DNA of 64,000 bases from Modestobacter lapidis. GTDB lineage: Bacteria > Actinomycetota > Actinomycetes > Mycobacteriales > Geodermatophilaceae. The translations under genes and the position numbers were made by a program. A model generated the notes under the pieces. The model was not told the origin of the DNA and did no database searches. It was given only the letters and a program-made list of their open reading frames with translations. The DNA lies in NCBI GenBank assembly GCA_019779905.1, contig JABAKE010000003.1, positions 248,001 through 312,000 of the forward strand. Reading direction: 5' to 3'. Within the stretch, counting starts at the first letter, position 1. Every line of letters starts with the position of its first letter. This document shows, piece after piece, positions 1-64,000 of the stretch.

Positions 1-835
1 ACATGTCGGCCGCGCGGAAGGTGAGCGCCTGGAACTTGTTCAGCGTCACCCCGAACTGCTTGCGCGTCCGGAGGTACTCCGACGTCGTGCCGAGGGCGGT
101 CTCCATCGCCCCGATGGACTCCGAGCCGTAGGCGATCCGGGCGCGGCCGAGGGCCTGCTCGATGTCGGTCGTGCGGTCGGCCCCGCCCTCGCCGAGCAGT
201 TGCGCGGGGGTGCCGTCGAAGGTCACGTTCGCCGCGCGGCCGCCGTCGTGGGTGCGGTACCCGGTGCGGTTCAGCCCCGGGGCGTCGCCCTGGACGACGA
301 ACAGCCGGGTGACCCCGCCGGCCACGGCGCTGACCACCAGCACGTCGGCGCGGGCGCCGTGCGGCACCGGCTCCTTCACCCCGCTCAGCCGCCACCCGTC
401 GCCGTCGTCGGTGGCCTGCACCCCGCGGGCGCTCGCCTCCCACCGGCTGCCCGGCTCGGCGTGCGCGAACGCCGGCACGCTGGCGCCCTCGGCCAGCGGG
501 CCGAGCAGCGCGGCGCGCTGCTCGACCGTGCCGACGGCGGACACCAGCCCCCCGGCGAGGACCACGCACTCGACGAACGGCTCGGGCGCCAGCACCCGGC
601 CGATCTCCTCAGCGACGATCGACACCTCCACCGGGCCGGCGCCCATGCCGCCGTCCTCCTCGGCGAACGGCAGGCCCAGCACGCCCATCTCGGCCAGCCG
701 CGCCCAGGTCTTCTCGTCGAAGCCGGGGTCGGCGGCGACGACGGCGCGCCGCTGGCCCCCGCCGTAGGCGCGGTTCAGCAGGGCGTTGACGGCCTCCCGC
801 AGCGCGATCTGCTCGTTGTCGTAGGTGTACTCCAC
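1..835 (-). CDS. acyl-CoA dehydrogenase, C-terminus beyond window
   Basis: Reading leftward from a GTG at 835, the frame stays open to the window edge (about 278 residues). It has acyl-CoA dehydrogenase features: an N-terminal helical part, the central strand region, and the C-terminal helix pattern with a YLRTRKQFG motif near residue 260. These enzymes oxidise acyl-CoA at C2-C3 using FAD. It starts 7 bases after the stop of another dehydrogenase of the family, so the two are probably co-transcribed and may form a heteromeric enzyme, as FadE pairs in actinobacterial steroid and fatty-acid catabolism do. The missing C-terminus prevents checking the catalytic base. Substrate unknown. Confidence 0.85.
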   Translation of the reverse strand, partial: MEYTYDNEQIALREAVNALLNRAYGGGQRRAVVAADPGFDEKTWARLAEMGVLGLPFAEEDGGMGAGPVEVSIVAEEIGRVLAPEPFVECVVLAGGLVSAVGTVEQRAALLGPLAEGASVPAFAHAEPGSRWEASARGVQATDDGDGWRLSGVKEPVPHGARADVLVVSAVAGGVTRLFVVQGDAPGLNRTGYRTHDGGRAANVTFDGTPAQLLGEGGADRTTDIEQALGRARIAYGSESIGAMETALGTTSEYLRTRKQFGVTLNKFQALTFRAADM

Positions 836-842
836 GGCGAAC

Positions 843-2018
<1,176 letters not shown>

Positions 2019-2056
2019 CGGGCCTCTTCCCTGAACTCGGCTGCCGCCATCACGAT

Positions 2057-2078
2057 CGGACGCCTGGCCGGGCGTCCG
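2057..2078. promoter_or_regulatory. inverted repeat, candidate operator of the acyl-CoA dehydrogenase pair
   Basis: CGGACGCC at 2057-2064 and GGCGTCCG at 2071-2078 form perfect 8-bp arms around a 6-bp spacer. The repeat lies in the divergent intergenic region, 39 bases upstream of the dehydrogenase ATG at 2018. Size and position suit a regulator site; a transcript hairpin is also possible. No regulator gene is adjacent. Confidence 0.4.
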
Positions 2079-2215
2079 GACCGAACATCCCACATCGGCT
2101 ACTGGTGAGTATCCCCAGGGTCGGGGATCCGGCGACCGGGTGGCCGCCGGCGCGTGCCCTCCCTCGGAGGGGGGAACTCCGGGTCGACCGGTGAACCGGT
2201 GCCGTCGGTGGGCCG

Positions 2216-4345
2216 ATGGTCTCTGCAACGAGCCGGATCGACCGGCCGTGGCGAGGGACGGGGCGATCGGTGACAGTGCGGGCGAACGCGCCGACCGGGC
2301 AACCGGTGCCCCCCGACGTCATGGCCGCGGTCTTCCACACCGCCATCCTGAGCGACCGGATGGCGCTGCTGGTCGTCGAGGTGGTCGGCCGCCGGCGGAC
2401 GGTCGTCTGGACGAACGACAAGGCCGTCGAGCTGCTGGGCTACGCCCCCGAGGACCTCAGCGCGCTGCCGCTGGAGCAGCTGCTGCCCAGCCTGGGCGGC
2501 GGGGAACTGCGGCTCCTGCTGCGCCGCGAGCGCGCGGTGCAGATGACGCTGCCCGTGCGGTCGGCCAGCGGTGCCCCGCTGGAGTGCATCGTGCGGGCCA
2601 ACCCCGACCAGACCGGCCGGCTGTGGACCCTTCGCGTCTTCACCGTCGACGCCGGTGACCAGCGGGTGTCCCGGGCGACCGCCGATGCCCACGAGCGGCG
2701 CTTCGCCACCCTCACCGAACGCTCGCCGATCCCGACGCTGCTGTCCGAGCAGGGCATGCGGCTGGCGCACGTCAACGACGCCTTCTGCGCGCTGGTCGGC
2801 CAGCAGGCCGAGCACCTGCTGGGCACCGGCTGGCTGACCAGCATGCACCCCGACGACCTCGACGCCGTGCTCGAGCAGGCCGCCACCGTGCTCGATGGCG
2901 GCGAGGGGGAGGTGCAGGCCCGCCTGGTCCGGGCCGACGGGACCGTCCGGACGACGGTGATCCGCTTCGCGCACCTGTTCACCCCGGGCGTCGGCGCCGG
3001 CTTCGTCGGCACCATCGAGGACATCACCGAGCGGCTGGCCTTCGAGACCCGCCTCGCCCACCAGGCGCACCACGACCCGCTGACCGGCCTGCCCAACCGC
3101 ACGCTGCTGGCCGAGCACGTCACCGAGCGTTTCGACCCCGCCGGGTCCGGGCTGGCCTGCATCTTCCTGGACCTGGACAACTTCAAGGTGGTCAACGACT
3201 CCCTCGGCCACGCCGCCGGCGACGACCTGCTCGTGGAGGTGGCGACGCGGCTGCGGTCCACCGTTCGCCCCCACGACCTGGTCGCCCGCTTCGGCGGGGA
3301 CGAGTTCGTCGTCGTCTGCGAGGACGTCGACGAGGCCGACGTCGTCGCGCTGGCCGAGCGCATCGGGGAGGCCCTGCGCCGGCCGCTGCGCATCCGCGGG
3401 GTCGACCACCGGCCGCAGGCCAGCATCGGGGTCACCGTGCAGACCGGCGAGCACGTCTCGGCCGAGGAGTTGATCCGCGACTGCGACATCGCGATGTACC
3501 AGGCCAAGGCCGGGGGGCGCGGGCGGATCACCGTTCTGGACCACCTCGCCCGCGCGCAGGCCCGCGACAAGCTGCGGCTGGTCGCCGACCTGCGTGCCGC
3601 GATCGAGGCCCGCGACATCACGCTGCTCTACCAGCCGATCTTCAGCACCCAGGACGGCACGCCCGTGGCCGTCGAGTCGCTCGCCCGCTGGGAGCACCCC
3701 GAGCGTGGCGCCATCAGCCCGTCGACGTTCGTCCCGCTCGCCGAGGAGAACGGCCTGGTCTCGGCACTCGGCCTGCTCGTGCTGGACGAGACGTGCCGGC
3801 AGCTGGTCGAGTGGGACCGGGTGCTCGGCGAGGACGCACCGGCCCGGGCCAACGTCAACGTCTCCGCGTTGCAGCTCGACGGGAACCTGTGCGGGCACGT
3901 CGAGTCGGCACTGCAGCGCCACGGGCTGGCACCGCGCCGGCTGTCGGTGGAGATCACCGAGTCGGCGCTGGTGAAGGATCCCGCGTCGGCCCGGGCGGTG
4001 CTGCTGCAGCTGCGCGACCTCGGCGTGGAGCTGGCGATCGACGACTTCGGGACCGGCTACTCCTCGCTGGCCTACCTGCGGCACCTGCCGGTCACCAGCC
4101 TGAAGGTCGACCGCTCCTTCGTCGCCGAGCTGGCCGACGGCCACCCGGAGATCACCACCGCCGTCATCGCCCTGGCGCGGAGCCTGAACCTGCATACCGT
4201 CGCCGAGGGGGTCGAGACCGCCGAGCAGGCCGCCGAGCTCACCCGACTCGGCGCCACCTACCTGCAGGGCTTCAGCCTCGCGGAGCCGATGGGCGGCGAC
4301 GTCCTCGCCGCCTGGTTCGCCGGCCGGCGGAGCGCGCTGCGATGA
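2216..4345 (+). CDS. PAS-PAS-GGDEF-EAL cyclic-di-GMP protein
   Basis: A signalling protein of up to 709 residues. Two PAS-like sensor segments occupy about residues 35-270. A GGDEF domain follows (HDPLTGLPNR at about 285, intact GGDEF in RFGGDEFVVV at about 362), then an EAL domain to the C-terminus. The EAL signature is ESL in AVESLARWEHP, keeping the metal-binding Glu; DDFGTGYSSLAYL is intact, so phosphodiesterase activity is plausible. No membrane segment is seen, so it is likely cytoplasmic. The start is uncertain: ATG 2216 gives the longest frame, but GTG 2276 or the ATG of the VMAAVFHTA stretch are alternatives. Its stop overlaps the next ATG (ATGA). Confidence 0.9.
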   Translation: MVSATSRIDRPWRGTGRSVTVRANAPTGQPVPPDVMAAVFHTAILSDRMALLVVEVVGRRRTVVWTNDKAVELLGYAPEDLSALPLEQLLPSLGGGELRLLLRRERAVQMTLPVRSASGAPLECIVRANPDQTGRLWTLRVFTVDAGDQRVSRATADAHERRFATLTERSPIPTLLSEQGMRLAHVNDAFCALVGQQAEHLLGTGWLTSMHPDDLDAVLEQAATVLDGGEGEVQARLVRADGTVRTTVIRFAHLFTPGVGAGFVGTIEDITERLAFETRLAHQAHHDPLTGLPNRTLLAEHVTERFDPAGSGLACIFLDLDNFKVVNDSLGHAAGDDLLVEVATRLRSTVRPHDLVARFGGDEFVVVCEDVDEADVVALAERIGEALRRPLRIRGVDHRPQASIGVTVQTGEHVSAEELIRDCDIAMYQAKAGGRGRITVLDHLARAQARDKLRLVADLRAAIEARDITLLYQPIFSTQDGTPVAVESLARWEHPERGAISPSTFVPLAEENGLVSALGLLVLDETCRQLVEWDRVLGEDAPARANVNVSALQLDGNLCGHVESALQRHGLAPRRLSVEITESALVKDPASARAVLLQLRDLGVELAIDDFGTGYSSLAYLRHLPVTSLKVDRSFVAELADGHPEITTAVIALARSLNLHTVAEGVETAEQAAELTRLGATYLQGFSLAEPMGGDVLAAWFAGRRSALR

Positions 4346-5241
4346 CCGCCCTGCCCCAGTTCAACCTGCCCCAGTTCGACCTGCCCCTGCTCGACCAGCC
4401 CCACACCGCCCGGAGAGCCGACATGCCCACGACCCTCGCGGCTGCGCCCGTCTTCGACATCGAGGCGGTGCTGGCCAGCATCGACTCGATGGCTGCCCAG
4501 AAGCCCGTCGCCGCCCAGATCGTCTCGGTGGCCAACGCCGACGGGGCCAGCGCCAAGGAACTCTCGGCGGTGCTCGCCTCCGACGTCACCTTGGCCGGCC
4601 GGGTGCTGAAGCTGTCGAACTCCGCCTACTTCGGCATGCGCGGCCGGGTCACGTCGCTGCAGTTCGCCGTCACCGTCGTCGGCTTCACCACCGTGCGAAC
4701 GATGGCCACCGTCGCGCTGACCGACCTGGACGACGAGTCGCAGCTGCCCGAGGACTTCTGGGACGTCAGCACCCACCTGGCGCTGGCCGCCGCCGCGCTG
4801 GCCCCGCGCTTCGGGGAGCGCCCGCAGGACGCGCTGTGCATCGGGCTGCTCGCCCAGCTGGGTGTGGCGCTGCTGCACCACAACGACCCGGAGGGCTACG
4901 CGGAGCTGAGCGCCGCCCAGCCCGGCGCGGCCGGCCGCCGCGCCGCCGAGGTGCAGCGGTACGGCATCCACGCCCTGCGGCTGACCTCGGTCGCGCTGGA
5001 GCAGTGGGGCTTCCCGCACACCATGGTGTTGCCGCTGCGGGAGGTCGACGACCTCGGCTCCCCGGGGGGCGGCCTGCTGCGGACCGCCTTCGAGCTGGCC
5101 GGGCGGCTCTGCCTCGACGGTCACGAGAAGGTGCCGGTGCCGGTGCTGTCCGGCGGCCGGCTGGCCGAGCGCGACGTCACGACGGTGCTGGAGTCGGTGC
5201 GCGCCCAGGCCGACGAGCTGCGCCGGGCGCTGCTCGGCTGA
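4342..5241 (+). CDS. HDOD-domain protein
   Basis: A 299-residue protein built around an HDOD domain (about residues 35-230), recognised by AKELSAVLASDVTLAGRVLK followed by NSAYFG and the region around GFTTVRTMATV. HDOD proteins are non-catalytic relatives of HD phosphohydrolases that often act with cyclic-di-GMP or kinase signalling. ATG 4342 overlaps the stop of the GGDEF/EAL gene by 4 bases, so the pair is translationally coupled and probably acts in one output. The first 27 residues contain the short repeat LPQFNLPQFDLP. An in-frame ATG at 4423 with GGAG eight bases upstream is an equally good start that would remove this repeat. Confidence 0.85.
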   Translation: MTALPQFNLPQFDLPLLDQPHTARRADMPTTLAAAPVFDIEAVLASIDSMAAQKPVAAQIVSVANADGASAKELSAVLASDVTLAGRVLKLSNSAYFGMRGRVTSLQFAVTVVGFTTVRTMATVALTDLDDESQLPEDFWDVSTHLALAAAALAPRFGERPQDALCIGLLAQLGVALLHHNDPEGYAELSAAQPGAAGRRAAEVQRYGIHALRLTSVALEQWGFPHTMVLPLREVDDLGSPGGGLLRTAFELAGRLCLDGHEKVPVPVLSGGRLAERDVTTVLESVRAQADELRRALLG

Positions 5242-5288
5242 AGAAGGATCCCCTTCGCAGGCTCAGGGTCGGCCCCCGAAAGGGGGCC
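5239..5288. repeat. palindromic repeat, copy R1 (short form)
   Basis: Begins with the TGA stop of the HDOD gene and reads TGAAGAAGGATCCCC, followed by GCAGGCTCAGGG. The same opening, TGAAGAAGG or TGATGAAGG, recurs at 12276 and 59616, each time starting on a stop codon. This copy lacks the far arm, which is replaced by a simple terminator hairpin. Confidence 0.5.
5271..5288. terminator. hairpin terminator between convergent genes
   Basis: GGCCCCC-GAAA-GGGGGCC: perfect 7-bp arms and a GNRA tetraloop. It lies between the stops of two convergent genes (5241 and 5289) and can serve both. There is no T-run. Confidence 0.75.
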
Positions 5289-6362
5289 TCACGGCAGCCG
5301 GACGACGTCGGCCGTGACGCACCCGTCACCGGTGAGCCGGGACGGCGCCGGGCTGTCGTAGACCACCAGCAGCCGCGGGTCCGCAGCCGGACCGAGCAAC
5401 CCGAGCCCCTCGGCGTGGTCGTCACCGACGCCGAAGGGAAGCGTCAGCTCCCGGGTGAGCAGCTCGCCCCGCACCACCTGGGGCGCCTCGGTGGTCAGGG
5501 CGCCGTGCCAGCGGAACACGTGCACCGGCCCGTCCAGGTCCATCGTCGGGCCGGCCAGCACCAGCAGGTCCTCGCCGTGCGGGCACAGGTCGCGCACCCC
5601 CAGGCCGTCCAGCCGCAGTACGTGGGTGCGGTACCGGCGCCCGTCGTCGACCGGGAGCAGCTCCAGCCGCCCCGGGTCGTCGGGGTGCACCTCGGGGCGG
5701 AGCTCCAGCACCACCGCCCAGCCGCGCAGCACCGGTCCGCGCAGGCCCAGGTACACCCGGGGGCCGGCCACCGCGATGCCCTCGACGTCCAGCCCGTTGT
5801 CCTTGCCCGGGATCGGGAGGAACGGGCCCAGGTGCTCGTCGTCGGCCAGCAGATCGCGCAGGTCGGTGCCGTGGGCGCCGAACACGGCCGCCCGGTGCCG
5901 GCTGCCGGCCACCGCCAGCTCGGGCACCAGGGTGGGCAGGCCGTCGACGTCGGCTACCGGGATGCGCACCAGCACCTGCCGGTTGGCCTGGCCGGTGACC
6001 TTGGCCAGCCGGCGCAGCGCCTTGTCGCCGGAGTGCTTGGCCTTGATCTGCCGCCGGCGCAGGCTGTGCGACCCGACCGCCCACAGGAAGTGGCCGTCCC
6101 GGGCCAGCCCCTCGATGTCCGGCTCCTCCGCGGCGTCCTCCCCGGGCAGCTGGACCAGGTCGGCGAGCCGGTAGGTGGTCTGGTCACCGAACTCGGCCGG
6201 GTCGTCGGGATCGTCGGCGACCAGCCGTTCCACCGTCGCGGTCTCGTCGCCGGCCACCCACAGCACCGGGCCGTCGCTGCGGACGGCGGACAGGTTGGTG
6301 TGCGTGCCCGCCGCCCGGGCGTCGTGCCCGAACCGCAGCCGCACCGTGCGTTCGACAGCCAC
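5289..6362 (-). CDS. DUF3616-family protein
   Basis: About 357 residues, resembling the DUF3616 family (probable beta-propeller proteins of unknown function). Evenly spaced repeats of the kind GLARDGHFLWAVGSHS and GIAVAGPRVYLGLRGP suggest propeller blades, and DIEGLA, DVEGIA and HAEGL recur at blade-like spacing. No signal peptide or membrane segment is seen. Start: GTG at 6362 (VAVERTVRLRFG); upstream in frame becomes low-complexity antisense sequence over the divergent gene. It is monocistronic on its strand, with a shared terminator downstream. No function can be assigned. Confidence 0.75.
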   Translation of the reverse strand: MAVERTVRLRFGHDARAAGTHTNLSAVRSDGPVLWVAGDETATVERLVADDPDDPAEFGDQTTYRLADLVQLPGEDAAEEPDIEGLARDGHFLWAVGSHSLRRRQIKAKHSGDKALRRLAKVTGQANRQVLVRIPVADVDGLPTLVPELAVAGSRHRAAVFGAHGTDLRDLLADDEHLGPFLPIPGKDNGLDVEGIAVAGPRVYLGLRGPVLRGWAVVLELRPEVHPDDPGRLELLPVDDGRRYRTHVLRLDGLGVRDLCPHGEDLLVLAGPTMDLDGPVHVFRWHGALTTEAPQVVRGELLTRELTLPFGVGDDHAEGLGLLGPAADPRLLVVYDSPAPSRLTGDGCVTADVVRLP

Positions 6363-6434
6363 CCGGTCAGCGTGGCACGGGGCCGGTCCGTGGGGGAGGG
6401 TGCACCAGCCGGGCAGCGCGGGCACTGTGGAGGC

Positions 6435-7277
6435 GTGTTCGACGTCGACTTCATGGCCCTGCTGACCCGCGAGGTGCTGCGCGAGCGTGCACCGGCGCTG
6501 ATCGCGGAGGCCTGCGCCTGGAGCGTCGGGCTCTCCGACCAGCCGCACCACCTGCGGCGTGGCGGCCGGCTGGTGGCCACCGGCGTGACCATCGGCGTGC
6601 GGGCGGCCAGCGGGCAGCCGCTCAGCGGGGAGGAGGACGGCCGGCTGGAGCTCGGCGACGCCCGGCCGGGCAGCTTCCAGGACGCGCTCAACGCCCTCGA
6701 CCCCGACGGCGCCGTCCACGCCGAGCGCTTCGACGCCCAGGTGCTGGAGCCCTTCGTGCTGGCCACCTGCGTGCAGGCCGCCGAGCGGGCCCGCGCGACC
6801 CGCCGCGCCGCGTGGCAGGAGCTGCTGGACGAGCTGGGGGAGGACGGCCGCGACCTGGTCGAGGTCGTCCGGGTGGGGGAGTGGGAGGCGCCGCTGCGGA
6901 TCGACGCCGAGCACCTGGTGCTCGCCGCGCTGGGCACGGTGCCGCTGGTCGAGGTGGAGGCCGAGGGGCTGCCGCTCTCGCTGGTCCGCGCGGCCGAGGG
7001 GATCACCCGCACCGCGGCCGCCCCGGCCCCCGCCCCGGTCACCGAGCCGGCCGGCGACGACCTGGCCGGAACCCTCTTCCTCGCCCGGGCCGCGCTCGAC
7101 GCGGCCGGTCTGACCGTGCCGGTGCCGCGGGCGGAGGCCGAGGCGCTGGTGCGCGCTCTGCTGGCCGAGGGTCTGCTGCTGGAGGAGGTGCCGGCGGTGC
7201 TGCCGCACCTGCCGGTGCAGCCGGAGACCGCGGCGGAGGTCCGGGCGATCGTCGCGGCCGCCGAGCCGGGTCTCTGA
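6435..7277 (+). CDS. unknown protein, 280 residues
   Basis: Not recognised. The GTG start at 6435 (VFDVDFMALLTREVL) has GGAGG directly upstream. The protein is acidic, rich in Ala, Glu and Leu and mainly helical by eye, with no transmembrane segment, signal peptide or Cys/His cluster. An Ala/Pro stretch near residues 195-205 probably links two domains. It is divergent from the DUF3616 gene (72-base gap) and 35 bases upstream of the aldose-epimerase-like gene. Amino-acid composition is natural in this frame only, so it is a real gene. Confidence 0.7.
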   Translation: MFDVDFMALLTREVLRERAPALIAEACAWSVGLSDQPHHLRRGGRLVATGVTIGVRAASGQPLSGEEDGRLELGDARPGSFQDALNALDPDGAVHAERFDAQVLEPFVLATCVQAAERARATRRAAWQELLDELGEDGRDLVEVVRVGEWEAPLRIDAEHLVLAALGTVPLVEVEAEGLPLSLVRAAEGITRTAAAPAPAPVTEPAGDDLAGTLFLARAALDAAGLTVPVPRAEAEALVRALLAEGLLLEEVPAVLPHLPVQPETAAEVRAIVAAAEPGL

Positions 7278-7312
7278 CCGGCCGCGCCCCGCGGCCGCCG
7301 GATACTGACCCG

Positions 7313-8131
7313 GTGACCGTGCGCCTGCGCTGTGGCGATGCCGAGCTCGCCGTCGACCCCTCGACCGGAGCCCGCTGGAGCTCCTGGCGGGTGGCCGGCC
7401 TGGAGCTGCTGACCAGCGCCGACGTGCCGCTACCGCCGGGCATGCGGTCGGGCACCTTCGTGATGGCCCCCTACGCCGGCCGGCTGGGACAGGGGCGGGT
7501 GACCCTGGCCGGGGTCGATCACCAGCTGCCGCGGCTCGCGCCGCCGCACGCCATCCACGGCACCGTGGCCGAGCGGGCGTGGGCGGTGGTCGACGCCGAC
7601 GACACCACCCTGAGGTGCGCCACTGACCTCGGCGACGGCTGGCCGGCCCGCGGACGGCTCGAGCAGCGCCTGGAGCTGGGCGCCGACTCGCTGGTCAGCG
7701 AGCTCGTCCTGCACGCCGAGGAGGCCATGCCGGTGACCATGGGCTGGCACCCGTGGTTCGCCCGCCGGCTGGCCCGCGGTGCGGACGCCCGGTGGTTGCT
7801 CAGCGGCGGGGAGCAGTACGTGCGGGGGCCGGCCGGTCTGCCCACCGGCGAGCTGGTCCCGCTCCGGCCGGGGCCGTGGGACGACTGCTTCCGCGGGTTC
7901 ACCGCACCGCCCGGGCTGCGCTGGCCGGGGGCGCTGGAGCTGCACGTCGAGTCCAGCGCCGATCACTGGGTGCTCTTCGACGAGCGCCCCGGCGAGCTCT
8001 GCCTGGAGCCGCAGACCGGGCCACCGGACGCGCCGTCCCTCGGCCGGGCGACCGAGGTGCCGGCCGGCGGACGCCTGCGGCTGCGCTGCACCTGGCGCTG
8101 GCGCGCGTTGCCGGTGGACGCGGAGTCCTAG
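7313..8131 (+). CDS. aldose 1-epimerase family protein
   Basis: 272 residues of the galactose-mutarotase-like fold. Matching active-site landmarks are PHAIHG (residues about 78-83, substrate-binding His), MGWHPWF (about 143, catalytic His) and ELCLEPQTGPPDA (about 230, catalytic Glu). These enzymes interconvert alpha and beta anomers of sugars in the cytoplasm. The start is GTG 7313, chosen because VTVRLRCGDAELAV is the usual family beginning. It precedes a ribose-type importer but is separated from it by about 280 bases with a separate promoter, so a shared sugar role is only suggestive. Confidence 0.85.
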   Translation: MTVRLRCGDAELAVDPSTGARWSSWRVAGLELLTSADVPLPPGMRSGTFVMAPYAGRLGQGRVTLAGVDHQLPRLAPPHAIHGTVAERAWAVVDADDTTLRCATDLGDGWPARGRLEQRLELGADSLVSELVLHAEEAMPVTMGWHPWFARRLARGADARWLLSGGEQYVRGPAGLPTGELVPLRPGPWDDCFRGFTAPPGLRWPGALELHVESSADHWVLFDERPGELCLEPQTGPPDAPSLGRATEVPAGGRLRLRCTWRWRALPVDAES

Positions 8132-8222
8132 CCCGGCCGGACCGGGGCCGCGGGGCCGGGGGGCCTCGGGGCGCCTTCGGCCACGAAACGGTCACGGCCT
8201 CACCCCTGGACCCCTAGTGACC

Positions 8223-8285
8223 TTGACAACACGGGAACGGCCCAGCACTGTCACCGCGATAACGAACGGCCGTTCGCACAACGAA
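8223..8285 (+). promoter_or_regulatory. promoter and 14-bp palindromic operator of importer 1
   Basis: TTGACA at 8223-8228, 17 bases, then CACTGT at 8246-8251. Just downstream, CGAACGGCCGTTCG (8263-8276) is a perfect palindrome, followed by CACAACGAA (8277-8285), which adds a third half-site. The whole 8261-8285 block matches 45822-45846 except for the two central bases, and both follow a TTGACA box. Position over the start region suggests repression. A palindrome plus an extra half-site resembles IclR sites of the PobR/PcaU kind; a TetR-type site is also possible. Confidence 0.7.
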
Positions 8286-8412
8286 AACCCGGCCGGGGAC
8301 ACCGTGGCCGTGGGTCCGCGTCCCTCGCGGGTGACCGGTCCGGACGTACTACCTGCCGGAGCACACACGTCAGCGGCGGCCCTGGCCGCGCAGAACGGGG
8401 AAGAGGCACCAC

Positions 8413-8487
8413 GTGACCGTCAGCGACGACGTCCCGCCCGCCACGAGCGCCGGCCGCCAGGCCGCGCGTCGGGGCGTCCGGGCATGA
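8413..8487 (+). CDS. possible 24-residue leader ORF
   Basis: GTG at 8413 with GAAGAGG six bases upstream opens a 24-codon frame (MTVSDDVPPATSAGRQAARR...), whose stop TGA (8485-8487) overlaps the permease ATG at 8484 as ATGA. Spacing and coupling look functional, although the peptide is unrecognised. It could couple or attenuate permease translation, or be the remnant of an older N-terminus now out of frame. Confidence 0.35.
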   Translation: MTVSDDVPPATSAGRQAARRGVRA

Positions 8488-9527
8488 GCGAGACGACCGT
8501 CTCGACGCCCACGCCGACCGAGCAGCCACCGGCGCCGCGCCAGCCGCGGAACGGGTTCGGCCGGACGCTGCTGGCCCAGGAGTACCTCGGCGTGCTCATC
8601 GCCACGCTGGCGCTGGTCCTGCTGATCGGCGCGTTCCACCCGCGCTTCCTGCAGTTCGACCAGCTCATGGCGATCCTGAACCAGGCCACCTACATCGGGA
8701 TCCTGGCCTGCGGGATGGCGTTCCTGCTGGCGATGCGCGAGCTGGACCTGTCCGTCGGCTCGGTCTACGCGCTCACCGCGCTGGCCTGCGCCATGCTCAC
8801 GACCGCGGGGATGAACCCGTGGCTGGCCGCCGTGCTGGCGATCGTCGCCGGCGGTCTCCTCGGCCTGTTCAACGCCCTGCTCATCCAGTACTTCGGCCTG
8901 CCGTCGATCGTGGCCACGCTGGCCACGCTGGCGATGTTCCGAGGTCTCACGCTCGCGCTCAGCGACGGGACGCAGGTCCTCGGCCCCCCGGTGGACGACC
9001 CGTTCTCCCAGGTGATCAGCGGCGACGTCCTCGGCGTGCCGGTGACCGGCATCGTGCTGGTGGTGGTCGTCATCGTGCTGACCGTGGTGCTGCGGGCGAC
9101 GCCGTTCGGATACCGGGTCAGGTCCATCGGCTCCAACCCCGACGCCGCGCTGTTCAGCGGCATCCCGGTCAACCGGGTGCGGATGCAGGCCTTCGTGCTC
9201 AGCGGCGCCCTCGGCGGCCTGGCCGGCGTGCTCACCATCGGTTACCTCGGCGCTGCGGATCCCAACACCGGCAGCGGCTACGAGCTGCTCGCCATCGCCG
9301 CGGCCGTGATCGGTGGCACGTCGCTGGCCGGCGGCAAGGCCACCATCGTCGGCGCCGCTCTCGGCGCTGTCCTGCTCGGTGTCGTGGCCAGCGGGCTGGC
9401 CTACTTCAGCGTCCCGATCAACTGGAACCAGTTCGCCACCGGCGCGGTGATCCTCGGGGCGGTGTCCCTGGACAGCGCCGTCCGCCGCCGCCGCCGGGCG
9501 CGCGCCGGCAGCGGTACCCACCTCTGA
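8484..9527 (+). CDS. ABC importer permease, ribose type
   Basis: 347 residues, the normal size for RbsC/BPD_transp_2 permeases. About eight to ten hydrophobic segments follow a hydrophilic N-terminus of about 40 residues. The family loop is visible as GELAVGS-type ELDLSVGSVYALTA near residue 90 and as AAVIGGTSLAGGKATI near residue 277. It forms the membrane channel for the lipoprotein at 9640 and the ATPase at 10761. ATG 8484 overlaps the stop of a possible leader ORF. Substrate unknown: RbsC-type permeases carry sugars but also other polar compounds. Confidence 0.9.
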   Translation: MSETTVSTPTPTEQPPAPRQPRNGFGRTLLAQEYLGVLIATLALVLLIGAFHPRFLQFDQLMAILNQATYIGILACGMAFLLAMRELDLSVGSVYALTALACAMLTTAGMNPWLAAVLAIVAGGLLGLFNALLIQYFGLPSIVATLATLAMFRGLTLALSDGTQVLGPPVDDPFSQVISGDVLGVPVTGIVLVVVVIVLTVVLRATPFGYRVRSIGSNPDAALFSGIPVNRVRMQAFVLSGALGGLAGVLTIGYLGAADPNTGSGYELLAIAAAVIGGTSLAGGKATIVGAALGAVLLGVVASGLAYFSVPINWNQFATGAVILGAVSLDSAVRRRRRARAGSGTHL

Positions 9528-9563
9528 GACGTCCGGTCGGCCCGGGCACCTCTCTCCCTTCCT

Positions 9564-9591
9564 CCCCGCGGAGCCGTTCCGGTCCGCGGGG
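9564..9591 (+). terminator. intercistronic hairpin before the binding-protein gene
   Basis: CCCCGCGGA (9564-9572) pairs with TCCGCGGGG (9583-9591) around a 10-base loop. It lies between permease stop and binding-protein start inside one operon, so partial termination or mRNA end protection is more likely than full termination. Confidence 0.5.
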
Positions 9592-9639
9592 GCGTCACCC
9601 CGTACCACCCCGACTCACGTCCATCTCAGGAGGAACATC

Positions 9640-10755
9640 GTGCGTACACGATCAGCGTCGACCGTGCGTACCGGCCCCGTGGCCCGCGGATCTCGCGTGC
9701 TGGTGGCCGGCGCCATGGTCGTGCTCATGGCTGCCTGCGGCAGCAGCGGCGGCGACACCGAGGACAGCGAGGGCGGCGGTGACGCCGCTGCGGCCGCGGA
9801 AGACCTCCAGATCGCCTTCATCGGCGCCGACGGCAGCCAGAACTTCGCCATCGAGATGATGGAGGGTGCGGAAGCGGCCGGTGAGGAGTTCGGCGTCGAC
9901 GTCCAGGTCATCGCCCCGACCAAGCTCGACGGCCCGGCGCAGGTGAAGATGTTCGAGGACGCGATCCGGACCGCCCCCGACGGCATCGCCATCGAGACCC
10001 TGACCCCCGACCTGCTGACGCGTGCCGAGGCGCGCGCCGTGGACGCGGGCATCCCGGTCATCGCCGTGGACACGCCCCCGCTCCCGGGCTCCGGCATCAC
10101 CACCTACATCGGCAACGACAACATCGCGGCCGGCGAGATGCTGGCCGACGAGGCGATCCGCATCCTCGGGGAGCAGGGCACCACCGAGGGCAAGGCCGTC
10201 GTCGCCAGCCCGATCCCGGGTGTGCCGACCCTCGACCTGCGCGCCGAGGGCATGGCCAAGGCGTTCCAGGAGCAGCTGCCCGGCTTCGAGGTCGTCGGCC
10301 CGGTGGCCAGCGCCCCGGACCCGACCGGCAACTACGCCGCCTGGAACAACCTCGTCTCGGCCAACGCCGACGCCACGGTGTTCATGGACTCCGGGGACGC
10401 CGCGCTCGCCTCGCTCGCCCGGATCAACCGGGAGAAAGGCGGCAACCTGCTCACCGGCGCGTTCGACCTGAACAAGGCCGGGCTGGAGGCCGTCGCCGAC
10501 GGCACGAACTTCGCCACGGCCGACCCGCAGCACTTCCTCAAGGGCTACCTGGCCACCCGGATGCTGATCGAGAACGCCCTCGGTGAGAACGAGATCCCCG
10601 AGGGTTGGTGGGTGAGCACGGCCGAGCTGGTCACCCAGGAGAACGTGGCCGAGATCCAGGCCCGCCAGGAATCGCGCGAGGCGAAGCTGGAGTACTACAA
10701 GCCGCTCGCCGAGGAGCAGTTCGCCAACCCGCCGATCCAGCCGCTGGAGGGCTGA
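9640..10755 (+). CDS. sugar-type ABC substrate-binding lipoprotein
   Basis: 371 residues. GTG start at 9640 with AGGAGG upstream. A signal peptide ends in a lipobox (VVLMAAC, Cys about 33) followed by a Gly/Ser/Asp linker, so the protein is anchored outside the membrane. The rest is a type-1 periplasmic binding fold (Peripla_BP_4): LQIAFIGADGSQNFAIEM opens the first lobe, and GIAIETLTPDLL and GIPVIAVDTPP are the typical strands. It delivers substrate to the permease encoded before it and the ATPase after it. Ligand unknown; a shared operator with the HsaA-like monooxygenase at 45974 hints at a non-sugar ligand. Confidence 0.9.
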   Translation: MRTRSASTVRTGPVARGSRVLVAGAMVVLMAACGSSGGDTEDSEGGGDAAAAAEDLQIAFIGADGSQNFAIEMMEGAEAAGEEFGVDVQVIAPTKLDGPAQVKMFEDAIRTAPDGIAIETLTPDLLTRAEARAVDAGIPVIAVDTPPLPGSGITTYIGNDNIAAGEMLADEAIRILGEQGTTEGKAVVASPIPGVPTLDLRAEGMAKAFQEQLPGFEVVGPVASAPDPTGNYAAWNNLVSANADATVFMDSGDAALASLARINREKGGNLLTGAFDLNKAGLEAVADGTNFATADPQHFLKGYLATRMLIENALGENEIPEGWWVSTAELVTQENVAEIQARQESREAKLEYYKPLAEEQFANPPIQPLEG

Positions 10756-10760
10756 GACCA

Positions 10761-12278
10761 GTGCTCGAGGCGCAGGGCATCCGCAAGGCCTACGGCGGCG
10801 TCGTCGCCCTGGCCGGGGTCGATCTGACCGTTCGGGCCGGCAGCGTGCACGCGCTGCTCGGTGAGAACGGTGCGGGCAAGTCGACGCTGGTCAAGGTGCT
10901 CGTCGGCGCCGTGACCCCGGACGCGGGTGTCCTGCGCCTGGGCGGCAAGGACCTGACGGTCGCCAACACCGCGGACGCGGTGGACAAGGGCATCGCCGTG
11001 GTCTCCCAGGAACTCAGCCTGTTCCCCGACCTGGACGTGCTGTCCAACCTCTTCCCGATGCGGGAGTACAAGCGCGGTCCGCTGGTCGACCGGCGGGGAA
11101 TGGCGGCCAAGGCCCGGCCGGTGCTCGACGAGCTGGGTCTCGACCTGGCGCTCGACGCGCCGGTGGAACACCTGCCGCTGGACCAGCGCCAGCTGCTCGA
11201 GATCGCCCGGGCACTGGTCACCGACCCGGCGGTGCTGATCCTCGACGAGCCGACGTCGGCGCTGCACTCCCGGGAGTCCGAGCGGCTGCACGACGTGCTC
11301 CGCCGGCTGCGCACCCGGGACGTGGCGGTCGTGTACGTCTCGCACCACCTGGAGGACGTCCTCGCCGTCTGCGACGAGGTGACGATCATGCGGGACGGGC
11401 GGGTGGCCGTCCCGTCCGTGCCGGCCAGCACGCTGACCGTGGACCGGATCGTCCAGCACATGCTGGGCGACAAGGTCGCCGCGGTCGTGGAGGAACGCGC
11501 GCACTCGGGGGCGCTGGCCGTCGAGCCGGGCCAGCCGGCGTTGCGGCTGGAGAACGTCACCGTCCCCGGGCAGTTGCAGGACGTCGACCTCGTCGTCCCC
11601 TGCGGCCGGGTGGTCGGCCTCGCCGGCATCGCCGGCGCCGGGCACCGCGCCGTGCTCGACGTGGCCTCCGGGGTGGCCCGGCCCAGCCGCGGCCGGGTCG
11701 TGCTGCCCGACGGCAGCCCGCTCAAGGCCGGGCTGCGCGGCGCCATCAGCCAGGGCGTCGCCATCGTGTCCGGTGACCGGAAGCGCTTCGGCGTCATGCT
11801 CGACAAGCCCATCTGGGACAACATCGGCCAGGTGAGCTCGGTGGCGCTGCGCCGCGACGGCATGGTCATCCGGGCCGGCAAGGTGCGGGAGCGTGCTGCC
11901 GAGCACGTGCGCCGGCTGGGCATCAAGACCCCGTCGGTCGACCTGGAGGTCGGCATGCTGTCGGGCGGCAACCAGCAGAAGGTGGTCTTCGCCAAGTGGC
12001 TGGAGGCCCGCCCGACGGTGCTGCTGCTCGACGACCCGACCCGTGGCATCGACGTCGGCGCCAAGGCCGAGATCTACGGCCTCTTCCGTGAGCAGGCCGA
12101 CAACGGGGCGGTGCAGTTGGTGGCGTCGTCGGACCCGCGGGAGCTCGCCAGTGTCTGCGACGAGGTGATCGTCTTCTACGACGGCAAGGTCTGCGCCCGG
12201 CTCAGCGGGCGGCACCTCGATGCGCACACGCTGCTCGAGGTGATGAACACCGGCATCGCGCCGGCCGACGCCGCCTGA
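10761..12278 (+). CDS. ABC importer ATPase, RbsA type with two ATPase halves
   Basis: 505 residues from GTG 10761, 5 bases after the binding-protein stop. The N-half has Walker A GENGAGKST (about 35), signature-like LPLDQRQLLEIARAL and Walker B LILDEPTSALHS. The C-half has a degenerate Walker A (GIAGAGHRAV), intact signature LSGGNQQKV and Walker B LLLDDPTRGID. One weak nucleotide site is normal for RbsA proteins. It energises uptake with the preceding permease and lipoprotein and is the last gene of the operon. Its stop codon forms one end of palindromic repeat R2. Confidence 0.92.
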   Translation: MLEAQGIRKAYGGVVALAGVDLTVRAGSVHALLGENGAGKSTLVKVLVGAVTPDAGVLRLGGKDLTVANTADAVDKGIAVVSQELSLFPDLDVLSNLFPMREYKRGPLVDRRGMAAKARPVLDELGLDLALDAPVEHLPLDQRQLLEIARALVTDPAVLILDEPTSALHSRESERLHDVLRRLRTRDVAVVYVSHHLEDVLAVCDEVTIMRDGRVAVPSVPASTLTVDRIVQHMLGDKVAAVVEERAHSGALAVEPGQPALRLENVTVPGQLQDVDLVVPCGRVVGLAGIAGAGHRAVLDVASGVARPSRGRVVLPDGSPLKAGLRGAISQGVAIVSGDRKRFGVMLDKPIWDNIGQVSSVALRRDGMVIRAGKVRERAAEHVRRLGIKTPSVDLEVGMLSGGNQQKVVFAKWLEARPTVLLLDDPTRGIDVGAKAEIYGLFREQADNGAVQLVASSDPRELASVCDEVIVFYDGKVCARLSGRHLDAHTLLEVMNTGIAPADAA

Positions 12279-12357
12279 AGAAGGGGCCCCGCTCGGCCCT
12301 GCTGCAGGGTCTTGCCCTGAGCTCGCGAAGGGCGGGGGGCAGCGGGGTCCTTCTTCA
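12276..12357. repeat. palindromic repeat, copy R2, holding both stop codons
   Basis: The left end TGAAGAAGGGGCCCCGCT and right end AGCGGGGTCCTTCTTCA form long imperfect inverted arms. Between them is an internal CTGCAGGG ... GAGCTCGCGAAGGGC segment. The TGA of the ATPase (12276-12278) and the reverse-strand stop of the hydrolase (12355-12357) are exactly its two ends. It probably terminates both transcripts, but relatives at 5239 and 59616 suggest a dispersed repeat family. Confidence 0.65.
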
Positions 12358-13068
12358 GTGCTCCAGGAAGTCGGCCAGCTCGGTCGTCGCCGACAGGTAC
12401 GGGGAGTGGTCCGCGGGCAGCTCGAGGACGTCGGTGCACGGGTTGTCGGCGATCATCCGCCGCTGCAGCGCCGGCGGGATCGCCCGGTCTTCGGTGCAGA
12501 CCACGTAGCTGCGGGGGATGTCGTCCACCCCGCCGCCCAGCGACACCGGGGTGACGAACGGGAGAACGGGCTGTCGGCCCTGACGCTCCAGCGCCCACTC
12601 CGTCCGCTCCGCGGAGGTGGTCCCGTAGAAGACCCCCCGGCAGGCCTCGGCGGACATGTCGGCGACCGGCGGCTCGCCGCTGACCGTGATGTTGGCCTGG
12701 ACGCCGTCCCCGGCGCCCTCCGGCAGATCGGTCAGCCCCACCAGGCTCTGCTCGTCGCGGGGCAGGAAGGCGGCCACGTACACCAGGCGGGCGATCCGCT
12801 CGGGGCACCGGGCGGCGGTCTGGGTGATGACGACGCCGCCCATGCTGTGACCCACCAGGACCGCCTCGTCCGGCGACTCGGCCAGCACCGAGCAGACCCG
12901 CTCGGCGTACGCGTCGAGGGTGACGTCCGGTAGCGGTGTGGTGTCCGCACCCGACCCGGGCAGGTCCGGGGCCGAGACGGTGTGACCGCGGCGTCGGAGT
13001 TCGGCGGCGAGGGGTTCCCAGCACCAGCCACCGGCGAACGCGCCGTGGACGAGGACGAATCGGGTCAT
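12355..13068 (-). CDS. alpha/beta hydrolase (esterase-like)
   Basis: 237 residues with the alpha/beta hydrolase fold: oxyanion region LVHGAFAGGWCW near the N-terminus, nucleophile elbow GHSMGG (Ser about 82), acid within VVCTEDRAIPP and final His in ELPADHSPYLS. The pattern resembles plant methylesterase/MenH-like hydrolases that cleave small esters. ATG 13068 overlaps the stop of the iron-sulfur subunit gene, making it the last gene of the leftward esterase-dioxygenase-Mo-hydroxylase operon. It may hydrolyse an ester or enol-lactone in that pathway (inference). Its stop sits in repeat R2. Confidence 0.85.
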   Translation of the reverse strand: MTRFVLVHGAFAGGWCWEPLAAELRRRGHTVSAPDLPGSGADTTPLPDVTLDAYAERVCSVLAESPDEAVLVGHSMGGVVITQTAARCPERIARLVYVAAFLPRDEQSLVGLTDLPEGAGDGVQANITVSGEPPVADMSAEACRGVFYGTTSAERTEWALERQGRQPVLPFVTPVSLGGGVDDIPRSYVVCTEDRAIPPALQRRMIADNPCTDVLELPADHSPYLSATTELADFLEH

Positions 13069-13583
13069 GCGGGGGCTCCTCCGGGTCGGTCGTTCGGGCG
13101 TTCTCCTCCGGCGCAGGACGCGATGGCGTCGACGATCGCGTCGTAGCCGGTGCACCGGCACAGGTTGCCGCTGATCGCCTCCCGGATCTGGCCCTCGGTG
13201 GGGGAGGGGACGCGCTCGAGCAGGTCCTCGGCGGCGAACAGCATCCCGGACAGGCAGTAGCCGCACTGGAAGGCGTTGTTCTCCCAGAACGCCGACTGCA
13301 GCGGGGTCAGCGCACCGTCGGTGGCCAGGCCCTCCAGGGTCTGCACCTGCGCGCCCTGCTCGGCCACCGCCAGCCGCAGGCACGACTTGGCGATGAGGCC
13401 CTCGACCCGCACGGTGCAGGCGCCGCAGTCGCCGGTGCGGCAGCCGCTCTTCGGCCCGGTGACGCCGAACCCGTCGCGCAACGCGTCGAGCAGCAGCGCC
13501 CGGCCGTCGACCGCGGCGGTGCGCCGTTCGCCGTTGACCGTGAGGGTCAGGTCGACCGTGCTGGTGGTGGTGGGGTCGCTCAC
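13065..13583 (-). CDS. molybdenum hydroxylase, 2Fe-2S small subunit
   Basis: 172 residues, CoxS/XdhC-like. The plant-type cluster motif is GCRTGDCGACTV (about 48-59) with a later Cys, and the second cluster uses CGYC (about 108) and CRCTGY (about 144). It passes electrons from the molybdopterin subunit to FAD. Neighbours encode the FAD subunit (13580-14485) and large subunit (14482-16863), each overlapping by 4 bases. ATG 13583 overlaps the upstream stop. Confidence 0.93.
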   Translation of the reverse strand: MSDPTTTSTVDLTLTVNGERRTAAVDGRALLLDALRDGFGVTGPKSGCRTGDCGACTVRVEGLIAKSCLRLAVAEQGAQVQTLEGLATDGALTPLQSAFWENNAFQCGYCLSGMLFAAEDLLERVPSPTEGQIREAISGNLCRCTGYDAIVDAIASCAGGERPNDRPGGAPA

Positions 13584-14485
13584 GCGCGCGTCTCCTGGAT
13601 CGTCGTGCGGGCCGCCACCAACGCCATGGTCAGCGCGCGGCGGGCGATGGGGGCGGCGACCGCCGCCCGGTAGCTGCCGGGAGCGAGCAGGTCGTCCCAG
13701 GGCTCGTCGACGGCGGCGCCGGCCAGGTGGGCGGCCTCCCGGACGCCGTCGTCACCGGGGGTGGTGCCGACCAGGGCGGCGTCGACGTCGACCCGTAGCG
13801 GGGTCGCGGTGACCGCGCCCAGCACCAGCGACACCTGCCGGCAGACGCCCTCGTCGCCCAGCCGGACCAGGGCCGCGGCGGTCGCGATCGGCCAGGAGCT
13901 GCCACCCCGCTTGAGCTTCACGTAGCCGGACCCGGCGCCGGCGGTGGACGGCACGTCGAAGCCGGTGAGCACCTCGCCCGGCAGGAGCGAGGAGTGCATG
14001 GCGGCCGCGAACAGCTCGGCCACCGGAAAGCGTCGCTCGCCCTCCGGCCCGACGGCCCGGGCGACGGCGCCGCAGGCCACCAGCGCACCGGGAACGTCGG
14101 ATTGCGGCCGGGCGGAGACCGCCGACCCGCCCACCGTCGCCTGGCTGCGCAGCGCCCAGCCGCCGGTGATGCCCTCGGCCATGGTGTGCAGCAGCGGGGC
14201 GTGCCGGAGGACGTCCGGGCTGGCCAGCAGCTCGGCGTAGGTGCACATCGCGCCCACCGAGAGCCCGGAGCCGGTGCCGGTGACCCCGCCCAGCCCGGCG
14301 CGGCGGAGGTCGACCAGCCGGGCCGGGCGGGACTCCGCGCGGCTCATCTCCGGCAGCACCCAGGTGCCGCCGGCCAGCACCCGCGCGTCCTCGCCGTCCC
14401 CGCCGGCCGGGGCCGCGGTGTTCAGTGCCTCGATGCAGCCGGCCAGGCTGTCGGGGGCCACGTAGTCGAACCGGTGCGGGATCAC
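13580..14485 (-). CDS. molybdenum hydroxylase, FAD subunit
   Basis: 301 residues, CoxM-like, with FAD-binding landmarks: ARVLAGGTWVLPEM at about 34, and ATVGGSAVSARPQSD replacing the common TIGGNLANADPASD. It accepts electrons from the 2Fe-2S subunit and passes them to an acceptor. GTG 14485 overlaps the stop of the large subunit (GTGA). The L-M-S gene order is opposite to the M-S-L order of classical cox operons. Confidence 0.9.
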   Translation of the reverse strand: MIPHRFDYVAPDSLAGCIEALNTAAPAGGDGEDARVLAGGTWVLPEMSRAESRPARLVDLRRAGLGGVTGTGSGLSVGAMCTYAELLASPDVLRHAPLLHTMAEGITGGWALRSQATVGGSAVSARPQSDVPGALVACGAVARAVGPEGERRFPVAELFAAAMHSSLLPGEVLTGFDVPSTAGAGSGYVKLKRGGSSWPIATAAALVRLGDEGVCRQVSLVLGAVTATPLRVDVDAALVGTTPGDDGVREAAHLAGAAVDEPWDDLLAPGSYRAAVAAPIARRALTMALVAARTTIQETRA

Positions 14486-16863
14486 TGGCCCGCCTCGAGC
14501 AGCGCGGCCAGCACCCGCGGCGGGCTGACCGGGGTGGCCTCGAGCGCGGCGCCCAGCGGGGCGATCGCGTCGTTGACCGCGTTCACCACCGCGGCGAGCG
14601 CGCCGGAGAAACCGGCCTCGCCGACGCCCTTGGCGCCCAGCGGCGTGCCGGGGGCCGGCGTGCACAGGTGGCCGAGCTCCACCCGGGGCAGGTCGATCGC
14701 CCGGGGCAGCAGGTAGGTCTTGAAGCCGGTGCTCGCGGGAACGCCGTCGGCGTCGAAGACGAGCTCCTCGCCCAGCGCCGCGCCGATGCCCATGGCGACA
14801 CCGCCGGTCACCTGGCCGTCGACGAACATCGGGTTGACCACCGTTCCGCAGTCGTGCGTCACGACGTGCCGCAGCAGGGTGACCGACCCGGTCTCCGGGT
14901 CGACCTCCAGCAGGGACGCGTGCACCGCATAGGGGTAGGTCGTGTAGGTGTTCATCCGGCCGAGCTCGTCGGGCACCTGCCGCACGTTGGCCGGACGGTA
15001 GGTGCGCGTCGACTCCAGCCTCGGCTCGATGTCCAGCCCCAGCAGGTAGCTGAGGGTGTGGACGGCGCCGGCCACCGCCGGGACCGGTAGCGCCCGCTCG
15101 GGATCGCCGGCCACCTGCGCCATCCCGTCGCCGAGCACGATCGCCTCCTCCGGTCCGGCGGACAGCATCGCCCGGGCGGTGGTGTGCAGGGTGGCGACCA
15201 GATCGCGGGCGGCGAGCACCGCCGCGTTGCCGCCGGTGATGATCGACCGGCTGGAGATGTTGCCGAAGCCGTAGGGGCACAGGTCGGTGTCGCCCTGGAC
15301 GACGGTGATCTCCGACATCGCGACGCCGAGCTCGTCGGCGACCAGCTGGGCGATGGCGGTGTCGTTGCCGGTGCCCGGTGAGGTGACCCCGGTGAGCACG
15401 GTGACCTGCCCCGAGGGGCTCATCCGCACCGTCGAGGTGTCGAAGGCGGCGACCAGGGCGCCGGGGATGTCCGCGCTCTCCGGCATCAGCTCGAACCCCA
15501 GCCCGATGCCGACGCAGCGGCCCTCCGCCCGCGCGGCGGACTGCATGGCCCGGGCCGCCGGGTGGTCCAGCAGCTCCAGGGTCAGGTCGAGGGCGGCGGC
15601 GTAGTCGCCGCTGTCGAGCTCCAGGCCGGAGGTGTGCGTGTGCGGAAAGGCGTCGGGGGCGAGGAAGTTGCGCCGGCGGACCTCGGCCGGGTCCAGGCCG
15701 GTGGTGACCGCGATCCGGTCCATGATCCGCTCGAGCAGCAGGGTGGCGCTCTCCTTGCCGAACGGCTTGGTGCCCACCCACGGCGCCTTGTTGGTGGCAA
15801 CGACGGTGTACCGGACGTGGCAGTGGTCCAGCGCGTAGCCCAGCCCGGTGGCGAGCGCGCCGACGTGCGCCATGCCCCAACCGTGCGTCGCCGCCCCCGC
15901 GCCGTGGTCGGAGACGGCGTGCACGTCCAGCGCGCGCAGCCGGCCGTCGTCGTCGAAGGCGACCCGGTAGGCCAGCCGCTGGTCACGGGCGGCGGGCAGC
16001 AGGGCCGCCGACCGCTCCTCGACCCACTTCACCGGGCGGCCGACCAGCCGGCTGAGCACCGGGGCGATGAAGTCCTCCCGGTTGCCGTACATCTTCAGCC
16101 CGAACGAGCCCCCGATCTTGAGCGCGATGACCCGGATCGAGCCCTCGGGCAGCCGCAGCGTCGAGGCCAGCACCGTGCGCATCACGTGCGGGTTCTGGGT
16201 GGTGGCCCAGACGGTGAGGTGCCGGCGCCGGGAGTCCCAGTCGGCCAGATAGGTGCGGGTCTCCATCGGGGCCGCGTTGCCGCGGTGGCCGCGCAGCTCG
16301 CCGTCCAGCACGTGCGCGGCCGACGTCGCGACCTCGTCGAAGTCGTCCGGGCCGACCTCCCGGGCGATGATCACGTTGTCGCCCCACTCGGGGTAGAGCA
16401 GCGGCGCGTCCTCGGCGAGCGCGGCGTCCGGGTCGAGCACCACCGGCAGCAGGTCGTAGCCGACCTCGACCAGCAGCGCGGCCGCGGCCGCGTCGGCCGG
16501 GGTGAGTGCGACGACGGCGGCGACCGGCTCACCGACGTGCACCACCTTGCCCACCGCCAGCGGCCGGACGACGGCGTGGTGCCCGCCCAGGTGCCCGGCG
16601 TCCAGGCCGTGCGGGATCTCGTCGGTGACCGCAGCGATCTCCGCTCCGGTGACCACGGCCAGCACGCCGGGGTGCGCCAGCGCCGCCGTGGTGTCGATCG
16701 ACTCGATGGTGGCGTGGGCGTGCGGTGAGCGGACGAGCGCCGCGTGCGTCGTGCCGGGGACGGTGACGTCGCCGGTGTATACCGCCTGGCCGGTCAGGTG
16801 CGCGTCGCCGTCGTGCCGCTTGACGCGCTGCCCGACCGAGCGCCGGGGGAGCGTCGAGGTCAC
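14482..16863 (-). CDS. molybdenum hydroxylase, large catalytic subunit
   Basis: 793 residues of the xanthine-dehydrogenase/CoxL superfamily, starting at GTG 16863 (VTSTLPRRSVGQRVKR). An aldehyde-oxidase hammerhead domain (about 20-130) precedes two Mo-cofactor domains, with GGSFGLKMY at about 245 and the catalytic Glu in KGVGEAGFSG near the C-terminus. The CO dehydrogenase active-site loop with its Cys is not present, so it should hydroxylate an organic substrate, perhaps an aromatic or N-heterocyclic ring. Operon context with a hydroxyquinol-type dioxygenase suggests ring hydroxylation before cleavage. No cofactor-maturation genes are nearby. Confidence 0.9.
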   Translation of the reverse strand: MTSTLPRRSVGQRVKRHDGDAHLTGQAVYTGDVTVPGTTHAALVRSPHAHATIESIDTTAALAHPGVLAVVTGAEIAAVTDEIPHGLDAGHLGGHHAVVRPLAVGKVVHVGEPVAAVVALTPADAAAAALLVEVGYDLLPVVLDPDAALAEDAPLLYPEWGDNVIIAREVGPDDFDEVATSAAHVLDGELRGHRGNAAPMETRTYLADWDSRRRHLTVWATTQNPHVMRTVLASTLRLPEGSIRVIALKIGGSFGLKMYGNREDFIAPVLSRLVGRPVKWVEERSAALLPAARDQRLAYRVAFDDDGRLRALDVHAVSDHGAGAATHGWGMAHVGALATGLGYALDHCHVRYTVVATNKAPWVGTKPFGKESATLLLERIMDRIAVTTGLDPAEVRRRNFLAPDAFPHTHTSGLELDSGDYAAALDLTLELLDHPAARAMQSAARAEGRCVGIGLGFELMPESADIPGALVAAFDTSTVRMSPSGQVTVLTGVTSPGTGNDTAIAQLVADELGVAMSEITVVQGDTDLCPYGFGNISSRSIITGGNAAVLAARDLVATLHTTARAMLSAGPEEAIVLGDGMAQVAGDPERALPVPAVAGAVHTLSYLLGLDIEPRLESTRTYRPANVRQVPDELGRMNTYTTYPYAVHASLLEVDPETGSVTLLRHVVTHDCGTVVNPMFVDGQVTGGVAMGIGAALGEELVFDADGVPASTGFKTYLLPRAIDLPRVELGHLCTPAPGTPLGAKGVGEAGFSGALAAVVNAVNDAIAPLGAALEATPVSPPRVLAALLEAGQ

Positions 16864-17783
16864 CCGGCGGCCTCCTGGACCACGAGGTCGATCTGGGCGT
16901 GCCGGTAGGGGTTGCTCACCCCGTACCGCTCGGCACCGGCCGGGTCGTCGGCCGGCTCGAAATCGCGCACCAGGCTGCGCTTGACCGCGAAGACGGCGTC
17001 GGAGTCCAGGTACGGGCTGCCGGACACGAAGATGTGCGTGGTGACCTGGGTGTACCCGGGGGCGTCGGCGATGAAGTGGATGTGCGCCGGCCGGTTCGGG
17101 TGCCGCTTCGTCGCCTCGAGCAGCTGGCCGACCGGGCCGTCGGTCGGGATCGGGTAGTAGCTGGGCACGACGGTGGTGAACCAGAACCGGCCCTCGTCGT
17201 CGGTGGTGAACAGGCCCCGGCCGTTGCCGGCCGGCTGCACGTCGGGCACCTGGACGTCGTAGAAGCCGTTCTCGTCGGCCTGCCACACGTCGACCTGCGC
17301 GCCGGGGATGGGCGTCCCGTCGGTGGTGAGTACCCGGCCGGTGACGACGCACGGGGTCCGGCCGCCGACCAGGTCGATGCAGTCCCCGTTGTCCCGAACC
17401 GGCGACTCGGTCATGTGGAAGGGGCCGAGCACGGTGGCCTCGGTGGCGCCGGCGACCTTGCGGTGGTTGATGTTCTCGACCAGGGCGGAGATGCCGAGCA
17501 CGTCGGAGAGCAGCACGAACTCCTGCCGGACGTCATCGCACTTCTGCCCGGTGCGGGTCAGGAAGCCGATCGCCGTCTCCCACTCGTCCATGGTCGGCTC
17601 GACCTCGCGGACGGCGGCGTGCAGGTGCCGGACGAACGCGCCGAGCAGCTCCTGCAGCCGGGCGTCCGGGGCGCCGGCGAAGCTCTCGACGACGGCGTCG
17701 GTGACGGTGTCCTCGGTGATGTCCTCGGCGAGCTCCTTGGGAACGGCCGGAGCCGGGGTGTCCTCGGCGCGGGGGACGGTCAT
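16860..17783 (-). CDS. intradiol dioxygenase, hydroxyquinol 1,2-dioxygenase type
   Basis: 307 residues, matching hydroxyquinol/catechol 1,2-dioxygenases: N-terminal helical dimerisation region (about 25-120), then the beta-sandwich. Expected Fe(III) ligands are visible: Tyr in LGPFHM-adjacent and VVPSYYPIPTDGP segments, and two His in RPAHIHFIADAPG. The enzyme would open hydroxyquinol between its hydroxyls to give maleylacetate. No maleylacetate reductase is in the window. It lies between the Mo hydroxylase and the CocE-like esterase with 4-base overlaps on both sides. Confidence 0.9.
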   Translation of the reverse strand: MTVPRAEDTPAPAVPKELAEDITEDTVTDAVVESFAGAPDARLQELLGAFVRHLHAAVREVEPTMDEWETAIGFLTRTGQKCDDVRQEFVLLSDVLGISALVENINHRKVAGATEATVLGPFHMTESPVRDNGDCIDLVGGRTPCVVTGRVLTTDGTPIPGAQVDVWQADENGFYDVQVPDVQPAGNGRGLFTTDDEGRFWFTTVVPSYYPIPTDGPVGQLLEATKRHPNRPAHIHFIADAPGYTQVTTHIFVSGSPYLDSDAVFAVKRSLVRDFEPADDPAGAERYGVSNPYRHAQIDLVVQEAAG

Positions 17784-19582
17784 GAGGGGTCTCCGTTCGT
17801 GAGCGGGATGACGGGCAGCAGGATCGACGAGGGCCGCGCGGTGTCGTGGTAGACGGTGTGCAGCGTCGTCCGCGAGCTGGTGACGTGGTAGGGCACGTAC
17901 TCGGCGTTGGTCGCGCCGGCCACGCCGGTCGGCACGTCCATGGCGCTGATCTCCACGCAGATCCGGTGGCCCTTCTCGAAGGTGTTCGCCGTCGCGAGCA
18001 CCTCGATCTGGTACTCCACCACCTCCCCGGGCGTCACCGGCTCGGCGGCGGCGCGGGTGAGCTTGTGGAACGGCTTCCACTCGGTGCTGCGCTCGGGGTC
18101 CAGCGCCCGGTTGGAGGCCTTGAGCCAGCCGCGGGTGAGCTCGCGCTCGGGCAGCGTGGGATCGAGCTCGCGCTCGCCCTCGCGGACGGTCATCACGTGC
18201 GGGTCGGGGCCGATGTCCTTGAGCGAGACGATCCAGTTGGTGTCGGGCTGGTCGATCGCGGCGAACAGCGTCACCTTGGCCGGGCCGGCGATCAGCATCG
18301 GCTCGCTGAGCGGCTCGCTGATGAAGCGGAGGGTCGACACCTTCCGGGTGTGGGTCAGCGGCATCTGCACGAAGGAGTCCGGCGGGACGACGTCGTCCAC
18401 CGAACCGGGCACCCACGGCTCGGGCTTGAGCCGCTCCCAGCTGTTGAGGTAGAACGGCGTCCACCGCGTCTCGGGCAGCGGCCAGTCGCTGCCGGTGCGC
18501 CACTCGTTGGTGCCGGTGACCCAGTAGCGCACCGGCGGCTCGTCGAGGACGCCGGTGTCCAGGCCCTTCAGCCAGTGGTCGTACCAGCGCAGGATTTCCG
18601 AGTGCAGCCCGTGGAAGGGCCGCTCGAGGTGCGCCGGGCCGGTGAACAGCAGCTTCTTGGCCGAGCCGGCCAGGTGTCGCCAGTAGGTCTGCGCGCCCTG
18701 CAGGTGCGTCTTGTAGGTGTAGGCGTACCAGCCCGAGCCGGTGTAGACGGGGATGTCGATGTCGGCGAAGGAGGCCTCGCTGCGCTCGAGCACGCCCGCG
18801 GCCTCGAACGGGTCGATGAGCACGTTGAAGTAGGCCGGCATGTGCTGGCCCTTCATCGACACCACGTTGTAGAGGTGCGGGTGAATCTTGTAGTCCGGGT
18901 TGTCCATCGCCTCTCGCCAGAGCGCCTCGCGCTCGGGTGGCAGCTCGCCGGGGGCGCCGCGGTCCTGGTGGAAGGTGCCGAAGTGGCCGACCAGGTAGCG
19001 GAACAGGTGGACGACGCCGCCCGGGTACTCCTCCCGGAACCCGCCCAGCTCGCCGTAGGCACCGCGCGGGTCGAACGGGAAGATCGCCTTGAGGTGCGGT
19101 GGCTTCTGCCGGGCGACGTGCATCTGCTCGGCGCCGAAACCGGAGATGCCCACCATGCCCACCGAGCCGTCGCACCAGGCCTGCTGCGCGATCCACTCGA
19201 TCAGGTCGTAGGAGTCGTACTGGCGTGAGCCGCCGCTCTCGGACTTGCCGACGCCGCGGGGCATGCCCACGACGTGGATGTAGCCGCGGGAGGTGAGGAA
19301 CCGGGTGTCGCCGGCCTCCATCGGCCCGCTCCACAGCGGCGACCAGGCCGGCTGCGGCGGGATCGCGGCGGACATGTCCGGGCCCTGGATGTCCTTGTTG
19401 TAGATCGCGAAGGCCAGCAGCGCGGGCAGCACGTCGGAGGTGTCGGGCCGGTAGATGTCGACGCACAGCCGGACGCCGTCACGCATCGGCACGTAGACAT
19501 CGCGCTCGACGACCATCCCGTCGTACTGCGGAGCGCGGTCGTAGTTCGAGGGGACGTGCTCGGGCGACGACGGCGTCGACAT
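17780..19582 (-). CDS. CocE/NonD-family hydrolase
   Basis: 600 residues, the size of cocaine-esterase/X-Pro dipeptidyl peptidase family enzymes. An alpha/beta hydrolase domain carries RDGVRLCVDIYRPD at about 35, the Ser elbow GISGFGAEQ near residue 145, and a C-terminal jelly-roll domain (from about 375) with the ECQF-like region VVEYQIEVLATANTFEKGH. No signal peptide is seen. As first gene of the five-step overlapping operon ending at 12355, it may release an aromatic acid or phenol from an ester or amide (inference). It is divergent from the cupin gene at 19797. Confidence 0.88.
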   Translation of the reverse strand: MSTPSSPEHVPSNYDRAPQYDGMVVERDVYVPMRDGVRLCVDIYRPDTSDVLPALLAFAIYNKDIQGPDMSAAIPPQPAWSPLWSGPMEAGDTRFLTSRGYIHVVGMPRGVGKSESGGSRQYDSYDLIEWIAQQAWCDGSVGMVGISGFGAEQMHVARQKPPHLKAIFPFDPRGAYGELGGFREEYPGGVVHLFRYLVGHFGTFHQDRGAPGELPPEREALWREAMDNPDYKIHPHLYNVVSMKGQHMPAYFNVLIDPFEAAGVLERSEASFADIDIPVYTGSGWYAYTYKTHLQGAQTYWRHLAGSAKKLLFTGPAHLERPFHGLHSEILRWYDHWLKGLDTGVLDEPPVRYWVTGTNEWRTGSDWPLPETRWTPFYLNSWERLKPEPWVPGSVDDVVPPDSFVQMPLTHTRKVSTLRFISEPLSEPMLIAGPAKVTLFAAIDQPDTNWIVSLKDIGPDPHVMTVREGERELDPTLPERELTRGWLKASNRALDPERSTEWKPFHKLTRAAAEPVTPGEVVEYQIEVLATANTFEKGHRICVEISAMDVPTGVAGATNAEYVPYHVTSSRTTLHTVYHDTARPSSILLPVIPLTNGDPS

Positions 19583-19796
19583 GGGCAGCCGGGGCCTTCC
19601 TGCTGGGTCGGCCGGGTGCGGGTCACCGGGCGCGGGGGTGTGGGCACGGTCACGCTAACCCCGCGCTCCGGGTCCTCCTGTCCACTGCGCGCGACCGGTG
19701 GCCGGGATGCGCGGCCGATCCGCCGGGGCCGGGCGGCGCGGGCGGGGGAGTGTCTAGGGTTCGGCCGATCTGCGTCCGTCCCCCAGAGGAGCTCCC

Positions 19797-20342
19797 GTGG
19801 CCGACTACAACCCGTTCTCCAGTGGCGTGGAGCCGGCGCCGACGACCGCGAGGGTGCGGCGCCTGGTCACCGGCGTCGACGAGCAGGGCCGGTCGACGAT
19901 CGTGATGGAGGATGTCGCGAAGCACGCGACCGTCGGCCACGACACCCCGACCTACGTGGCCACCCAGCTGTGGCGCACCGAGACCGCACCGGCGGACAAC
20001 ACCGGCCCGGTCGTCGACCCCTACGACACCGACGCCCAGCTCAGTGTGGGCCCCTCGGAGGTCGGCACGATCTTCCGCACCCTGGAGCTCCCGCCGGACC
20101 GCGACTGGCGGTTCGACGCCGAGGGCAACGAGATCCGGCCGCTGGCGTTCCACACCACGAAGTCGATCGACTACGCCATCGTGCTCAAGGGCGAGATCTA
20201 CGCGGTGATGGACACCATGGAGGTCAGGATGACCGCCGGCGACGTGCTCGTGCAGCGCGGCACCCGGCATGCCTGGGCCAACAGGTCCGACGAGTCGTGC
20301 CTGCTGGCGTTCGTGCTGATCGGCGGGAACCTGCCGGGCTGA
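19797..20342 (+). CDS. cupin-domain protein
   Basis: 181 residues from GTG 19797, with AGAGGAG about six bases upstream. The C-terminal cupin_2 barrel shows AIVLKGEIYAVMD and the second motif GDVLVQRGTRHAWAN, with a conserved His. Proteins of this build often sit in aromatic or terpene catabolic clusters, as regulators' partners or isomerases, without fixed function. It diverges from the esterase operon (214-base gap). A TAGGGT box at 19755-19760 could be its -10, but no clear -35 is seen. Role not assigned. Confidence 0.8.
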   Translation: MADYNPFSSGVEPAPTTARVRRLVTGVDEQGRSTIVMEDVAKHATVGHDTPTYVATQLWRTETAPADNTGPVVDPYDTDAQLSVGPSEVGTIFRTLELPPDRDWRFDAEGNEIRPLAFHTTKSIDYAIVLKGEIYAVMDTMEVRMTAGDVLVQRGTRHAWANRSDESCLLAFVLIGGNLPG

Positions 20343-20352
20343 GGACCCGGGG

Positions 20353-21333
20353 TCACTCCGCCGCGCCGCCCAGCGTCCGCGACGGCAGCTCGCCGAACCG
20401 CTCCCGGTAGGCGGCGGAGAACCGGCCCAGGTGGGTGAACCCGCACCGCTGGGCGACCTCGGTGACGGTGCCGCTGCCCTCGGCGAGCTGCCGCCGGGCG
20501 GCGTCCAGCCGCACGGTGCGCAGGTGGGTCATCGGCGCGATGCCCAGGTGCTCGGCGAAGCTCTCCTGCAGCCGCCGCACGCTGCAGCCGGCCGCCACCG
20601 CCAGGTCGGGAACGGTGAGCGGCTCGTCGAAGTGCGCGTGCAGGTGGTCCAGCGCCCGGCGCAGGGTGCGCGGCCGCAGCGGCGTCTCGGCCCCGCGCAG
20701 CGCGTCGGTCAGCTCGTGCCGCTGCGCGGTGAGCAGCCCGGCGACCAGGGTGCGCATGTACTGCTTCCGCACGAGCGCGCCGTCCAGCAGCCCCGGCCGG
20801 TCGACCTCGGTCATGATCAGCTGCGCCAGCGCCAGCCACGAGCGGCCGGCGCCGTTCCGCAGGTCGAAGCTGGGGGCCAGCCGTACCGGGCCGGTCACCG
20901 GCCGGCCGAGCAGCGCGCCCAGCTCGCCCTCCACCAGCTCCCGGCTCAGCTTCAGGCCGATCAGCTCGCTGCCGGCCCGGGCCCGCAGCACGTGCGTCCG
21001 GCGCGGGCTGTGCACCGAGGCGTGCCCGGGCCGCACCGTCACCTCGTCGCTGCCGCTGACCGCCGTCAGCGACCCGGACAGCGCCAGGTTGACGTGGTAG
21101 GTGGTGGTGTCCTCGACCGGGGTGACCTCGACGTCCCCACCCGGCCGGATGTAGCCGAGGGTGAAGTCCGGGGTGTGCACCGCGTGCAGCACCGAGGTGC
21201 CCGGGAAGCGCCGGCTCGCGCCGGGCACCACCGTGGCCGGGTAGTAGACGCTGTTGAGCCGGGCGGCGAACTCGTGCACGTCGCTGGAGCGGCACAGCGG
21301 GAACCGGTGCAGCGGCAACGGCGCCAGGGTCAT
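20353..21333 (-). CDS. AraC-family transcription regulator
   Basis: 326 residues. The N-terminal half resembles the AraC-binding-like domain of AlkR/XylS-type regulators. The C-terminal 100 residues hold two helix-turn-helix units (LTVPDLAVAAGCSVRRLQES and VTEVAQRCGFTHLGRFSAAY). The start MTLAPLPLHRFPLC at 21333 matches the family; an open extension upstream to 21477 reads as noise. It is convergent with the cupin gene (10-base gap) and may control the esterase/hydroxyquinol operon or the luciferase-like gene. The inducer is unknown. Confidence 0.88.
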   Translation of the reverse strand: MTLAPLPLHRFPLCRSSDVHEFAARLNSVYYPATVVPGASRRFPGTSVLHAVHTPDFTLGYIRPGGDVEVTPVEDTTTYHVNLALSGSLTAVSGSDEVTVRPGHASVHSPRRTHVLRARAGSELIGLKLSRELVEGELGALLGRPVTGPVRLAPSFDLRNGAGRSWLALAQLIMTEVDRPGLLDGALVRKQYMRTLVAGLLTAQRHELTDALRGAETPLRPRTLRRALDHLHAHFDEPLTVPDLAVAAGCSVRRLQESFAEHLGIAPMTHLRTVRLDAARRQLAEGSGTVTEVAQRCGFTHLGRFSAAYRERFGELPSRTLGGAAE

Positions 21334-21499
21334 GTCGCTCCTCGCTGGACGAACGGCGTCCCGATCGGACGTCGCCCACTCAACCACTCCGCCGACGGTG
21401 CGGAGGGCCCAGCCGCACCGGGCTCCCCCGGGAGGGGCGGGCCCGTCGCCAGGGCCGGGATCGAGGAGCACGGGCACGACGGCTCAGGGGTTGGTGGCG

Positions 21500-21533
21500 C
21501 AGGGGGCGGTGGCCGGCCGGCCACCGCCCCCTG
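21500..21533. terminator. perfect 34-bp palindrome after the luciferase-like gene
   Basis: CAGGGGGCGGTGGCCGG is followed directly by its own reverse complement, centred between 21516 and 21517. It begins 4 bases beyond the stop of the leftward monooxygenase gene, so a factor-independent terminator without T-run is likely. Confidence 0.7.
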
Positions 21534-21536
21534 GGC

Positions 21537-22718
21537 TCACTTCGTCGCGGCCCGCTCCTGCTCGTAGCGCTCGGTCATCGTGGCGACCGCCTGCAGCTGC
21601 TGGGCGGCGTAGTCCTCGCGCTTGCCCATGGCCCGCTCCTTGGCGCCCAGCGTCGCCTGCGCGTGGCTGACCTGGCCGCCCTGGAAGTGCGGCATCACGT
21701 GCTGGGCGATGAGCTCGTAGGAGCGCTTGGTCGCCTGCGGGTCCGCCCACTCGTGGGCCAGCAGCAGCATCGCGCCGAAGCCGCCGTTGGACTGGTCCCA
21801 CAGCCGCTGCACCTGGGCCCGGGCGTCCTCGACCGTGCCGATCGCGCCGATGCCGGCCTCGTTGATGAAGTCGATCATCTCCTTGACGTCGCCGCCCTCG
21901 ACCGCCATCTGCGGGAACGCCGCCGTCTTCTGAAAGTACCGGAACCACGCCTCGATGCCGTGCTCGACCTCCCGGTAGGCCTGCTCGCGGGTCTCGGCGA
22001 TGTGCATCAGGCCCACCAGCCGCCAGGCGGACCGGTCGACGGTCTTCCCGTGCGCCTCGGCCTGCTCCTGGACGACGTTCCAGTGGTGGGCCAGCGCGTC
22101 GAACCCGTCCTGGGTCAGCGTCGCGCCGATGGACAGCAGACCCACGCCGTGGGTGCCGGCCATCCGGGGGCCGGTCGGCGAGGCGACGGCGGCGACCGCC
22201 ACCTCGAAGTGCGGCTGGGTGTACGGGCGCAGGTGCAGCCGGGCGTCGATCAGGGTGTGCGTCCTGGTCTGCGCGGTGACGGTCTCCCCGTGCAGCAGCC
22301 GCATGATGATGTCCAGGTCGACCGGCAGCAGCTCCCGGGTGTCGGTCGGGTTCATGCCCAGCATCATCGAGTCGGTGGGCAGTGACCCCGGGCCGCAGCC
22401 GAGCATGGCGCGGCCGCGGGTCAGGTGGTCGAGCATGACCATCCGCTCGGCCACCCAGAGCGGGTTGTGGTAGGTGATCGACGTGACGCCGGTGCCGAGC
22501 TTGATCCGCTTCGTGCGCTCCGCGGCCGCGGCGATGAAGATCTCCGGGGAGGCGATGATCTCGCTGCCCGCCGAGTGGTGCTCGCCGATCCAGGCCTCGT
22601 CGTAGTCGAGGCGGTCGAGGTGCTCGACCAGTTCCAGGTCGCGTTGCAGGGCCAGGGTGGGGTTCTCCCCGGCCGGGTGGAACGGGGCCAGGAAGATGCC
22701 GAACCGCAGCCTGTCCAT
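21537..22718 (-). CDS. luciferase-like flavin monooxygenase (LimB-like)
   Basis: 393 residues of the LLM class (F420- or FMN-dependent). The start MDRLRFGIFLAPFHPAGENP and the block YDEAWIGEHHSAGSEI closely resemble limonene/alkane-type LLM monooxygenases such as rhodococcal LimB. Catalytic-region landmarks are GEHHS (about 45) and GVGLLSIGATLT. It would insert oxygen into a terpene-like or other hydrophobic substrate with reduced flavin from a separate reductase. It is divergent from the AcoR-like regulator at 22828, with an inverted repeat between them, so that regulator is the best candidate for its control. Confidence 0.88.
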   Translation of the reverse strand: MDRLRFGIFLAPFHPAGENPTLALQRDLELVEHLDRLDYDEAWIGEHHSAGSEIIASPEIFIAAAAERTKRIKLGTGVTSITYHNPLWVAERMVMLDHLTRGRAMLGCGPGSLPTDSMMLGMNPTDTRELLPVDLDIIMRLLHGETVTAQTRTHTLIDARLHLRPYTQPHFEVAVAAVASPTGPRMAGTHGVGLLSIGATLTQDGFDALAHHWNVVQEQAEAHGKTVDRSAWRLVGLMHIAETREQAYREVEHGIEAWFRYFQKTAAFPQMAVEGGDVKEMIDFINEAGIGAIGTVEDARAQVQRLWDQSNGGFGAMLLLAHEWADPQATKRSYELIAQHVMPHFQGGQVSHAQATLGAKERAMGKREDYAAQQLQAVATMTERYEQERAATK

Positions 22719-22765
22719 GGGTCCTCCTCGAATTCGTCCGGTGGACGCCGAACGTAAGCTGCGTC

Positions 22766-22781
22766 ACACCCGCCCCGGTGT
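22766..22781. promoter_or_regulatory. ACACC-N6-GGTGT inverted repeat in divergent promoter region
   Basis: ACACC (22766-22770) and GGTGT (22777-22781) form an inverted repeat in the 109-base gap between the luciferase-like gene (minus) and the AcoR-like gene (plus). Fis-type regulators of this family bind TGTGACAC-like inverted repeats; this one is shorter. Candidate site only. Confidence 0.35.
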
Positions 22782-22827
22782 AAAGGATCGGAACGGTCGG
22801 CCGGGCCGGGGATCGTGAGGAGAGCGC

Positions 22828-24471
22828 GTGGAGACGGCGGTCCGGCGGGCCTGGGAGCGGTTCCAGCTGGGGCAGGAGCTGTCCGGGGTCCGGGAGGAGG
22901 TCCTGCAGTCCTGGCGGCGGTCCCGGCTCTCCGGCGTCGACCCGCAGCGGATCGCCCTGCCGCACGACGAGCCGGACACCGACAGCCGGTTCGCGGGGGT
23001 GGCCGTGCCGGTGCTCGCGCGGATGGCGGAGCTGCTGGTGGGCACCGACACCGCCCTCGCGCTCACCAACCGGTCCGGTCAGGTCGTGTGGCGGTGGGTG
23101 TCGGATGCGGCGCTGAACCGGTCGCTGGACGCGATGGACATCGTCGAGGGCTTCTACTTCGACGAGGAGCACGCCGGTACCAACGGGCTGGGCACCTCGC
23201 TGGAGAACGGCCGGGTGGTCACCATCCGGGGGGACGAGCACTTCAAGGAGCCCTTCCACCGGTTCACGTGCGCCGCGGGGCCGGTCCACCACCCGCTCAC
23301 CCGGCGCGCCGTGGGGGCGGTGAACGTCACCTGCCGGGCCGAGCACACCACCCCACTGCTGGCACCCACGGTGACGCTCCTGGTCCGGGAGGTCCAGGAG
23401 GCGCTGCTGCAGGCCGCCGGCGACCGGGAGCGCCGCTTGTTCGACGCCTTCCTCGCCGAGCGGGCGGGCACGGTGGCGCCGGTCCTGGTCCTGGGGCCCG
23501 ACGTGCTGATCGCCAACCAGGCGGCCGCCGAGCTGGGCATCGACCACCACCGGTGGTGGTCCGGCGTGCTCGCCGCCGTCGAGGACGGCGGCCCGGTGCA
23601 GCTGCCCGAGCTCGACGCCCGGACGGCGACCCTCCGCCGAGTGGCCGAAGGGGGCCGGAACGAAGGAGTGGTGGTCACGGTCGGGCCGCGCACGCCCGGC
23701 ACGCCGGGTGGCCCCCCGGCGCCGTCGTTCGCGCGGACGCCGGCGCGCCGGGCTGCGGACACCGTGCGCCGGGTGCTGGACACCGGCGGGTTCCCGGTGG
23801 TGCAGGGCGAGCCCGGCACCGGCCGGGCCACGCTGCTGCGCGAGGTCTGCGGCGAGCGAGCGCCGGCCGTGCGCGTCGTCGACGGCGCCGCCAGGCCGGA
23901 CTGGGCCGACGACGGTTCCGCCGTGGTGCTGCGCAACCTGGAGCGGCTGCCGCTGACCGGTGCCGGATCGGCGGAGCTGGTGGCCGGCCTGGCGGCCGCG
24001 GCATCGGCCGGGACGCTGGTGGCTGCCTCCGTCGGCGCGACCGTCACCGTCGAGATCACCGAACTGCTCGACGGCCTGGTGGCCACCCTCGTCGAGCTGC
24101 CGCCGCTGCGGGCGCGGCCGGAGGAGATCACCCCGCTGGTCCAGGAGCTGAGCCCGCCCGGCACGCGCTGGAGCGCGGCGGCGCTGGCGGTGCTGGCCGG
24201 GAACCCGTGGCCGGGGAACGTCGCCGAGCTCGGGCTGGTGGTGCGGCGCGCGGTGGCGGCTGCAGCCGGCCGCCTGGTCACCGTCGACCACCTGCCCGCC
24301 CCGGTGCGGACGGCGCCCGGTACCCGGCGGCGCACCCTGCTGGAGCGGGCCGAGGCCGCCGTCATCGCCGAGGTGCTCACCGCCTGCGCCGGCAACAAGA
24401 GCGCCGCGGCCAGGAAGCTCGGGCTGTCGCGGCCCACCCTCTACGCCAAGCTGCGCGCCTACCGGATCTGA
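22828..24471 (+). CDS. AcoR/MimR-like GAF activator with degenerate ATPase domain
   Basis: 547 residues from GTG 22828. Order: GAF-containing sensor (about 55-185; FYFDEEHAGTNGLGTSLE is the AcoR-family signature), a central region resembling the AAA+ domain of NtrC proteins, and a C-terminal Fis helix-turn-helix (NKSAAARKLGLSRPTLYAKL). The Walker A is altered to GEPGTGRATLL, Walker B is not recognisable and the sigma-54-contacting GAFTGA loop is absent. That fits actinomycetes, which lack sigma-54, where such proteins act otherwise. Likely controls the divergent LimB-like gene and the aldehyde dehydrogenase after it. Confidence 0.85.
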   Translation: METAVRRAWERFQLGQELSGVREEVLQSWRRSRLSGVDPQRIALPHDEPDTDSRFAGVAVPVLARMAELLVGTDTALALTNRSGQVVWRWVSDAALNRSLDAMDIVEGFYFDEEHAGTNGLGTSLENGRVVTIRGDEHFKEPFHRFTCAAGPVHHPLTRRAVGAVNVTCRAEHTTPLLAPTVTLLVREVQEALLQAAGDRERRLFDAFLAERAGTVAPVLVLGPDVLIANQAAAELGIDHHRWWSGVLAAVEDGGPVQLPELDARTATLRRVAEGGRNEGVVVTVGPRTPGTPGGPPAPSFARTPARRAADTVRRVLDTGGFPVVQGEPGTGRATLLREVCGERAPAVRVVDGAARPDWADDGSAVVLRNLERLPLTGAGSAELVAGLAAAASAGTLVAASVGATVTVEITELLDGLVATLVELPPLRARPEEITPLVQELSPPGTRWSAAALAVLAGNPWPGNVAELGLVVRRAVAAAAGRLVTVDHLPAPVRTAPGTRRRTLLERAEAAVIAEVLTACAGNKSAAARKLGLSRPTLYAKLRAYRI

Positions 24472-24511
24472 GCGCGGTTTCCGTCCGCGGGCCGCCGGGC
24501 AGGGGAGCGGT

Positions 24512-25936
24512 ATGGCGATCGCGACGATCAACCCCACCACCGGCGAGACGCTGACGACCTTCGATCCGTTGTCCGACGAGGCGCTGGAGGAGAAGATCGC
24601 CGGCGCCGCGACGGCCTTCGCCTCCTACCGGCTGACGACGGTCGAGCAGCGGGTCGGCTGGCTGCGGGCCGCGGCCGACGTGCTGGACGCCGACACCGAC
24701 TCCGTCGCCGAGCTGATGACCACCGAGATGGGCAAGACCTTCGCCTCGGCCCAGGCGGAGGTCGGCAAGTGCGCGAAGGCGCTGCGCTACTACGCCGAGC
24801 GCGGCCCGGCGTTCCTCGAACCCACGCCGTGCGACGCCGAGGCGGTCGGGGCGCAGGACGCCTACGTCACCTACCAGCCGTTGGGCGTCGTCCTGGCCGT
24901 CATGCCGTGGAACTTCCCGCTGTGGCAGGCGATGCGCTTCGCCGCCCCGGCGCTGATGGCCGGCAACGTCGGCCTGCTCAAGCACGCCAGCAACGTGCCG
25001 CAGACCGCGCTCTACCTGGAGGAGCTGTTCGGCAGGGCCGGCTTCCCGGCCGGTGTCTTCCAGACTCTGCTCATCGGCTCGTCGACCATCGAGCGGGTGC
25101 TCCGCGACGACCGCGTCGTAGCGGCGACGCTCACCGGCAGCGCGCCGGCCGGCCAGTCGGTGGCCGCCATCGCCGGCGACGCGCTGAAGCCCACCGTGCT
25201 CGAGCTCGGCGGCAGCGACCCGTTCATCGTGATGCCCTCGGCCGACCTCGATGCGGCGGCCGGGGTCGCGGTCACCTCCCGCAACCAGAACAACGGGCAG
25301 AGCTGCATCTCGGCCAAGCGGTTCTTCGTGCACGCCGACGTGGCCGAGGAGTTCACCCGCATCTTCGCGAACAGGATCGGCGCGCTGACCGTCGGCGATC
25401 CGATGGACCCCGACACCCAGGTCGGGCCGCTGGCCACCGAGTCCGGCCGGGACGACGTCGAGCAGTACGTGGAGGACGCCCGGTCCAGGGGCGCCACCGT
25501 CGTCGTCGGCGGAACGCGCCCCGACCGGCCGGGCTGGTTCTACCAGCCGACCCTGCTCACCGGCGTCACCCCGGAGATGGCGATGCACGCCGAGGAGGTG
25601 TTCGGCCCGGTCGCCGCGCTGTACACCGTCGGCAGCCTCGACGAGGCCATCGAGATCGCCAACAGCCACCCCTACGGCCTCGGTTCCAACCTGTGGAGCG
25701 AGGACGAGGGCGAGCGGGCGCAGTTCGTCCGGGACATCGCCGCCGGCATGGCGTTCATCAACGGGATGACCACCAGCTACCCGGAGCTGCCCTTCGGCGG
25801 GGTGAAGCAGAGCGGCTACGGCCGGGAGCTCACCGAGCTGGGCATGCGGGAGTTCCAGAACGCCAAGACCGTGTGGGTGGGGGCGCCGAGCAGCGAGCAG
25901 GCCGAGGGCAACCCCGCCGGCGCGGCAGCCGAGTGA
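24512..25936 (+). CDS. NAD(P)-dependent semialdehyde/aldehyde dehydrogenase
   Basis: 474 residues of the succinate-semialdehyde dehydrogenase-like branch. MAIATINPTTGETLTTFDPL is a typical start, with GGGGAG upstream of ATG 24512. MPWNFPLWQ, the general-base Glu in VLELGGSDPF and the nucleophile Cys265 in NGQSCISAKRF are all intact. It oxidises an aldehyde to the acid in the cytoplasm. It lies 40 bases after the AcoR-like gene, possibly co-transcribed, and may finish a pathway begun by the LLM monooxygenase. Exact substrate unknown. Confidence 0.92.
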   Translation: MAIATINPTTGETLTTFDPLSDEALEEKIAGAATAFASYRLTTVEQRVGWLRAAADVLDADTDSVAELMTTEMGKTFASAQAEVGKCAKALRYYAERGPAFLEPTPCDAEAVGAQDAYVTYQPLGVVLAVMPWNFPLWQAMRFAAPALMAGNVGLLKHASNVPQTALYLEELFGRAGFPAGVFQTLLIGSSTIERVLRDDRVVAATLTGSAPAGQSVAAIAGDALKPTVLELGGSDPFIVMPSADLDAAAGVAVTSRNQNNGQSCISAKRFFVHADVAEEFTRIFANRIGALTVGDPMDPDTQVGPLATESGRDDVEQYVEDARSRGATVVVGGTRPDRPGWFYQPTLLTGVTPEMAMHAEEVFGPVAALYTVGSLDEAIEIANSHPYGLGSNLWSEDEGERAQFVRDIAAGMAFINGMTTSYPELPFGGVKQSGYGRELTELGMREFQNAKTVWVGAPSSEQAEGNPAGAAAE

Positions 25937-25988
25937 GCCGGGGGAGGGATCCCGACCGGCGCAGGAGGCCGGCCACCGGCCCAGCCCG

Positions 25989-26459
25989 TCAGCGGCCCAG
26001 GTGCGCCCGCATCGCGGCGACGACCATCAGGTGGTCGGCCACCTGCGGCAACCCGGAGACCACGACTACGCCGACCTGGCCGACCGATCGCACCGTGACC
26101 GGCACGGCGCCGCCGTGCGCGGCGTACTGCTGCGGGTCCAGGCCGAACTCCGCCTCGAAGGTCTGGCCGGCCTCCCGGCTGCGCTGGCCGACGTAGAGGC
26201 TGCTGTGGGCGAACCGCTGCACCACCCGGGCCTTGCGCTCGATCCAGGTGTCGTTGTCCGGGGTGGCGCCGGGTAGGGCGGCCTTGAACAGCTGGTGGCC
26301 GTTGCGCCGGATGTCGATCGCCACCGGCGCCCGCTGGGCCCGGGCGGCGGCGACCAGCGCCGAGCCCAGCTCCCAGGCGTCCTCGTTGGTGAAGCCGGTG
26401 AACTGCAGTTCGTCCTCCTCGGCGGCCAGCTGGGCCAGCGACGGGAACCCGGGAACCAT
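25989..26459 (-). CDS. UPF0303 / GlcG-HbpS-like protein
   Basis: 156 residues. The pattern VAIDIRRNGHQLFKAALPG and ERKARVVQRFAHSSLYV identifies the UPF0303 group, distant relatives of the DUF336/HbpS heme-binding family. Biochemical role is not established; other members have been annotated as heme-degrading domain proteins without proof. ATG 26459 lies just before the stop of the pyridoxal kinase gene (26461), so the two are one leftward operon. Confidence 0.8.
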   Translation of the reverse strand: MVPGFPSLAQLAAEEDELQFTGFTNEDAWELGSALVAAARAQRAPVAIDIRRNGHQLFKAALPGATPDNDTWIERKARVVQRFAHSSLYVGQRSREAGQTFEAEFGLDPQQYAAHGGAVPVTVRSVGQVGVVVVSGLPQVADHLMVVAAMRAHLGR

Positions 26460-26460
26460 C

Positions 26461-27312
26461 TCAGATCTCCTCGACGTCAAAGGTCCGCGTGGGCGAGACG
26501 CACTCGTCCTGGGCGGCGATCAGCAGGATCTCCCGGGAGCCGGCGTCCGCGGTCGCCCTGAGCAGGCCGAACACCGACGCGGTGGCCCGGCCGAGGGCGG
26601 TGCCGGCGTCGCGGGTGGCCAGCCAGTGGGCGAGGAACAGCGCGGCGATGGCGTCCCCGGCGCCGTTCACCGACAGGTCCAGCCGCGGCGTGCGCACCCG
26701 GAAGTGCCGGCCGCCCTCCGACGCCAGCAGGTCCACGGCGTCGGCCGGGGTGTCCTCGGTGACCAGCGAGGTGGTGAGCACGACCCGCGGGCCGAGCGCC
26801 TGCACCGCGGCGACGGCGTCCCGGACGGAGGTGAGCGAGCCCGTGGGAACGCCGGCGAGCGCGTCGAGCTCGTAGTGGTTGGGCGTGACGACGTCGGCGA
26901 CCGGGACGGCGACCTCCCGCATGAACTCGGGGATGCCCGGCCGGACGAAGACGCCCCGGCCGACGTCGCCGATCACCGGGTCGCAGCAGTAGACGGCGTC
27001 CGGGTTGGCCGCGCGGACCCGTCCGACGCTCTGCACCACGGCGTGCCCGATGTCGGCCGAGCCGAGGTAGCCCGACAGCACCGCATCGCAGGTGCCCAGC
27101 ACGCCGCGGTCGGCGATCCCGCCGACGACCTCCTCGACGGCCTGGCCGTCGAAGACCCGGCCGGTCCAGGCGCCGTAGCCGGTGTGGTTGGAGAACTGCA
27201 CGGTGTGCACGGGCCACACCTCGATGCCGAGGCGCTGCAGCGGGAACACCGCCGAGTCGTTGCCCGCATGCCCGTAGGCCACGTGGGACTGGATGGAGAG
27301 GACGTTCACCAT
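26461..27312 (-). CDS. pdxY: pyridoxal kinase
   Basis: 283 residues of the PfkB/ribokinase fold. Start [19 protein letters not shown] at 27312 is characteristic of PdxY/PdxK. Other landmarks are YCCDPVIGD (Asp of the substrate site), [12 protein letters not shown] and the anion-hole/base motif [13 protein letters not shown] (Asp). It phosphorylates pyridoxal with ATP to salvage PLP. It is followed by the UPF0303 gene one base downstream. The symbol follows the family; pdxK cannot be excluded. Confidence 0.9.
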
Positions 27313-27532
27313 GCCGGGAACGGTGGCACACCGCTGTCGCAGGGGGTGCGAGCGCCGGGTCACGGGGACGCCGCGAGCGGTCACCGCCGGGCGGGAGAGG
27401 GGCGCGGGAGCCGTCGCCACGCGCGTACCGTCAGGACGCCCCGATCGCCGGATCGGGCCCCGCCGGCGTCCTGGGTCACATCGCCGCTCGACAGTCAGGA
27501 TCGCTCGACATGGACGTCCGCGGGTACGCGCG

Positions 27533-27844
27533 ATGCTGATCGCGCCGCTGGTCCTGCCGACCGGGGCTCCCGACGTCGTCGAGCCGGACGCCGTCGGACC
27601 TCCGCTCCCGGTCGTGCCGGAGCCGATCACCGACGGCGGTGGTGACCGGTTGGTCGTGGTCACCCCGGTCGCGGCGACCGTCCGCCCGTCGGCCACCCTG
27701 CTGGCTGCTCAGCAGCTCTCGGAGGAGCCGGCCCGGCGGCGCCCCGCGCGCACGACCGCGGTGGCGGCTGCTCGACGGCAGCGCGCGACCCGGGCCGTCG
27801 TCGAGCAGCGCCGCGCCGACCGGGCATCGGCGACCGGCGACTGA
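27533..27844 (+). CDS. hypothetical protein, 103 residues
   Basis: An ATG at 27533 opens a 103-codon frame with natural-looking composition: a Pro/Val-rich first half (MLIAPLVLPTGAPDVVEPDA) and an Arg/Ala-rich, probably helical, second half. No motif, signal peptide or membrane segment is seen. The opposite frame is also open but Arg/Gly-rich, as expected of a shadow. If this gene is not real, 27313-27892 holds nothing I can identify. Confidence 0.4.
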   Translation: MLIAPLVLPTGAPDVVEPDAVGPPLPVVPEPITDGGGDRLVVVTPVAATVRPSATLLAAQQLSEEPARRRPARTTAVAAARRQRATRAVVEQRRADRASATGD

Positions 27845-27892
27845 GCGGCTCACCGGGCCCGTCGGTGCCGGGCAGGTTCGGTGGCGGTGGCG

Positions 27893-28090
27893 TCAGGCGG
27901 TCCGGCAGACGCAGCCGCGGCTGATGCCACCGGCCCGGGTGGCCCGGCAGAACCGCAGCCCGATCGGGTCGTGGGCGGCCAGCGGATGCGGGCAGGAACC
28001 GCAGCGGCCCTCGTCCGGGGTCACGTCGGCGATCTCGTCGCGCGCCTCGGGGGCCGGGACGGGGTGGGCGGTGGTGGCGGGAGCGGTCAT
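27893..28090 (-). CDS. small zinc-ribbon-like protein, 65 residues
   Basis: An unrecognised small protein with two Cys pairs. After a Pro/Ala-rich N-terminus of about 28 residues come CGSCPHPLAAHD, then LRFCRATRAGG and the C-terminal RGCVCRTA. The spacing CxxC...C...CxC plus His suggests a single zinc site. It is monocistronic, and convergent with the 103-residue hypothetical gene, which ends 48 bases away. Confidence 0.6.
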   Translation of the reverse strand: MTAPATTAHPVPAPEARDEIADVTPDEGRCGSCPHPLAAHDPIGLRFCRATRAGGISRGCVCRTA

Positions 28091-28293
28091 GGCGGCACCG
28101 GCCTGACTCCGCCGGCGCAGCGGCGGTGTTGGGGGTCTCCCGGCCGGCTGGTCGCCGGTACGGGGAACGAGGGGACCGTCCTCCGCACGCTACTCCGGGG
28201 TCGGCCCGGGGCGGCGGGTGCGCGAAGGCCCCGGCCGACCCACCCGACGACGGGCTGACCCGCCGCGTTGCGCCCGGCGGCAGACTCGCGGGC

Positions 28294-28605
28294 ATGGACG
28301 CCGATGCCCGTGAGCTGCTGCGCACCGCCGCCGACCGGCTGGAGGACCTGGCCGCCCGGTCCACCCCCGGGGCGTGGCGGTCGGCGGGTCTGCTGGCCTC
28401 CCGCCCGGAGGTCGTCGCCCACCTCCCCGACGGCAGCACCGAGCACGTCGCCGAGGCGCGGGCGCGCAGCGCGGCGTGGATCGTGACCGCGTCCCCGGCG
28501 CTGGCCGGGCCGCTGGCCGCCTGGTTGCGCGCGGCCGCGGCCGCCCCGGGACCACCACCCGAGGCGGTCGCCGTCGCCCGCGTCGTGCTGCCCGCCGACG
28601 GCTGA
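28294..28605 (+). CDS. hypothetical protein, 103 residues
   Basis: Not recognised. A helical, Ala-rich protein starting MDADARELLRTAADRLEDLA at ATG 28294. The heptad-like Leu/Ala pattern in the first 25 residues suggests an amphipathic helix. The segment VVAHLPDGSTEHVAEARARS is well formed, which supports real coding. It stands 99 bases upstream of the alcohol dehydrogenase gene on the same strand. Confidence 0.6.
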   Translation: MDADARELLRTAADRLEDLAARSTPGAWRSAGLLASRPEVVAHLPDGSTEHVAEARARSAAWIVTASPALAGPLAAWLRAAAAAPGPPPEAVAVARVVLPADG

Positions 28606-28704
28606 CCGGGGGCGGCCGGCTCCTTCCGCCGGTCCGGCCGGGCAGTGGCATGCTCCGCCGGAGGGCCGCCCGGGTCCGCCGATCGAGGTAGAAGGAGCCA
28701 CCAC

Positions 28705-29808
28705 GTGCAGATCACCGCAGCGGTCGTCGACGAGGCGCACGGGCCGTTCGCCGTCCGGGACCTCGAGCTGGACGACCCCGGCCCCGGCGAGGTGCTGGTG
28801 CAGGTCACCGCCACGGGGTTCTGCCACACCGACGGCATCGCCCGTGACGGCGAGATGCCCTTCCCGCTGCCGGGGGTGCTCGGGCACGAGGGCGCCGGCA
28901 CGGTCCTCGCCGTCGGCGACGGTGTGACCAGCGTGCGGGAGGGCCAGGCCGTCGTGATGGGCTGGCCGTGGTGCGGCGAGTGCCGCAACTGCCTGGACGG
29001 TGAACCCCGCTACTGCCTGCGACTGGGTGAGCTGTGCTTCAGCGGTGCCCGGCTGGGCGGCGGATCGGCCCTGCGGACGACGTCGGGCGACCCGCTCGCC
29101 GGTCACTTCTTCGGCCAGTCGTCGTTCGCCACCCACTCGATCACGCCGGCCTCGGCGCTGGTCCCGGTACCCGAGGGCATGCCCGTGGAGCTGATGGGCC
29201 CCTTGGCGTGCGGGCTGGCCACCGGCGCCGGCGCGGTCTTCCACACGGCGCGGCCGCTGCCCGGTGCCTCGCTGGTCATCTACGGCGCCGGCACCGTCGG
29301 GCTGGCCGCGATCATGGCCGCCCGCAACTCGGCGGCCACCACCATCATCGCCGTCGACAGGCACGCCTCCCGGCTACAGTTGGCGAGCGAGCTCGGCGCC
29401 ACCCACACCGTCGACGCCGGGGAGCAGGACGCGGTCCGGGCGGTGACCGAGATCTGCGGCGGCCCGGCCGACTTCTCCTTCGAGTGCACCGGTGCGCCGG
29501 GGGTGATCCGTCAGGCCATCGACTCGGTGGGGATGCGCGGCACCGCCGTCCTGATCGGCGGTGCCCCGGCCGGCACCGAGTTCAGCGCCGACCACATGAC
29601 GACGCTGTGGGGGAAGTCGATCGTGGGCACGCTGGGTGGCAGCGGGCACAGCCCGCGGCTGATCGGCGCGCTGATGGACCTCTACGCCGGTGGGCGGTTC
29701 CCGATGGACCGGCTGGTGGAGTACTTCCCGCTCGAGCGGATCGGCGATGCGCTGGAGGCCTCCTACAGCGGTGCGGTGGTCAAGCCGATCATCACCATGC
29801 CGCACTGA
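28705..29808 (+). CDS. zinc alcohol dehydrogenase, aryl-alcohol type
   Basis: 367 residues from GTG 28705 (AAGGAG upstream). Medium-chain zinc dehydrogenase: catalytic zinc Cys in GFCHTDG (about 38), GHE at about 60, a four-Cys structural zinc loop CGECRNCLDGEPRYC (about 91-105), and Rossmann motif GAGTVGLAA (about 194). The length and VLGHEGAGTV/FFGQSSFATH pattern match benzyl/aryl-alcohol dehydrogenases and related class I/III enzymes. Likely NAD-dependent oxidation of an aryl or other primary alcohol. A strong terminator follows. It is convergent with the formaldehyde dehydrogenase gene. Confidence 0.9.
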   Translation: MQITAAVVDEAHGPFAVRDLELDDPGPGEVLVQVTATGFCHTDGIARDGEMPFPLPGVLGHEGAGTVLAVGDGVTSVREGQAVVMGWPWCGECRNCLDGEPRYCLRLGELCFSGARLGGGSALRTTSGDPLAGHFFGQSSFATHSITPASALVPVPEGMPVELMGPLACGLATGAGAVFHTARPLPGASLVIYGAGTVGLAAIMAARNSAATTIIAVDRHASRLQLASELGATHTVDAGEQDAVRAVTEICGGPADFSFECTGAPGVIRQAIDSVGMRGTAVLIGGAPAGTEFSADHMTTLWGKSIVGTLGGSGHSPRLIGALMDLYAGGRFPMDRLVEYFPLERIGDALEASYSGAVVKPIITMPH

Positions 29809-29827
29809 CCACGGTTCCCGAACGCCG

Positions 29828-29861
29828 CCGGCCGCCGCCCCGGGATCGGGGCGGCGGCCGG
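29828..29861. terminator. strong hairpin between convergent dehydrogenase genes
   Basis: CCGGCCGCCGCCCCG (29828-29842) and its exact reverse complement (29847-29861) enclose a GGAT loop. It lies between the stops at 29808 (plus) and 29881 (minus), so it probably works in both directions. Confidence 0.8.
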
Positions 29862-29880
29862 TCCGGTGGTGCCGCGTGGG

Positions 29881-31104
29881 TCAGGCGGCCTTGCCGGTGA
29901 CACCGTGCGGGTCGATCACATACTTCTTGGCCACCCCGGAGTCGAACTCGGCGTAGCCGCGCGGGGCGTCGTCCAGGGTGATCACCTCGGCGTTGACGGC
30001 CTTCGCGATCTGCACCTTTTCGTGCAGGATCGCCTTCATCAGCCCGAGGTTGTAGCGCATCACCGGGCACTGCCCGGTGGCCATCGACAGCGACTTGGCC
30101 CATCCGGTGCCCAGGCTCAGCGACAGCGCGCCGACCTTGGCCGCCTCGTCGATGCCGCCGGGATCACCGGTGACGTAGAGGCCGGGGATGCCGATCGCGC
30201 CACCGGCGGCGGTGATCTCCATCAGCGAGTTGAGCACGGTGGCCGGCGCCTCGGTGGCCGCCCCGGACCCGTGACCGCGGGCCTCGAAGCCGACGGCGTC
30301 GACCGCGGCGTCGACCTCGGGGATGCCGAGCAGCTGCTCGATCTGTTCCTGGGGGGCGCCCTTGCTGACGTCGACGGTCTCGCAGCCGAACGACCGGGCC
30401 TGGGCCAGCCGGTCCTCGTTCAGGTCGCCGACGATCACCACCGAGGCGCCGAGCAGCTGGGCGGAGACGGCCGCGGCCAGACCGACCGGGCCGGCGCCGG
30501 CGATGTACACGGTGGATCCGGTCGTGACGCCTGCGGTGTAGGCGCCGTGGTACCCGGTGGGGAAGATGTCCGAGAGCATGGTCAGGTCCAGGATCTTCTC
30601 CATCGCCTGGTCCCGGTCGGGGAAGACCAGCAGGTTCCAGTCGGCGTAGGGAACCATCACGTACTCGGTCTGCCCGCCCTGCCAGCCGCCCATGTCGACG
30701 TAGCCGTAGGCGGAGCCGGGGCGGTCGGGGTTGACGTTCATGCAGATGCCCGTCTTGCCCTCCTTGCAGTTGCGGCACCGCCCGCAGGCGATGTTGAACG
30801 GCACGGAGCAGACGTCGCCGACCTTGACGAACTCCACGCCCGGGCCCGTCTCGACGACCTCGCCGAGGATCTCGTGGCCGAGGACCAGGCCGTGCGGTGC
30901 CGTCGTGCGGCCGCGGACCATGTGCTGGTCGCTGCCGCAGATGTTCGTGGTGAGCACCTTCAGGATCGCGCCGTGCGGAACCTGGCGCCCGATGTTGTCG
31001 GGGTGGACGCCCGGGCCGTCGCGCAGGACGAGCTCGGGGTAGTCGAGGTCGGTGACCTCCACCCGGCCGGCTCCCTGGTAGGTGATGCCGCGGTTCGCTG
31101 CCAT
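29881..31104 (-). CDS. fdhA: glutathione-independent formaldehyde dehydrogenase
   Basis: 407 residues, matching the Pseudomonas putida FdhA group of zinc dehydrogenases. Landmarks: TTNICGSDQHMVRG (catalytic zinc Cys), GHEILGEV, structural zinc CGRCRNCKEGKTGIC, Rossmann AGAGPVGLAAA, and the family-specific long loop between SIDAVGFE-like VDAVGFEARGHG and the C-terminal PHGVTGKAA. It oxidises formaldehyde to formate with tightly bound NAD. Such activity would remove formaldehyde released by O-demethylation at the Rieske or P450 oxygenases in this window (inference). An aldehyde dehydrogenase remnant lies 28 bases upstream. Confidence 0.9.
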   Translation of the reverse strand: MAANRGITYQGAGRVEVTDLDYPELVLRDGPGVHPDNIGRQVPHGAILKVLTTNICGSDQHMVRGRTTAPHGLVLGHEILGEVVETGPGVEFVKVGDVCSVPFNIACGRCRNCKEGKTGICMNVNPDRPGSAYGYVDMGGWQGGQTEYVMVPYADWNLLVFPDRDQAMEKILDLTMLSDIFPTGYHGAYTAGVTTGSTVYIAGAGPVGLAAAVSAQLLGASVVIVGDLNEDRLAQARSFGCETVDVSKGAPQEQIEQLLGIPEVDAAVDAVGFEARGHGSGAATEAPATVLNSLMEITAAGGAIGIPGLYVTGDPGGIDEAAKVGALSLSLGTGWAKSLSMATGQCPVMRYNLGLMKAILHEKVQIAKAVNAEVITLDDAPRGYAEFDSGVAKKYVIDPHGVTGKAA

Positions 31105-31132
31105 GTCGCTGTCCTCTCGTCGGGGGTGGTCG

Positions 31133-31612
31133 TCAGGCGGGGAAGCCGACGGCGTGGGTGTCCATGAACTCGCGGATGCCCTCGATGCCCAGCTCCCGGC
31201 CCATGCCGCTCTGGTTGAAACCGCCGAAGGGTGCCCGCTCGTCGAGGTGGGCGGCGCCGTGGGCGTTGATGAAGGTGTAGCCGGTGCGCAGCTGGGCGGC
31301 CACTGCAGCCGCGCGGTCCAGGTCGGTGGACCAGACCGAGGAGCACAGCGCGCCGGGCAGGAAACCACCCTCGGGATCGGCGGCAGTAGTTGCGGCGGCG
31401 GCAGCGGTTGCGGCGGCAGCGCCTGGCTCGACGACGGGACCAGCAACGCCCGGGGGAACTGCGCGGTGCCACGGGAAGCCCTCGGCCAGCTCCACCTCGA
31501 CCGCCGGCCGCCCGACCACGACCGATGTCACCGAGGCCAGCAACCGGCGCAGCTCCTCCTCGAACGACGCGCCGGACCGCGGGGTCAGGGCGGCGGCGTC
31601 GTCGTCGAACAC
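31133..31612 (-). pseudogene. aldehyde dehydrogenase remnant (C-terminal part only)
   Basis: A 159-codon frame whose last 70 residues are a clear aldehyde dehydrogenase C-terminus: LCSSVWSTDLDRAAAVAAQL, then TGYTFINAHG, PFGGFNQSGMGRELG and EGIREFMDTH. The NAD-binding domain and catalytic Cys (about 350 residues in a full enzyme) are missing. The first 65 residues are unrelated, and an Ala-run joins the parts. The frame itself is open, so it may still be translated, but cannot be an active dehydrogenase. Its position just upstream of fdhA suggests the full gene was once part of that operon. Confidence 0.75.
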
Positions 31613-31769
31613 ACGTTCGACGGTACGCCCTCAGCGGCTCCCCGACCAGTGGGGAACAGGACCTGTGGATGTCTCGCTCGCGCTGTCGGGGGATGGCGGG
31701 TGCGCGGCCGGCGGACCTGGGAAGCTCCCGGTGCACGCTTTCCGTACTGCAGCCCCGGGAGGAGCCGAG

Positions 31770-33275
31770 ATGGTCGCCGTCCCCGCGCCCGAGGTGCTCG
31801 CCGCGCTGCTCGAGGTGTCCGCGGACGGCCTGGGCGTGCTCGACGCACAGGGCCGGCTGGTCTCCGTGAACGCCGCGGGCGCCGGCGTGCTCGGCCGGCC
31901 GGCCGCCGAGCTGGTGGGCCGGCCGGTGCCCTTCGCCGTCCACGCCCCGGGCCCGACGCCCGCCGATCGCGCCCGGGCGTCCTGGACCGGCAGCGATGGC
32001 CGGCACCGCACCCTGGAGTACCGCCTGCAGCCACTGCCGGAGGGAGGCGCGGTCGTCTGGTTCAGCGACGTCACCGACGCCGCGCGACAGCAGGAGCGGC
32101 TGACCGCGATCGCCCGGGCAGCGTCCAGCGTGGCCGACGAGCGGTCGCTGCGCGCCACCCTGGACGCGGTGGCCCGCGAGGTGGTCATGACGGCGAACAT
32201 CGCCGCGGTGCAGATCCTCGCCCTCGACGATCCGCGGGACGAGGTCCGGCTGCTGGGCATGGCCGGGTTCGGCGACGCAGCGGACTTCACCGAGCGGCTC
32301 GCCGCCTGCCGCCGGCTGGGCGCGCACGTCCGGTTCATCGACGCCATCGGGGCCGGTGACCCGGTCGTCGACGTGCACCGCCGCGCGGCGATCCTGGCCG
32401 ACCCCCGCTGGGCGCCGCTGCACGAGGTGATGAGCCGCCCGGACTGGGACAGTTTCGTGGCCATGCCCCTGGTCGTCCGCGGCCGGGCGGTCGGGGTCAT
32501 CAACGCCTACTACCTGCCCGGTGAGGACCCCGGCCCCAGCTCGCTGGTGTTCCTGGAGGCGATGGCCGACCACGCGGCGGTCGCGATCGACACCGCCGCC
32601 CTGCTCGCCCAGACCAGGTCCCAGGCGGAGTCCGACGAGCGCCGCCGGCTGGCCCGCGACCTGCACGACTCGGTGGTCCAGCAGCTGTTCTCCATGCGGC
32701 TGCAGGCCGCCGCGCTCAGCGCCCTGCTCGATGGCGGGGACGCCGACCCGGCCCGGCTGCGCGCCGCCGCCTCCGAGCTGGCCGGCCTGTCGCAGAGCGC
32801 GCTGGCCGACCTGCGCGGGCTGGTGTTCGAACTGCGGCCGCTGGAGCTGGCCGAGCGCGGACTGGTGGAGGCCGTCCGGGCGCACGCCGCCAGCCTGGAG
32901 GCGCGCGGCGGGCTGCTGATCGACGTGGTCGCGCCCGACGATCTGACCGGGACGGGTGGCCTCGACGTCCAGGAGGACCTCTACCGGATCGTCCAGGAGG
33001 CCCTGCACAACGTGGTCAAACACGCCCGGGCCACTGCCGCGGGAGTGCGGTTCGCGTCGCTGGGCGAGGGGGGCGGGTTGGCCGTGGAGGTGTCCGACGA
33101 CGGCAGTGGATCGGTCGCGCCACCGGCCGTCGGGGCCCGGCGGACGCTGGGGCTGGTGTCGATGCGGGAGCGTGCCGAGCGGTGGGGGGGCCGGCTCACC
33201 GCCGGACCGTGCCCGGACGGCGGCTGGGCGGTGCGGCTCGAGCTCCCACTGCAGCGAACCGGAGGAGGAGCATGA
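31770..33275 (+). CDS. NarL-type sensor histidine kinase (PAS-GAF)
   Basis: 501 residues from ATG 31770 (GGGAGGAGCC upstream). Order: PAS (about 8-110), GAF (about 120-285; AMPLVVRGRAVGVINAYYLP), HisKA_3 with the phospho-His in RRRLARDLHDSVVQQLF (about 297), and HATPase (LYRIVQEALHNVVKHA, then GLVSMRERAERWGG). No transmembrane segment: a soluble sensor, perhaps of an aromatic ligand or redox state. It overlaps its response regulator by 4 bases and stands just upstream of the Rieske/LigAB operon, which it probably controls. Confidence 0.93.
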   Translation: MVAVPAPEVLAALLEVSADGLGVLDAQGRLVSVNAAGAGVLGRPAAELVGRPVPFAVHAPGPTPADRARASWTGSDGRHRTLEYRLQPLPEGGAVVWFSDVTDAARQQERLTAIARAASSVADERSLRATLDAVAREVVMTANIAAVQILALDDPRDEVRLLGMAGFGDAADFTERLAACRRLGAHVRFIDAIGAGDPVVDVHRRAAILADPRWAPLHEVMSRPDWDSFVAMPLVVRGRAVGVINAYYLPGEDPGPSSLVFLEAMADHAAVAIDTAALLAQTRSQAESDERRRLARDLHDSVVQQLFSMRLQAAALSALLDGGDADPARLRAAASELAGLSQSALADLRGLVFELRPLELAERGLVEAVRAHAASLEARGGLLIDVVAPDDLTGTGGLDVQEDLYRIVQEALHNVVKHARATAAGVRFASLGEGGGLAVEVSDDGSGSVAPPAVGARRTLGLVSMRERAERWGGRLTAGPCPDGGWAVRLELPLQRTGGGA

Positions 33276-33967
33276 CGACGGTGCCCGACGACGACGCACC
33301 CGCGCAGCCCCCGGTGATCCGGCTGATGGTGGTCGACGACCACGCCATCGTCCGGCGCGGGATCCTCGCCTACGTCGACGCCGTCCCGACCGTCGAGGTG
33401 GTGGGGGAGGCGACGGACGGGCAGGACGCGCTGGCGCAGCTGGCCCAGTGCGCGGCGTTGCGCACCCGGTTGCCCGACGTGGTGCTGATGGACCTGCAGA
33501 TGCCGCGGATGGGCGGCGTCGAGGCGACCGCGGCGATCGTGCAGGCCCACCCGGACGTCCGGGTCGTGGTGCTGACCAGCTTCGGCGAGGTCGAGCGCGT
33601 GCACGCGGCGCTGGCCGCGGGCGCGGCCGGCTACCTGCTCAAGGACGCCGAACCGGCCGAGGTGGTCACCGCCGTGCAGGCCGCCGCCGCCGGCGAGGTG
33701 CACCTGGACGCCGCGGTCGCCCGGCAGCTGACCCGGCGGATGGCCGGACCGCAGGTGGGCCTGGGCGCGCTGACCGCGCGGGAACGGGAGGTTCTCGCCC
33801 TCGTCGCCCAGGGGCACTCCAACCGGGACATCGCCGAGCGCCTGAGGATCAGCGAGCGCACCGCCCGCACCCACGTGAGCAACGTGCTGGCCAAGCTGCA
33901 GCTGGCCTCGCGCACGCAGGCAGCGTTGCTGGCCATCCGCGAGGGGCTGATCCCGCCACCGAGTTGA
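33272..33967 (+). CDS. LuxR/NarL-type response regulator
   Basis: 231 residues. Receiver domain: acidic pair VVDDHAIVRR, phospho-acceptor Asp in DVVLMDLQMPRMGG (about 74), and Lys in YLLKDAEP. C-terminal LuxR helix-turn-helix: LTAREREVLALVAQGHSNRDI... through ERTARTHVSNVLAKL. ATG 33272 overlaps the kinase stop, with GGAGGAGGAG upstream. The next operon begins 177 bases later and is the likely target. Confidence 0.95.
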   Translation: MTTVPDDDAPAQPPVIRLMVVDDHAIVRRGILAYVDAVPTVEVVGEATDGQDALAQLAQCAALRTRLPDVVLMDLQMPRMGGVEATAAIVQAHPDVRVVVLTSFGEVERVHAALAAGAAGYLLKDAEPAEVVTAVQAAAAGEVHLDAAVARQLTRRMAGPQVGLGALTAREREVLALVAQGHSNRDIAERLRISERTARTHVSNVLAKLQLASRTQAALLAIREGLIPPPS

Positions 33968-34060
33968 GCGCAGGAGCGGCCGGCGGGCTCGCGACGGATG
34001 ACGTAGTCCATCCCCGACGGGAGGCCGTTCCGCGGTGCGGGCCGGCGACCTAGGTTCGGC

Positions 34061-34085
34061 GGGCCGGGCGCGTTCCGCCCGGCCC
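34061..34085 (+). terminator. hairpin between the two-component genes and the Rieske operon
   Basis: GGGCCGGGCG-CGTTC-CGCCCGGCCC, perfect 10-bp arms with a 5-base loop. A TAGGTT box at 34051-34056 lies just upstream; if that is the operon's -10, the hairpin would be in its leader and could attenuate rather than terminate. Confidence 0.6.
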
Positions 34086-34143
34086 GGCGTCGCCGCCCCG
34101 AGCCACCCGTCCGAGCCCGAACCGACTGGAGGTTGCCACTCCC

Positions 34144-34578
34144 GTGCCCGAGCAACCCGCGCCCGCGTCCGCCCCGACCATCAGCGCCCACTCCGGCGAC
34201 CGCCGCGCCGTCACGGTCCTCAGCCAACCCGGAGACAACCTGATGATCCACGCCTGCATCGAGCAGTGCGGGCCCGGCGACGTGCTGGTCGGGACCACCA
34301 CCTCGCCGTCCACCGACGGCATGTTCGGCGAGCTCTTCGCCACCCAGCTGATCGCCCGCGGCGTCCGCGGGCTGGTCATCGACGCGGGCGTGCGCGATGT
34401 CGCGGAACTGACCGCGCTGGGCTTTCCGGTGTGGTCGCGTGCGGTGTCGGCGCAGGGCAAGCGAGAGCAGTTCCAGGCCGGGGTGCTCGGCCTGGACGTG
34501 TACGGCATGCGGGACACCCTCGCCCGGCTCGGCGTCACGTACGTCGACCAGCCGGCCGACGGGTCCCCGCTCTGCTGA
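34144..34578 (+). CDS. shortened RraA/CHA-aldolase-like protein
   Basis: 144 residues from GTG 34144 (GGAGG 11 bases upstream). The core LSQPGDNLMIHACIEQC through VIDAGVRDVAELTALGFPVW and RAVSAQG matches 4-carboxy-4-hydroxy-2-oxoadipate (CHA) aldolases/RraA-like proteins, including the Arg-Asp pair of the active site. From memory these enzymes have 220-240 residues. Here about 45 N-terminal residues and about 55 residues after SAQG (the usual TVK...VVCAG...DDDGV stretch) are absent. The frame resumes in the family's own C-terminus (AGVLGLDVYGMRDTLARLGV). Both losses are in frame. Activity is doubtful. Confidence 0.7.
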   Translation: MPEQPAPASAPTISAHSGDRRAVTVLSQPGDNLMIHACIEQCGPGDVLVGTTTSPSTDGMFGELFATQLIARGVRGLVIDAGVRDVAELTALGFPVWSRAVSAQGKREQFQAGVLGLDVYGMRDTLARLGVTYVDQPADGSPLC

Positions 34579-34613
34579 CCGATCCCCTTCCCACCCACCC
34601 CGAGGAGCCCCTC

Positions 34614-35702
34614 ATGGTCGCGCCCCCGCGTCTGGTCCTGGACGGCTGGTACCTGGCCGCGTTCTCCGACGAGGTCGGCCGCACGCTGCTGCAGCGCTGG
34701 ATCTGCAACCGCCCGGTCGTCTTCTACCGGCTCTCCGACGGCAGCGTGAACGCCCTCGAGGACCGCTGCCCGCACCGCCGCTACCCGCTGTCCCTGGGCC
34801 GGCTGGACGGCGACGTCATCGAGTGCAACTACCACGGCTACCGGATCGCCGACGACGGGGTCTGCGTGGGCGTGGCCGAGCAGCCCGACCAGCCCAAGGC
34901 CTCGACCGTGCGGTTCCCGCTGGTGGAGCGGGACGGCCTGGTCTGGATCTGGCCCGGCGACCCGGCGAAGGCGGACCCGGCCGACATCCCGGACACCTGG
35001 TGGCTGTCGGACCCGGGCTGGACGCACGTGCAGGGCAGCGTCGGCCTCAAGGCCCGGCAGATCCTGCTCGTGGAGAACCTGCTGGACCTGACCCACGAGA
35101 CGTTCCTGCACCCCGGCAGCATCGGCAACGCCGCGGTGGCGGCGACCCCGATCGACGTCACCAGCGACACCCGGAGTGTGTCGTTCACCCGCCACATGAT
35201 CGGTATCGAGGCCCCGCCCTTCTACCAGAAGTCGATGGGCCTGACCTCGCCGATCGACCGGTGGCAGGACGGCGACTTCTACGCCCCGGGCGTCTTCGTC
35301 CTCAACATCCGGCTCGCGCCGACCGGCACCGAGGAGCCCGACGGGTTCCACATGAAGGTGCTCTACGGCATGACCCCGGCCACCGACACCACGACCCACG
35401 ATTTCTTCTGCCTGGGGCGGGACTACAAGGTCGAGGACGAGGAGCTGTCGGCCTTCCAGCTGCAGCAGCAGCTCGCGGTCATGAAGGAGGACATCGACGC
35501 CCTGGAGGTCCAGGAGCTGATGGTGGCCACCGACCCGGGGATGATCGAGTCCAGCATCCGCTCCGACGTCGCCGGGGTCCGCGGCCGGCGGTTGCTGGAC
35601 AAGATGGCCAAGCGCGAGGCGGCGGCCGAGGCCGCAGCCGCGCCGGCGCGCCCGCAGCGACCCGCCGCGGCCGCAGCCCCCGCCGGGGTGGCCGCTCCGT
35701 GA
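34614..35702 (+). CDS. Rieske oxygenase, VanA/phthalate-dioxygenase-like oxygenase component
   Basis: 362 residues from ATG 34614 (GAGGAG upstream). The N-terminal Rieske 2Fe-2S domain has CPHRRYPLS and, 18-20 residues later, CNYHGY. The catalytic domain has the mononuclear-iron His cluster in NLLDLTHETFLHPGS. This branch includes vanillate O-demethylase and aromatic ring O-demethylases/hydroxylases, so release of formaldehyde or dihydroxylation is expected. No reductase gene is in the operon, so electrons must come from elsewhere. The last 35 residues are an Ala/Pro-rich tail. It overlaps the next gene (GTGA). Confidence 0.88.
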   Translation: MVAPPRLVLDGWYLAAFSDEVGRTLLQRWICNRPVVFYRLSDGSVNALEDRCPHRRYPLSLGRLDGDVIECNYHGYRIADDGVCVGVAEQPDQPKASTVRFPLVERDGLVWIWPGDPAKADPADIPDTWWLSDPGWTHVQGSVGLKARQILLVENLLDLTHETFLHPGSIGNAAVAATPIDVTSDTRSVSFTRHMIGIEAPPFYQKSMGLTSPIDRWQDGDFYAPGVFVLNIRLAPTGTEEPDGFHMKVLYGMTPATDTTTHDFFCLGRDYKVEDEELSAFQLQQQLAVMKEDIDALEVQELMVATDPGMIESSIRSDVAGVRGRRLLDKMAKREAAAEAAAAPARPQRPAAAAAPAGVAAP

Positions 35703-36415
35703 CGACGTACGTCCTGGTCCACGGTGCGTGGCACGGCGGCTGGTGCTGGGACCGGGTCGCCCCGTTGCTGCGGGCAGCCGGTCACGAGGTGCACGCCCCG
35801 ACGCTCACCGGGCTGTCGGAGCGGGCCCACCTGCTTTCCCCGCAGGTAGGCCTGGACGCCCACGTGGAGGACGTCGTCCGGCTGGTCGACACCCTCGGGC
35901 TGTCCGACGTCGTGCTGGTCGGCCACAGCTACGCCGGGCAGGTCGTGACCGCGGTGGCCGACCGGCGGCCGGCCGCGATCGGCCGGCGGGTGTACCTGGA
36001 CGCCTTCGTCGGCGACGACGGCGAGGCCGCCCGGGATTTGCTGCCCGGGACCGTCGAGCACCACTGGGCGGAGTCGGCGGCCACCGCCGGTTTCGGCTGG
36101 CTGGTGCCGGTGCGCAAGCTGTCGGTGCTCGGCGTGACCGACCAGGCCGACGTCGACTGGCTGACGCCCAAGCTCACCCCGCACCCGTGGAAGACCTACA
36201 CCGACCCGCTGCACCTCACCGGCGCGGTCGACGATGTGCCGGCGTCGTTCATCGAGTGCGTCACCTGGATGCGGGTCTTCCAGGCCCAGGCCGACCGCGC
36301 CCGCGAGCGCGGCTGGGGCGTGCACGAGCTCGACACCGGGCACGAGGCGATGGTGACCGCTCCGCGCGAGCTCGCCGACGTCCTGCTCTCCCTCACCGGC
36401 CGAACCGCAGGCTGA
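35699..36415 (+). CDS. alpha/beta hydrolase
   Basis: 238 residues from GTG 35699, coupled to the Rieske gene. LVHGAWHGGWCWDRV, the Ser elbow GHSYAG (about 82) and final His in ELDTGHEAM form a full catalytic set with an acid in the PASFIECV/AVDDVP region. The form is close to the MenH/methylesterase-like hydrolases common in aromatic clusters. It may hydrolyse an aromatic ester or a lactone in this pathway. Confidence 0.85.
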   Translation: MTTYVLVHGAWHGGWCWDRVAPLLRAAGHEVHAPTLTGLSERAHLLSPQVGLDAHVEDVVRLVDTLGLSDVVLVGHSYAGQVVTAVADRRPAAIGRRVYLDAFVGDDGEAARDLLPGTVEHHWAESAATAGFGWLVPVRKLSVLGVTDQADVDWLTPKLTPHPWKTYTDPLHLTGAVDDVPASFIECVTWMRVFQAQADRARERGWGVHELDTGHEAMVTAPRELADVLLSLTGRTAG

Positions 36416-36462
36416 CCCGCCGGTCGACCGGCACAGACCCCCGACACAGACAGGAGACCAGC

Positions 36463-36741
36463 GTGGAGTTCCTCGTCCGGTCCGAGAACAGGCTGCCCGC
36501 CGACACGCCGCCCGAGCGCCGGGCAGAGCTGCGCGCCGGCGAGCGCACCCGCGCCATGGAGCTGCGGGAGGCCGGCATCCTCAAGCGGCTGTGGCGGGTG
36601 CCCGGCCGCAACGCCACGGTCGGTCTGTACGAGGCCGCCGACCCCGCCGAGCTGCACGACGCGCTGATGTCGCTGCCGATGTCGCCGTGGCTCGACGTCA
36701 GCGTCGAGGCGCTGGCCACCCACCCGCAGGAGCGCACGTGA
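36463..36741 (+). CDS. muconolactone delta-isomerase-domain protein
   Basis: 92 residues, the size of muconolactone isomerases. VEFLVRSENRLPADTP and LREAGILKRLWRVPGR followed by LYEAADPAELHDALMSLPM match the small ferredoxin-like fold. Classical members isomerise muconolactone to the enol-lactone in the beta-ketoadipate route. Here the neighbours are extradiol (LigAB) genes, so it may act on a different lactone or tautomer. GTG 36463 has CAGGAG upstream; the stop overlaps the next GTG. Confidence 0.8.
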   Translation: MEFLVRSENRLPADTPPERRAELRAGERTRAMELREAGILKRLWRVPGRNATVGLYEAADPAELHDALMSLPMSPWLDVSVEALATHPQERT

Positions 36742-36926
36742 CCGGCGCCGGGGGCGACCAGCTGCTGCGGGTCTCCTTCCGGCAGCACGACGGTGAGCTC
36801 GCCGGCCGCTGCTGGTGTGGCCGGACCTGGTCCAGCTCGAACCCCCGGGACATGTGGGAGTGGCTGGAGGATCATGAGCACGCGGGGACGTCGGCGGACC
36901 CCACCGGACCGGGAGCGCATCGATGA
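36738..36926 (+). CDS. 62-residue CxC protein
   Basis: Unrecognised. It starts at GTG 36738, overlapping the isomerase stop, and ends overlapping the LigA ATG at 36923, so it is translated within the operon. Core: RVSFRQHDGELAGRCWCGRTW then a DMWEWLEDHEH helix. A single CxC pair could bind a metal with the nearby His residues, but it is too small for a Rieske reductase or a 2Fe-2S ferredoxin. Possibly an accessory of the Rieske oxygenase or of LigAB. Confidence 0.65.
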   Translation: MTGAGGDQLLRVSFRQHDGELAGRCWCGRTWSSSNPRDMWEWLEDHEHAGTSADPTGPGAHR

Positions 36927-37282
36927 CGGCTGAGGGCAGGCCCGGCGCGCAGGAGAACTACGTCTTCGACCTCGCGACGAGCCGTCGCGGGTACCGGATG
37001 AACAAGCTGTTCGGCTCGCTCGGCGATCCGGCCAACCGGGAGCGGTTCACCGCCGGCGAGGCGGCGTACTGCCAGGAGTTCGGCCTCACCGCCGAGCAGC
37101 AGCAGGCGGTGCTGGACCGCGACTGGCAGGCGATGCTCGACCTGGGCGGCAGCATCTTCTACGTGTTCAAGCTGGCGATGATGGACAAGCGGTCCATGCA
37201 GTACCTCGGTGGGGTGTTCACCGGGATGACGGAGGAGGAGTTCATGGCGGCGCTGAAGGCGGGTGGACGGATCCGTGGCTGA
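36923..37282 (+). CDS. ligA: protocatechuate 4,5-dioxygenase alpha subunit-like (LigA)
   Basis: 119 residues, all helical. YVFDLATSRRGYRMNKLFGSL through LTAEQQQAVLDRDWQAMLDLGG and GMTEEEFMAALKAGGR is the LigA pattern. LigA forms the lid of the active site of LigB in protocatechuate 4,5-dioxygenase. ATG 36923 overlaps the upstream stop, and the LigB gene follows with a small overlap. The symbol reflects family, not proven substrate. Confidence 0.88.
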   Translation: MTAEGRPGAQENYVFDLATSRRGYRMNKLFGSLGDPANRERFTAGEAAYCQEFGLTAEQQQAVLDRDWQAMLDLGGSIFYVFKLAMMDKRSMQYLGGVFTGMTEEEFMAALKAGGRIRG

Positions 37283-38132
37283 GGTCATCTGGGGTCTCGC
37301 GACCTCGCACGTCCCCTCGATCGGCGCGGCGATGGACCGCGGCAAGACCGAGGACCCGTACTGGAAGCCGCTGTTCGACGGGTACCGGCCGGCCCGCGAG
37401 TGGATGGCTGAGCACCGGCCGGACGTCGCCGTGATCGTCTACAACGACCACGCCAACGCCGTCGGCCTGGAGATGGTCCCGACCTTCGCGATCGGTACCG
37501 CCGACAGCTACCGGGTGGCCGACGAGGGCTTCGGCCGCCGTGCGGTGCCCGACGTGGTCGGGCACCCGGAGCTCTCGCTGCACCTGGTCGAGCAGCTCGT
37601 CGACGAGGGCTTCGACCTGACCGTCTGCCAGGAACTGGACGTCGACCACGGGCTCACCGTGCCGCTGTCGATCTTCTGCCCCGAGCCCGGCGACGCCTGG
37701 CCGTGCGCCGTCGTGCCGGTCCTGGTCAACGTCATCCAGTACCCGCAGCCCACCGCGGCGCGCTGCTACGCGTTGGGCCAGGCGATCGGGCGGGCCATCG
37801 CGGGCTTCCCCGACGACCTGAAGGTTGCCGTCTTCGGCACCGGCGGGATGTCGCACCAGCTGGCCGGCAGCCGGGCCGGGTACATCAACCCGACGTTCGA
37901 CCACATGTACCTCGAGGCGATCCAGGCCGATCCGGAGAAGCTCGCGGCGCTCACCCGCGAGGAGTACATCGACCAGGCCGGCTCGGAGGGCATCGAGCTG
38001 ATCATGTGGCTGGTCATGCGCGGGGCGATGAACCCCGAGATCACCAAGGTGCACTCCACCTACCACGTGCCGGCGTCGAACACCGCCGCCGCGCTGGCGC
38101 TGTTCGACAACCGGGTGCCGCGGCCGGCCTGA
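37275..38132 (+). CDS. ligB: class III extradiol dioxygenase, LigB type (beta subunit)
   Basis: 285 residues from GTG 37275 (VAEVIWGLATSHVPSIG); GTG 37263 is an alternative. Fe(II) ligands expected of LigB enzymes are visible: His in TSHVPS (about 11) and in YNDHAN (about 60), and an acidic ligand region toward the C-terminus. The catalytic His is in GGMSHQLAG (about 195), with DVDHGLTVPL also conserved. With the preceding LigA it should open a protocatechuate- or gallate-like ring by meta-cleavage. No ligC, ligI or ligJ gene is nearby. It converges with the IclR gene, whose stop is 8 bases away. Confidence 0.88.
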   Translation: MAEVIWGLATSHVPSIGAAMDRGKTEDPYWKPLFDGYRPAREWMAEHRPDVAVIVYNDHANAVGLEMVPTFAIGTADSYRVADEGFGRRAVPDVVGHPELSLHLVEQLVDEGFDLTVCQELDVDHGLTVPLSIFCPEPGDAWPCAVVPVLVNVIQYPQPTAARCYALGQAIGRAIAGFPDDLKVAVFGTGGMSHQLAGSRAGYINPTFDHMYLEAIQADPEKLAALTREEYIDQAGSEGIELIMWLVMRGAMNPEITKVHSTYHVPASNTAAALALFDNRVPRPA

Positions 38133-38140
38133 GCCGGAGG

Positions 38141-39034
38141 TCAGCCGGCCGCCGTGCCCTCCAGCGTGCCCGCCGCCGTGCCCCCCGCCGTGTCCGTCGC
38201 CGTGTCCGTCGCCGTGCCCGCCGCCGTGTCCGCTGCCGGGGGCGCGGCGGCGGCGCGGCGCTGCCAGCGCGCCCAGTCGGCGCTGACCTCACCGGCGGCC
38301 CGCTGCAACCGGGGCAGGTGCTCGGCCAGCAGCCGCTCGAGCGAGGTCTCGGCGGCGTGCACGGTCACGTTCATCGCCGCCCGCACCGCGCCGGCGCCGT
38401 CCCGCACCGGCACGGCGACCGACCGCACGCCGGGGGCCAGCTCCTCGTCGGCCAGCGCCCAGCCCCGGGCCCGTACCTCGGTGAGCACGACGTCGAGGTC
38501 AGCGGCGGTCGGCGTGGGTGCGTCCGGCAGGCCGGCGCGGCTCGGCAGTGCGAGGGTGGCTGCCAGCTCGGCGGGGGTGAGGGCGGCGAGCAGCACCTTG
38601 CCCTGTGAGGTGCGCACAGCCGGGAACCGGGTGCCCACCTCCACCCGCACGGTGATCAGCTTGGGCACCGAGACCCGCGCGACGTAGACGATGTCCGGGC
38701 CGTCCAGCTGGGAGATCGACGACGACTCACCGGTCTGCCGGACCAGCGCCTCCAGGTGCGGGCGGGCGGCGTCCCACAGCCCCAGCGCGCCCACGTAGGC
38801 CATCCCCAGGGTGAGCACCGGCGGGGCCAGCGTGAACGCCCCGCCGACCGGCCGGACGAAGCCCAGTTCCGCCAGGGTGAGCAGCAGCCGCCGGGCGGTG
38901 GGCCGCGCCAGGTCGGCGGCGGTGGCCACCTCGGTCAGCGTCATCGTGCGGTGACCGGGGTCGAAGCAGGCCAGCACGTCCAGCCCGCGGGCCAGTGCCT
39001 CGACGAAGTCCGGGACCTCTCCGCGTCCGGCCAT
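38141..39034 (-). CDS. IclR-family regulator (PcaR-like), copy 1
   Basis: 297 residues. N-terminal winged helix (about 8-70; TLTEVATAADLARPTARRLL), then an IclR effector domain with VYVARVSVPKLITVRVEVG, TSQGKVLLAAL and the C-terminal SVAVPVRDGAGAVRAAMNV. The sequence resembles regulators of protocatechuate genes (PcaR group). It follows the amidohydrolase by 12 bases, so both share the promoter with operator at 40559; autoregulation is likely. It is my leading candidate for binding CGGAC-N4-GTCCG sites across 40.5-50.2 kb. Closely related to the gene at 55337 but with a repeat tail. Confidence 0.92.
   Translation of the reverse strand: MAGRGEVPDFVEALARGLDVLACFDPGHRTMTLTEVATAADLARPTARRLLLTLAELGFVRPVGGAFTLAPPVLTLGMAYVGALGLWDAARPHLEALVRQTGESSSISQLDGPDIVYVARVSVPKLITVRVEVGTRFPAVRTSQGKVLLAALTPAELAATLALPSRAGLPDAPTPTAADLDVVLTEVRARGWALADEELAPGVRSVAVPVRDGAGAVRAAMNVTVHAAETSLERLLAEHLPRLQRAAGEVSADWARWQRRAAAAPPAADTAAGTATDTATDTAGGTAAGTLEGTAAG
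38144..38227 (-). repeat. seven tetrapeptide codon repeats at the 3' end of the IclR gene
   Basis: The last 28 sense codons of the regulator read as seven units of Thr-x-x-Gly/Asp (TAAG, TATD, TATD, TAGG, TAAG, TLEG, TAAG). At DNA level they form an imperfect 12-bp tandem repeat. The paralogous IclR at 55337 has no such tail. Copy number may vary between strains by strand slippage without changing frame. Confidence 0.75.
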
Positions 39035-39046
39035 GGGTCGGGCCGG

Positions 39047-40528
39047 TCAGGCCGAGGAGCCGGGCTCACCGAAGACGGTGCCCCGGGCGTCGTGCGTGGA
39101 ATCGGACTTGTACTCGGTGTAGGTGTACGGGTTGTCCAGCACCTCGTCGTCCGGCGTCGCCGGGTTCATGCCGGCTGCCCAGGCCTCCTCGCCCAGCGTC
39201 GAGCGCAGGTGCTCCACGGTGGCGTCGAGGGTGGCCCGCACCGCCGGCAGGTCGGCGCCGACCAGCCGGTGCCCGGACTTCACCATTCGGCCGTCGACCA
39301 GGACCGTGTGCACGTCACCGCGCTGGGCCTGGAACGCCACGTGGCCGTAGGGGTTGAGCAGCGGGAACGACACCGGGGAGTCGTCGTTCCTGATCAGCAC
39401 GACATCGGCCTTCTTGCCCGGTTCCAGACTGCCGAGGTCGTCGCGGCCCAGTGCCCGGGCGCCACCGCGGGTGGCCCAGTCGACGACCTGCTCGGCGCGC
39501 AGGTGCACCTGGGTGACGGTCTCGCCCTTCGCGTGCGCCTCGAGGTGCTCCCGGGAGCGGTCGGCGCCCAGCGTCGTGCGCATCGCGGAGAACAGATCGC
39601 TGCTCCACCACACGCTGGTGTCCATCGACAGCGAAACCGGGATGCCGTGCCGGCGGACCTGCCAGGTGGGCGGGTACCCCTGGCCGGCGCTCTGCTCGGA
39701 CTCGGTGGAGACCGAGATCGACCCGCCGGTGGCGGCGATCCGGTGGTAGGAGTCGGTGGTCAGCGTGGCGGCGTGCACGTAGACGGTCTCCGGGGTCATG
39801 AAGCCGTGCTCGTGCATCAGCCGGATGCCCTCGTCGTTGGTGGCGCCCCAGACGCCGGCGTGCGTGGTGACCGGCAGGCCCAGCTCGCGGGCGGCCTCGA
39901 AGGCGGCCTTCTCCGGGAACGCCGGGTCGCCGGTGACGTCGAAGGCCAGCTGGAAGCCCAGCCGGTCGCCGGCACCGGTGCGGCGCCGCTCGAGGAACGC
40001 CTGGACGGCGGGGTCGGTCGCCCACTCCCACGGACCGGCCTGGATGTTGCCGTAGGCGAGCACGAAGCGGCCCGGCACGGCCTGCAGCGCGTCGACGGCG
40101 GCCTCGGCGTGGTCGACGGTCTGCAGCCCGTGCGACCAGTCGACGGTCGTGGTGACGCCGGCCTCCAGGGCATCCCAGGCGGAGAGCAGGTTGCCGGCGT
40201 GGACGTCCTCGGGCCGGAACGCCCGGCCGTGCTCGAGGTAGTACCAGACGAAGTACTGGGTCAGCGTCCAGTCCGCGCCGTACCCGCGCATCGCGGTCTG
40301 CCACATGTGCCGGTGGGTGTCGATCATCCCGGGCAGAACGATGCCGCCGGTGGCGTCCACCTCCAGGGTGCCCTCGGGCACGTCCAGGGCGGTGCCGACG
40401 GCCGCGACCCGGTCGTCGACGACGAGCACGTCACCGCCGGCCAGCACGGTGTGCGCGTCGTCCATGGTCAGTACCGTGCCGTTGCGGAACACCACGGGCT
40501 GTCCGGCGACCTGGTCGGGGTGGCTCAT
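39047..40528 (-). CDS. metal-dependent amidohydrolase (TrzA/AtzA/guanine-deaminase group)
   Basis: 493 residues. Start ATG 40528 was chosen because GAGGAG lies six bases upstream; the ATG at 40534 would touch the ribosome site. The metal ligands of COG0402 enzymes are all present: DTHRHMW (HxH, about 70), TTHAGVWG, VYVHAATL and the Asp of SLSMDTSVWW. A composite beta-sandwich domain flanks the barrel (LEPGKKADVVLI). Such enzymes deaminate or dechlorinate rings or hydrolyse amides. Its place beside the IclR gene, under a shared operator, ties it to the aromatic regulon, but the substrate is unclear. Confidence 0.88.
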   Translation of the reverse strand: MSHPDQVAGQPVVFRNGTVLTMDDAHTVLAGGDVLVVDDRVAAVGTALDVPEGTLEVDATGGIVLPGMIDTHRHMWQTAMRGYGADWTLTQYFVWYYLEHGRAFRPEDVHAGNLLSAWDALEAGVTTTVDWSHGLQTVDHAEAAVDALQAVPGRFVLAYGNIQAGPWEWATDPAVQAFLERRRTGAGDRLGFQLAFDVTGDPAFPEKAAFEAARELGLPVTTHAGVWGATNDEGIRLMHEHGFMTPETVYVHAATLTTDSYHRIAATGGSISVSTESEQSAGQGYPPTWQVRRHGIPVSLSMDTSVWWSSDLFSAMRTTLGADRSREHLEAHAKGETVTQVHLRAEQVVDWATRGGARALGRDDLGSLEPGKKADVVLIRNDDSPVSFPLLNPYGHVAFQAQRGDVHTVLVDGRMVKSGHRLVGADLPAVRATLDATVEHLRSTLGEEAWAAGMNPATPDDEVLDNPYTYTEYKSDSTHDARGTVFGEPGSSA

Positions 40529-40558
40529 CAACATCTCCTCGGGTCATGGCCGGCCAGG

Positions 40559-40629
40559 GCGGACCGGTGTCCGTCTGGTGGTCGACACAGCATGCTGCAG
40601 ACCTTGGGATGGCTACCCCTCGGTGTCAA
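40559..40629 (-). promoter_or_regulatory. leftward promoter with operator A (amidohydrolase-IclR operon)
   Basis: On the minus strand TTGACA (40629-40624), 17 bases, CAAGGT (40606-40601). Downstream lies CGGAC-CGGT-GTCCG (core 40560-40573), about 20-35 bases after the expected start point, a typical place for repression. Same operator form as at 40711, 44296, 49997 and 50166. Confidence 0.75.
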
Positions 40630-40668
40630 GACGTACCGCGCCACGACGCAGCGGACCCGACCGGAGGG

Positions 40669-40725
40669 TTGACAGTCCGTCATCCGGAGTTCGAGACTCA
40701 GACGGCCGAACGGACATACGTCCGT
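40669..40725 (+). promoter_or_regulatory. rightward promoter with operator B (CoA-transferase operon)
   Basis: TTGACA at 40669-40674, then a weak -10 (GAGACT, 40693-40698, 18-base spacer). CGGAC-ATAC-GTCCG at 40711-40724 covers the expected start region. Divergent from promoter A, so one regulator could control both operons from this 233-base gap. Confidence 0.65.
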
Positions 40726-40761
40726 CTGTCGGTCGCCGGACGAGAGGCGCACGAAGAAACG

Positions 40762-41976
40762 ATGACCGCACATCAGCCCGTCCCCGGCGCCGCGTCTGGT
40801 CGGGGGCCCCTGGCGGGTCTGCTGGTGGCCGACTTCTCCCGCGTCCTGGCCGGCCCCTACGCCACCATGCTCCTGGCCGACCTGGGCGCCGAGGTGGTCA
40901 AGGTGGAGAGCCCGGCCGGGGACGACACCCGCAGCTGGCAGCCCCCGGTCCGGGACGGGGTGTCCACGTACTACCTGGGCATCAACCGCAACAAGCGGTC
41001 GATCGCCCTGGACCTCAAGGACGCCGACGACGCCGCGGCAGCCCGCGAGCTGGCCCGGCGGGCCGACGTCGTGGTGGAGAACTTCAAGCCCGGCGGGCTG
41101 GCCCGCTTCGGCCTGGACTACGACTCGGTGTCGGCCGGCAACCCCGGCGTCCTCTACGCCTCCATCAGTGGCTTCGGTAGCGGCCCGGAGGGGGCTTCGC
41201 TGCCCGGGTACGACCTGATCGTCCAGGCCATCTCCGGGCTGATGAGCCTCACCGGCGACCCCGAGGGCGAGCCGTACCGGGCGGGCATCTCGGTGTTCGA
41301 CGTGATGGCCGGGCTGCACGCCACCATCGGCGTCCTCTCCGCGCTGAACCGCCGGCACGAGACCGGCCGCGGGCAGCACATCGAGGTGAACCTGCTGTCC
41401 TCGGCGCTGTCCGGGCTGGTCAACCACTCCAGCGCCTACGTCGCCGGCGGCGTCGTCCCGTTCCGGATGGGGAACAGCCACCCGAGCCTGTTCCCCTACG
41501 AGCCGCTGCCCTGCGCCGACGGCGACCTGATCATCACCGCCGGCAACAACGGGCAGTTCCGCAAGCTCGTCGAGGTGCTCGGCGTCCCCGAGCTCGCCGA
41601 CGATCCGCGGTTCGCCCGCAACGAGGACCGCACGGCCAACCGCGACGAGCTGCGCCCGCTGCTGGTCGACCGGCTGCGCACCCGCACCAAGATGCAGTGG
41701 TTCCGCGACATCATCGGCGCCGGCGTGCCGTGCGGGCCGATCAACACCGTCGACCAGGGGGTCGACTTCGCCACCGAGGTCGGCCTGGACCCCGTGGTCA
41801 CGGTGGGGGAGGGGCGGGCTGCCGTGCCCTCGGTGCGCAACCCCATCCGCTTCTCCGAGACCCCCGCCGACTACCGGCTGCCCCCGCCGGGCCTCGACGA
41901 GCACGGTGCGGTGCTCCGCGACTGGCTGGCCGCCCCGGTCGCCGGTGCCGGGCAGACCCGCGAGGGCACGGCATGA
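40762..41976 (+). CDS. CaiB/BaiF-family (class III) CoA-transferase
   Basis: 404 residues from ATG 40762. GPLAGLLVADFSRVLAGPYA and TMLLADLGAEVVKVE are the family opening; NRNKRSIALDLKD, the catalytic Asp in PGYDLIVQAISGLMSLTG and GGRGQHIEV-like TGRGQHIEVNLL follow. These enzymes move CoA between carboxylic acids through a glutamyl or aspartyl anhydride. It is the first gene of an operon with a citryl-CoA-lyase-like protein and a LigB/LigA pair, coupled to the lyase by ATGA overlap. The likely acceptor is a ring-fission di- or tricarboxylate (inference). Confidence 0.93.
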   Translation: MTAHQPVPGAASGRGPLAGLLVADFSRVLAGPYATMLLADLGAEVVKVESPAGDDTRSWQPPVRDGVSTYYLGINRNKRSIALDLKDADDAAAARELARRADVVVENFKPGGLARFGLDYDSVSAGNPGVLYASISGFGSGPEGASLPGYDLIVQAISGLMSLTGDPEGEPYRAGISVFDVMAGLHATIGVLSALNRRHETGRGQHIEVNLLSSALSGLVNHSSAYVAGGVVPFRMGNSHPSLFPYEPLPCADGDLIITAGNNGQFRKLVEVLGVPELADDPRFARNEDRTANRDELRPLLVDRLRTRTKMQWFRDIIGAGVPCGPINTVDQGVDFATEVGLDPVVTVGEGRAAVPSVRNPIRFSETPADYRLPPPGLDEHGAVLRDWLAAPVAGAGQTREGTA

Positions 41977-42848
41977 GCGCCGAGCCCCCGGTCTACCGGA
42001 CGGCGCTGGGCGCCTCCAGCCTGGAGAAGATCACCCTGCTCGGGCACGACCTCGCCGAGGACGTCATGGGCACGGTGGGCTTCGGTGAGCTGGCCTTCTG
42101 GCTGGCCACCCAGCGGCGCCCCACGGCCGGTGAGACCCGGGTGTTCGAGGCGGTGCTCGCCGCGCTGGCCGACCACGGGTTCACCCCGACCGCGATCGTC
42201 ACCCGGTTGACCTACCTGTCCGCCCCGGACTCCGTGCAGGGCGCGCTGGCCGCCGGGCTGCTCGGCGGCGGGTCGCGGTTCCTGGGTGTCACCGAGGACA
42301 GCGGCCGGTTCCTGCACGACGTGCTGACCGGCGTCTCCGCCGCCGATCCCACCCGCTCGTTGCCCACCGACGACGCCGGCTGGGACGCCCTCGCGCTGGA
42401 GACGGTGCAGGCGCAGCGGGCGGCGAAGCGGTTCGTGCCCGGCCTGGGCCACCACGTGCACAAGCAGGGCGACCCGCGCACCCCGCGGTTGCTGCAGATC
42501 GCCACCGAGGAGGGCCTGTTCGGCCCCCACCTGTCGCTGTTCGCCGCGATCGGCCGGGTGCACCCCCAGGTGCTCGGCAAGACGCTGCCGCTCAACGGTG
42601 CCGGCGTGTGCGGGGCGGCGCTGGCCGACCTCGGGCTGCCGCTGGAACTGCTGCGTGGCTTCGCCCTGCTGGCCCGTACGGCCGGGCTGATCGGGCAGCT
42701 GGCCGAGGAGCTGCGGCACCCGGTGGGCAACGATGTCTTCCTGTCGGTGGACCTCAACAACCGGTCCGTCGCCCCCGACCCCTTCGTCCCGGACCCACTC
42801 CCGGGCGCACCCACGGAGACTGACACCAACGGAGGTCGTCATGGCTGA
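41973..42848 (+). CDS. citrate synthase/citryl-CoA lyase-like protein
   Basis: 291 residues, shorter than citrate synthase (about 370-430) but matching its short citryl-CoA-lyase-like relatives. GFGELAFWLATQRRPTAGE, the conserved His region FVPGLGHHVHKQGDPRTPRL (about 150-170) and a C-terminal GNDVFLSVDLNNRSV are visible. The family makes or splits citrate-like tertiary hydroxyacyl-CoA by Claisen chemistry. Coupled translation with a CoA-transferase upstream and LigB downstream (8-base overlap) suggests it cleaves a CoA ester derived from the ring-fission product. The LigAB-derived CHA is itself citrate-like. Confidence 0.82.
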   Translation: MSAEPPVYRTALGASSLEKITLLGHDLAEDVMGTVGFGELAFWLATQRRPTAGETRVFEAVLAALADHGFTPTAIVTRLTYLSAPDSVQGALAAGLLGGGSRFLGVTEDSGRFLHDVLTGVSAADPTRSLPTDDAGWDALALETVQAQRAAKRFVPGLGHHVHKQGDPRTPRLLQIATEEGLFGPHLSLFAAIGRVHPQVLGKTLPLNGAGVCGAALADLGLPLELLRGFALLARTAGLIGQLAEELRHPVGNDVFLSVDLNNRSVAPDPFVPDPLPGAPTETDTNGGRHG

Positions 42849-43704
42849 ACTGGCCGCGGTCGTCGCGTCCACCCACCACCCCTTCTACTACCGGGCGAAG
42901 ACGTCGACGGGTGCCGACCGGCCGCCGTTCGCCGACGAGTGGGTCGCCAAGCAGACGGCCTTCGCCGAGACGCTGAACCGGGCCGAGCCCGACGTGCTGG
43001 TGATGGTGGGCAGTGACCACTTCCACCAGCTGTGGCTGGACAACATGCCGCAGTTCCTGGTCGGGAAGGCGCCGTTCTTCGACGCCAACTGGTACAACGA
43101 GGAACGCGAGTTCGGCCTGCCGAAGATGACGCTGCGCGGCGAGGAGGACCTGGCCGCGCACCTGCTGCGCGACGGCCTGGACCGGGACTTCGACCTGGCA
43201 TTCAGCAACGAGCTGCGGATCGACCACAGCATCACCTGCCCGATCATCGCGCTGCGGCCCGAGGCCGACCTGCCGATCGTGCCCGTCTACACCAACATCT
43301 TCGCCCCGCCGATGCCCCAGCCCAAGCGCTTCGTGCAGCTGGGCAAGGCGCTGCGGGAGATGGTCGAGTCCTGGGACAGCGACAAGCGGGTGGCCATCAT
43401 CGGCACCGGGCACCTGTCGCTGGAACTCGGCGGCCCGCGCCAGTTCGGTGAGCACGGCCCCGACCCGGAGTTCGACCGCAAGGCCGTGGAGTGGATCGCC
43501 AGCGGCGACATCGAGGGCTGCCTGGCCGAGGTGAGCCTGGACAGCCTGCACCACCCGGGCAACGCCACCCACGGCTTCATGGATTTCATGCTGATGATGG
43601 GCGTCGCCGGCGAGGGTGCCAAGGCCGACCACGTCGACACCCTCGATCTGTTCCACACGATGGAGGCCTACTTCACCTGGTACCCGAACGGGGCCCCGGC
43701 GTGA
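42841..43704 (+). CDS. class III extradiol dioxygenase, LigB type, copy 2
   Basis: 287 residues from ATG 42841 (GGAGG upstream, inside the lyase gene). Iron-site and catalytic landmarks: STHHPFYY (His 12/13), GSDHFHQLW (about 60), DHSITCPII and GTGHLSLELGG (about 190). It differs strongly from the LigB at 37275, so the two probably use different catechol-type substrates. The small LigA-like subunit follows 22 bases later. Likely cleaves a protocatechuate/gallate-like ring giving a carboxylated muconic semialdehyde or oxalomesaconate. Confidence 0.88.
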   Translation: MAELAAVVASTHHPFYYRAKTSTGADRPPFADEWVAKQTAFAETLNRAEPDVLVMVGSDHFHQLWLDNMPQFLVGKAPFFDANWYNEEREFGLPKMTLRGEEDLAAHLLRDGLDRDFDLAFSNELRIDHSITCPIIALRPEADLPIVPVYTNIFAPPMPQPKRFVQLGKALREMVESWDSDKRVAIIGTGHLSLELGGPRQFGEHGPDPEFDRKAVEWIASGDIEGCLAEVSLDSLHHPGNATHGFMDFMLMMGVAGEGAKADHVDTLDLFHTMEAYFTWYPNGAPA

Positions 43705-43726
43705 CCAGCGCAGCGGAGGAGTCGCG

Positions 43727-44086
43727 ATGAGCAAGTACCTGATCGACAAGTTCCTGTACACCGTCGACCGCGATCCCGAGCTGGTCGAGCGCTACCGCGA
43801 GGATCCGGCGGGCACGGTGGCGTGGTGGGAGGCTGAGATGGCCAACACCATCCTCAACTGCATCCCCGCGGAGAGGACGACGTGGCTGTCGTTCGCCGAG
43901 GAGGAACGCACGGCGCTCGCGCAGCACGACCACGTGAGGCTGTTCCAGCTGGGCGCCCACCCCTTCCTCACCCTCACCCTGTTCATCGCCATGTTCGAGC
44001 GCGACCACGGCCCGCTGGAGTACCAGAAGGCCTACGGCAAGGCGATGGAGCACATCACGATGCCGTACCCCGACATCACCACCTGA
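43727..44086 (+). CDS. LigA-like small subunit of extradiol dioxygenase, copy 2
   Basis: 119 residues, helical. MSKYLIDKFLYTVDRDPELV and RYREDPAGTVAWWE fit the LigA/aromatic-ring-opening alpha-subunit superfamily, but the sequence differs from the LigA at 36923. The C-terminal part HPFLTLTLFIAMFERDHGP is more hydrophobic than usual. GCGGAGGAG lies eight bases before ATG 43727. It is the last gene of the operon, and two tandem terminators follow. Confidence 0.8.
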   Translation: MSKYLIDKFLYTVDRDPELVERYREDPAGTVAWWEAEMANTILNCIPAERTTWLSFAEEERTALAQHDHVRLFQLGAHPFLTLTLFIAMFERDHGPLEYQKAYGKAMEHITMPYPDITT

Positions 44087-44149
44087 GCCCCACCAGCTGA
44101 GCTCGCCACCGCCGGCGTCGGGTGGCCGGCTGGGTCGGCACGAGCCGTG

Positions 44150-44219
44150 CCGGGGACCGGGCCGGGATTCGTCCTCGGCCCGGTCCCCGGTGTCGTGCTG
44201 CCCGGGAGGGCAGCACGAC
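44150..44219 (+). terminator. two tandem hairpins
   Basis: First: CCGGGGACCGGGCCG (44150-44164) pairs exactly with 44176-44190 around an 11-base loop. Second: GTCGTGCTGCCC (44192-44203) pairs exactly with 44208-44219 around GGGA. They separate the LigBA operon from the P450 promoter at 44250. Confidence 0.8.
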
Positions 44220-44249
44220 GGGATGCCGGGACACCCGCGAACGTGGTCC

Positions 44250-44310
44250 TTGACACACCGTCCGCGGGTCGTGCAAGGTCCGGATGTCCGTAGCGCGGAC
44301 AGTTGTCCAC
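44250..44310 (+). promoter_or_regulatory. promoter with operator C (P450-ferredoxin)
   Basis: TTGACA 44250-44255, 18 bases, CAAGGT 44274-44279, then CGGAC-AGTT-GTCCA (44296-44309), one base off the consensus CGGAC-N4-GTCCG, about ten bases after the expected start point. The P450 ATG is at 44360. Confidence 0.7.
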
Positions 44311-44359
44311 GAACGTCACCGCCGCAGGGTCTGCGGCGCTGGAAAGGACTCATCCCGAG

Positions 44360-45550
44360 ATGACGACGACGACCCCGGTCCCCACCTACGACGAGGACAT
44401 CTACGCGGACGAGGCGTTGCTCGAGCCCTACGAGCACTACCGCCGCCTCCGGAACCTCGGCCCGGCGGTGTGGCTGGAGAAGCACGGCGCGTACGCGGTC
44501 ACCCGCTACGCCGACGTCCGCGCCGTCCTCGCCGACGGCGACACCTTCCGGTCGGCCAACGGCATCGCGCTCAACGAGCCGGCCAACTCCGCCATCCTCG
44601 GCTGCACGCTCGCCAGCGACGGCGAGCTGCACGCGCACCTGCGCCAGGTCGTCGCCCACCGGCTCACCCCTCGCTCGCTGCGTCCGATGAAGGAGCAGGT
44701 CACCGAGGCCGCCGACGCGCTGGTCGCCCAGCTGGTCCAGCGCGGGTCGTTCGACGCGGTCGCCGACCTGGCCCGTGCGCTGCCGCTGTCGATCGTCCCC
44801 GACTTCATCGGCTGGCCGCAGGAGGGCCGCGAGCACCTGCTCCGCTGGGCCGGTGCCAACTTCGACTCCTTCGGCCCGGTCAACGAGCGCGTGGAGAAGG
44901 CCCTGCCGCAGTGCGGCGAGATGGCCGCCTTCGGTGCCGAGATCGTCCGCACCGGCAACGTGCTGCCCGGCAGCCTGGGCGCCAGCGTGCTGGAGGCCCG
45001 CGACCGCGGTGAGGTCACCACCGAGCAGACGATGATGCTGATGCTCGACTACCTCGCGCCGTCGCTGGACACCACGATCAGTGCGGTCGGCAGCGCTATC
45101 TGGCTGTTCGGCGAGCACCCCGACCAGTGGGACAGGATCCGCGAGGACCCGAAGCTCATCCCGAACGCCGTCAACGAGGTCGTCCGCTACGAGTCCCCGA
45201 TCAGCTCGTTCGGCCGGCTGGTCGAGCGGGACACCGAGATCGACGGGGTGCCCGTCGCGGCCGGCTCCCGGGTCGTGGTCAGCTACGCCTCCGCCAACCG
45301 TGACGAGCGCAAGTGGGCCGACCCGGAGGTCTTCGACGTCACCCGTAAGGACGCCGTCCACCAGCTCGGGTTCGGGTACGGCGAGCACGGCTGCGCGGGC
45401 CAGGCGCTGGCCCGGATGGAGACCGAGTCGATCCTGACCGCGCTGGCCCGCTCGGTCACCCGGTTCGAACTCGGCACTCCCGAGCGTGCGCTGAACAACC
45501 TCATCCGCGCGCTGGGCAGCCTGCCCGTGACCGTGCACACCGCGGGCTGA
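44360..45550 (+). CDS. cytochrome P450
   Basis: 396 residues, a soluble bacterial class I P450. Heme loop LGFGYGEHGCAGQALARME (Cys about 354), ExxR in NEVVRYESP, and the I-helix as LAPSLDTTISA, where the usual AG before x-D-T-T is PS. With a 3Fe-4S ferredoxin gene one base downstream it receives electrons from that ferredoxin; no ferredoxin reductase is nearby. In an aromatic cluster with formaldehyde dehydrogenase, O-demethylation as in CYP199 or CYP255 enzymes is plausible but unproven. ATG 44360 preferred over an open extension to 44303 that would run into the operator. Confidence 0.93.
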   Translation: MTTTTPVPTYDEDIYADEALLEPYEHYRRLRNLGPAVWLEKHGAYAVTRYADVRAVLADGDTFRSANGIALNEPANSAILGCTLASDGELHAHLRQVVAHRLTPRSLRPMKEQVTEAADALVAQLVQRGSFDAVADLARALPLSIVPDFIGWPQEGREHLLRWAGANFDSFGPVNERVEKALPQCGEMAAFGAEIVRTGNVLPGSLGASVLEARDRGEVTTEQTMMLMLDYLAPSLDTTISAVGSAIWLFGEHPDQWDRIREDPKLIPNAVNEVVRYESPISSFGRLVERDTEIDGVPVAAGSRVVVSYASANRDERKWADPEVFDVTRKDAVHQLGFGYGEHGCAGQALARMETESILTALARSVTRFELGTPERALNNLIRALGSLPVTVHTAG

Positions 45551-45551
45551 C

Positions 45552-45749
45552 GTGCGGATCGCGGTCGACCGCCGGCGCTGCGAGGGTCACGGGCTCTGCG
45601 AGGGCCAGGCGCCGGAGGTCTTCACCCTCGACGACGAGGGGGAGGTGCAGAGCCCCTTCTTCGAGGCGGACCTGCCCGGGGAGCTGACCGGGCCGGCCGA
45701 CCGGGGGGTCAGCGCCTGCCCGGTGGCGGCGCTCTCGCTGGTCGGCTGA
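45552..45749 (+). CDS. 3Fe-4S ferredoxin, P450 partner
   Basis: 65 residues from GTG 45552, directly after the P450 stop. Cluster ligands CEGHGLC (CxxHxxC form) near residue 9 and CPVAAL near residue 55 define the actinobacterial single-cluster ferredoxins that reduce P450s. The central acidic stretch (TLDDEGEVQSP) is the usual partner-docking part. Confidence 0.93.
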   Translation: MRIAVDRRRCEGHGLCEGQAPEVFTLDDEGEVQSPFFEADLPGELTGPADRGVSACPVAALSLVG

Positions 45750-45790
45750 CGTGCCCGGCGGCGCTCCGCCGTCCGGGACACATGTGTCTC

Positions 45791-45846
45791 TTGACACGGT
45801 CGATCGACGCGACAACTCTGAAACGAACGCGCGTTCGCACAACGAA
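45791..45846 (+). promoter_or_regulatory. promoter and 14-bp palindromic operator of the flavin monooxygenase
   Basis: TTGACA at 45791-45796, weak -10 AACTCT at 45814-45819 (17-base spacer). CGAACGCGCGTTCG (45824-45837) is a perfect palindrome followed by CACAACGAA. Over 45822-45846, 23 of 25 bases equal 8261-8285 upstream of importer 1; only the two central bases differ. A separate GACACATGTGTC palindrome lies just upstream, at 45778-45789. Confidence 0.72.
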
Positions 45847-45973
45847 CGCCGTGTCCCCGGCCGGAGGGCCGTCCCGCCCTGTGGACGACGCCCGTCGGCC
45901 ATCCGGACCACTCCGGTGGGCGCTCGCGCCCGCCACGCACCGGCCTTTCATTTCCCGCAGAACAGGAGCCACC

Positions 45974-47170
45974 ATGACGACGACGGCACCCGACACCACG
46001 TCGAGCCCGGCCCGCACCCCCCGCTCGGCAGCTGATCTGGTCGCCAGCGCGACGGCGCTGCAGCCGCTGATCCGCGAGAACGCCGCGGCCAACGAGGCCG
46101 GCGGCCGGCTCACCGACGCCGTCGCCGACGCGCTGCACGAGCACGGGTTCTTCGGGATGTGGACCCCGGCGCCGCTGGGCGGCGCCGAGGCCGACCCGAT
46201 CTCCTCACTGCAGATCGTCCAGGCGCTGGCCTACGCCGACCCGTCGACCGCCTGGGTGACCATGGCCGCGGCGCTGGCCACCGGCACCGGTGGTGGCTAC
46301 CTCGGCGACGAGGCGACCGACAAGATGTTCGTCGGCGACCGCTTCCCCGTCGTGGCCGGCCAGGGCACCCGCCCGGGCAAGGCCGTGCGCGACGGCGACG
46401 GCTACCGGCTGACCGGCTCGTGGGGTTTCGCCTCCGGCATCAAGCACGCCCAGTGGATCCACACCCTCGGCATCGTCGAGGACACCGGCCAGCCGCTGAT
46501 CTTCGTGCTGCCCGTCGAGCAGGCCAACCTGCAGGACAACTGGGACGTCCTGGGCCTGAAGGCCACCGGCAGCATCGACTACACGATCGACGACGTGTAC
46601 GTGCCGGCCGCCTTCACCCACGAGGGCACCACCGAGACCGGCGTCCGCGGCGGCTCGGTGTTCAACCTCGGGATCATGCACTTCGCGATCATCGGCCACT
46701 CGGCCTGGGCGCTCGGGGTGTCCCGCCGGATGCTCGACGACCTGGCCGAGCAGGTGCGCGCCAAGGCCGGCCGCGCCGGCACGCTGGCCGACAGCACCGC
46801 CTTCCAGGCGGCCTACGGCGAGAACGAGGCCAAGTGGCACGCCGCCCGCGCCCTGGTCTACGAGGCCTGGGCGGACGTCACGAAGACCATCGAGGCCGGC
46901 GAGAAGCTCACCCACGAGCAGCGGACCATGGTCCGGCTGGCGCTGTACAACGCCACCTGGACGGCGGAGGCGATCGCCAACTCCGTCTACAAGTCCGGTG
47001 GCACCGCGGCGCTGCGGACGGGTGCGCTGCAGCAGTTCTTCCGCGACATGCACGCCGGCACCCAGCACGTCACCTCCGGCCCGCAGGTCATCGAGGGCGC
47101 CGGCCGTGCGCTGGCCGGCCTGGCGCCGAACCACGCGTGGGTCTACATGAACCTGGTGCCGTCCACCTGA
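45974..47170 (+). CDS. group D flavin monooxygenase, HsaA-like (acyl-CoA dehydrogenase fold)
   Basis: 398 residues, the size of HsaA/IifC-type oxygenases. The acyl-CoA-dehydrogenase-like fold shows FGMWTPAPLGGAEADP, ALAYADPSTAWV, YRLTGSWGFASGIKHA and the C-terminal GTQHVTSGPQVIEGAG, a His-bearing stretch seen in these monooxygenases rather than in dehydrogenases. They ortho-hydroxylate phenols using reduced flavin from a separate reductase; the only candidate here is at 54812. It would make the catechol for a LigB-type dioxygenase. It has its own promoter with an operator shared with importer 1. ATG 45974 has CAGGAG upstream. Confidence 0.85.
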   Translation: MTTTAPDTTSSPARTPRSAADLVASATALQPLIRENAAANEAGGRLTDAVADALHEHGFFGMWTPAPLGGAEADPISSLQIVQALAYADPSTAWVTMAAALATGTGGGYLGDEATDKMFVGDRFPVVAGQGTRPGKAVRDGDGYRLTGSWGFASGIKHAQWIHTLGIVEDTGQPLIFVLPVEQANLQDNWDVLGLKATGSIDYTIDDVYVPAAFTHEGTTETGVRGGSVFNLGIMHFAIIGHSAWALGVSRRMLDDLAEQVRAKAGRAGTLADSTAFQAAYGENEAKWHAARALVYEAWADVTKTIEAGEKLTHEQRTMVRLALYNATWTAEAIANSVYKSGGTAALRTGALQQFFRDMHAGTQHVTSGPQVIEGAGRALAGLAPNHAWVYMNLVPST

Positions 47171-47183
47171 CCCGGTAGCCCGC

Positions 47184-47237
47184 CACGACGAACGGGCCCG
47201 CCCGACCAGATCCGGTCGGGCGGGCCCGTTCGTCGTG
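47184..47237. terminator. 24-bp-arm hairpin between convergent genes
   Basis: 47184-47207 pairs exactly with 47214-47237 (24 bp, 6-base loop AGATCC). It lies between the monooxygenase stop (47170) and the SDR stop on the other strand (47250). The strongest terminator in the window and probably bidirectional. Confidence 0.9.
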
Positions 47238-47249
47238 CGGAGGGCGGGC

Positions 47250-48080
47250 TCAGGGGCCGAAGGCCCCGACCATCGCGCCACCGTCGACCGGGTGGACGGC
47301 GCCGGTCATGAACGACGACGCGTCGGAGGCGAGCAGCAGGGCGATGCCCTGGATCTCCTGCCGGATGCCCATCCGGCGCAGCAGCACGGTGTCGGCCCAC
47401 TGCTTCTCCAGCGCCGGCTCGATCGGGCCGCGACCACCGATGTTGGTGTAGAACGGCCCGGGCGCGATGCCGTTGACCCGGATGCCGTCGGGCGCCAGGT
47501 CGACCGCCGCCTGACGGACCAGGTTGGCCAGTGCGCCCTTGGAGGCGCTGTAGCCGTAGCCGACCATGTTGTCCGCCCGGAGCCCGGCCGTGGAGACGGT
47601 CACCACGATGCTTCCCCGGCCGGCCGGGCGCATGGCCCGGGCCGCCGCCCGGACGGTGGCCAGCGTGCCCACCAGGTTCACCGCCAGCGCGCCGTCGAAC
47701 GCCGACCAGTCGAGGTCGTAGAGCCGGCCCTCGGCCGAGCTGATGCCCGGACCGCCGGCGATGCCGGCGTTGGCGAACACGGCGTCCAGCCGGCCGCTCT
47801 CGGCCGCGGCGCCCCCGACGGCGTCCTCGACCTCACCGGGCCGGGACACGTCGCAGACGACCTGCTGCACGGTGCCCCCGGCCCCGGCCAGCGCCGCGGC
47901 ACTGGCGGCCAGCTCCTCGGCGTCCCGGTCGAGCATCGTCACCGCGGCGCCGCACTGGAGCAGCCCCTCGGCCATCGCCAGCCCGAGGCCGCTCGCGGCA
48001 CCGGTCACCAGCACGTGCCGGTCGACCATCGAGAGCCGGTCGGGCAGTGGTCGGGGGTCACGCTGGGCAGGTCCGGTCAT
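47250..48080 (-). CDS. short-chain dehydrogenase/reductase
   Basis: 276 residues, classical SDR: cofactor motif TGAASGLGLAMAE (about 25-37), NAGIAGG (about 101), catalytic Ser in VTVSTAG and YxxxK in YGYSASKGAL (about 170), and PGPFYTNI after the active site. An acidic residue after the second strand (DRDAEE) favours NAD. ATG 48080 overlaps the stop of the alcohol dehydrogenase. Third gene of a leftward operon under operator D; may oxidise a side-chain alcohol or a dihydrodiol. Confidence 0.9.
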   Translation of the reverse strand: MTGPAQRDPRPLPDRLSMVDRHVLVTGAASGLGLAMAEGLLQCGAAVTMLDRDAEELAASAAALAGAGGTVQQVVCDVSRPGEVEDAVGGAAAESGRLDAVFANAGIAGGPGISSAEGRLYDLDWSAFDGALAVNLVGTLATVRAAARAMRPAGRGSIVVTVSTAGLRADNMVGYGYSASKGALANLVRQAAVDLAPDGIRVNGIAPGPFYTNIGGRGPIEPALEKQWADTVLLRRMGIRQEIQGIALLLASDASSFMTGAVHPVDGGAMVGAFGP

Positions 48081-49162
48081 CGGAACGCTCCTGTCATCGG
48101 GTCGCCCGCTCCCGGGCCGGTGGGCAGCCGGGTGTCGCCGGAGACGTCGACCAACACCTTGACCGCCTCGGTGGGGCGCTCGTCGAGCAGCGCGAGGGCG
48201 CCGGCCACCTCGTCGAGCGGGAAGACATGGCTGACCAGCGAGTCGGCCAGCGCGGGATGCCGGGCGACCAGGTCGGCGGCGGCCGCGAACTCGTCGCGGG
48301 TGCAGCAGCTCACGCCGAGGACGTCGAGCTCCTTGAACGGGATGGGGCCGGGGCTGGTCGGTGCCGTGGCGGAGGTCAGGCCCACGACGGCCACCCGGCC
48401 GCCGTGCCCGGCGACGTCGAGGACCGTGGGCAGCAGCGCGGCCCGCCCCGTGGTGTCGAGCACCACGTCCGGACCGTCGGGGCCGCTGTGCGCGAGCACC
48501 TGCCCGGCCAGCTCGGCGCCCTCGGCCCAGGTGACCCCGAAGCCGGCCCGGGCCAGCAGGTCCCGGCGGGCGTCGACCGGGTCGACGACGAGGACGTCGC
48601 CGCCCCGGTCGCGGGCGGCCAGCGCCGACGCCGCGCCGATCGGCCCGGCGCCGAAGACCACGACGGTGTCGCCGGGGGAGACCCGGGCCCGCGCGGCGGC
48701 GTGCACGCCGATCGACACCGGCTCGACCAGCGCGGCCTGCACGCTGCTGAGCGTGGGGGTGGCGACGGCCGCTGCCGTCGGGACGGTGAGCTGCTCCTGC
48801 AACGCGCCGTCCCGGTGCACCCCGATCAGCGCCAGGCGCCGGCACACGTTCACCCGACCCTCGCGGCACGGCCGGCAGGTGCCGCAGGCCAGCACGGGCC
48901 ACACCGCGACCCGGGTGCCCACCGGTGGCCCGCTCCCGGCAGGGTCGGCGGCCGCGACGACGGCGGAGAACTCGTGCCCCTGCACGCGGGGGAGCAGGCC
49001 CTCGTGGGTGGCACCCAGGTCACCGTGCAGCAGGTGCAGGTCGGACCCGCAGATGCCGACGGCCTCGACCCGCACCACGGTCTCCCCGGCCACCGGCCCG
49101 CCCGGGCCGGGCCGGTCCTCGAGGAGGACCGAGCCCAGCCCCTGGGTGACCGCTGCCCTCAT
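48077..49162 (-). CDS. zinc alcohol dehydrogenase (threonine/sorbitol-dehydrogenase-like)
   Basis: 361 residues. Catalytic zinc Cys in GICGSDLHL (about 38), GHEFSAVV (about 63), structural zinc CGTCRPCREGRVNVC (about 93-107), and cofactor motif FGAGPIGAAS (about 170). Medium-chain dehydrogenases of this group oxidise secondary or vicinal alcohols. ATG 49162 overlaps the hydrolase stop and its own stop overlaps the SDR start, so all three are made together. Confidence 0.9.
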   Translation of the reverse strand: MRAAVTQGLGSVLLEDRPGPGGPVAGETVVRVEAVGICGSDLHLLHGDLGATHEGLLPRVQGHEFSAVVAAADPAGSGPPVGTRVAVWPVLACGTCRPCREGRVNVCRRLALIGVHRDGALQEQLTVPTAAAVATPTLSSVQAALVEPVSIGVHAAARARVSPGDTVVVFGAGPIGAASALAARDRGGDVLVVDPVDARRDLLARAGFGVTWAEGAELAGQVLAHSGPDGPDVVLDTTGRAALLPTVLDVAGHGGRVAVVGLTSATAPTSPGPIPFKELDVLGVSCCTRDEFAAAADLVARHPALADSLVSHVFPLDEVAGALALLDERPTEAVKVLVDVSGDTRLPTGPGAGDPMTGAFR

Positions 49163-49971
49163 CGACCGGCGGGAACCGGCTGGGACAGGAAGGCGATCAC
49201 CTCGTCGGCGACCACGTCGGGCTTCTCCTGGTACAGCGCGTGGCCGATCTCGGTCAGCACGTGCAGCTCCGCCCCGGGGATGGCGGCGGCGTACGCCTCG
49301 CTGTGCGGGCGCGGGATGATGCGGTCCTCCTCCGCGGTGATCACCAGGGTCGGCGCGCTGATCGCCTTCAGCCGGGCCGGCAGCTCCGGGTTGTGCAGGA
49401 ACACGGGACCGGAAGCGGCGAAGCGCTCGACCGCGGCCATGTCGCGGGCGCCCTGGGCGGCGGCCTCGGGGGTGGGCGGCACCGACAGCACGGCCTCGGT
49501 GAGGGCCTGGTCGTGGAACAGCGCCCCGAACAGCTCCGGCGGCGTCATGGTCAGGATGTTGGCGGTCGGTGCATCGGGCAGGTGCAGCCCGGCAGGGGCC
49601 ATCAGGATCAGCCGGTCGATCCGGTCCGGGACCGTGCTGGCGATCTCGGCGGCGATCCAGCCGCCGAAGGACGAGCCGACCAGGTCGAACCGGTCCAGGC
49701 CCAGGGTGTCGAAGAGGGCGACGTAGTGCTGGACGAGCAGCTCCATGGTGGCCACCTCGGGGAGCTCGTCGCTCAGCCCGAAGCCGGGGTGGTCAGGGGC
49801 GATCACGTCGAAGTGCTGGGAGAGCTGCTCGAGGTAGGGGTTCCACGCCCCGGCGCCGCCGGCGGCGTGCAGGACGACGACCGGACGGCCCGTCCCCTGG
49901 CGGAACAGGTTGATCTCCCCGGAGCCCGTCGGGACCCTGGTGGGGGTGGGGCCTGCAGCCGGAACGGTCAC
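49159..49971 (-). CDS. alpha/beta hydrolase, meta-cleavage-product-hydrolase-like
   Basis: 270 residues. VVLHAAGGAGAWNPYLEQL (oxyanion region), Ser elbow GSSFGGWIA (about 101), Asp in ITAEEDRIIP and His in TEIGHALYQEKP complete the triad. The build and spacing are those of C-C hydrolases and related esterases of aromatic catabolism, though the substrate could also be a simple ester. First gene of the leftward operon; promoter and operator D lie upstream within 80 bases. Confidence 0.85.
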   Translation of the reverse strand: MTVPAAGPTPTRVPTGSGEINLFRQGTGRPVVVLHAAGGAGAWNPYLEQLSQHFDVIAPDHPGFGLSDELPEVATMELLVQHYVALFDTLGLDRFDLVGSSFGGWIAAEIASTVPDRIDRLILMAPAGLHLPDAPTANILTMTPPELFGALFHDQALTEAVLSVPPTPEAAAQGARDMAAVERFAASGPVFLHNPELPARLKAISAPTLVITAEEDRIIPRPHSEAYAAAIPGAELHVLTEIGHALYQEKPDVVADEVIAFLSQPVPAGR

Positions 49972-49995
49972 GCTGATCTCCGATCTCGAAGTGGT

Positions 49996-50050
49996 GCGGA
50001 CAGCTGTCCGCCTTTACGCCCACCGTGTCGCACACCACACCCGGTGTCAA
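49996..50050 (-). promoter_or_regulatory. leftward promoter with operator D (hydrolase operon)
   Basis: On the minus strand TTGACA (50050-50045), 17 bases, CACGGT (50027-50022). GCGGACAGCTGTCCGC at 49996-50011 is a perfect 16-bp palindrome beside the expected start point and 25 bases before the ATG. This is the best copy of the CGGAC-N4-GTCCG operator. With the entry at 50165 it accounts for the 329-base gap 49972-50300, in which I see no gene. Confidence 0.78.
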
Positions 50051-50164
50051 TGCTGCCGCAAGGTCCCGCGACCTGCCGGTAGGAGTCGCGGTGGTCGCCG
50101 GCACCGGTCCCACGAGCGGCGTAGGGGTAGGTCGGTGCGCGCGCCCGGCGGCGCTGACCGCAAA

Positions 50165-50216
50165 ACGGACACTTGTACGTGTGACGGTTGACACGCTCGC
50201 GGCGCGCTGTCAGGGT
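50165..50216 (+). promoter_or_regulatory. rightward promoter with operator-like site E (importer 2 operon)
   Basis: TTGACA 50188-50193, exactly 17 bases, CAGGGT 50211-50216. CGGAC-ACTT-GTACG (50166-50179) matches the operator consensus except for one base and lies just upstream of the -35 box, unlike the others, which lie downstream of their promoters. The binding-protein ATG is at 50301. Confidence 0.68.
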
Positions 50217-50300
50217 TCCGCCACCACCACGGCGTCAGGCGGGTGCCGGCACTCGGCCCCAGGCGCTCGTTGTGTTCCCCGACGACGAGAAGGACGCGAC

Positions 50301-51494
50301 ATGGCTCTTCGAGCGACCCGCACCCCGCGTGCCCGACGGCTGGCCCTCCCGGCGGCCGCGGTGGCCATCGGTCTGGTGACCGTCGGCTGCGCGCCCAGCT
50401 CCTCCGAGGAGGACTCCGGCTCCTCCGGCGAGGCCGGCACGGTCATCTCCGCCGACGTCCTCGACGAGCTCCGTGCCGTTGTCGAGGAGGCGGCAGCGGT
50501 TCCCGAGTTCGAGCCGCAGGGGCCGGCCTTCTCGGTCGCCCCCCTCGCCGGTCAGAAGATCCTCTCGATGCCGGTCAGCAGCCAGCTCAAGGGCTGTGAC
50601 GACATGGCCCGCCAGGTCGTCGACATCGCGAAGAGCATCGGCATGCCCGACAGCACCTACTTCCAGAACGACGGCGGCCCGGCGGCCTGGGTGCAGGGCA
50701 TGAACCAGGCGATCAACGGTGGCTACGACGGTGTGGCCCTGGTGTGCGGCATCGACCCGGCGTCGCTGGCCCCGCAGATGGCCGCGGCCGAGGCGGCGGG
50801 CATCGAGGTCGTGGACATGCACCTCGCCGACGTCTCCGAGCCCGCCTCCGACCTCATCGCCGCGCAGACCAACGGCGAGTTCAACCGCGCCATGGAGGTG
50901 AGCGTGGCCGCGGCGCTGGTGGAGGCCAACGGCAACCCCATCGACGCCCTGATGATCACGTCGAACGAGAACCCGCCGTCCATCGGCATGGAGCAGACGG
51001 TCAAGGACGAGTTCGCCCGGCTCTGCGGCGACGAGTGCGGCGTCGAGACGATCAACATCCCGATCACCGAGTACGCCACCAAGCTGTCCGGCGCGGTGAG
51101 CTCCGCGCTGGTGGCGAACCCGGACATCGAAGCCGTCTTCATGGCCTTCGACGCCCAGACGCCCTTCGTCGTCTCGGCGCTCAAGGCCTCCCGCACCGAC
51201 GCCAAGACCTACGCCTTCGGCGCGGACGAGCCGGCCATCGAGATGATGACCGATCCGTCCAACCCGATGGGCGGCGACATGGGCCCCAGCTTCCCGTGGA
51301 TGGCCTACAGCGGTGCCGACCAGCTCTTCCGGGTGATGGCCGGTGAGCCGGCGATCCCGGCGGCCGAGGCCTTCGCGCCCTACCGCATGTTCACCCCGGA
51401 GAACGCCGACGAGGCCACCCCGCCCGACTACGGCTTCGGCGACTCCTACGTGCAGGGCTACCGCGACCTCTGGCTCGACGCCCCGCCCGCCTGA
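50301..51494 (+). CDS. ABC substrate-binding lipoprotein of importer 2
   Basis: 397 residues. Signal peptide with an Arg-rich start and lipobox VTVGC (Cys about 33), then a Ser/Glu/Gly linker. The binding fold is of the sugar type but divergent: LAGQKILSMPVSSQLKGCDD replaces the usual first strand, and GYDGVALVCGIDPASLAPQM and AAGIEVVDMHLADV are clear. Cys pairs near GCDDMA and RLCGDECGVE could form disulfides. Its operon also holds ATPase, permease, a VOC protein and a flavin reductase under site E, so the ligand is probably the aromatic substrate or a conjugate (inference). Confidence 0.88.
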   Translation: MALRATRTPRARRLALPAAAVAIGLVTVGCAPSSSEEDSGSSGEAGTVISADVLDELRAVVEEAAAVPEFEPQGPAFSVAPLAGQKILSMPVSSQLKGCDDMARQVVDIAKSIGMPDSTYFQNDGGPAAWVQGMNQAINGGYDGVALVCGIDPASLAPQMAAAEAAGIEVVDMHLADVSEPASDLIAAQTNGEFNRAMEVSVAAALVEANGNPIDALMITSNENPPSIGMEQTVKDEFARLCGDECGVETINIPITEYATKLSGAVSSALVANPDIEAVFMAFDAQTPFVVSALKASRTDAKTYAFGADEPAIEMMTDPSNPMGGDMGPSFPWMAYSGADQLFRVMAGEPAIPAAEAFAPYRMFTPENADEATPPDYGFGDSYVQGYRDLWLDAPPA

Positions 51495-51502
51495 TCCACG
51501 GC

Positions 51503-51535
51503 TCCGGCGGTCCCCGCGACGCGGGGACCGCCGGA
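51503..51535 (+). terminator. intercistronic hairpin after the binding-protein gene
   Basis: TCCGGCGGTCCCCGCG (51503-51518), a single A, then the exact reverse complement (51520-51535). It begins 8 bases after the lipoprotein stop and 85 bases before the ATPase gene. Partial termination here would give more binding protein than ATPase. Confidence 0.65.
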
Positions 51536-51620
51536 CCGCTCGACCGACACACCCGTGGGACGACGGCGGATGCGCACGTCCGCCCGCGTCCCACGTCCAC
51601 CCGGCAGATGGGCAGCACGG

Positions 51621-53228
51621 ATGTCGACCACGGCACTGGAACTCCACAACATCTCGAAGGTCTTCGGTGGCACGCGCGCACTCAGCGGCGTGGACATGAC
51701 CGTCCAGCACGGCGAGGTGCTGGCACTGCTGGGCGAGAACGGCTGCGGCAAGTCGACCCTGGTCAAGGTGCTGGCCGGCGTGCACGAGCCGGAGCCCGGC
51801 GGCCGGCTGGTCGTCGACGGCACCGAGGTCCCGCTCCCCATGCCGCTGGGTACCTCCAGCGACCTCGGGCTCTGCTTCGTCCACCAGGACCTCGGCCTGG
51901 CCCGCCCGCTGACGGTGCTGGAGAACCTCCTCGGTTTCGCGCAGGAGGGCGCCTCCCGGTGGAACATCCGCTGGGGCCGGGAGGTCCGCAAGGCGCGGGA
52001 GATGCTCCGCTCCTACGGCGTCCTCGTCGACCCGATGGCGGTGGTCAACCAGTTGCCCCCGGTCGACCAGGCGCTGGTCGCGATCGCCCGCGCCGCCGAG
52101 CAGCTCAAGCAGCACCGGGAACGCACCGGGGCCACCTCGTCGGTGCTCGTGCTCGACGAGCCGACGGTCTTCCTGCCCGAGGAGGAGGTCAGCTTCCTCT
52201 TCGACCTCATCCGCACGGTGGTGGCCGGTGGGTCCAGCGTCATCTTCATCTCCCACGACCTGCCCGCCGTCCGCGAGATCGCCGACCGGCTCACCGTGCT
52301 GCGGGACGGCCGGGTGGTGGCGCACGCCTCGATGAGCGACGTGACCGACGACGAGATCGTCGAACTGATCGTCGGTGCGGGCGCCGCGACGAAGACCGCC
52401 TTCGGCCACGGCGGGGGCGCGCCGACCGACCGCGCCTTCGACCGGACCCCCGGTGCCGGCCTCGACGTCCGGGGCCTGGTGGGTGGACGGCTCACCGGCC
52501 TGGACCTCGCCGTCGCGCCGGGCGAGGTGGTCGGGCTGGCCGGCCTGCTCGGCTCCGGTGCCGAGGACGCGCCGTACCTGCTCTTCGGTGCCCGGTCCGC
52601 CACCGCCGGCGAGATCACGGTGCACGGCCGCACCCTGCCGGTCGACCGGCAGCAGCCGGCGCTGGCCGTCGACGCGGGCCTGGCCCTGATCCCCGCCGAC
52701 CGACGGCGCGACGCGATCGCCCCGGGGGTCTCGGTGGCCGAGAACATGATGCTGCTGGTCGTCGCGACGTTCCGGCGGCGCGGTGTCCTGCAGACCCGGC
52801 GGATGCGCGCCACCGCCGACCAGCGGGCCGACGCGCTGGACGTGCGGCCGCGCCGCACGTCGGTGCCGGTGGGCACGCTCAGCGGCGGCAACGCCCAGAA
52901 GGTCGTGCTTGCCAAGTGGCTGGAGATCTCCCCGAAGGTGCTGTTGCTGCACGAGCCCACGCAGGGCGTCGACGTGGCGGCCCGGGCCGAGATCTACCGG
53001 GTCATCAGACGCGCCACCGAGACCGGGATGTCGGTGCTGTGGGTCTCCAGCGACTTCGACGAGCTGGCCACCGTCAGCGACCGGGTGGTCGTCGTCAGCG
53101 GCGGCACCGCCGTCTCCACCGTCGAGGGCAGCGACATCACCCCCGAGGCCATCACCACGGCCGTCTACGGCGCCGCCCGGGCGACCGGGGAATCCACCAT
53201 CACGACAGCGGGAGCGGCCACATCATGA
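51621..53228 (+). CDS. ABC importer 2 ATPase, RbsA-like, with weakened sites
   Basis: 535 residues. N-half: intact Walker A GENGCGKST (about 36) and VLVLDEPTVFLP, but the signature is reduced to QLPPVDQALVAIARA. C-half: Walker A degenerate (GLLGSGAEDAP), signature LSGGNAQKV intact, Walker B LLLHEPTQGVD with His for Asp. RbsA proteins usually keep one good composite site, as here (N-half Walker A with C-half signature). Stop overlaps the permease ATG. Confidence 0.9.
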   Translation: MSTTALELHNISKVFGGTRALSGVDMTVQHGEVLALLGENGCGKSTLVKVLAGVHEPEPGGRLVVDGTEVPLPMPLGTSSDLGLCFVHQDLGLARPLTVLENLLGFAQEGASRWNIRWGREVRKAREMLRSYGVLVDPMAVVNQLPPVDQALVAIARAAEQLKQHRERTGATSSVLVLDEPTVFLPEEEVSFLFDLIRTVVAGGSSVIFISHDLPAVREIADRLTVLRDGRVVAHASMSDVTDDEIVELIVGAGAATKTAFGHGGGAPTDRAFDRTPGAGLDVRGLVGGRLTGLDLAVAPGEVVGLAGLLGSGAEDAPYLLFGARSATAGEITVHGRTLPVDRQQPALAVDAGLALIPADRRRDAIAPGVSVAENMMLLVVATFRRRGVLQTRRMRATADQRADALDVRPRRTSVPVGTLSGGNAQKVVLAKWLEISPKVLLLHEPTQGVDVAARAEIYRVIRRATETGMSVLWVSSDFDELATVSDRVVVVSGGTAVSTVEGSDITPEAITTAVYGAARATGESTITTAGAATS

Positions 53229-54238
53229 GCACGACGGACGTCGCGGAGCGACGCGGGGCCGAGGGCGCCCCTGGCGAGAGCGGCACGCCGCCGACCACGA
53301 AGACCCGGGGCAGCTGGGCGGAGAAGGCGGCACTGCCGCTGGCCTGGGTGGTGCTGTTCGCCGTCTTCGCCGCGCTGAACCCCGACCGGTTCCTCTCCAT
53401 GGGGAACATCTCGAACATCCTGGGCTCGCAGTCGATCCTGTTCATGCTCGCCCTGGCGGCCCTGCTGCCCTCGATGGTCGGCGACATCGACCTGTCGCTG
53501 GGCAGCATCGGCGGGCTCTCGGCCATCCTCGTCGCGGTGCTGAACGTGCAGCAGGGCGTGCCGATCGGGCTGGCCTGCCTCCTGGCCATCGGCGCCGGCG
53601 CGCTCTGCGGGGCGGCGAACGCGCTGTTCGTCGTCCGCTTCAGGACCGAGCCGTTCATCATGACGCTGGGCACCGGCACGTTCTTCGGCGGGCTGATCTT
53701 CTGGATCGCCAACTCGACCACCATCGTGGGGGTGTCCGGCACGCTCTCGGAGTGGACGTACGTGCGGGTGATCGCCGGTATCCCGATCCAGTTCTACTAC
53801 TGCCTGCTCGTGATGCTGCTCATCTGGTACGTGTCCACCTACACCCCGCTGGGTGTGCGGGCGCTGTTCGTCGGGCAGTCCCGCGACGTCGCGGCGCTGA
53901 GCGGGATCAAGTCCGACCGGATCCGGTGGGGCGCGTTCGTGCTGGCCGGCGTGATCGCCGCCCTGGGGGGCATCCTCTACGTGGGCACCACCGGATCGGC
54001 CGGCCCCTCCTCGGTGGGCGCCTTCCTGCTGCCCGCCTACGCGGCGATCTTCCTGGGCGCGACCTCGATCCAGCCCGGCCGGTTCAACGCGCTGGGCACC
54101 GGGGTGGCCGTGCTCTTCCTGGCCACCGGTGTGGCCGGACTGCAGCTGCTGGGGGCGCAGGACTACGCCCAGCAGCTCTTCTACGGCGGCGCGCTGGTCG
54201 CCGCGGTGACGCTGTCCCGGTACCTGCGGCGGACCTGA
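53225..54238 (+). CDS. ABC importer 2 permease, ribose type
   Basis: 337 residues from ATG 53225 (ATGA overlap with the ATPase). A hydrophilic Gly/Thr-rich N-terminus of about 35 residues precedes about nine hydrophobic segments. Family loops: MVGDIDLSLGSIGGLSAI (about 95) and AIFLGATSIQPGRFN (about 275). It is only distantly similar to the permease at 8484, and gene order differs (binding protein-ATPase-permease here; permease-binding protein-ATPase there), so the two importers are not recent duplicates. Confidence 0.92.
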   Translation: MSTTDVAERRGAEGAPGESGTPPTTKTRGSWAEKAALPLAWVVLFAVFAALNPDRFLSMGNISNILGSQSILFMLALAALLPSMVGDIDLSLGSIGGLSAILVAVLNVQQGVPIGLACLLAIGAGALCGAANALFVVRFRTEPFIMTLGTGTFFGGLIFWIANSTTIVGVSGTLSEWTYVRVIAGIPIQFYYCLLVMLLIWYVSTYTPLGVRALFVGQSRDVAALSGIKSDRIRWGAFVLAGVIAALGGILYVGTTGSAGPSSVGAFLLPAYAAIFLGATSIQPGRFNALGTGVAVLFLATGVAGLQLLGAQDYAQQLFYGGALVAAVTLSRYLRRT

Positions 54239-54240
54239 CC

Positions 54241-54780
54241 GTGGCCGAGTTCGGCTTCGGGCAGCCCCGCGGCGGGATCGTCCAGACGGCCTACGTGGTG
54301 CCCGACGTGCGCGCGGCCATCGCCGCCTGGGTGGCCGACCTCGGCGTGGGGCCGTGGTTCCTGCTGGAGCACTTCACCGGCGTCGACGCGGTGTACCGCG
54401 GCGAGCCCAGCCGGGCCGACGTGGCGATCGCGATGGCGTTCGCCGGGCACATGCAGATCGAGCTGATCCAGCCGTTGGACGACGCCCCGTCGGTCTACCG
54501 GGAGACCGTGCAGCAGCGCGGGTGGGGCTTCCACCACGTCGGCCTGGCCACCGACGACCTGGCCGCGGACGTCGCCGCCCGCGAGGCGGCCGGTGCCACG
54601 GTGGCCTTCCGGGCGGGCGTGCCCACCGGCGGAACGGTCGTCTACCTCGACGGCGGACCTGCCCTGCCCGGCTTCGTGGAGCTGATCGAGGGCACCGCCG
54701 GGATGGACGACATGTTCACCCGATACTGGCTGGCGTCGGTCGGCTGGGACGGCCGCGACCCGGTCCGCCCCTTCGGCTGA
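54241..54780 (+). CDS. VOC/glyoxalase-fold protein
   Basis: 179 residues from GTG 54241, two bases after the permease stop. Vicinal-oxygen-chelate fold: IVQTAYVVPDVRAAIAAWV opens the first module, MQIELIQPLDDAPSVY gives the metal Glu, GWGFHHVGLATDD opens the second module with its His, and LPGFVELIEG has the last Glu. The metal set H-x-E/H-E looks intact. The group includes epimerases, lyases and dioxygenases; operon context favours a catabolic isomerase or lyase. Confidence 0.82.
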   Translation: MAEFGFGQPRGGIVQTAYVVPDVRAAIAAWVADLGVGPWFLLEHFTGVDAVYRGEPSRADVAIAMAFAGHMQIELIQPLDDAPSVYRETVQQRGWGFHHVGLATDDLAADVAAREAAGATVAFRAGVPTGGTVVYLDGGPALPGFVELIEGTAGMDDMFTRYWLASVGWDGRDPVRPFG

Positions 54781-54811
54781 CCCACCCACGAGAACCATGG
54801 AGGACGACCCG

Positions 54812-55318
54812 ATGACCTCTCCCGCCGATGAACGGCCGGACCTGCAGACGCGTTTCCGCGAGGTGATGGCCGGCGTGGCCACGCCGGTGTCGGTGGTGAC
54901 CGCCATGGGTGACGGGCTGCCGCACGGGACCACGGTGAGCGCGTTCGCCTCGCTGTCGATGGAACCGCCGATGGTGCTGGTCTCCCTCGACCGCGGCTCG
55001 GACCTGCTCGCCCTGGTCCGGGACACGCACCGCTTCGGGGTCAACGTGCTGGGAGCCGACCAGTCGGAGCTGGCGCTGGCCTTCGCCCGCAAGGGCGGGA
55101 CGGGCAAGTTCAACGGCGTGCGCTGGGAGGTCGACTCCGACCTGCCGCGGCTGCCCGGCGCGCCCGGTTGGCTGGCCTGCGAGGTCGCCCAGCTCGTCGA
55201 GGGGGGCGATCACGTGGTCGCGCTGGGCACCGTCGTGGCCGCCGACACCGTGCACGGCCAGCCGCTGACCTATCACGGCCGGCTCTTCGGGACCCACGCC
55301 GCGCTCGACGGTCTCTGA
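54812..55318 (+). CDS. flavin reductase, HpaC/HsaB-like
   Basis: 168 residues. Start ATG 54812 is set by GGAGG nine bases upstream; an in-frame ATG at 54797 contains that ribosome site. The flavin-reductase-domain core VMAGVATPVSVVTAMGDGLP, HGTTVSAFASLSMEPPMVL and FGVNVLGADQSELALAFA are typical, as is the C-terminal GRLFG. It reduces free FMN or FAD with NAD(P)H for a partner monooxygenase; the HsaA-like enzyme at 45974 has no other reductase in the window. Last gene of the importer 2 operon. Confidence 0.88.
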   Translation: MTSPADERPDLQTRFREVMAGVATPVSVVTAMGDGLPHGTTVSAFASLSMEPPMVLVSLDRGSDLLALVRDTHRFGVNVLGADQSELALAFARKGGTGKFNGVRWEVDSDLPRLPGAPGWLACEVAQLVEGGDHVVALGTVVAADTVHGQPLTYHGRLFGTHAALDGL

Positions 55319-55336
55319 CCCGTCGCCGCAGGCTGC

Positions 55337-56164
55337 TCAGGCGCTGGCCGGGCCGGCCTCGGGACGGCGGAGCTCGACGTGCGGCCGGCTCTGCCACAGC
55401 GCCCATTCCGTGCTGACGTCGCCGGCGGTGCGGAGCAGCAGCGGTAGGTGCTCGTGGACCAGCCGGTCGGTGGAGGTCTCCGCGGCATGGACGGTGACGT
55501 TCATGGCTGCCCGGACCGCGCCGGCGCTGTCGCGCACCGGAACGGCGACCGAGCGCACCCCGGGTGCCAGCTCCTCGTCGGCCAGGGCCCAGCCCCGGGC
55601 GCGCACCTCGCTGAGCTCCGCGCGCAGTTCCTCGGCGGTGCGGGAGACGTTGGGCGGCAGCCCCGACCGGCTGGGCTCGGCCAGCGTCGCGTCGAGCTGC
55701 TCGGTGGTCAGGCCGGCGAGCAGCACCTTGCCCTGCGAGGTCTGCACCGCCGGGAACCGGGTGCCGATGTCGACCCGCAGGGCGATCAGCTTGGGCACCG
55801 CGACCCGGGCGACGTAGACGATGTCCGCCCCGTCCAGCTGGGCCATCGAGGAGGACTCCCCGGTCCGGCCGACCAGCTCCTCCAGGTGCGGGCGGGCGAT
55901 GTCCCAGAGGCTGAGCGCCCCGACGTAGGCCATGCCCAGCGACAGCACCTTGGGCGTGAGCTGGAAGACGCCGCCGGTGCTGGTCACGAAACCGAGCTCC
56001 TCGAGGGTGAGCAGCAGCCGCCGGGCCGTCGGGCGCGCCAGCGAGGCGGCCGAGGCCACCTCGGTCAGCGACATGGTCCGCCGGTCCGGGTTGAAGCACG
56101 CGAGCACGTCCAGGCCGCGTGCCAGGGCCTCGACGAAGTCGGGTCCGGTACCGCGCCCTGCCAT
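55337..56164 (-). CDS. IclR-family regulator (PcaR-like), copy 2
   Basis: 275 residues. Same architecture as the gene at 38141 and very similar throughout: DFVEALARGLDVLACF, ARPTARRLLLTLEELGFV, TSQGKVLLAGL and SVAVPVRDSAGAVRAAMNV nearly repeat. It ends ELRRPEAGPASA without the tetrapeptide tail. The wing/HTH differs at few positions, so the two may recognise related DNA. It converges with the reductase gene (18-base gap) and closes the catabolic block. Candidate reader of one of the two operator classes. Confidence 0.92.
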   Translation of the reverse strand: MAGRGTGPDFVEALARGLDVLACFNPDRRTMSLTEVASAASLARPTARRLLLTLEELGFVTSTGGVFQLTPKVLSLGMAYVGALSLWDIARPHLEELVGRTGESSSMAQLDGADIVYVARVAVPKLIALRVDIGTRFPAVQTSQGKVLLAGLTTEQLDATLAEPSRSGLPPNVSRTAEELRAELSEVRARGWALADEELAPGVRSVAVPVRDSAGAVRAAMNVTVHAAETSTDRLVHEHLPLLLRTAGDVSTEWALWQSRPHVELRRPEAGPASA

Positions 56165-56278
56165 CGTTTGCGTCCCCTCGTGCTGCCGTCGTCCGTCGCG
56201 CACGAGCGTCTCACGTTCCACGCCTCCGGCCGGCATTCCGCTCGCCGGTGGACGCGCCCGCGGGGGTGGCCGGATACG

Positions 56279-56288
56279 TGGACGTCCA
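56279..56288. promoter_or_regulatory. TGGACGTCCA palindrome between IclR copy 2 and icmF
   Basis: A perfect 10-bp palindrome in the 211-base divergent gap, 115 bases upstream of the IclR start and 88 bases upstream of icmF. It is related to, but not the same as, CGGAC-N4-GTCCG. Possible autoregulatory site; short enough to occur by chance. Confidence 0.3.
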
Positions 56289-56375
56289 AGCATATCGGCC
56301 GTAGAGTCCGGACCAGCCGCGGACGACGGTGCCGGCCGGTGCCGGGCCGTTCCGGGGCCCCGCGCGAGGAGACGC

Positions 56376-59300
56376 ATGGCGACCGCCCCGGACCTGCACG
56401 TGCCCACCCACCCGGTGCGCTTCGTGACCGCCGCGAGCCTCTTCGACGGGCACGATGCCGCGATCAACGTGATGCGCCGGCTGCTGCAGTCGCAGGGGGC
56501 CGAGGTGGTCCACCTGGGCCACGACCGGGGCGTGGACGCGGTGGTGCGGGCCGCGGTGGAGGAGGACGTCCAGGGCGTCGCCGTCTCCTCCTACCAGGGC
56601 GGGCACGTCGAGTACTTCAGCTACCTGGTCGAGCGGCTGGCCGCGTGCGGTGCCGGGCACGTGCAGGTCTTCGGCGGCGGCGGCGGGGTCATCGTGCCGG
56701 CCGAGATCGCCGTCCTCCGCGACCGCGGCGTGCGCATCTTCGCCCCCGAGGACGGCCAGCGGCTCGGCCTGCCGGGGATGATCAACGAGCTGGTCCGCTG
56801 CTGCGACGTCGACCTCGCCGCGCGGCCGCCGGACGTCGATGCGCTCACCGCGGGCGATCCGGCGGCGCTGGCCCGGGCGGTCACGGTGCTGGAGAGCGGG
56901 CGCTCGCCCGAGCTGGCCGCGCAGCTGCGGGCCGCCGCCGGCCGCCGTGCCGTTCCGGTGCTGGGCATCACCGGCACCGGCGGGTCGGGGAAGTCCTCGC
57001 TCACCGACGAGCTGCTCCGCCGGTTCCGGCGCGACGGCGCCGACCGGCTGCGGATCGCCGTCCTGGCCGTCGACCCGACCCGGCGTCGGGGTGGCGGGGC
57101 GCTGCTCGGTGACCGCATCCGGATGAACGCGCTCGACGGCGGCGACGGCGACCGCACCTTCTTCCGCTCGCTGGCCACCCGCTCGGCCGGCGCCCAGCTG
57201 CCCGAGCACCTCGGCGACGTGCTGGCCGCGGTGCAGGCCGCCGGGTTCGACCTGATCGTCGTGGAGACCCCGGGCATCGGGCAGGGCGACGCCGCGATCA
57301 TTCCGTTCAGCGACGTCTCGCTGTACGTCATGACGCCGGAGTTCGGCGCGGCCTCGCAGCTGGAGAAGATCGACATGCTCGACTTCGCCGATGCCGTGGC
57401 GGTCAACAAGTACGAGCGGCAGGGAGCCGAGGACGCCCGCCGGGACGTCGCCCGCCAGCTGGTGCGCAACCGGGAGGCGTTCGGCACGCCCTGGGAGGAG
57501 ATGCCGGTCTTCGGCACCAGCGCCGCCCGGTTCGACGACGACGGCGTCACCGCCCTGTACCAGCACCTGCGCGACCGGCTGGCCGAGCGGGGGCTGCCCG
57601 CCGTCGGCGGGGCGCTGCCGCCGGTCGACGTCCGGATCTCGACCGGGCTGACCAGCGTCGTCCCGCCGTCCCGGTCCCGGTCGCTGGCCGAGGTGGCCGA
57701 GGCCGTGCGCGACCACCACCGGCAGACCGCCGCCCAGGCCGAGCTGGCGCGCCGGCGCCAGCACCTGCAGACCGTCGCCGGCCTGCTGGACGGCGACCCG
57801 GCGGCCGGGCGGGTGCGGGCGCTGCTCGACGAGGTCGAGGACGAGGTGTCGCCGGACGTCCGGACCGCGCTGGCCGACTGGCCGGACCGGGTGGCGCGGT
57901 ACTCCGGGGACGAGCTGGTCTACACCGTGCGGGGCCGGGAGATCCGCACACCGCTGGCCCGCACGACTCTCTCGGGCACCCGGGTGCCGCGGGTGGCGCT
58001 GCCCCGGACCGCCGACGCCGGCGAGCTGGTGCGCTTCCTCCGCTCGGAGAACCTGCCCGGGGAGTTCCCGTTCACCGCCGGGGTCTTCCCGTTCAAGCGG
58101 GCCGGCGAGCCACCGGCCCGGATGTTCGCCGGTGAGGGCGACGCGTTCCGCACCAACCGGCGGTTCCGGGTGCTGGCCGCGGGCAACGAGGCCACCCGGC
58201 TGTCGACGGCGTTCGACTCGGTGACCCTCTACGGCCGCGACCCCGACCGCCGCCCGGACGTGTACGGCAAGGTCGGCACCTCCGGGGTCTCCATCGCCAC
58301 GCTGGACGACATGGCCGAGCTCTACCGCGGGTTCGACCTGTGCGCGCCCACCACCTCGGTGTCGATGACGATCAACGGGCCCGCCCCCACGGTGTTGGCG
58401 ATGTTCCTGAACACCGCGATCGACCAGGGGCTGGACGCCTTCCGGGCCGAGCAGGAACGCGAGCCGGACGCGGCCGAGGCCGGCGAGGTCCGCGACCGGG
58501 TGCTGGCCGGCGTCCGCGGCACCGTGCAGGCCGACATCCTCAAGGAGGACCAGGGCCAGAACACCTGCATCTTCAGCACCGAGTTCTCGCTGCGGTGCAT
58601 GGCCGACGTGCAGCAGTGGTTCATCGACCACCGGGTGCGGAACTTCTACTCGGTCTCGATCTCCGGATACCACATCGCCGAGGCCGGGGCGAACCCGATC
58701 AGCCAGCTCGCCTTCACCCTCGCCAACGGCCTGACCTACGTCGAGGCGTACCTGGCCCGCGGCATGCACGTCGACGACTTCGCGCCCAACCTGTCGTTCT
58801 TCTTCTCCAACGGGATGGACGCCGAGTACACGGTGATCGGCCGGGTGGCCCGGCGGATCTGGGCGATCGCGCTGCGCGACCGCTACGGCGCGAACACCCG
58901 GTCGCAGCAGCTGAAGTACCACGTGCAGACCTCGGGCCGGTCGCTGCACGCGCAGGAAATGGACTTCAACGACATCCGCACCACCCTGCAGGCGCTGTGC
59001 GCGGTGTACGACAACGCCAGCAGCCTGCACACCAACGCCTACGACGAGGCGGTGACCACGCCCAGCGAGCAGTCCGTGCGCCGGGCGCTGGCCATCCAGG
59101 TGATCATCGACCGGGAATGGGGGCTGGCCGGCAACGAGAACCCGCTGCAGGGCTCGGCCGTGGTCGAGGAGCTCACCGACCTGGTCGAGGAGGCGGTGCT
59201 GGCCGAGTTCGACCGGATCGCCGAGCGCGGGGGAGTGCTCGGCGCGATGGAGACCGGCTACCAGCGCGGCCGGATCCAGGACGAGTCGATGCGCTACGAG

Positions 59301-59618
59301 CACCGCAAGCACGACGGCAGCCTGCCCATCGTCGGGGTGAACACCTTCCTCGACCCGCACCGCGACGAGCAGCCGCCCGCGCCGGTCGAGCTCGCCCGGG
59401 CCACGGCGGCGGAGAAGGAGTCGCAGCTGGCCCGGCTGGCCGACTTCCAGGCCCGGCACGCCGCCGATGCGCCCGGGGCCCTGGCCCGGCTGCAGGAGGC
59501 CGCGACATCCGGCGGGAACGTGTTCGACGCCCTGATGGACGCCGTCCGGTACTGCTCGCTGGGGCAGATCACCGAGGCGTTCTTCGAGGTCGGCGGGCAG
59601 TACCGGCGGAGCGTGTGA
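56376..59618 (+). CDS. icmF: fused isobutyryl-CoA mutase (B12 - GTPase - mutase)
   Basis: 1080 residues, the full length of IcmF. Order: B12-binding domain (FDGHDAAINV, DxH at 24-26), a MeaB-like G-protein domain (Walker A GTGGSGKSS at about 200; NKYE as base-recognition motif), a linker, and the mutase barrel from about 560 (TSVSMTINGPAPTVLAMF; YHVQTSGRSLHAQEMDFN). It interconverts isobutyryl-CoA and butyryl-CoA, and in some members pivalyl-CoA, with adenosylcobalamin; the GTPase domain guards the cofactor. ATG 56376 has GAGGAG upstream. Its TGA overlaps the MarR ATG. Confidence 0.95.
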   Translation: MATAPDLHVPTHPVRFVTAASLFDGHDAAINVMRRLLQSQGAEVVHLGHDRGVDAVVRAAVEEDVQGVAVSSYQGGHVEYFSYLVERLAACGAGHVQVFGGGGGVIVPAEIAVLRDRGVRIFAPEDGQRLGLPGMINELVRCCDVDLAARPPDVDALTAGDPAALARAVTVLESGRSPELAAQLRAAAGRRAVPVLGITGTGGSGKSSLTDELLRRFRRDGADRLRIAVLAVDPTRRRGGGALLGDRIRMNALDGGDGDRTFFRSLATRSAGAQLPEHLGDVLAAVQAAGFDLIVVETPGIGQGDAAIIPFSDVSLYVMTPEFGAASQLEKIDMLDFADAVAVNKYERQGAEDARRDVARQLVRNREAFGTPWEEMPVFGTSAARFDDDGVTALYQHLRDRLAERGLPAVGGALPPVDVRISTGLTSVVPPSRSRSLAEVAEAVRDHHRQTAAQAELARRRQHLQTVAGLLDGDPAAGRVRALLDEVEDEVSPDVRTALADWPDRVARYSGDELVYTVRGREIRTPLARTTLSGTRVPRVALPRTADAGELVRFLRSENLPGEFPFTAGVFPFKRAGEPPARMFAGEGDAFRTNRRFRVLAAGNEATRLSTAFDSVTLYGRDPDRRPDVYGKVGTSGVSIATLDDMAELYRGFDLCAPTTSVSMTINGPAPTVLAMFLNTAIDQGLDAFRAEQEREPDAAEAGEVRDRVLAGVRGTVQADILKEDQGQNTCIFSTEFSLRCMADVQQWFIDHRVRNFYSVSISGYHIAEAGANPISQLAFTLANGLTYVEAYLARGMHVDDFAPNLSFFFSNGMDAEYTVIGRVARRIWAIALRDRYGANTRSQQLKYHVQTSGRSLHAQEMDFNDIRTTLQALCAVYDNASSLHTNAYDEAVTTPSEQSVRRALAIQVIIDREWGLAGNENPLQGSAVVEELTDLVEEAVLAEFDRIAERGGVLGAMETGYQRGRIQDESMRYEHRKHDGSLPIVGVNTFLDPHRDEQPPAPVELARATAAEKESQLARLADFQARHAADAPGALARLQEAATSGGNVFDALMDAVRYCSLGQITEAFFEVGGQYRRSV

Positions 59619-59698
59619 TGAAGGACCACTCCGGTCCTCGGCCCCGGCCAGAGGCTCGCCGCGAGCCTGCGAGCGGTGAGGAGGGCGGGGTCCTTCGA
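59616..59698. repeat. palindromic repeat, copy R3, inside the MarR coding start
   Basis: TGATGAAGGACC at the left (starting on the icmF stop) and GGCGGGGTCCTTC at the right form inverted arms, with CGCCGCGAGCCTGCGAG between them. Same ends and stop-codon placement as R2 at 12276. Here the MarR ATG (59618) is inside the element, so the repeat would be translated as the first 27 or so residues. Confidence 0.5.
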
Positions 59699-60223
59699 CT
59701 GCAGGGTGGCCGTTCCAGCACCTCACCTCTGCTGGCGTTCGACCCGGTCGCCGAGGCGACCCGGCAGTGGCGGGAGCACGGCTGGGCCGACGCCGCCGAC
59801 GGCATGGCGACCGTGACGTCGCTGATGCGGGCCCAGGCGATCGTGCAGGCGCGGGTGGACGACGTGCTGCGGCCGCTGCAGCTCAGCTTCGCCCGCTACG
59901 AGCTGCTGGTGCTGCTGTCGTTCACCCGCCGCGGGTCCCTGCCGATGGCGAAGGCCGGCGCGCGCCTGCAGGTGCACCCGGCGAGCGTCACCAACGCCGC
60001 CGGCCGGCTGGAGGCCGCCGGACTGGTGGTCCGTTGTCCGCACCCCGACGACGGGCGGGCGGTGCTGGTCGAGATCACCGACGCCGGGCGCGCGGTCGCC
60101 GCGGAGGCCACCGGCCGGCTCAACCGCGAGGTGTTCAGCTCCCCGGACCTGGGCGGCGGACGGGCGGCGGAACTGGTCGCCATCCTGCGCGACCTGCGCC
60201 GGGCGGCCGGCGACTTCGCATGA
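59618..60223 (+). CDS. MarR-family regulator
   Basis: 201 residues if started at ATG 59618 (TGATG overlap with icmF). The winged helix is typical: LSFARYELLVLLSFTRRGSLP, GARLQVHPASVTNAAGRLEAAGL, RCPHPDDGRAVLVEIT. The natural MarR part begins around LLAFDPVAEATRQWREHGW (residue about 38); the preceding stretch MKDHSGPRPRPEARREPASG is encoded by repeat R3 and looks like an added tail. No other ATG or GTG fits before the domain. It probably controls icmF and the BtuF-like gene. Confidence 0.88.
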   Translation: MKDHSGPRPRPEARREPASGEEGGVLRLQGGRSSTSPLLAFDPVAEATRQWREHGWADAADGMATVTSLMRAQAIVQARVDDVLRPLQLSFARYELLVLLSFTRRGSLPMAKAGARLQVHPASVTNAAGRLEAAGLVVRCPHPDDGRAVLVEITDAGRAVAAEATGRLNREVFSSPDLGGGRAAELVAILRDLRRAAGDFA

Positions 60224-61011
60224 GGGGCCAAAGTCGCGACTTCGGCCCCCTGCGGGATGATCTGGGGACGGCGGTCGCGCTGCCCCGGCCACCGCGGCGG
60301 GTGGTGTCGCTGGTGCCCTCGCTGACCGAGGCGCTGGCCGTCACGGTGCCCGAGCGGCTGGTCGGCGCCACCGACTGGTGCAGCCATCCGGCCGGGTTGG
60401 CCGTGACGCGGGTGCGCGGGACGAAGAACCCCGACCGGGCCGCGATCGCCGCGCGCCGGCCCGACCTCGTGGTGGCCAACCAGGAGGAGAACCGCCGGCT
60501 GGACGTCGAGCGGCTGCGCGCGGCCGGCATTCCGGTGTGGGTGACCGTCGTGGAGTCGCTGGACCAGGCGCTCGCGTCGCTGCGCCGGCTGTTCGCCGAC
60601 GTCCTCGGTGTCGGGGAGCCGGCCTGGCTCGCGGCCGCCGCGGCCGGCTGGGCGGAGCCGCCGGCCGGCCCGCGGCTGCGCGTCGCGGTCCCGGTCTGGC
60701 GCGACCCGTGGATGGTGGTCGGCGCGCGCACCTTCACCGGCGACCTGCTCGCCCGGCTCGGGCTGGACAACGTGTTCGCCGGGCACGCCGAGCGGTACCC
60801 GCGGCTGGAGCTGGACGCCGTGCGCGCCGCCGGTCCCGAGCTCGTGCTGCTGCCCGACGAGCCCTACCGGTTCACCGCCGACGACGGCCCCGAGGCGTTC
60901 GGCGGCCTGCCGGTCGCGCTGGTGCCCGGCCGGGAGCTGACCTGGTACGGGCCGTCGCTGGCTTCCGCCCGGGGCACGCTCCTGGACGCGGTCCGGGCGG
61001 CCGGCGGCTGA
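60220..61011 (+). CDS. BtuF-like helical-backbone metal receptor protein, cytoplasmic
   Basis: 263 residues with the BtuF/FhuD-type fold: VVSLVPSLTEALAV at about 28, GATDWCSHPAGL, RRPDLVVANQEENR and LARLGLDNVFAGH. Extracellular relatives carry a signal peptide; none is present here, and no transporter genes are beside it. With icmF next door a role in cobalamin handling is a fair guess. ATG 60220 overlaps the MarR stop. The first 12 residues (MRGQSRDFGPLR) are encoded by a near-perfect palindrome; family members usually begin about LRDDLG. Confidence 0.8.
   Translation: MRGQSRDFGPLRDDLGTAVALPRPPRRVVSLVPSLTEALAVTVPERLVGATDWCSHPAGLAVTRVRGTKNPDRAAIAARRPDLVVANQEENRRLDVERLRAAGIPVWVTVVESLDQALASLRRLFADVLGVGEPAWLAAAAAGWAEPPAGPRLRVAVPVWRDPWMVVGARTFTGDLLARLGLDNVFAGHAERYPRLELDAVRAAGPELVLLPDEPYRFTADDGPEAFGGLPVALVPGRELTWYGPSLASARGTLLDAVRAAGG
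60224..60249. repeat. 26-bp near-palindrome in the start of the BtuF-like gene
   Basis: GGGGCCAAAGTCG followed directly by CGACTTCGGCCCC: two 13-base halves with one mismatch. It lies four bases after the start codon, where it would form a hairpin next to the ribosome site. Looks like an inserted palindromic element that donated codons. Confidence 0.55.
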
Positions 61012-61062
61012 GGCCGGCCGCTCCACCTGGCACCCGGCTCCGGTGGCGGGGAAGGTGGCGAC

Positions 61063-62637
61063 ATGAAGCGTGCCGTCCCGACCGGCGTGGCCGCCGCCCT
61101 CGCCGCGCTGGGTGCCCTCGCCACCCGCGACCTGGTGCAGCGCGACCACGCCCTGCTGCGCAACTTTCCCGTTCTCGGGCACGCCCGGTATCTCATCGAG
61201 TCGATCGGGCCGGAGCTGCGGCAGTACCTGGTGGCCGGCAACAACGAGGAACGCCCGTTCACCCGCGACCAGCGCCGCTGGGTCTACGCCTCGGCCAAGA
61301 AGGAGAACAACTACTTCGGCTTCGGCACCGACAACGATCTCGAGTACACCGCCGGCTACCCGGTGATCAAGCACGCCACGTTCGGCCGGGCCGTCCCGGC
61401 CACCGCGGTCCAGACCGGCCACGACGTCGAACTGCCCGGCGCCAAGGTCCTCGGCGGCGCCCGTGGTCGGCGGCTGGCGTTCCGGCCGCCGTCGGTCGTC
61501 AACATCTCGGCGATGAGCTACGGGTCGCTGTCCGGGGCCGCCGTGGAGGCGCTCAACCGGGGGGCGGCGCTGGCCGGGTGCCTGCACAACACCGGCGAGG
61601 GCGGCCTGTCGGTGCACCACCGGCACGGCGGGGAGCTGGTCTTCCAGATCGGCACCGCCTACTTCGGCTGCCGCGACGAGCACGGCCGCTTCGACCTCGC
61701 CCGGTTGAAGGACCTGGTCGCCGGCGCGCCGGTCCGGGCGCTGGAGATCAAGCTCAGCCAGGGCGCCAAGCCCGGCCTGGGCGGCGTGCTCCCCGGCGCC
61801 AAGGTCTCCGCCGAGATCGCCGCCACCCGGGGGGTGCCCGAGGGCCGCGACTGCATCAGCCCGTCCCGGCACGCCGAGTTCTCCGATCCCGACAGCCTGC
61901 TCGACTGGGTCGAGCTGCTCGCCGCCGAGACCGGCCTGCCGGTCGGCATCAAGTCCGCGGTCGGTGACCTCGGGTTCTGGGACGAGCTCACCGCGCTGAT
62001 GGACACCACCGGCCGCGGCGTCGACTTCGTGACGGTGGACGGTGGCGAGGGCGGCACCGGTGCCGCACCGATGATCTTCACCGACTCGGTGTCGCTGCCC
62101 TTCCAGCTCGGCTTCGCCCGGGTCTACTCCACCTTCGCCCGCCGCGGCCTGCACGAGCAGGTCACCTTCATCGGCGCCGGGAAGCTCGGGCTGCCCGACA
62201 ACGCCGTCGTCGCGTTCGCGCTGGGCTGCGACATGGTGAACGTGGCCCGGGAGGCCATGCTGGCCATCGGCTGCATCCAGGCGCAGAAGTGCCACACCGA
62301 CACCTGCCCCACCGGCGTCGCCACCCAGAACGCCTGGCTCACCCGCGGCCTGGACCCGGCGCTCAAGTCCGTCCGGGCGGCCAACTACGTCAAGACCCTG
62401 CGCCGCGACCTCGTCAAGGTCGCCGAGGCCTGCGGTGTCGAGCACCCCGGCCTGATCGCCAGCGGCGCCGTGGAGGTGCTGGACGGCCGGACGGCGGCCA
62501 CGCCGCTGCACGAGGTGTACGGCTACGAATCCGGCTGGGGGCTGCCGTCGGCCGCCGACCAGGCCGAGATCGCCCGGCTGATGACCCCGGAGGCACCCGA
62601 GGGCGGCAGCGCACCACCGTCCGCGACAGCGACCTGA
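61063..62637 (+). CDS. GltB-like FMN-binding glutamate synthase family protein
   Basis: 524 residues. The FMN/Fe-S synthase domain of glutamate synthase without the glutaminase part: PPSVVNISAMSYGSLSG, HNTGEGGLSVHH, LEIKLSQGAKPGLGG, DFVTVDGGEGGTGAAP and the 3Fe-4S ligands in CIQAQKCHTDTCPTGVATQ are all intact. A short hydrophobic N-terminus (VAAALAALGALAT) may be a membrane anchor. Stand-alone proteins of this type are widespread, with uncertain reaction; glutamate synthesis from ammonia is not certain. ATG 61063 has GGGGAAGG upstream. Confidence 0.9.
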   Translation: MKRAVPTGVAAALAALGALATRDLVQRDHALLRNFPVLGHARYLIESIGPELRQYLVAGNNEERPFTRDQRRWVYASAKKENNYFGFGTDNDLEYTAGYPVIKHATFGRAVPATAVQTGHDVELPGAKVLGGARGRRLAFRPPSVVNISAMSYGSLSGAAVEALNRGAALAGCLHNTGEGGLSVHHRHGGELVFQIGTAYFGCRDEHGRFDLARLKDLVAGAPVRALEIKLSQGAKPGLGGVLPGAKVSAEIAATRGVPEGRDCISPSRHAEFSDPDSLLDWVELLAAETGLPVGIKSAVGDLGFWDELTALMDTTGRGVDFVTVDGGEGGTGAAPMIFTDSVSLPFQLGFARVYSTFARRGLHEQVTFIGAGKLGLPDNAVVAFALGCDMVNVAREAMLAIGCIQAQKCHTDTCPTGVATQNAWLTRGLDPALKSVRAANYVKTLRRDLVKVAEACGVEHPGLIASGAVEVLDGRTAATPLHEVYGYESGWGLPSAADQAEIARLMTPEAPEGGSAPPSATAT

Positions 62638-62685
62638 GCCCGCCGGCGGGGTTTGACCGGCCGCTCCCGACGGCACTCACCGGAC

Positions 62686-63624
62686 ATGCGCGCAGTCGTC
62701 TTCCAGTCCAACGGTGGTCCCGAGGTCCTCGAGTACACCGAGGCGCCCGATCCGCAGCCCGGAGCGGGCCGGGTGGTCGTCGAGGTCGCGGCCGCCGGGG
62801 TGAACTACATGGACGTCTACGAGCGGGAGGGGCGTGGCTACGGCTCCACCCCGCCGGCCGTGCCGGGCGCCGAGGGTGCCGGCACGATCGCCGGAACCGG
62901 GCAGCGGGTCGCCTGGATGAACGTCCCCGGCAGCTACGCCGAGCGGCTGTCCGCCCCCGAGGAGCTGCTCGTCCCGGTACCCGACGGCATCGACCTGGAC
63001 GTCGCGGCCGCGGCCCTGCTGCAGGGGCTCACCGCGCACTACCTGGCGTCGGACTCGTACCCGGTGGAGCCCGGCGACTGGGTGCTCGTCCACGCCGGGG
63101 CCGGCGGCGTCGGCCTGCTGCTCACGCAGATCGTGGTCGCCCGGGGCGGCCGGGTCATCGCGACCACGTCCACCCCCGAGAAGGCGGAACTGGCGCGCGG
63201 GGCCGGTGCGGAGGAGGTGATCGGGTACGAGTCGTTCGCCGAGCGGGCCCGGGAGATCACCGGCGGCGAGGGCGTCGCCGCGGTCTACGACGGCGTCGGC
63301 CGGACGACGTTCCTCGAGGGGCTGACCGCGCTGCGGCCATGCGGCAGCATGATCGTCTTCGGCGCGGCCAGCGGCCCGCCGGAACCGGTCGACGTCTCGC
63401 TGCTCGCCGCCCGTGGGTCGCTGTACGTCCAGCGGCCCACCCTGAAGACCTACGCCCGCTCCGCCCCGCTCCTGCAGACCCGGGCGCGGGAGGTGCTGGA
63501 CCTGATCGCCACCGGCCGCCTCGACGTCCGGATCGGGGCGCGGTACCCGCTGGCCGAGGCCCGTTCGGCGCACCAGGACCTCGAGGCGCGCCGCACGACC
63601 GGCAAGCTGCTGCTCGTTCCGTAG
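62686..63624 (+). CDS. zinc-independent quinone oxidoreductase (QOR/zeta-crystallin type)
   Basis: 312 residues. [21 protein letters not shown] is the QOR-type opening; [11 protein letters not shown] (substrate loop), [12 protein letters not shown] and the NADPH motif [13 protein letters not shown] (about 143) follow. The zinc ligands of alcohol dehydrogenases are absent. Such enzymes reduce quinones with NADPH in one-electron steps or act on enones. Not visibly linked to the neighbours; 48 bases after the GltB-like gene. Confidence 0.9.
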
Positions 63625-63754
63625 GACGCCGGATCGGGCCGGTGGGTGCAGGCGCCCGCCGGCAGACGGCAGGATGATGCGAGGCTTGGTACCGGGTGTG
63701 AGCCCGGGAGCGCCGGGAACGGCCGTCGACATCGATCAGTGCAGGAGAAGCAAC

Positions 63755-64000
63755 ATGCCGCAGGGCACGGTGAAGTGGTTCAACGCCGACAAGGGCTTCG
63801 GGTTCATCGGACCCGACGACGGGGGCGAGGACGTCTTCGTCCACTTCTCCGCGATCGCCGACTCCGGTGGGTACCGCAGCCTGGACGAGGGCCAGCGGGT
63901 GGAGTACGAGGCCAGCCCCGGCCAGCGCGGGCTGCAGGCCGACTCCGTGGTGTCCCTGGGCGGTGGGGGCGGCCGGGCCCCGGCACGCGACGAGCGGGGA
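63755..64000 (+). CDS. cold-shock domain protein, cut by the window end
   Basis: 82 codons visible from ATG 63755 (AGGAGAAG upstream). The CSD is complete: [18 protein letters not shown] (RNP1 KGFGFI), DVFVHFSAI (RNP2) and a C-terminal strand ending about VVSLGG. A Gly/Arg-rich stretch ([14 protein letters not shown]) follows and continues beyond the edge, so it is longer than the usual 67-residue CspA. Single-stranded nucleic-acid chaperone. The 130-base upstream region probably includes its leader; I see no definite promoter. Confidence 0.95.

Follow-up and report, generated by a model that had tools for sequence, protein, structure and literature searches.

A conserved actinobacterial gene module with a rearranged LigB-like protein suggests a CoA-dependent route after aromatic ring fission

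We analysed a stretch of 64,000 nt (hereafter the window) from Modestobacter lapidis (assembly GCA_019779905.1, contig JABAKE010000003.1). Between positions 40762 and 44086 it carries four intact open reading frames, all on the plus strand, encoding a CaiB-type CoA-transferase, a citryl-CoA-lyase-like protein (CCL), a LigB-like protein (LigB2) and a LigA-like protein (LigA2) (Table 1). The caiB and ccl frames overlap in an ATGA at 41973, ccl and ligB2 overlap by 8 bases (ccl ends at 42848, ligB2 starts at 42841), and a 22-base gap separates ligB2 from ligA2 (43704 to 43727). A preliminary description of this DNA had proposed a four-gene operon with three genes coupled by these two overlaps, which the reading frames bear out, but it had overlooked a divergent amidohydrolase gene and an IclR-type regulator gene that belong to the same set. 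The module comprises six genes. A canonical LigA1-LigB1 pair adjoins it.

Table 1. Features in and around the module.
Feature	Position	Strand	Evidence or remarks
Canonical LigA1-LigB1	36923-38132		adjoins module
IclR-family (PcaR/PcaU/PobR-like) regulator	38141-39034	-	module member; TIGR02431 242 bits, below cut-off 284.75
COG0402/PRK08204-type amidohydrolase	39047-40534	-	module member, divergent; PF01979; NF006056 378 bits, below cut-off 391
Palindrome CGGACCGGTGTCCG	40560-40573	.	amidohydrolase/CaiB spacer
Palindrome CGGACATACGTCCG	40711-40724	.	second in the same spacer
CaiB/BaiF (family III) CoA-transferase	40762-41976	+	PF02515 388 bits, 5e-116
CCL	41973-42848	+	NF004868 'citryl-CoA lyase'; PDB 6hxp
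LigB2, class III (LigB-fold) dioxygenase-like subunit	42841-43704	+	rearranged active site; PF02900, AF2 model, alignments
LigA2, small helical LigA-like subunit	43727-44086	+	beside LigB2 in 87/87 loci; weak LigA similarity
Variant site GTCCG-N5-CGGAC	44286-44300	.	upstream of P450, likewise in L030 and L044
Cytochrome P450	44360-45550	+	PF00067; order and site repeated in L030 and L044
HsaA/HpaB-like flavin-dependent monooxygenase	45974-47170	+	NF045629 134.7 bits, below cut-off 450
SDR	47250 to ~48047	-	
ADH	48077-49162	-	
Alpha/beta hydrolase	49159-49971	-	Pfam; conserved in L030 and L044
Palindrome CGGACAGCTGTCCG	49997-50010	.	between hydrolase unit and ABC transporter genes
ABC transporter	50025-53228	+	PF13407 (sugar-type) binding protein 50025-51494; PF00005 ATPase 51555-53228
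Flavin reductase	54797-55318	+	PF01613 1.4e-37

The grouping seen in M. lapidis is conserved in other genomes. Among 87 LigB2 loci, CaiB and CCL homologues (at least 45% identity) lie near LigB2-LigA2 in 80, demonstrating that the association is not due to chance. Two of the seven exceptions (L026, L051) are at contig ends and five are alphaproteobacterial plasmid loci, of which L018-L020 encode homologues at 34-41% identity and L021 and L022 encode none. LigB2A2 also occurs without nearby CaiB or CCL in L108, and in L115 neither gene lies in the 2.3 kb before the pair or the 9 kb after it. The six-gene module is spread across Actinobacteria and is found, rearranged, on rhizobial plasmids. The IclR gene is present in 74 of the 87 LigB2 loci, and in 31 of 32 CaiB-CCL loci that we newly fetched; the corresponding counts for the amidohydrolase are 72 and 30.

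The amidohydrolase has the Amidohydro_1 domain and the HxH, His, His and Asp residues of a COG0402 metal hydrolase, in roles that we assume from the family, and these residues (H74, H76, H225, H254, D305) are kept in at least 97% of 75 aligned sequences. CaiB combines its family match with Asp151, which we take to be catalytic and which is retained in at least 97% of 83 sequences, as expected of a CaiB/BaiF CoA-transferase; its PDB matches include succinate-HMG CoA-transferase. The preliminary description of CCL as citryl-CoA-lyase-like is upheld at the level of family, as CCL scores 262.6 bits against NF004868 (cut-off 193), the range of a citrate-synthase-fold short lyase, and matches the citryl-CoA lyase structure 6hxp (E 2e-24). 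It keeps His68, His160 and Arg169 and has an extra invariant His163, but Ala210 occupies the position of the citrate-synthase-type catalytic Asp. This Asp, presumably the catalytic residue of the LNVDG motif that is present in 6hxp, occurs in none of 216 aligned rows (154 distinct sequences; Ala 206, Ser 6, Thr 4), so the reaction of this lyase cannot be read from its family name. Cupriavidus pBB2 has the gene order CCL-CaiB-LeuC-LeuD and Rhodococcus operons of the module type include a LeuD-like gene, an arrangement compatible with citraconate- or citramalate-type acids.

LigB2 likewise belongs to its family by fold and profile, as had been proposed, but has lost two catalytic residues of LigB. 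It scores 91 bits against PF02900 (cut-off 26.3), and its AF2 model (pLDDT 86.4) is most similar in the PDB to 1bou_B, a LigAB chain (TM 0.82). We assume that H12, H61 and E242 of LigB are metal ligands and that His195 is catalytic. In LigB2, His12, His60 and His129 are kept in 166 of 166 rows (121 distinct sequences), so that the metal-binding His pair is present, whereas the Glu242 column holds Gly245 in 165 rows and a gap in one, in agreement with a profile alignment, and the His195 column holds Leu194 in all 166. As a result, the reaction of LigB2 cannot be read from its family name either. LigB2 has also gained two invariant residues, His191 and Glu195. On structural grounds, His191 could be a relocated metal ligand; the confidence of the AF2 model is low at the adjoining residues 192-199. 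We rejected the joint loss of Glu and gain of His191 as independent evidence for this relocation, and discarded the co-occurrence statistics, because the Glu-less proteins form a single clade (support 96/88 in a tree built without the switch columns) and so represent one event. The likeness to LigA of the neighbouring small subunit is weaker than had been claimed: LigA2 matches no Pfam or NCBIfam family, aligns with canonical LigA1 over 31 columns (hhalign E 0.0016, probability 16%), and its AF2 model (pLDDT 81.8) finds LigA-containing DesB structures as top Foldseek matches, at E values of at least 0.9.

Evidence on the function of LigB2 came from loci in which it is replaced. We scored the 32 CaiB-CCL loci for LigB2 or a hydroxyquinol-dioxygenase-like (HQD) gene, and observed LigB2 in 21, HQD in nine, both in none, and neither in two, which lie near contig ends. 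In eight of nine cases the HQD gene lies directly 3' of ccl, at a spacing of -17 to 89 bases; in the ninth it stands between the amidohydrolase and CaiB genes. When mapped on the CaiB+CCL tree, the dioxygenase type changes seven times, six of these changes being forced by well-supported branches, and the locus pairs L017/L172 and L255/L247 have the same operon with the dioxygenase slot filled differently. The displacing protein is hydroxyquinol 1,2-dioxygenase-like by family match and by its two Tyr and two His, presumably iron ligands, which are kept in all HQD rows; its gene is not part of the operon in the window. The nearest PDB entries to the L172 enzyme are PnpC and hydroxyquinol 1,2-dioxygenase, and NCBIfam matches of the HQD-like proteins are all below cut-off, to (chloro)catechol 1,2-dioxygenase models. 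This repeated exchange with an intradiol dioxygenase supports a ring-cleavage role and makes it very probable that LigB2A2 is a ring-opening dioxygenase. The two types need not be redundant, as both occur in L039 and L046, and L026 has LigB2 with an HQD fragment. We found neither type in the 18.8 kb around CaiB and CCL of Rhodococcus rhodochrous BX2 (L171). A quinone-reductase-like MDR gene lies 3' of ligA2 in 64 of 80 loci (L024-L103), an FMN reductase gene is close to the set in L019, L105 and L107, and Rhodococcus versions include an MhpA-like hydroxylase. The kinship of HQD with hydroxyquinol 1,2-dioxygenases, together with this hydroxylase, speaks for a trihydroxybenzene and against protocatechuate, and the substrate of LigB2A2 is perhaps a trihydroxylated ring.

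A CGGAC-N4-GTCCG palindrome is present in 80 of 82 divergent amidohydrolase/CaiB spacers (0.06 expected after shuffling) and is common to loci of both dioxygenase types (L017/L172; HQD loci L257, L258, L265, L270). The copy CGGACCGGTGTCCG is a probable regulator site. Palindromes of the CGGACAGCTGTCCG type also lie near the hydrolase gene in L030 (20368) and L044 (20554), and the alpha/beta hydrolase, ADH and SDR genes likely form one unit. The P450 is possibly a co-regulated upstream step. In L030 and L044 a variant site precedes the flavin monooxygenase gene, which may belong to the regulon; no such site was seen upstream of this gene in the M. lapidis window. The flavin reductase is a candidate partner of the monooxygenase.

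From these comparisons, we propose that the four genes probably stand at the centre of a module that degrades an aromatic compound, with a CoA-dependent route after ring fission. The P450 and flavin monooxygenase of the M. lapidis window may make a polyhydroxylated ring, probably of the trihydroxybenzene type, which LigB2-LigA2 would open with O2, a step to which the repeated replacement by intradiol dioxygenases points strongly. The amidohydrolase would act ahead of ring fission or immediately after it, perhaps in hydrolysis or hydration of the product. Judged by family, CaiB would then attach CoA to a carboxylate of the di- or tricarboxylic acid so formed, and CCL would split the ester to an acyl-CoA and a 2-oxo acid, as in citryl- or citramalyl-CoA cleavage; with lower confidence, we prefer a citramalate-like acid yielding pyruvate and acetyl-CoA. 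The IclR protein would control the set through the palindromes. The boldest version, a class III-fold dioxygenase with a His12/His60/His191 metal site, no catalytic His, an intradiol-type product and a lower pathway through CaiB and CCL, is doubtful as a whole. Mutants of homoprotocatechuate dioxygenase reportedly undergo such an intradiol switch, for which we found no supporting literature. We know of no lower pathway for aerobic ring cleavage that uses CaiB and a citryl-CoA-lyase-like protein.

The preliminary description had already outlined a CoA-dependent ring-cleavage route, and the conserved module and intradiol exchanges sustain that outline, but nothing points to the substrate it named, CHA from protocatechuate or gallate; HQD kinship and the MhpA-like gene favour a trihydroxybenzene. 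In a version of that scheme that includes the amidohydrolase, a gallate- or protocatechuate-type ring would pass through oxalomesaconate to CHA by a LigJ-like action of the amidohydrolase, and CaiB and CCL would release acetyl-CoA and 2,4-dioxoglutarate. The conserved four-gene set and the adjacent canonical LigA1-LigB1 are in its favour, and because intradiol and extradiol opening of a vicinal triol such as gallate lead to one and the same product, the exchanges would require no new chemistry. However, the displacing dioxygenase is closer to hydroxyquinol enzymes than to protocatechuate 3,4-dioxygenase, the quinone-reductase-like and MhpA-like genes suit hydroxyquinols better, none of the six genes was recognisable as coding for a LigJ/GalB-type hydratase, and CCL does not have the Asp found in citryl-CoA lyase, which makes this scheme improbable.

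That LigB2A2 is instead a LigB-fold metal hydrolase or lyase, with the HQD operons doing a related but different job, is less probable again: the loss of E242 and H195 and the co-occurrence of LigB2A2 with an HQD-like gene in L039 and L046 would fit, but nine HQD loci without LigB2 retain the same partner genes, and His12, His60 and His129, kept in all LigB2 rows, also argue against it. Least probable of the readings weighed here is a nitrogen-containing, hydroxypyridine-type ring, with the amidohydrolase as deaminase or ring opener. The module amidohydrolase has HxGxWG in place of the HxxE that we take to be present in related deaminases. As a ring opener it would be like KpiC, an amidohydrolase-family protein reported as a 3,4-dihydroxypyridine dioxygenase (PMC7356986). 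The swap partners, however, are nearest to dioxygenases of carbocyclic triols.

The module that we favour, with ring fission followed by CoA-dependent steps, can be set beside several known systems. It shares with LigAB and DesB the fold of LigB2 (TM 0.76-0.82 for DesB chains), His12, His60 and His129, and the pairing of large and small subunit genes, but differs in Gly245, Leu194 and the new His191 and Glu195, and in a small subunit hardly recognisable as LigA. Protocatechuate and gallate 4,5-cleavage, which proceeds through LigAB, LigJ and LigK, also places a LigB-fold enzyme at ring fission, whereas the module has a CoA-dependent lower part and no recognised LigJ- or LigK-like gene among its six. 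The intradiol hydroxyquinol 1,2-dioxygenase pathway proceeds with maleylacetate reductase; an enzyme nearest to this dioxygenase family fills the ring-fission slot in other genomes, but the module has CaiB and CCL and, among its six genes, neither maleylacetate reductase nor a beta-ketoadipate enzyme. Known citryl-CoA lyase and citramalate-type pathways likewise join a CoA-transferase to a citrate-synthase-fold lyase with the equivalents of His68, His160 and Arg169, and CCL differs from these in its lost Asp, its invariant His163 and its coupling to ring cleavage. No published pathway with this gene set was found in the open-access PMC literature, as far as that source was covered.

The labels 'citryl-CoA lyase' and 'extradiol dioxygenase' in these operons call for caution, as they sit on proteins without the textbook residues. 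If our proposal is correct, probably hundreds of soil actinobacteria would have an undescribed aerobic aromatic pathway in which the ring-opened product enters as CoA esters, and the repeated exchange of an extradiol fold for an intradiol enzyme within one pathway would offer naturally interchangeable enzymes on which to test the long-standing question of what decides the mode of cleavage, intradiol or extradiol.

An ORF check of the window bore out the four-gene operon of the preliminary description: the genes for the CaiB/BaiF CoA-transferase (CaiB), the citryl-CoA-lyase-like protein (CCL) and a LigB-LigA pair are intact, lie on the same strand and overlap as claimed. Family scans supported the names of CaiB, CCL and the LigB-like protein, but the gene called LigA-like had no Pfam or NCBIfam match; its product gave a weak profile match to LigA, and the best structure matches of its model were DesB structures, at non-significant scores. 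We refer to this pair as LigB2-LigA2 to separate it from the canonical LigA1-LigB1, whose neighbourhood is a second, ordinary-looking ring-cleavage cluster adjoining the module (see table).

A genome-contig scan with a LigB2 alignment found 492 relatives among 515 candidate stretches, and we analysed the best 80 of the 492 together with seven plasmid loci. LigA2 was present in all of these 87 loci, CaiB and CCL in 80 each, an IclR gene in 74 and an amidohydrolase gene in 72. As a unit, the proposed CoA-dependent ring-cleavage module has good support, and with the IclR and amidohydrolase genes it comprises six genes, two more than described; the search for conserved gene order in other genomes succeeded in Nonomuraea, which shows the exact order of the window. 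The seven loci lacking CaiB and CCL at threshold were five alphaproteobacterial plasmid loci (L018-L022) and two interrupted by contig ends (L026 and L051). Homologues at 34-41% identity were present in L018-L020, and no CaiB or CCL homologue was found beside LigB2A2 in plasmid loci L021 and L022, nor in L108. A quinone-reductase-like MDR gene, assigned at scores below its model's cut-off, followed ligA2 in 64 of the 80 best loci (L024-L103); the window has a P450 at this place. In an evenly drawn phylum sample, LigB2-type matches (E <= 1e-40) occurred in 10/396 genomes, counting the window's own and one match merely 35% identical. Close LigB2 proteins (77-85%) were found in eight further genomes of this sample, with all six module genes in seven of the surrounding stretches. 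L115, from the eighth genome, truly departs from this pattern: none of the remaining four genes accompanies LigB2-LigA2 over 2.3 kb on the upstream side and 9 kb on the downstream side. A short MetE-like protein (PRK09121-like) directly adjoins, or lies within ~2 kb of, a module gene in eight loci spanning alphaproteobacteria and actinobacteria (L018, L039, L048, L053, L070, L077, L088 and L100), and also occurs in L222 and L233. One MAG titled Proteobacteria (L052) carries a typical actinobacterial module and is probably mislabelled.

The place of LigB2-LigA2 can be taken by another ring-fission enzyme. The operon of R. opacus G13 (L172) matches that of Rhodococcus NBC_00297 (L017), with a single intradiol dioxygenase gene (PF00775/PF04444) replacing LigB2-LigA2. 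The nearest PDB entries to its product were PnpC (254 bits) and hydroxyquinol 1,2-dioxygenase (241 bits), compared with 109 bits for the best catechol 1,2-dioxygenase; NCBIfam scans of such hydroxyquinol-dioxygenase-like (HQD) proteins returned (chloro)catechol models alone, all below cut-off. The motifs that we take to be metal ligands of intradiol enzymes are present in all HQD rows.

Using CCL as a query (E <= 1e-45), we matched 17/392 phylum genomes and 48/394 class genomes, the window's own included in both, and analysed 54 stretches: all matches minus the window's own, the short fragment G481 and seven fetched earlier, all seven with LigB2. CaiB was present in 32 of the 54, accompanied by LigB2 in 21, HQD in nine, both in none and neither in two; in the last two, 809 bases (L223, enough to show most of a LigB2) and 136 bases (L234) separate ccl from the contig end. 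HQD directly follows ccl in eight of its nine loci (gaps -17 to 89); in the ninth, L247, it lies between the amidohydrolase and CaiB genes, the place held by LigB2A2 in the sister locus L255. LigB2A2 adjoins ccl or CaiB in most loci and lies at the far end of the module in L237, L250 and L261. In a 57-row CaiB+CCL tree the LigB2/HQD label switches seven times (well-supported branches force six of these switches; bootstraps give 6-7). A quick 98-row CCL tree shows six switches, not counting L039, L046 and L060, which have both types.

Several loci speak against strict interchange. LigB2A2 and an HQD-like gene occur together in L039 and L046, LigB2A2 with an HQD fragment in L026, and a more distant HQD (44%) ~10 kb away in L060 and L063; the displacing enzyme of L224 and L227 is merely 39-40% identical to that of L172. 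To these are added L021, L022, L108 and L171 (R. rhodochrous BX2), an aromatic cluster in which neither LigB2 nor HQD was found beside CaiB and CCL; this cluster, which also encodes a VOC protein, a Rieske oxygenase and an FAD hydroxylase, perhaps represents a third ring-fission solution. Weighed with these exceptions, the swaps are in our reading strong indirect evidence for the opening of an aromatic ring by LigB2A2.

The predicted LigB2 fold resembles LigB (AF2 pLDDT 86.4; TM 0.82 to 1bou_B), and the His pair is kept, whereas the Glu ligand is replaced by Gly and the catalytic His by Leu. His12, His60, His129, His191, Leu194 and Glu195 are invariant in 166 rows (121 distinct sequences) at least 55% identical to LigB2. 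At 85% identity the wider family is represented by 41 rows (two come from the window, one as a duplicate): Glu and the catalytic His occur without His191 in 26, 13 have His191 and neither of the others (one, L105, disrupted with a gap at the Glu column), and two, from Shinella (L118) and Ochrobactrum (L120), keep Glu without the catalytic His. As the Glu-less relatives form a single clade sister to L118/L120 in the tree, these sequences suggest that the catalytic His was lost first, followed by Glu loss and His191 gain, with L118 and L120 as possible intermediates. Glu loss and His191 gain are one event and therefore no proof of metal binding by His191.

In all 216 CCL rows, Ala, Ser or Thr takes the place of the Asp that 6hxp shows in its LNVDG motif, and His163 is invariant; the same Asp is lost in CCLs from five other settings. 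The CaiB Asp is kept. The amidohydrolase keeps HxH, His, His and Asp, and has HxGxWG at the site where deaminases presumably carry HxxE. CaiB was absent from 22/54 CCL stretches; an acyl-CoA-ligase-like ORF (family-scanned in L232 alone) adjoins ccl in six of the eight viewed (L222, L228, L229, L232, L238 and L248), and a partial match to HQD was found in L249. VOC genes neighbour some ligase-type loci.

The palindrome CGGAC-N4-GTCCG occurs in 80/82 spacers between divergent amidohydrolase and CaiB genes (at least 60% identical; related, hence not independent, loci), with 0.06 expected after mononucleotide shuffling. The window has four sites against 0.68 expected, a number reached in 1/100 shuffles, and a variant, GTCCG-N5-CGGAC, lies upstream of P450 in the window, L030 and L044. 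Across the genome there are 29 occurrences of the pattern, compared with 13 of its reversed control, so single sites elsewhere carry little meaning. We infer that the IclR protein is the putative binder.

Features of the window and of compared stretches
Feature	Stretch	Position	Strand	Remark
LigA1, LigB1	window	36923-38132
VanA-like Rieske oxygenase, alpha/beta hydrolase, muconolactone-isomerase-like gene	window	34035-36741		alongside LigA1-LigB1
Intradiol (hydroxyquinol/catechol-type) dioxygenase	window	16860-17783	-	44% identical to displacing HQD enzyme
CocE/NonD hydrolase	window	17780-19582	-	adjoins intradiol dioxygenase
CGGAC-N4-GTCCG, two sites	window			amidohydrolase/CaiB spacer
CGGAC-N4-GTCCG	window	46922		inside monooxygenase gene
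CGGAC-N4-GTCCG	window	49997		between hydrolase and ABC-transporter genes
Aromatic cluster with CaiB and CCL	L171	3907-14254		R. rhodochrous BX2
CCL-CaiB-LeuC-LeuD row	L175	7998-12040		Cupriavidus necator N-1 pBB2
caiB, ligB2 in broken pieces	L105	8777-10857		Neorhizobium galegae
LigB relative lacking Glu, close to three RraA-type aldolase genes and an amidohydrolase	L119	103-10387		lichen-derived Polymorphobacter

Hints to the substrate are the hydroxyquinol type of the displacing enzyme, an MhpA-like hydroxylase (NF004829, above cut-off) and the quinone-reductase-like genes. Intradiol and extradiol cleavage of a 1,2,4-triol give different products, a vicinal triol (gallate, pyrogallol, tetrahydroxybenzene) gives one product from either mode, and the cleavage mode of a type I extradiol enzyme can change when its catalytic His is altered. 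Because the remaining pathway is the same in LigB2 and HQD operons, there are three options: a vicinal triol as the ring, intradiol-like cleavage by LigB2A2, or later enzymes that take both products. For the lower pathway, the CCL-CaiB-LeuC-LeuD row on pBB2, likely a small hydroxy-acid pathway, a LeuD-like gene in Rhodococcus operons and a maleylpyruvate-isomerase-family protein near some ligase-type CCLs (family-scanned in L229) would be compatible with a citraconate/citramalate-like acid. We found no account of such a CoA-dependent ring-cleavage module in our searches of the open PMC library. Exceptions L115 and L171 slightly lower our confidence, and with them counted we moderately favour, as the best explanation, that the four genes are the core of an aromatic-catabolism module in which LigB2-LigA2 would carry out ring fission, followed by CaiB and CCL.
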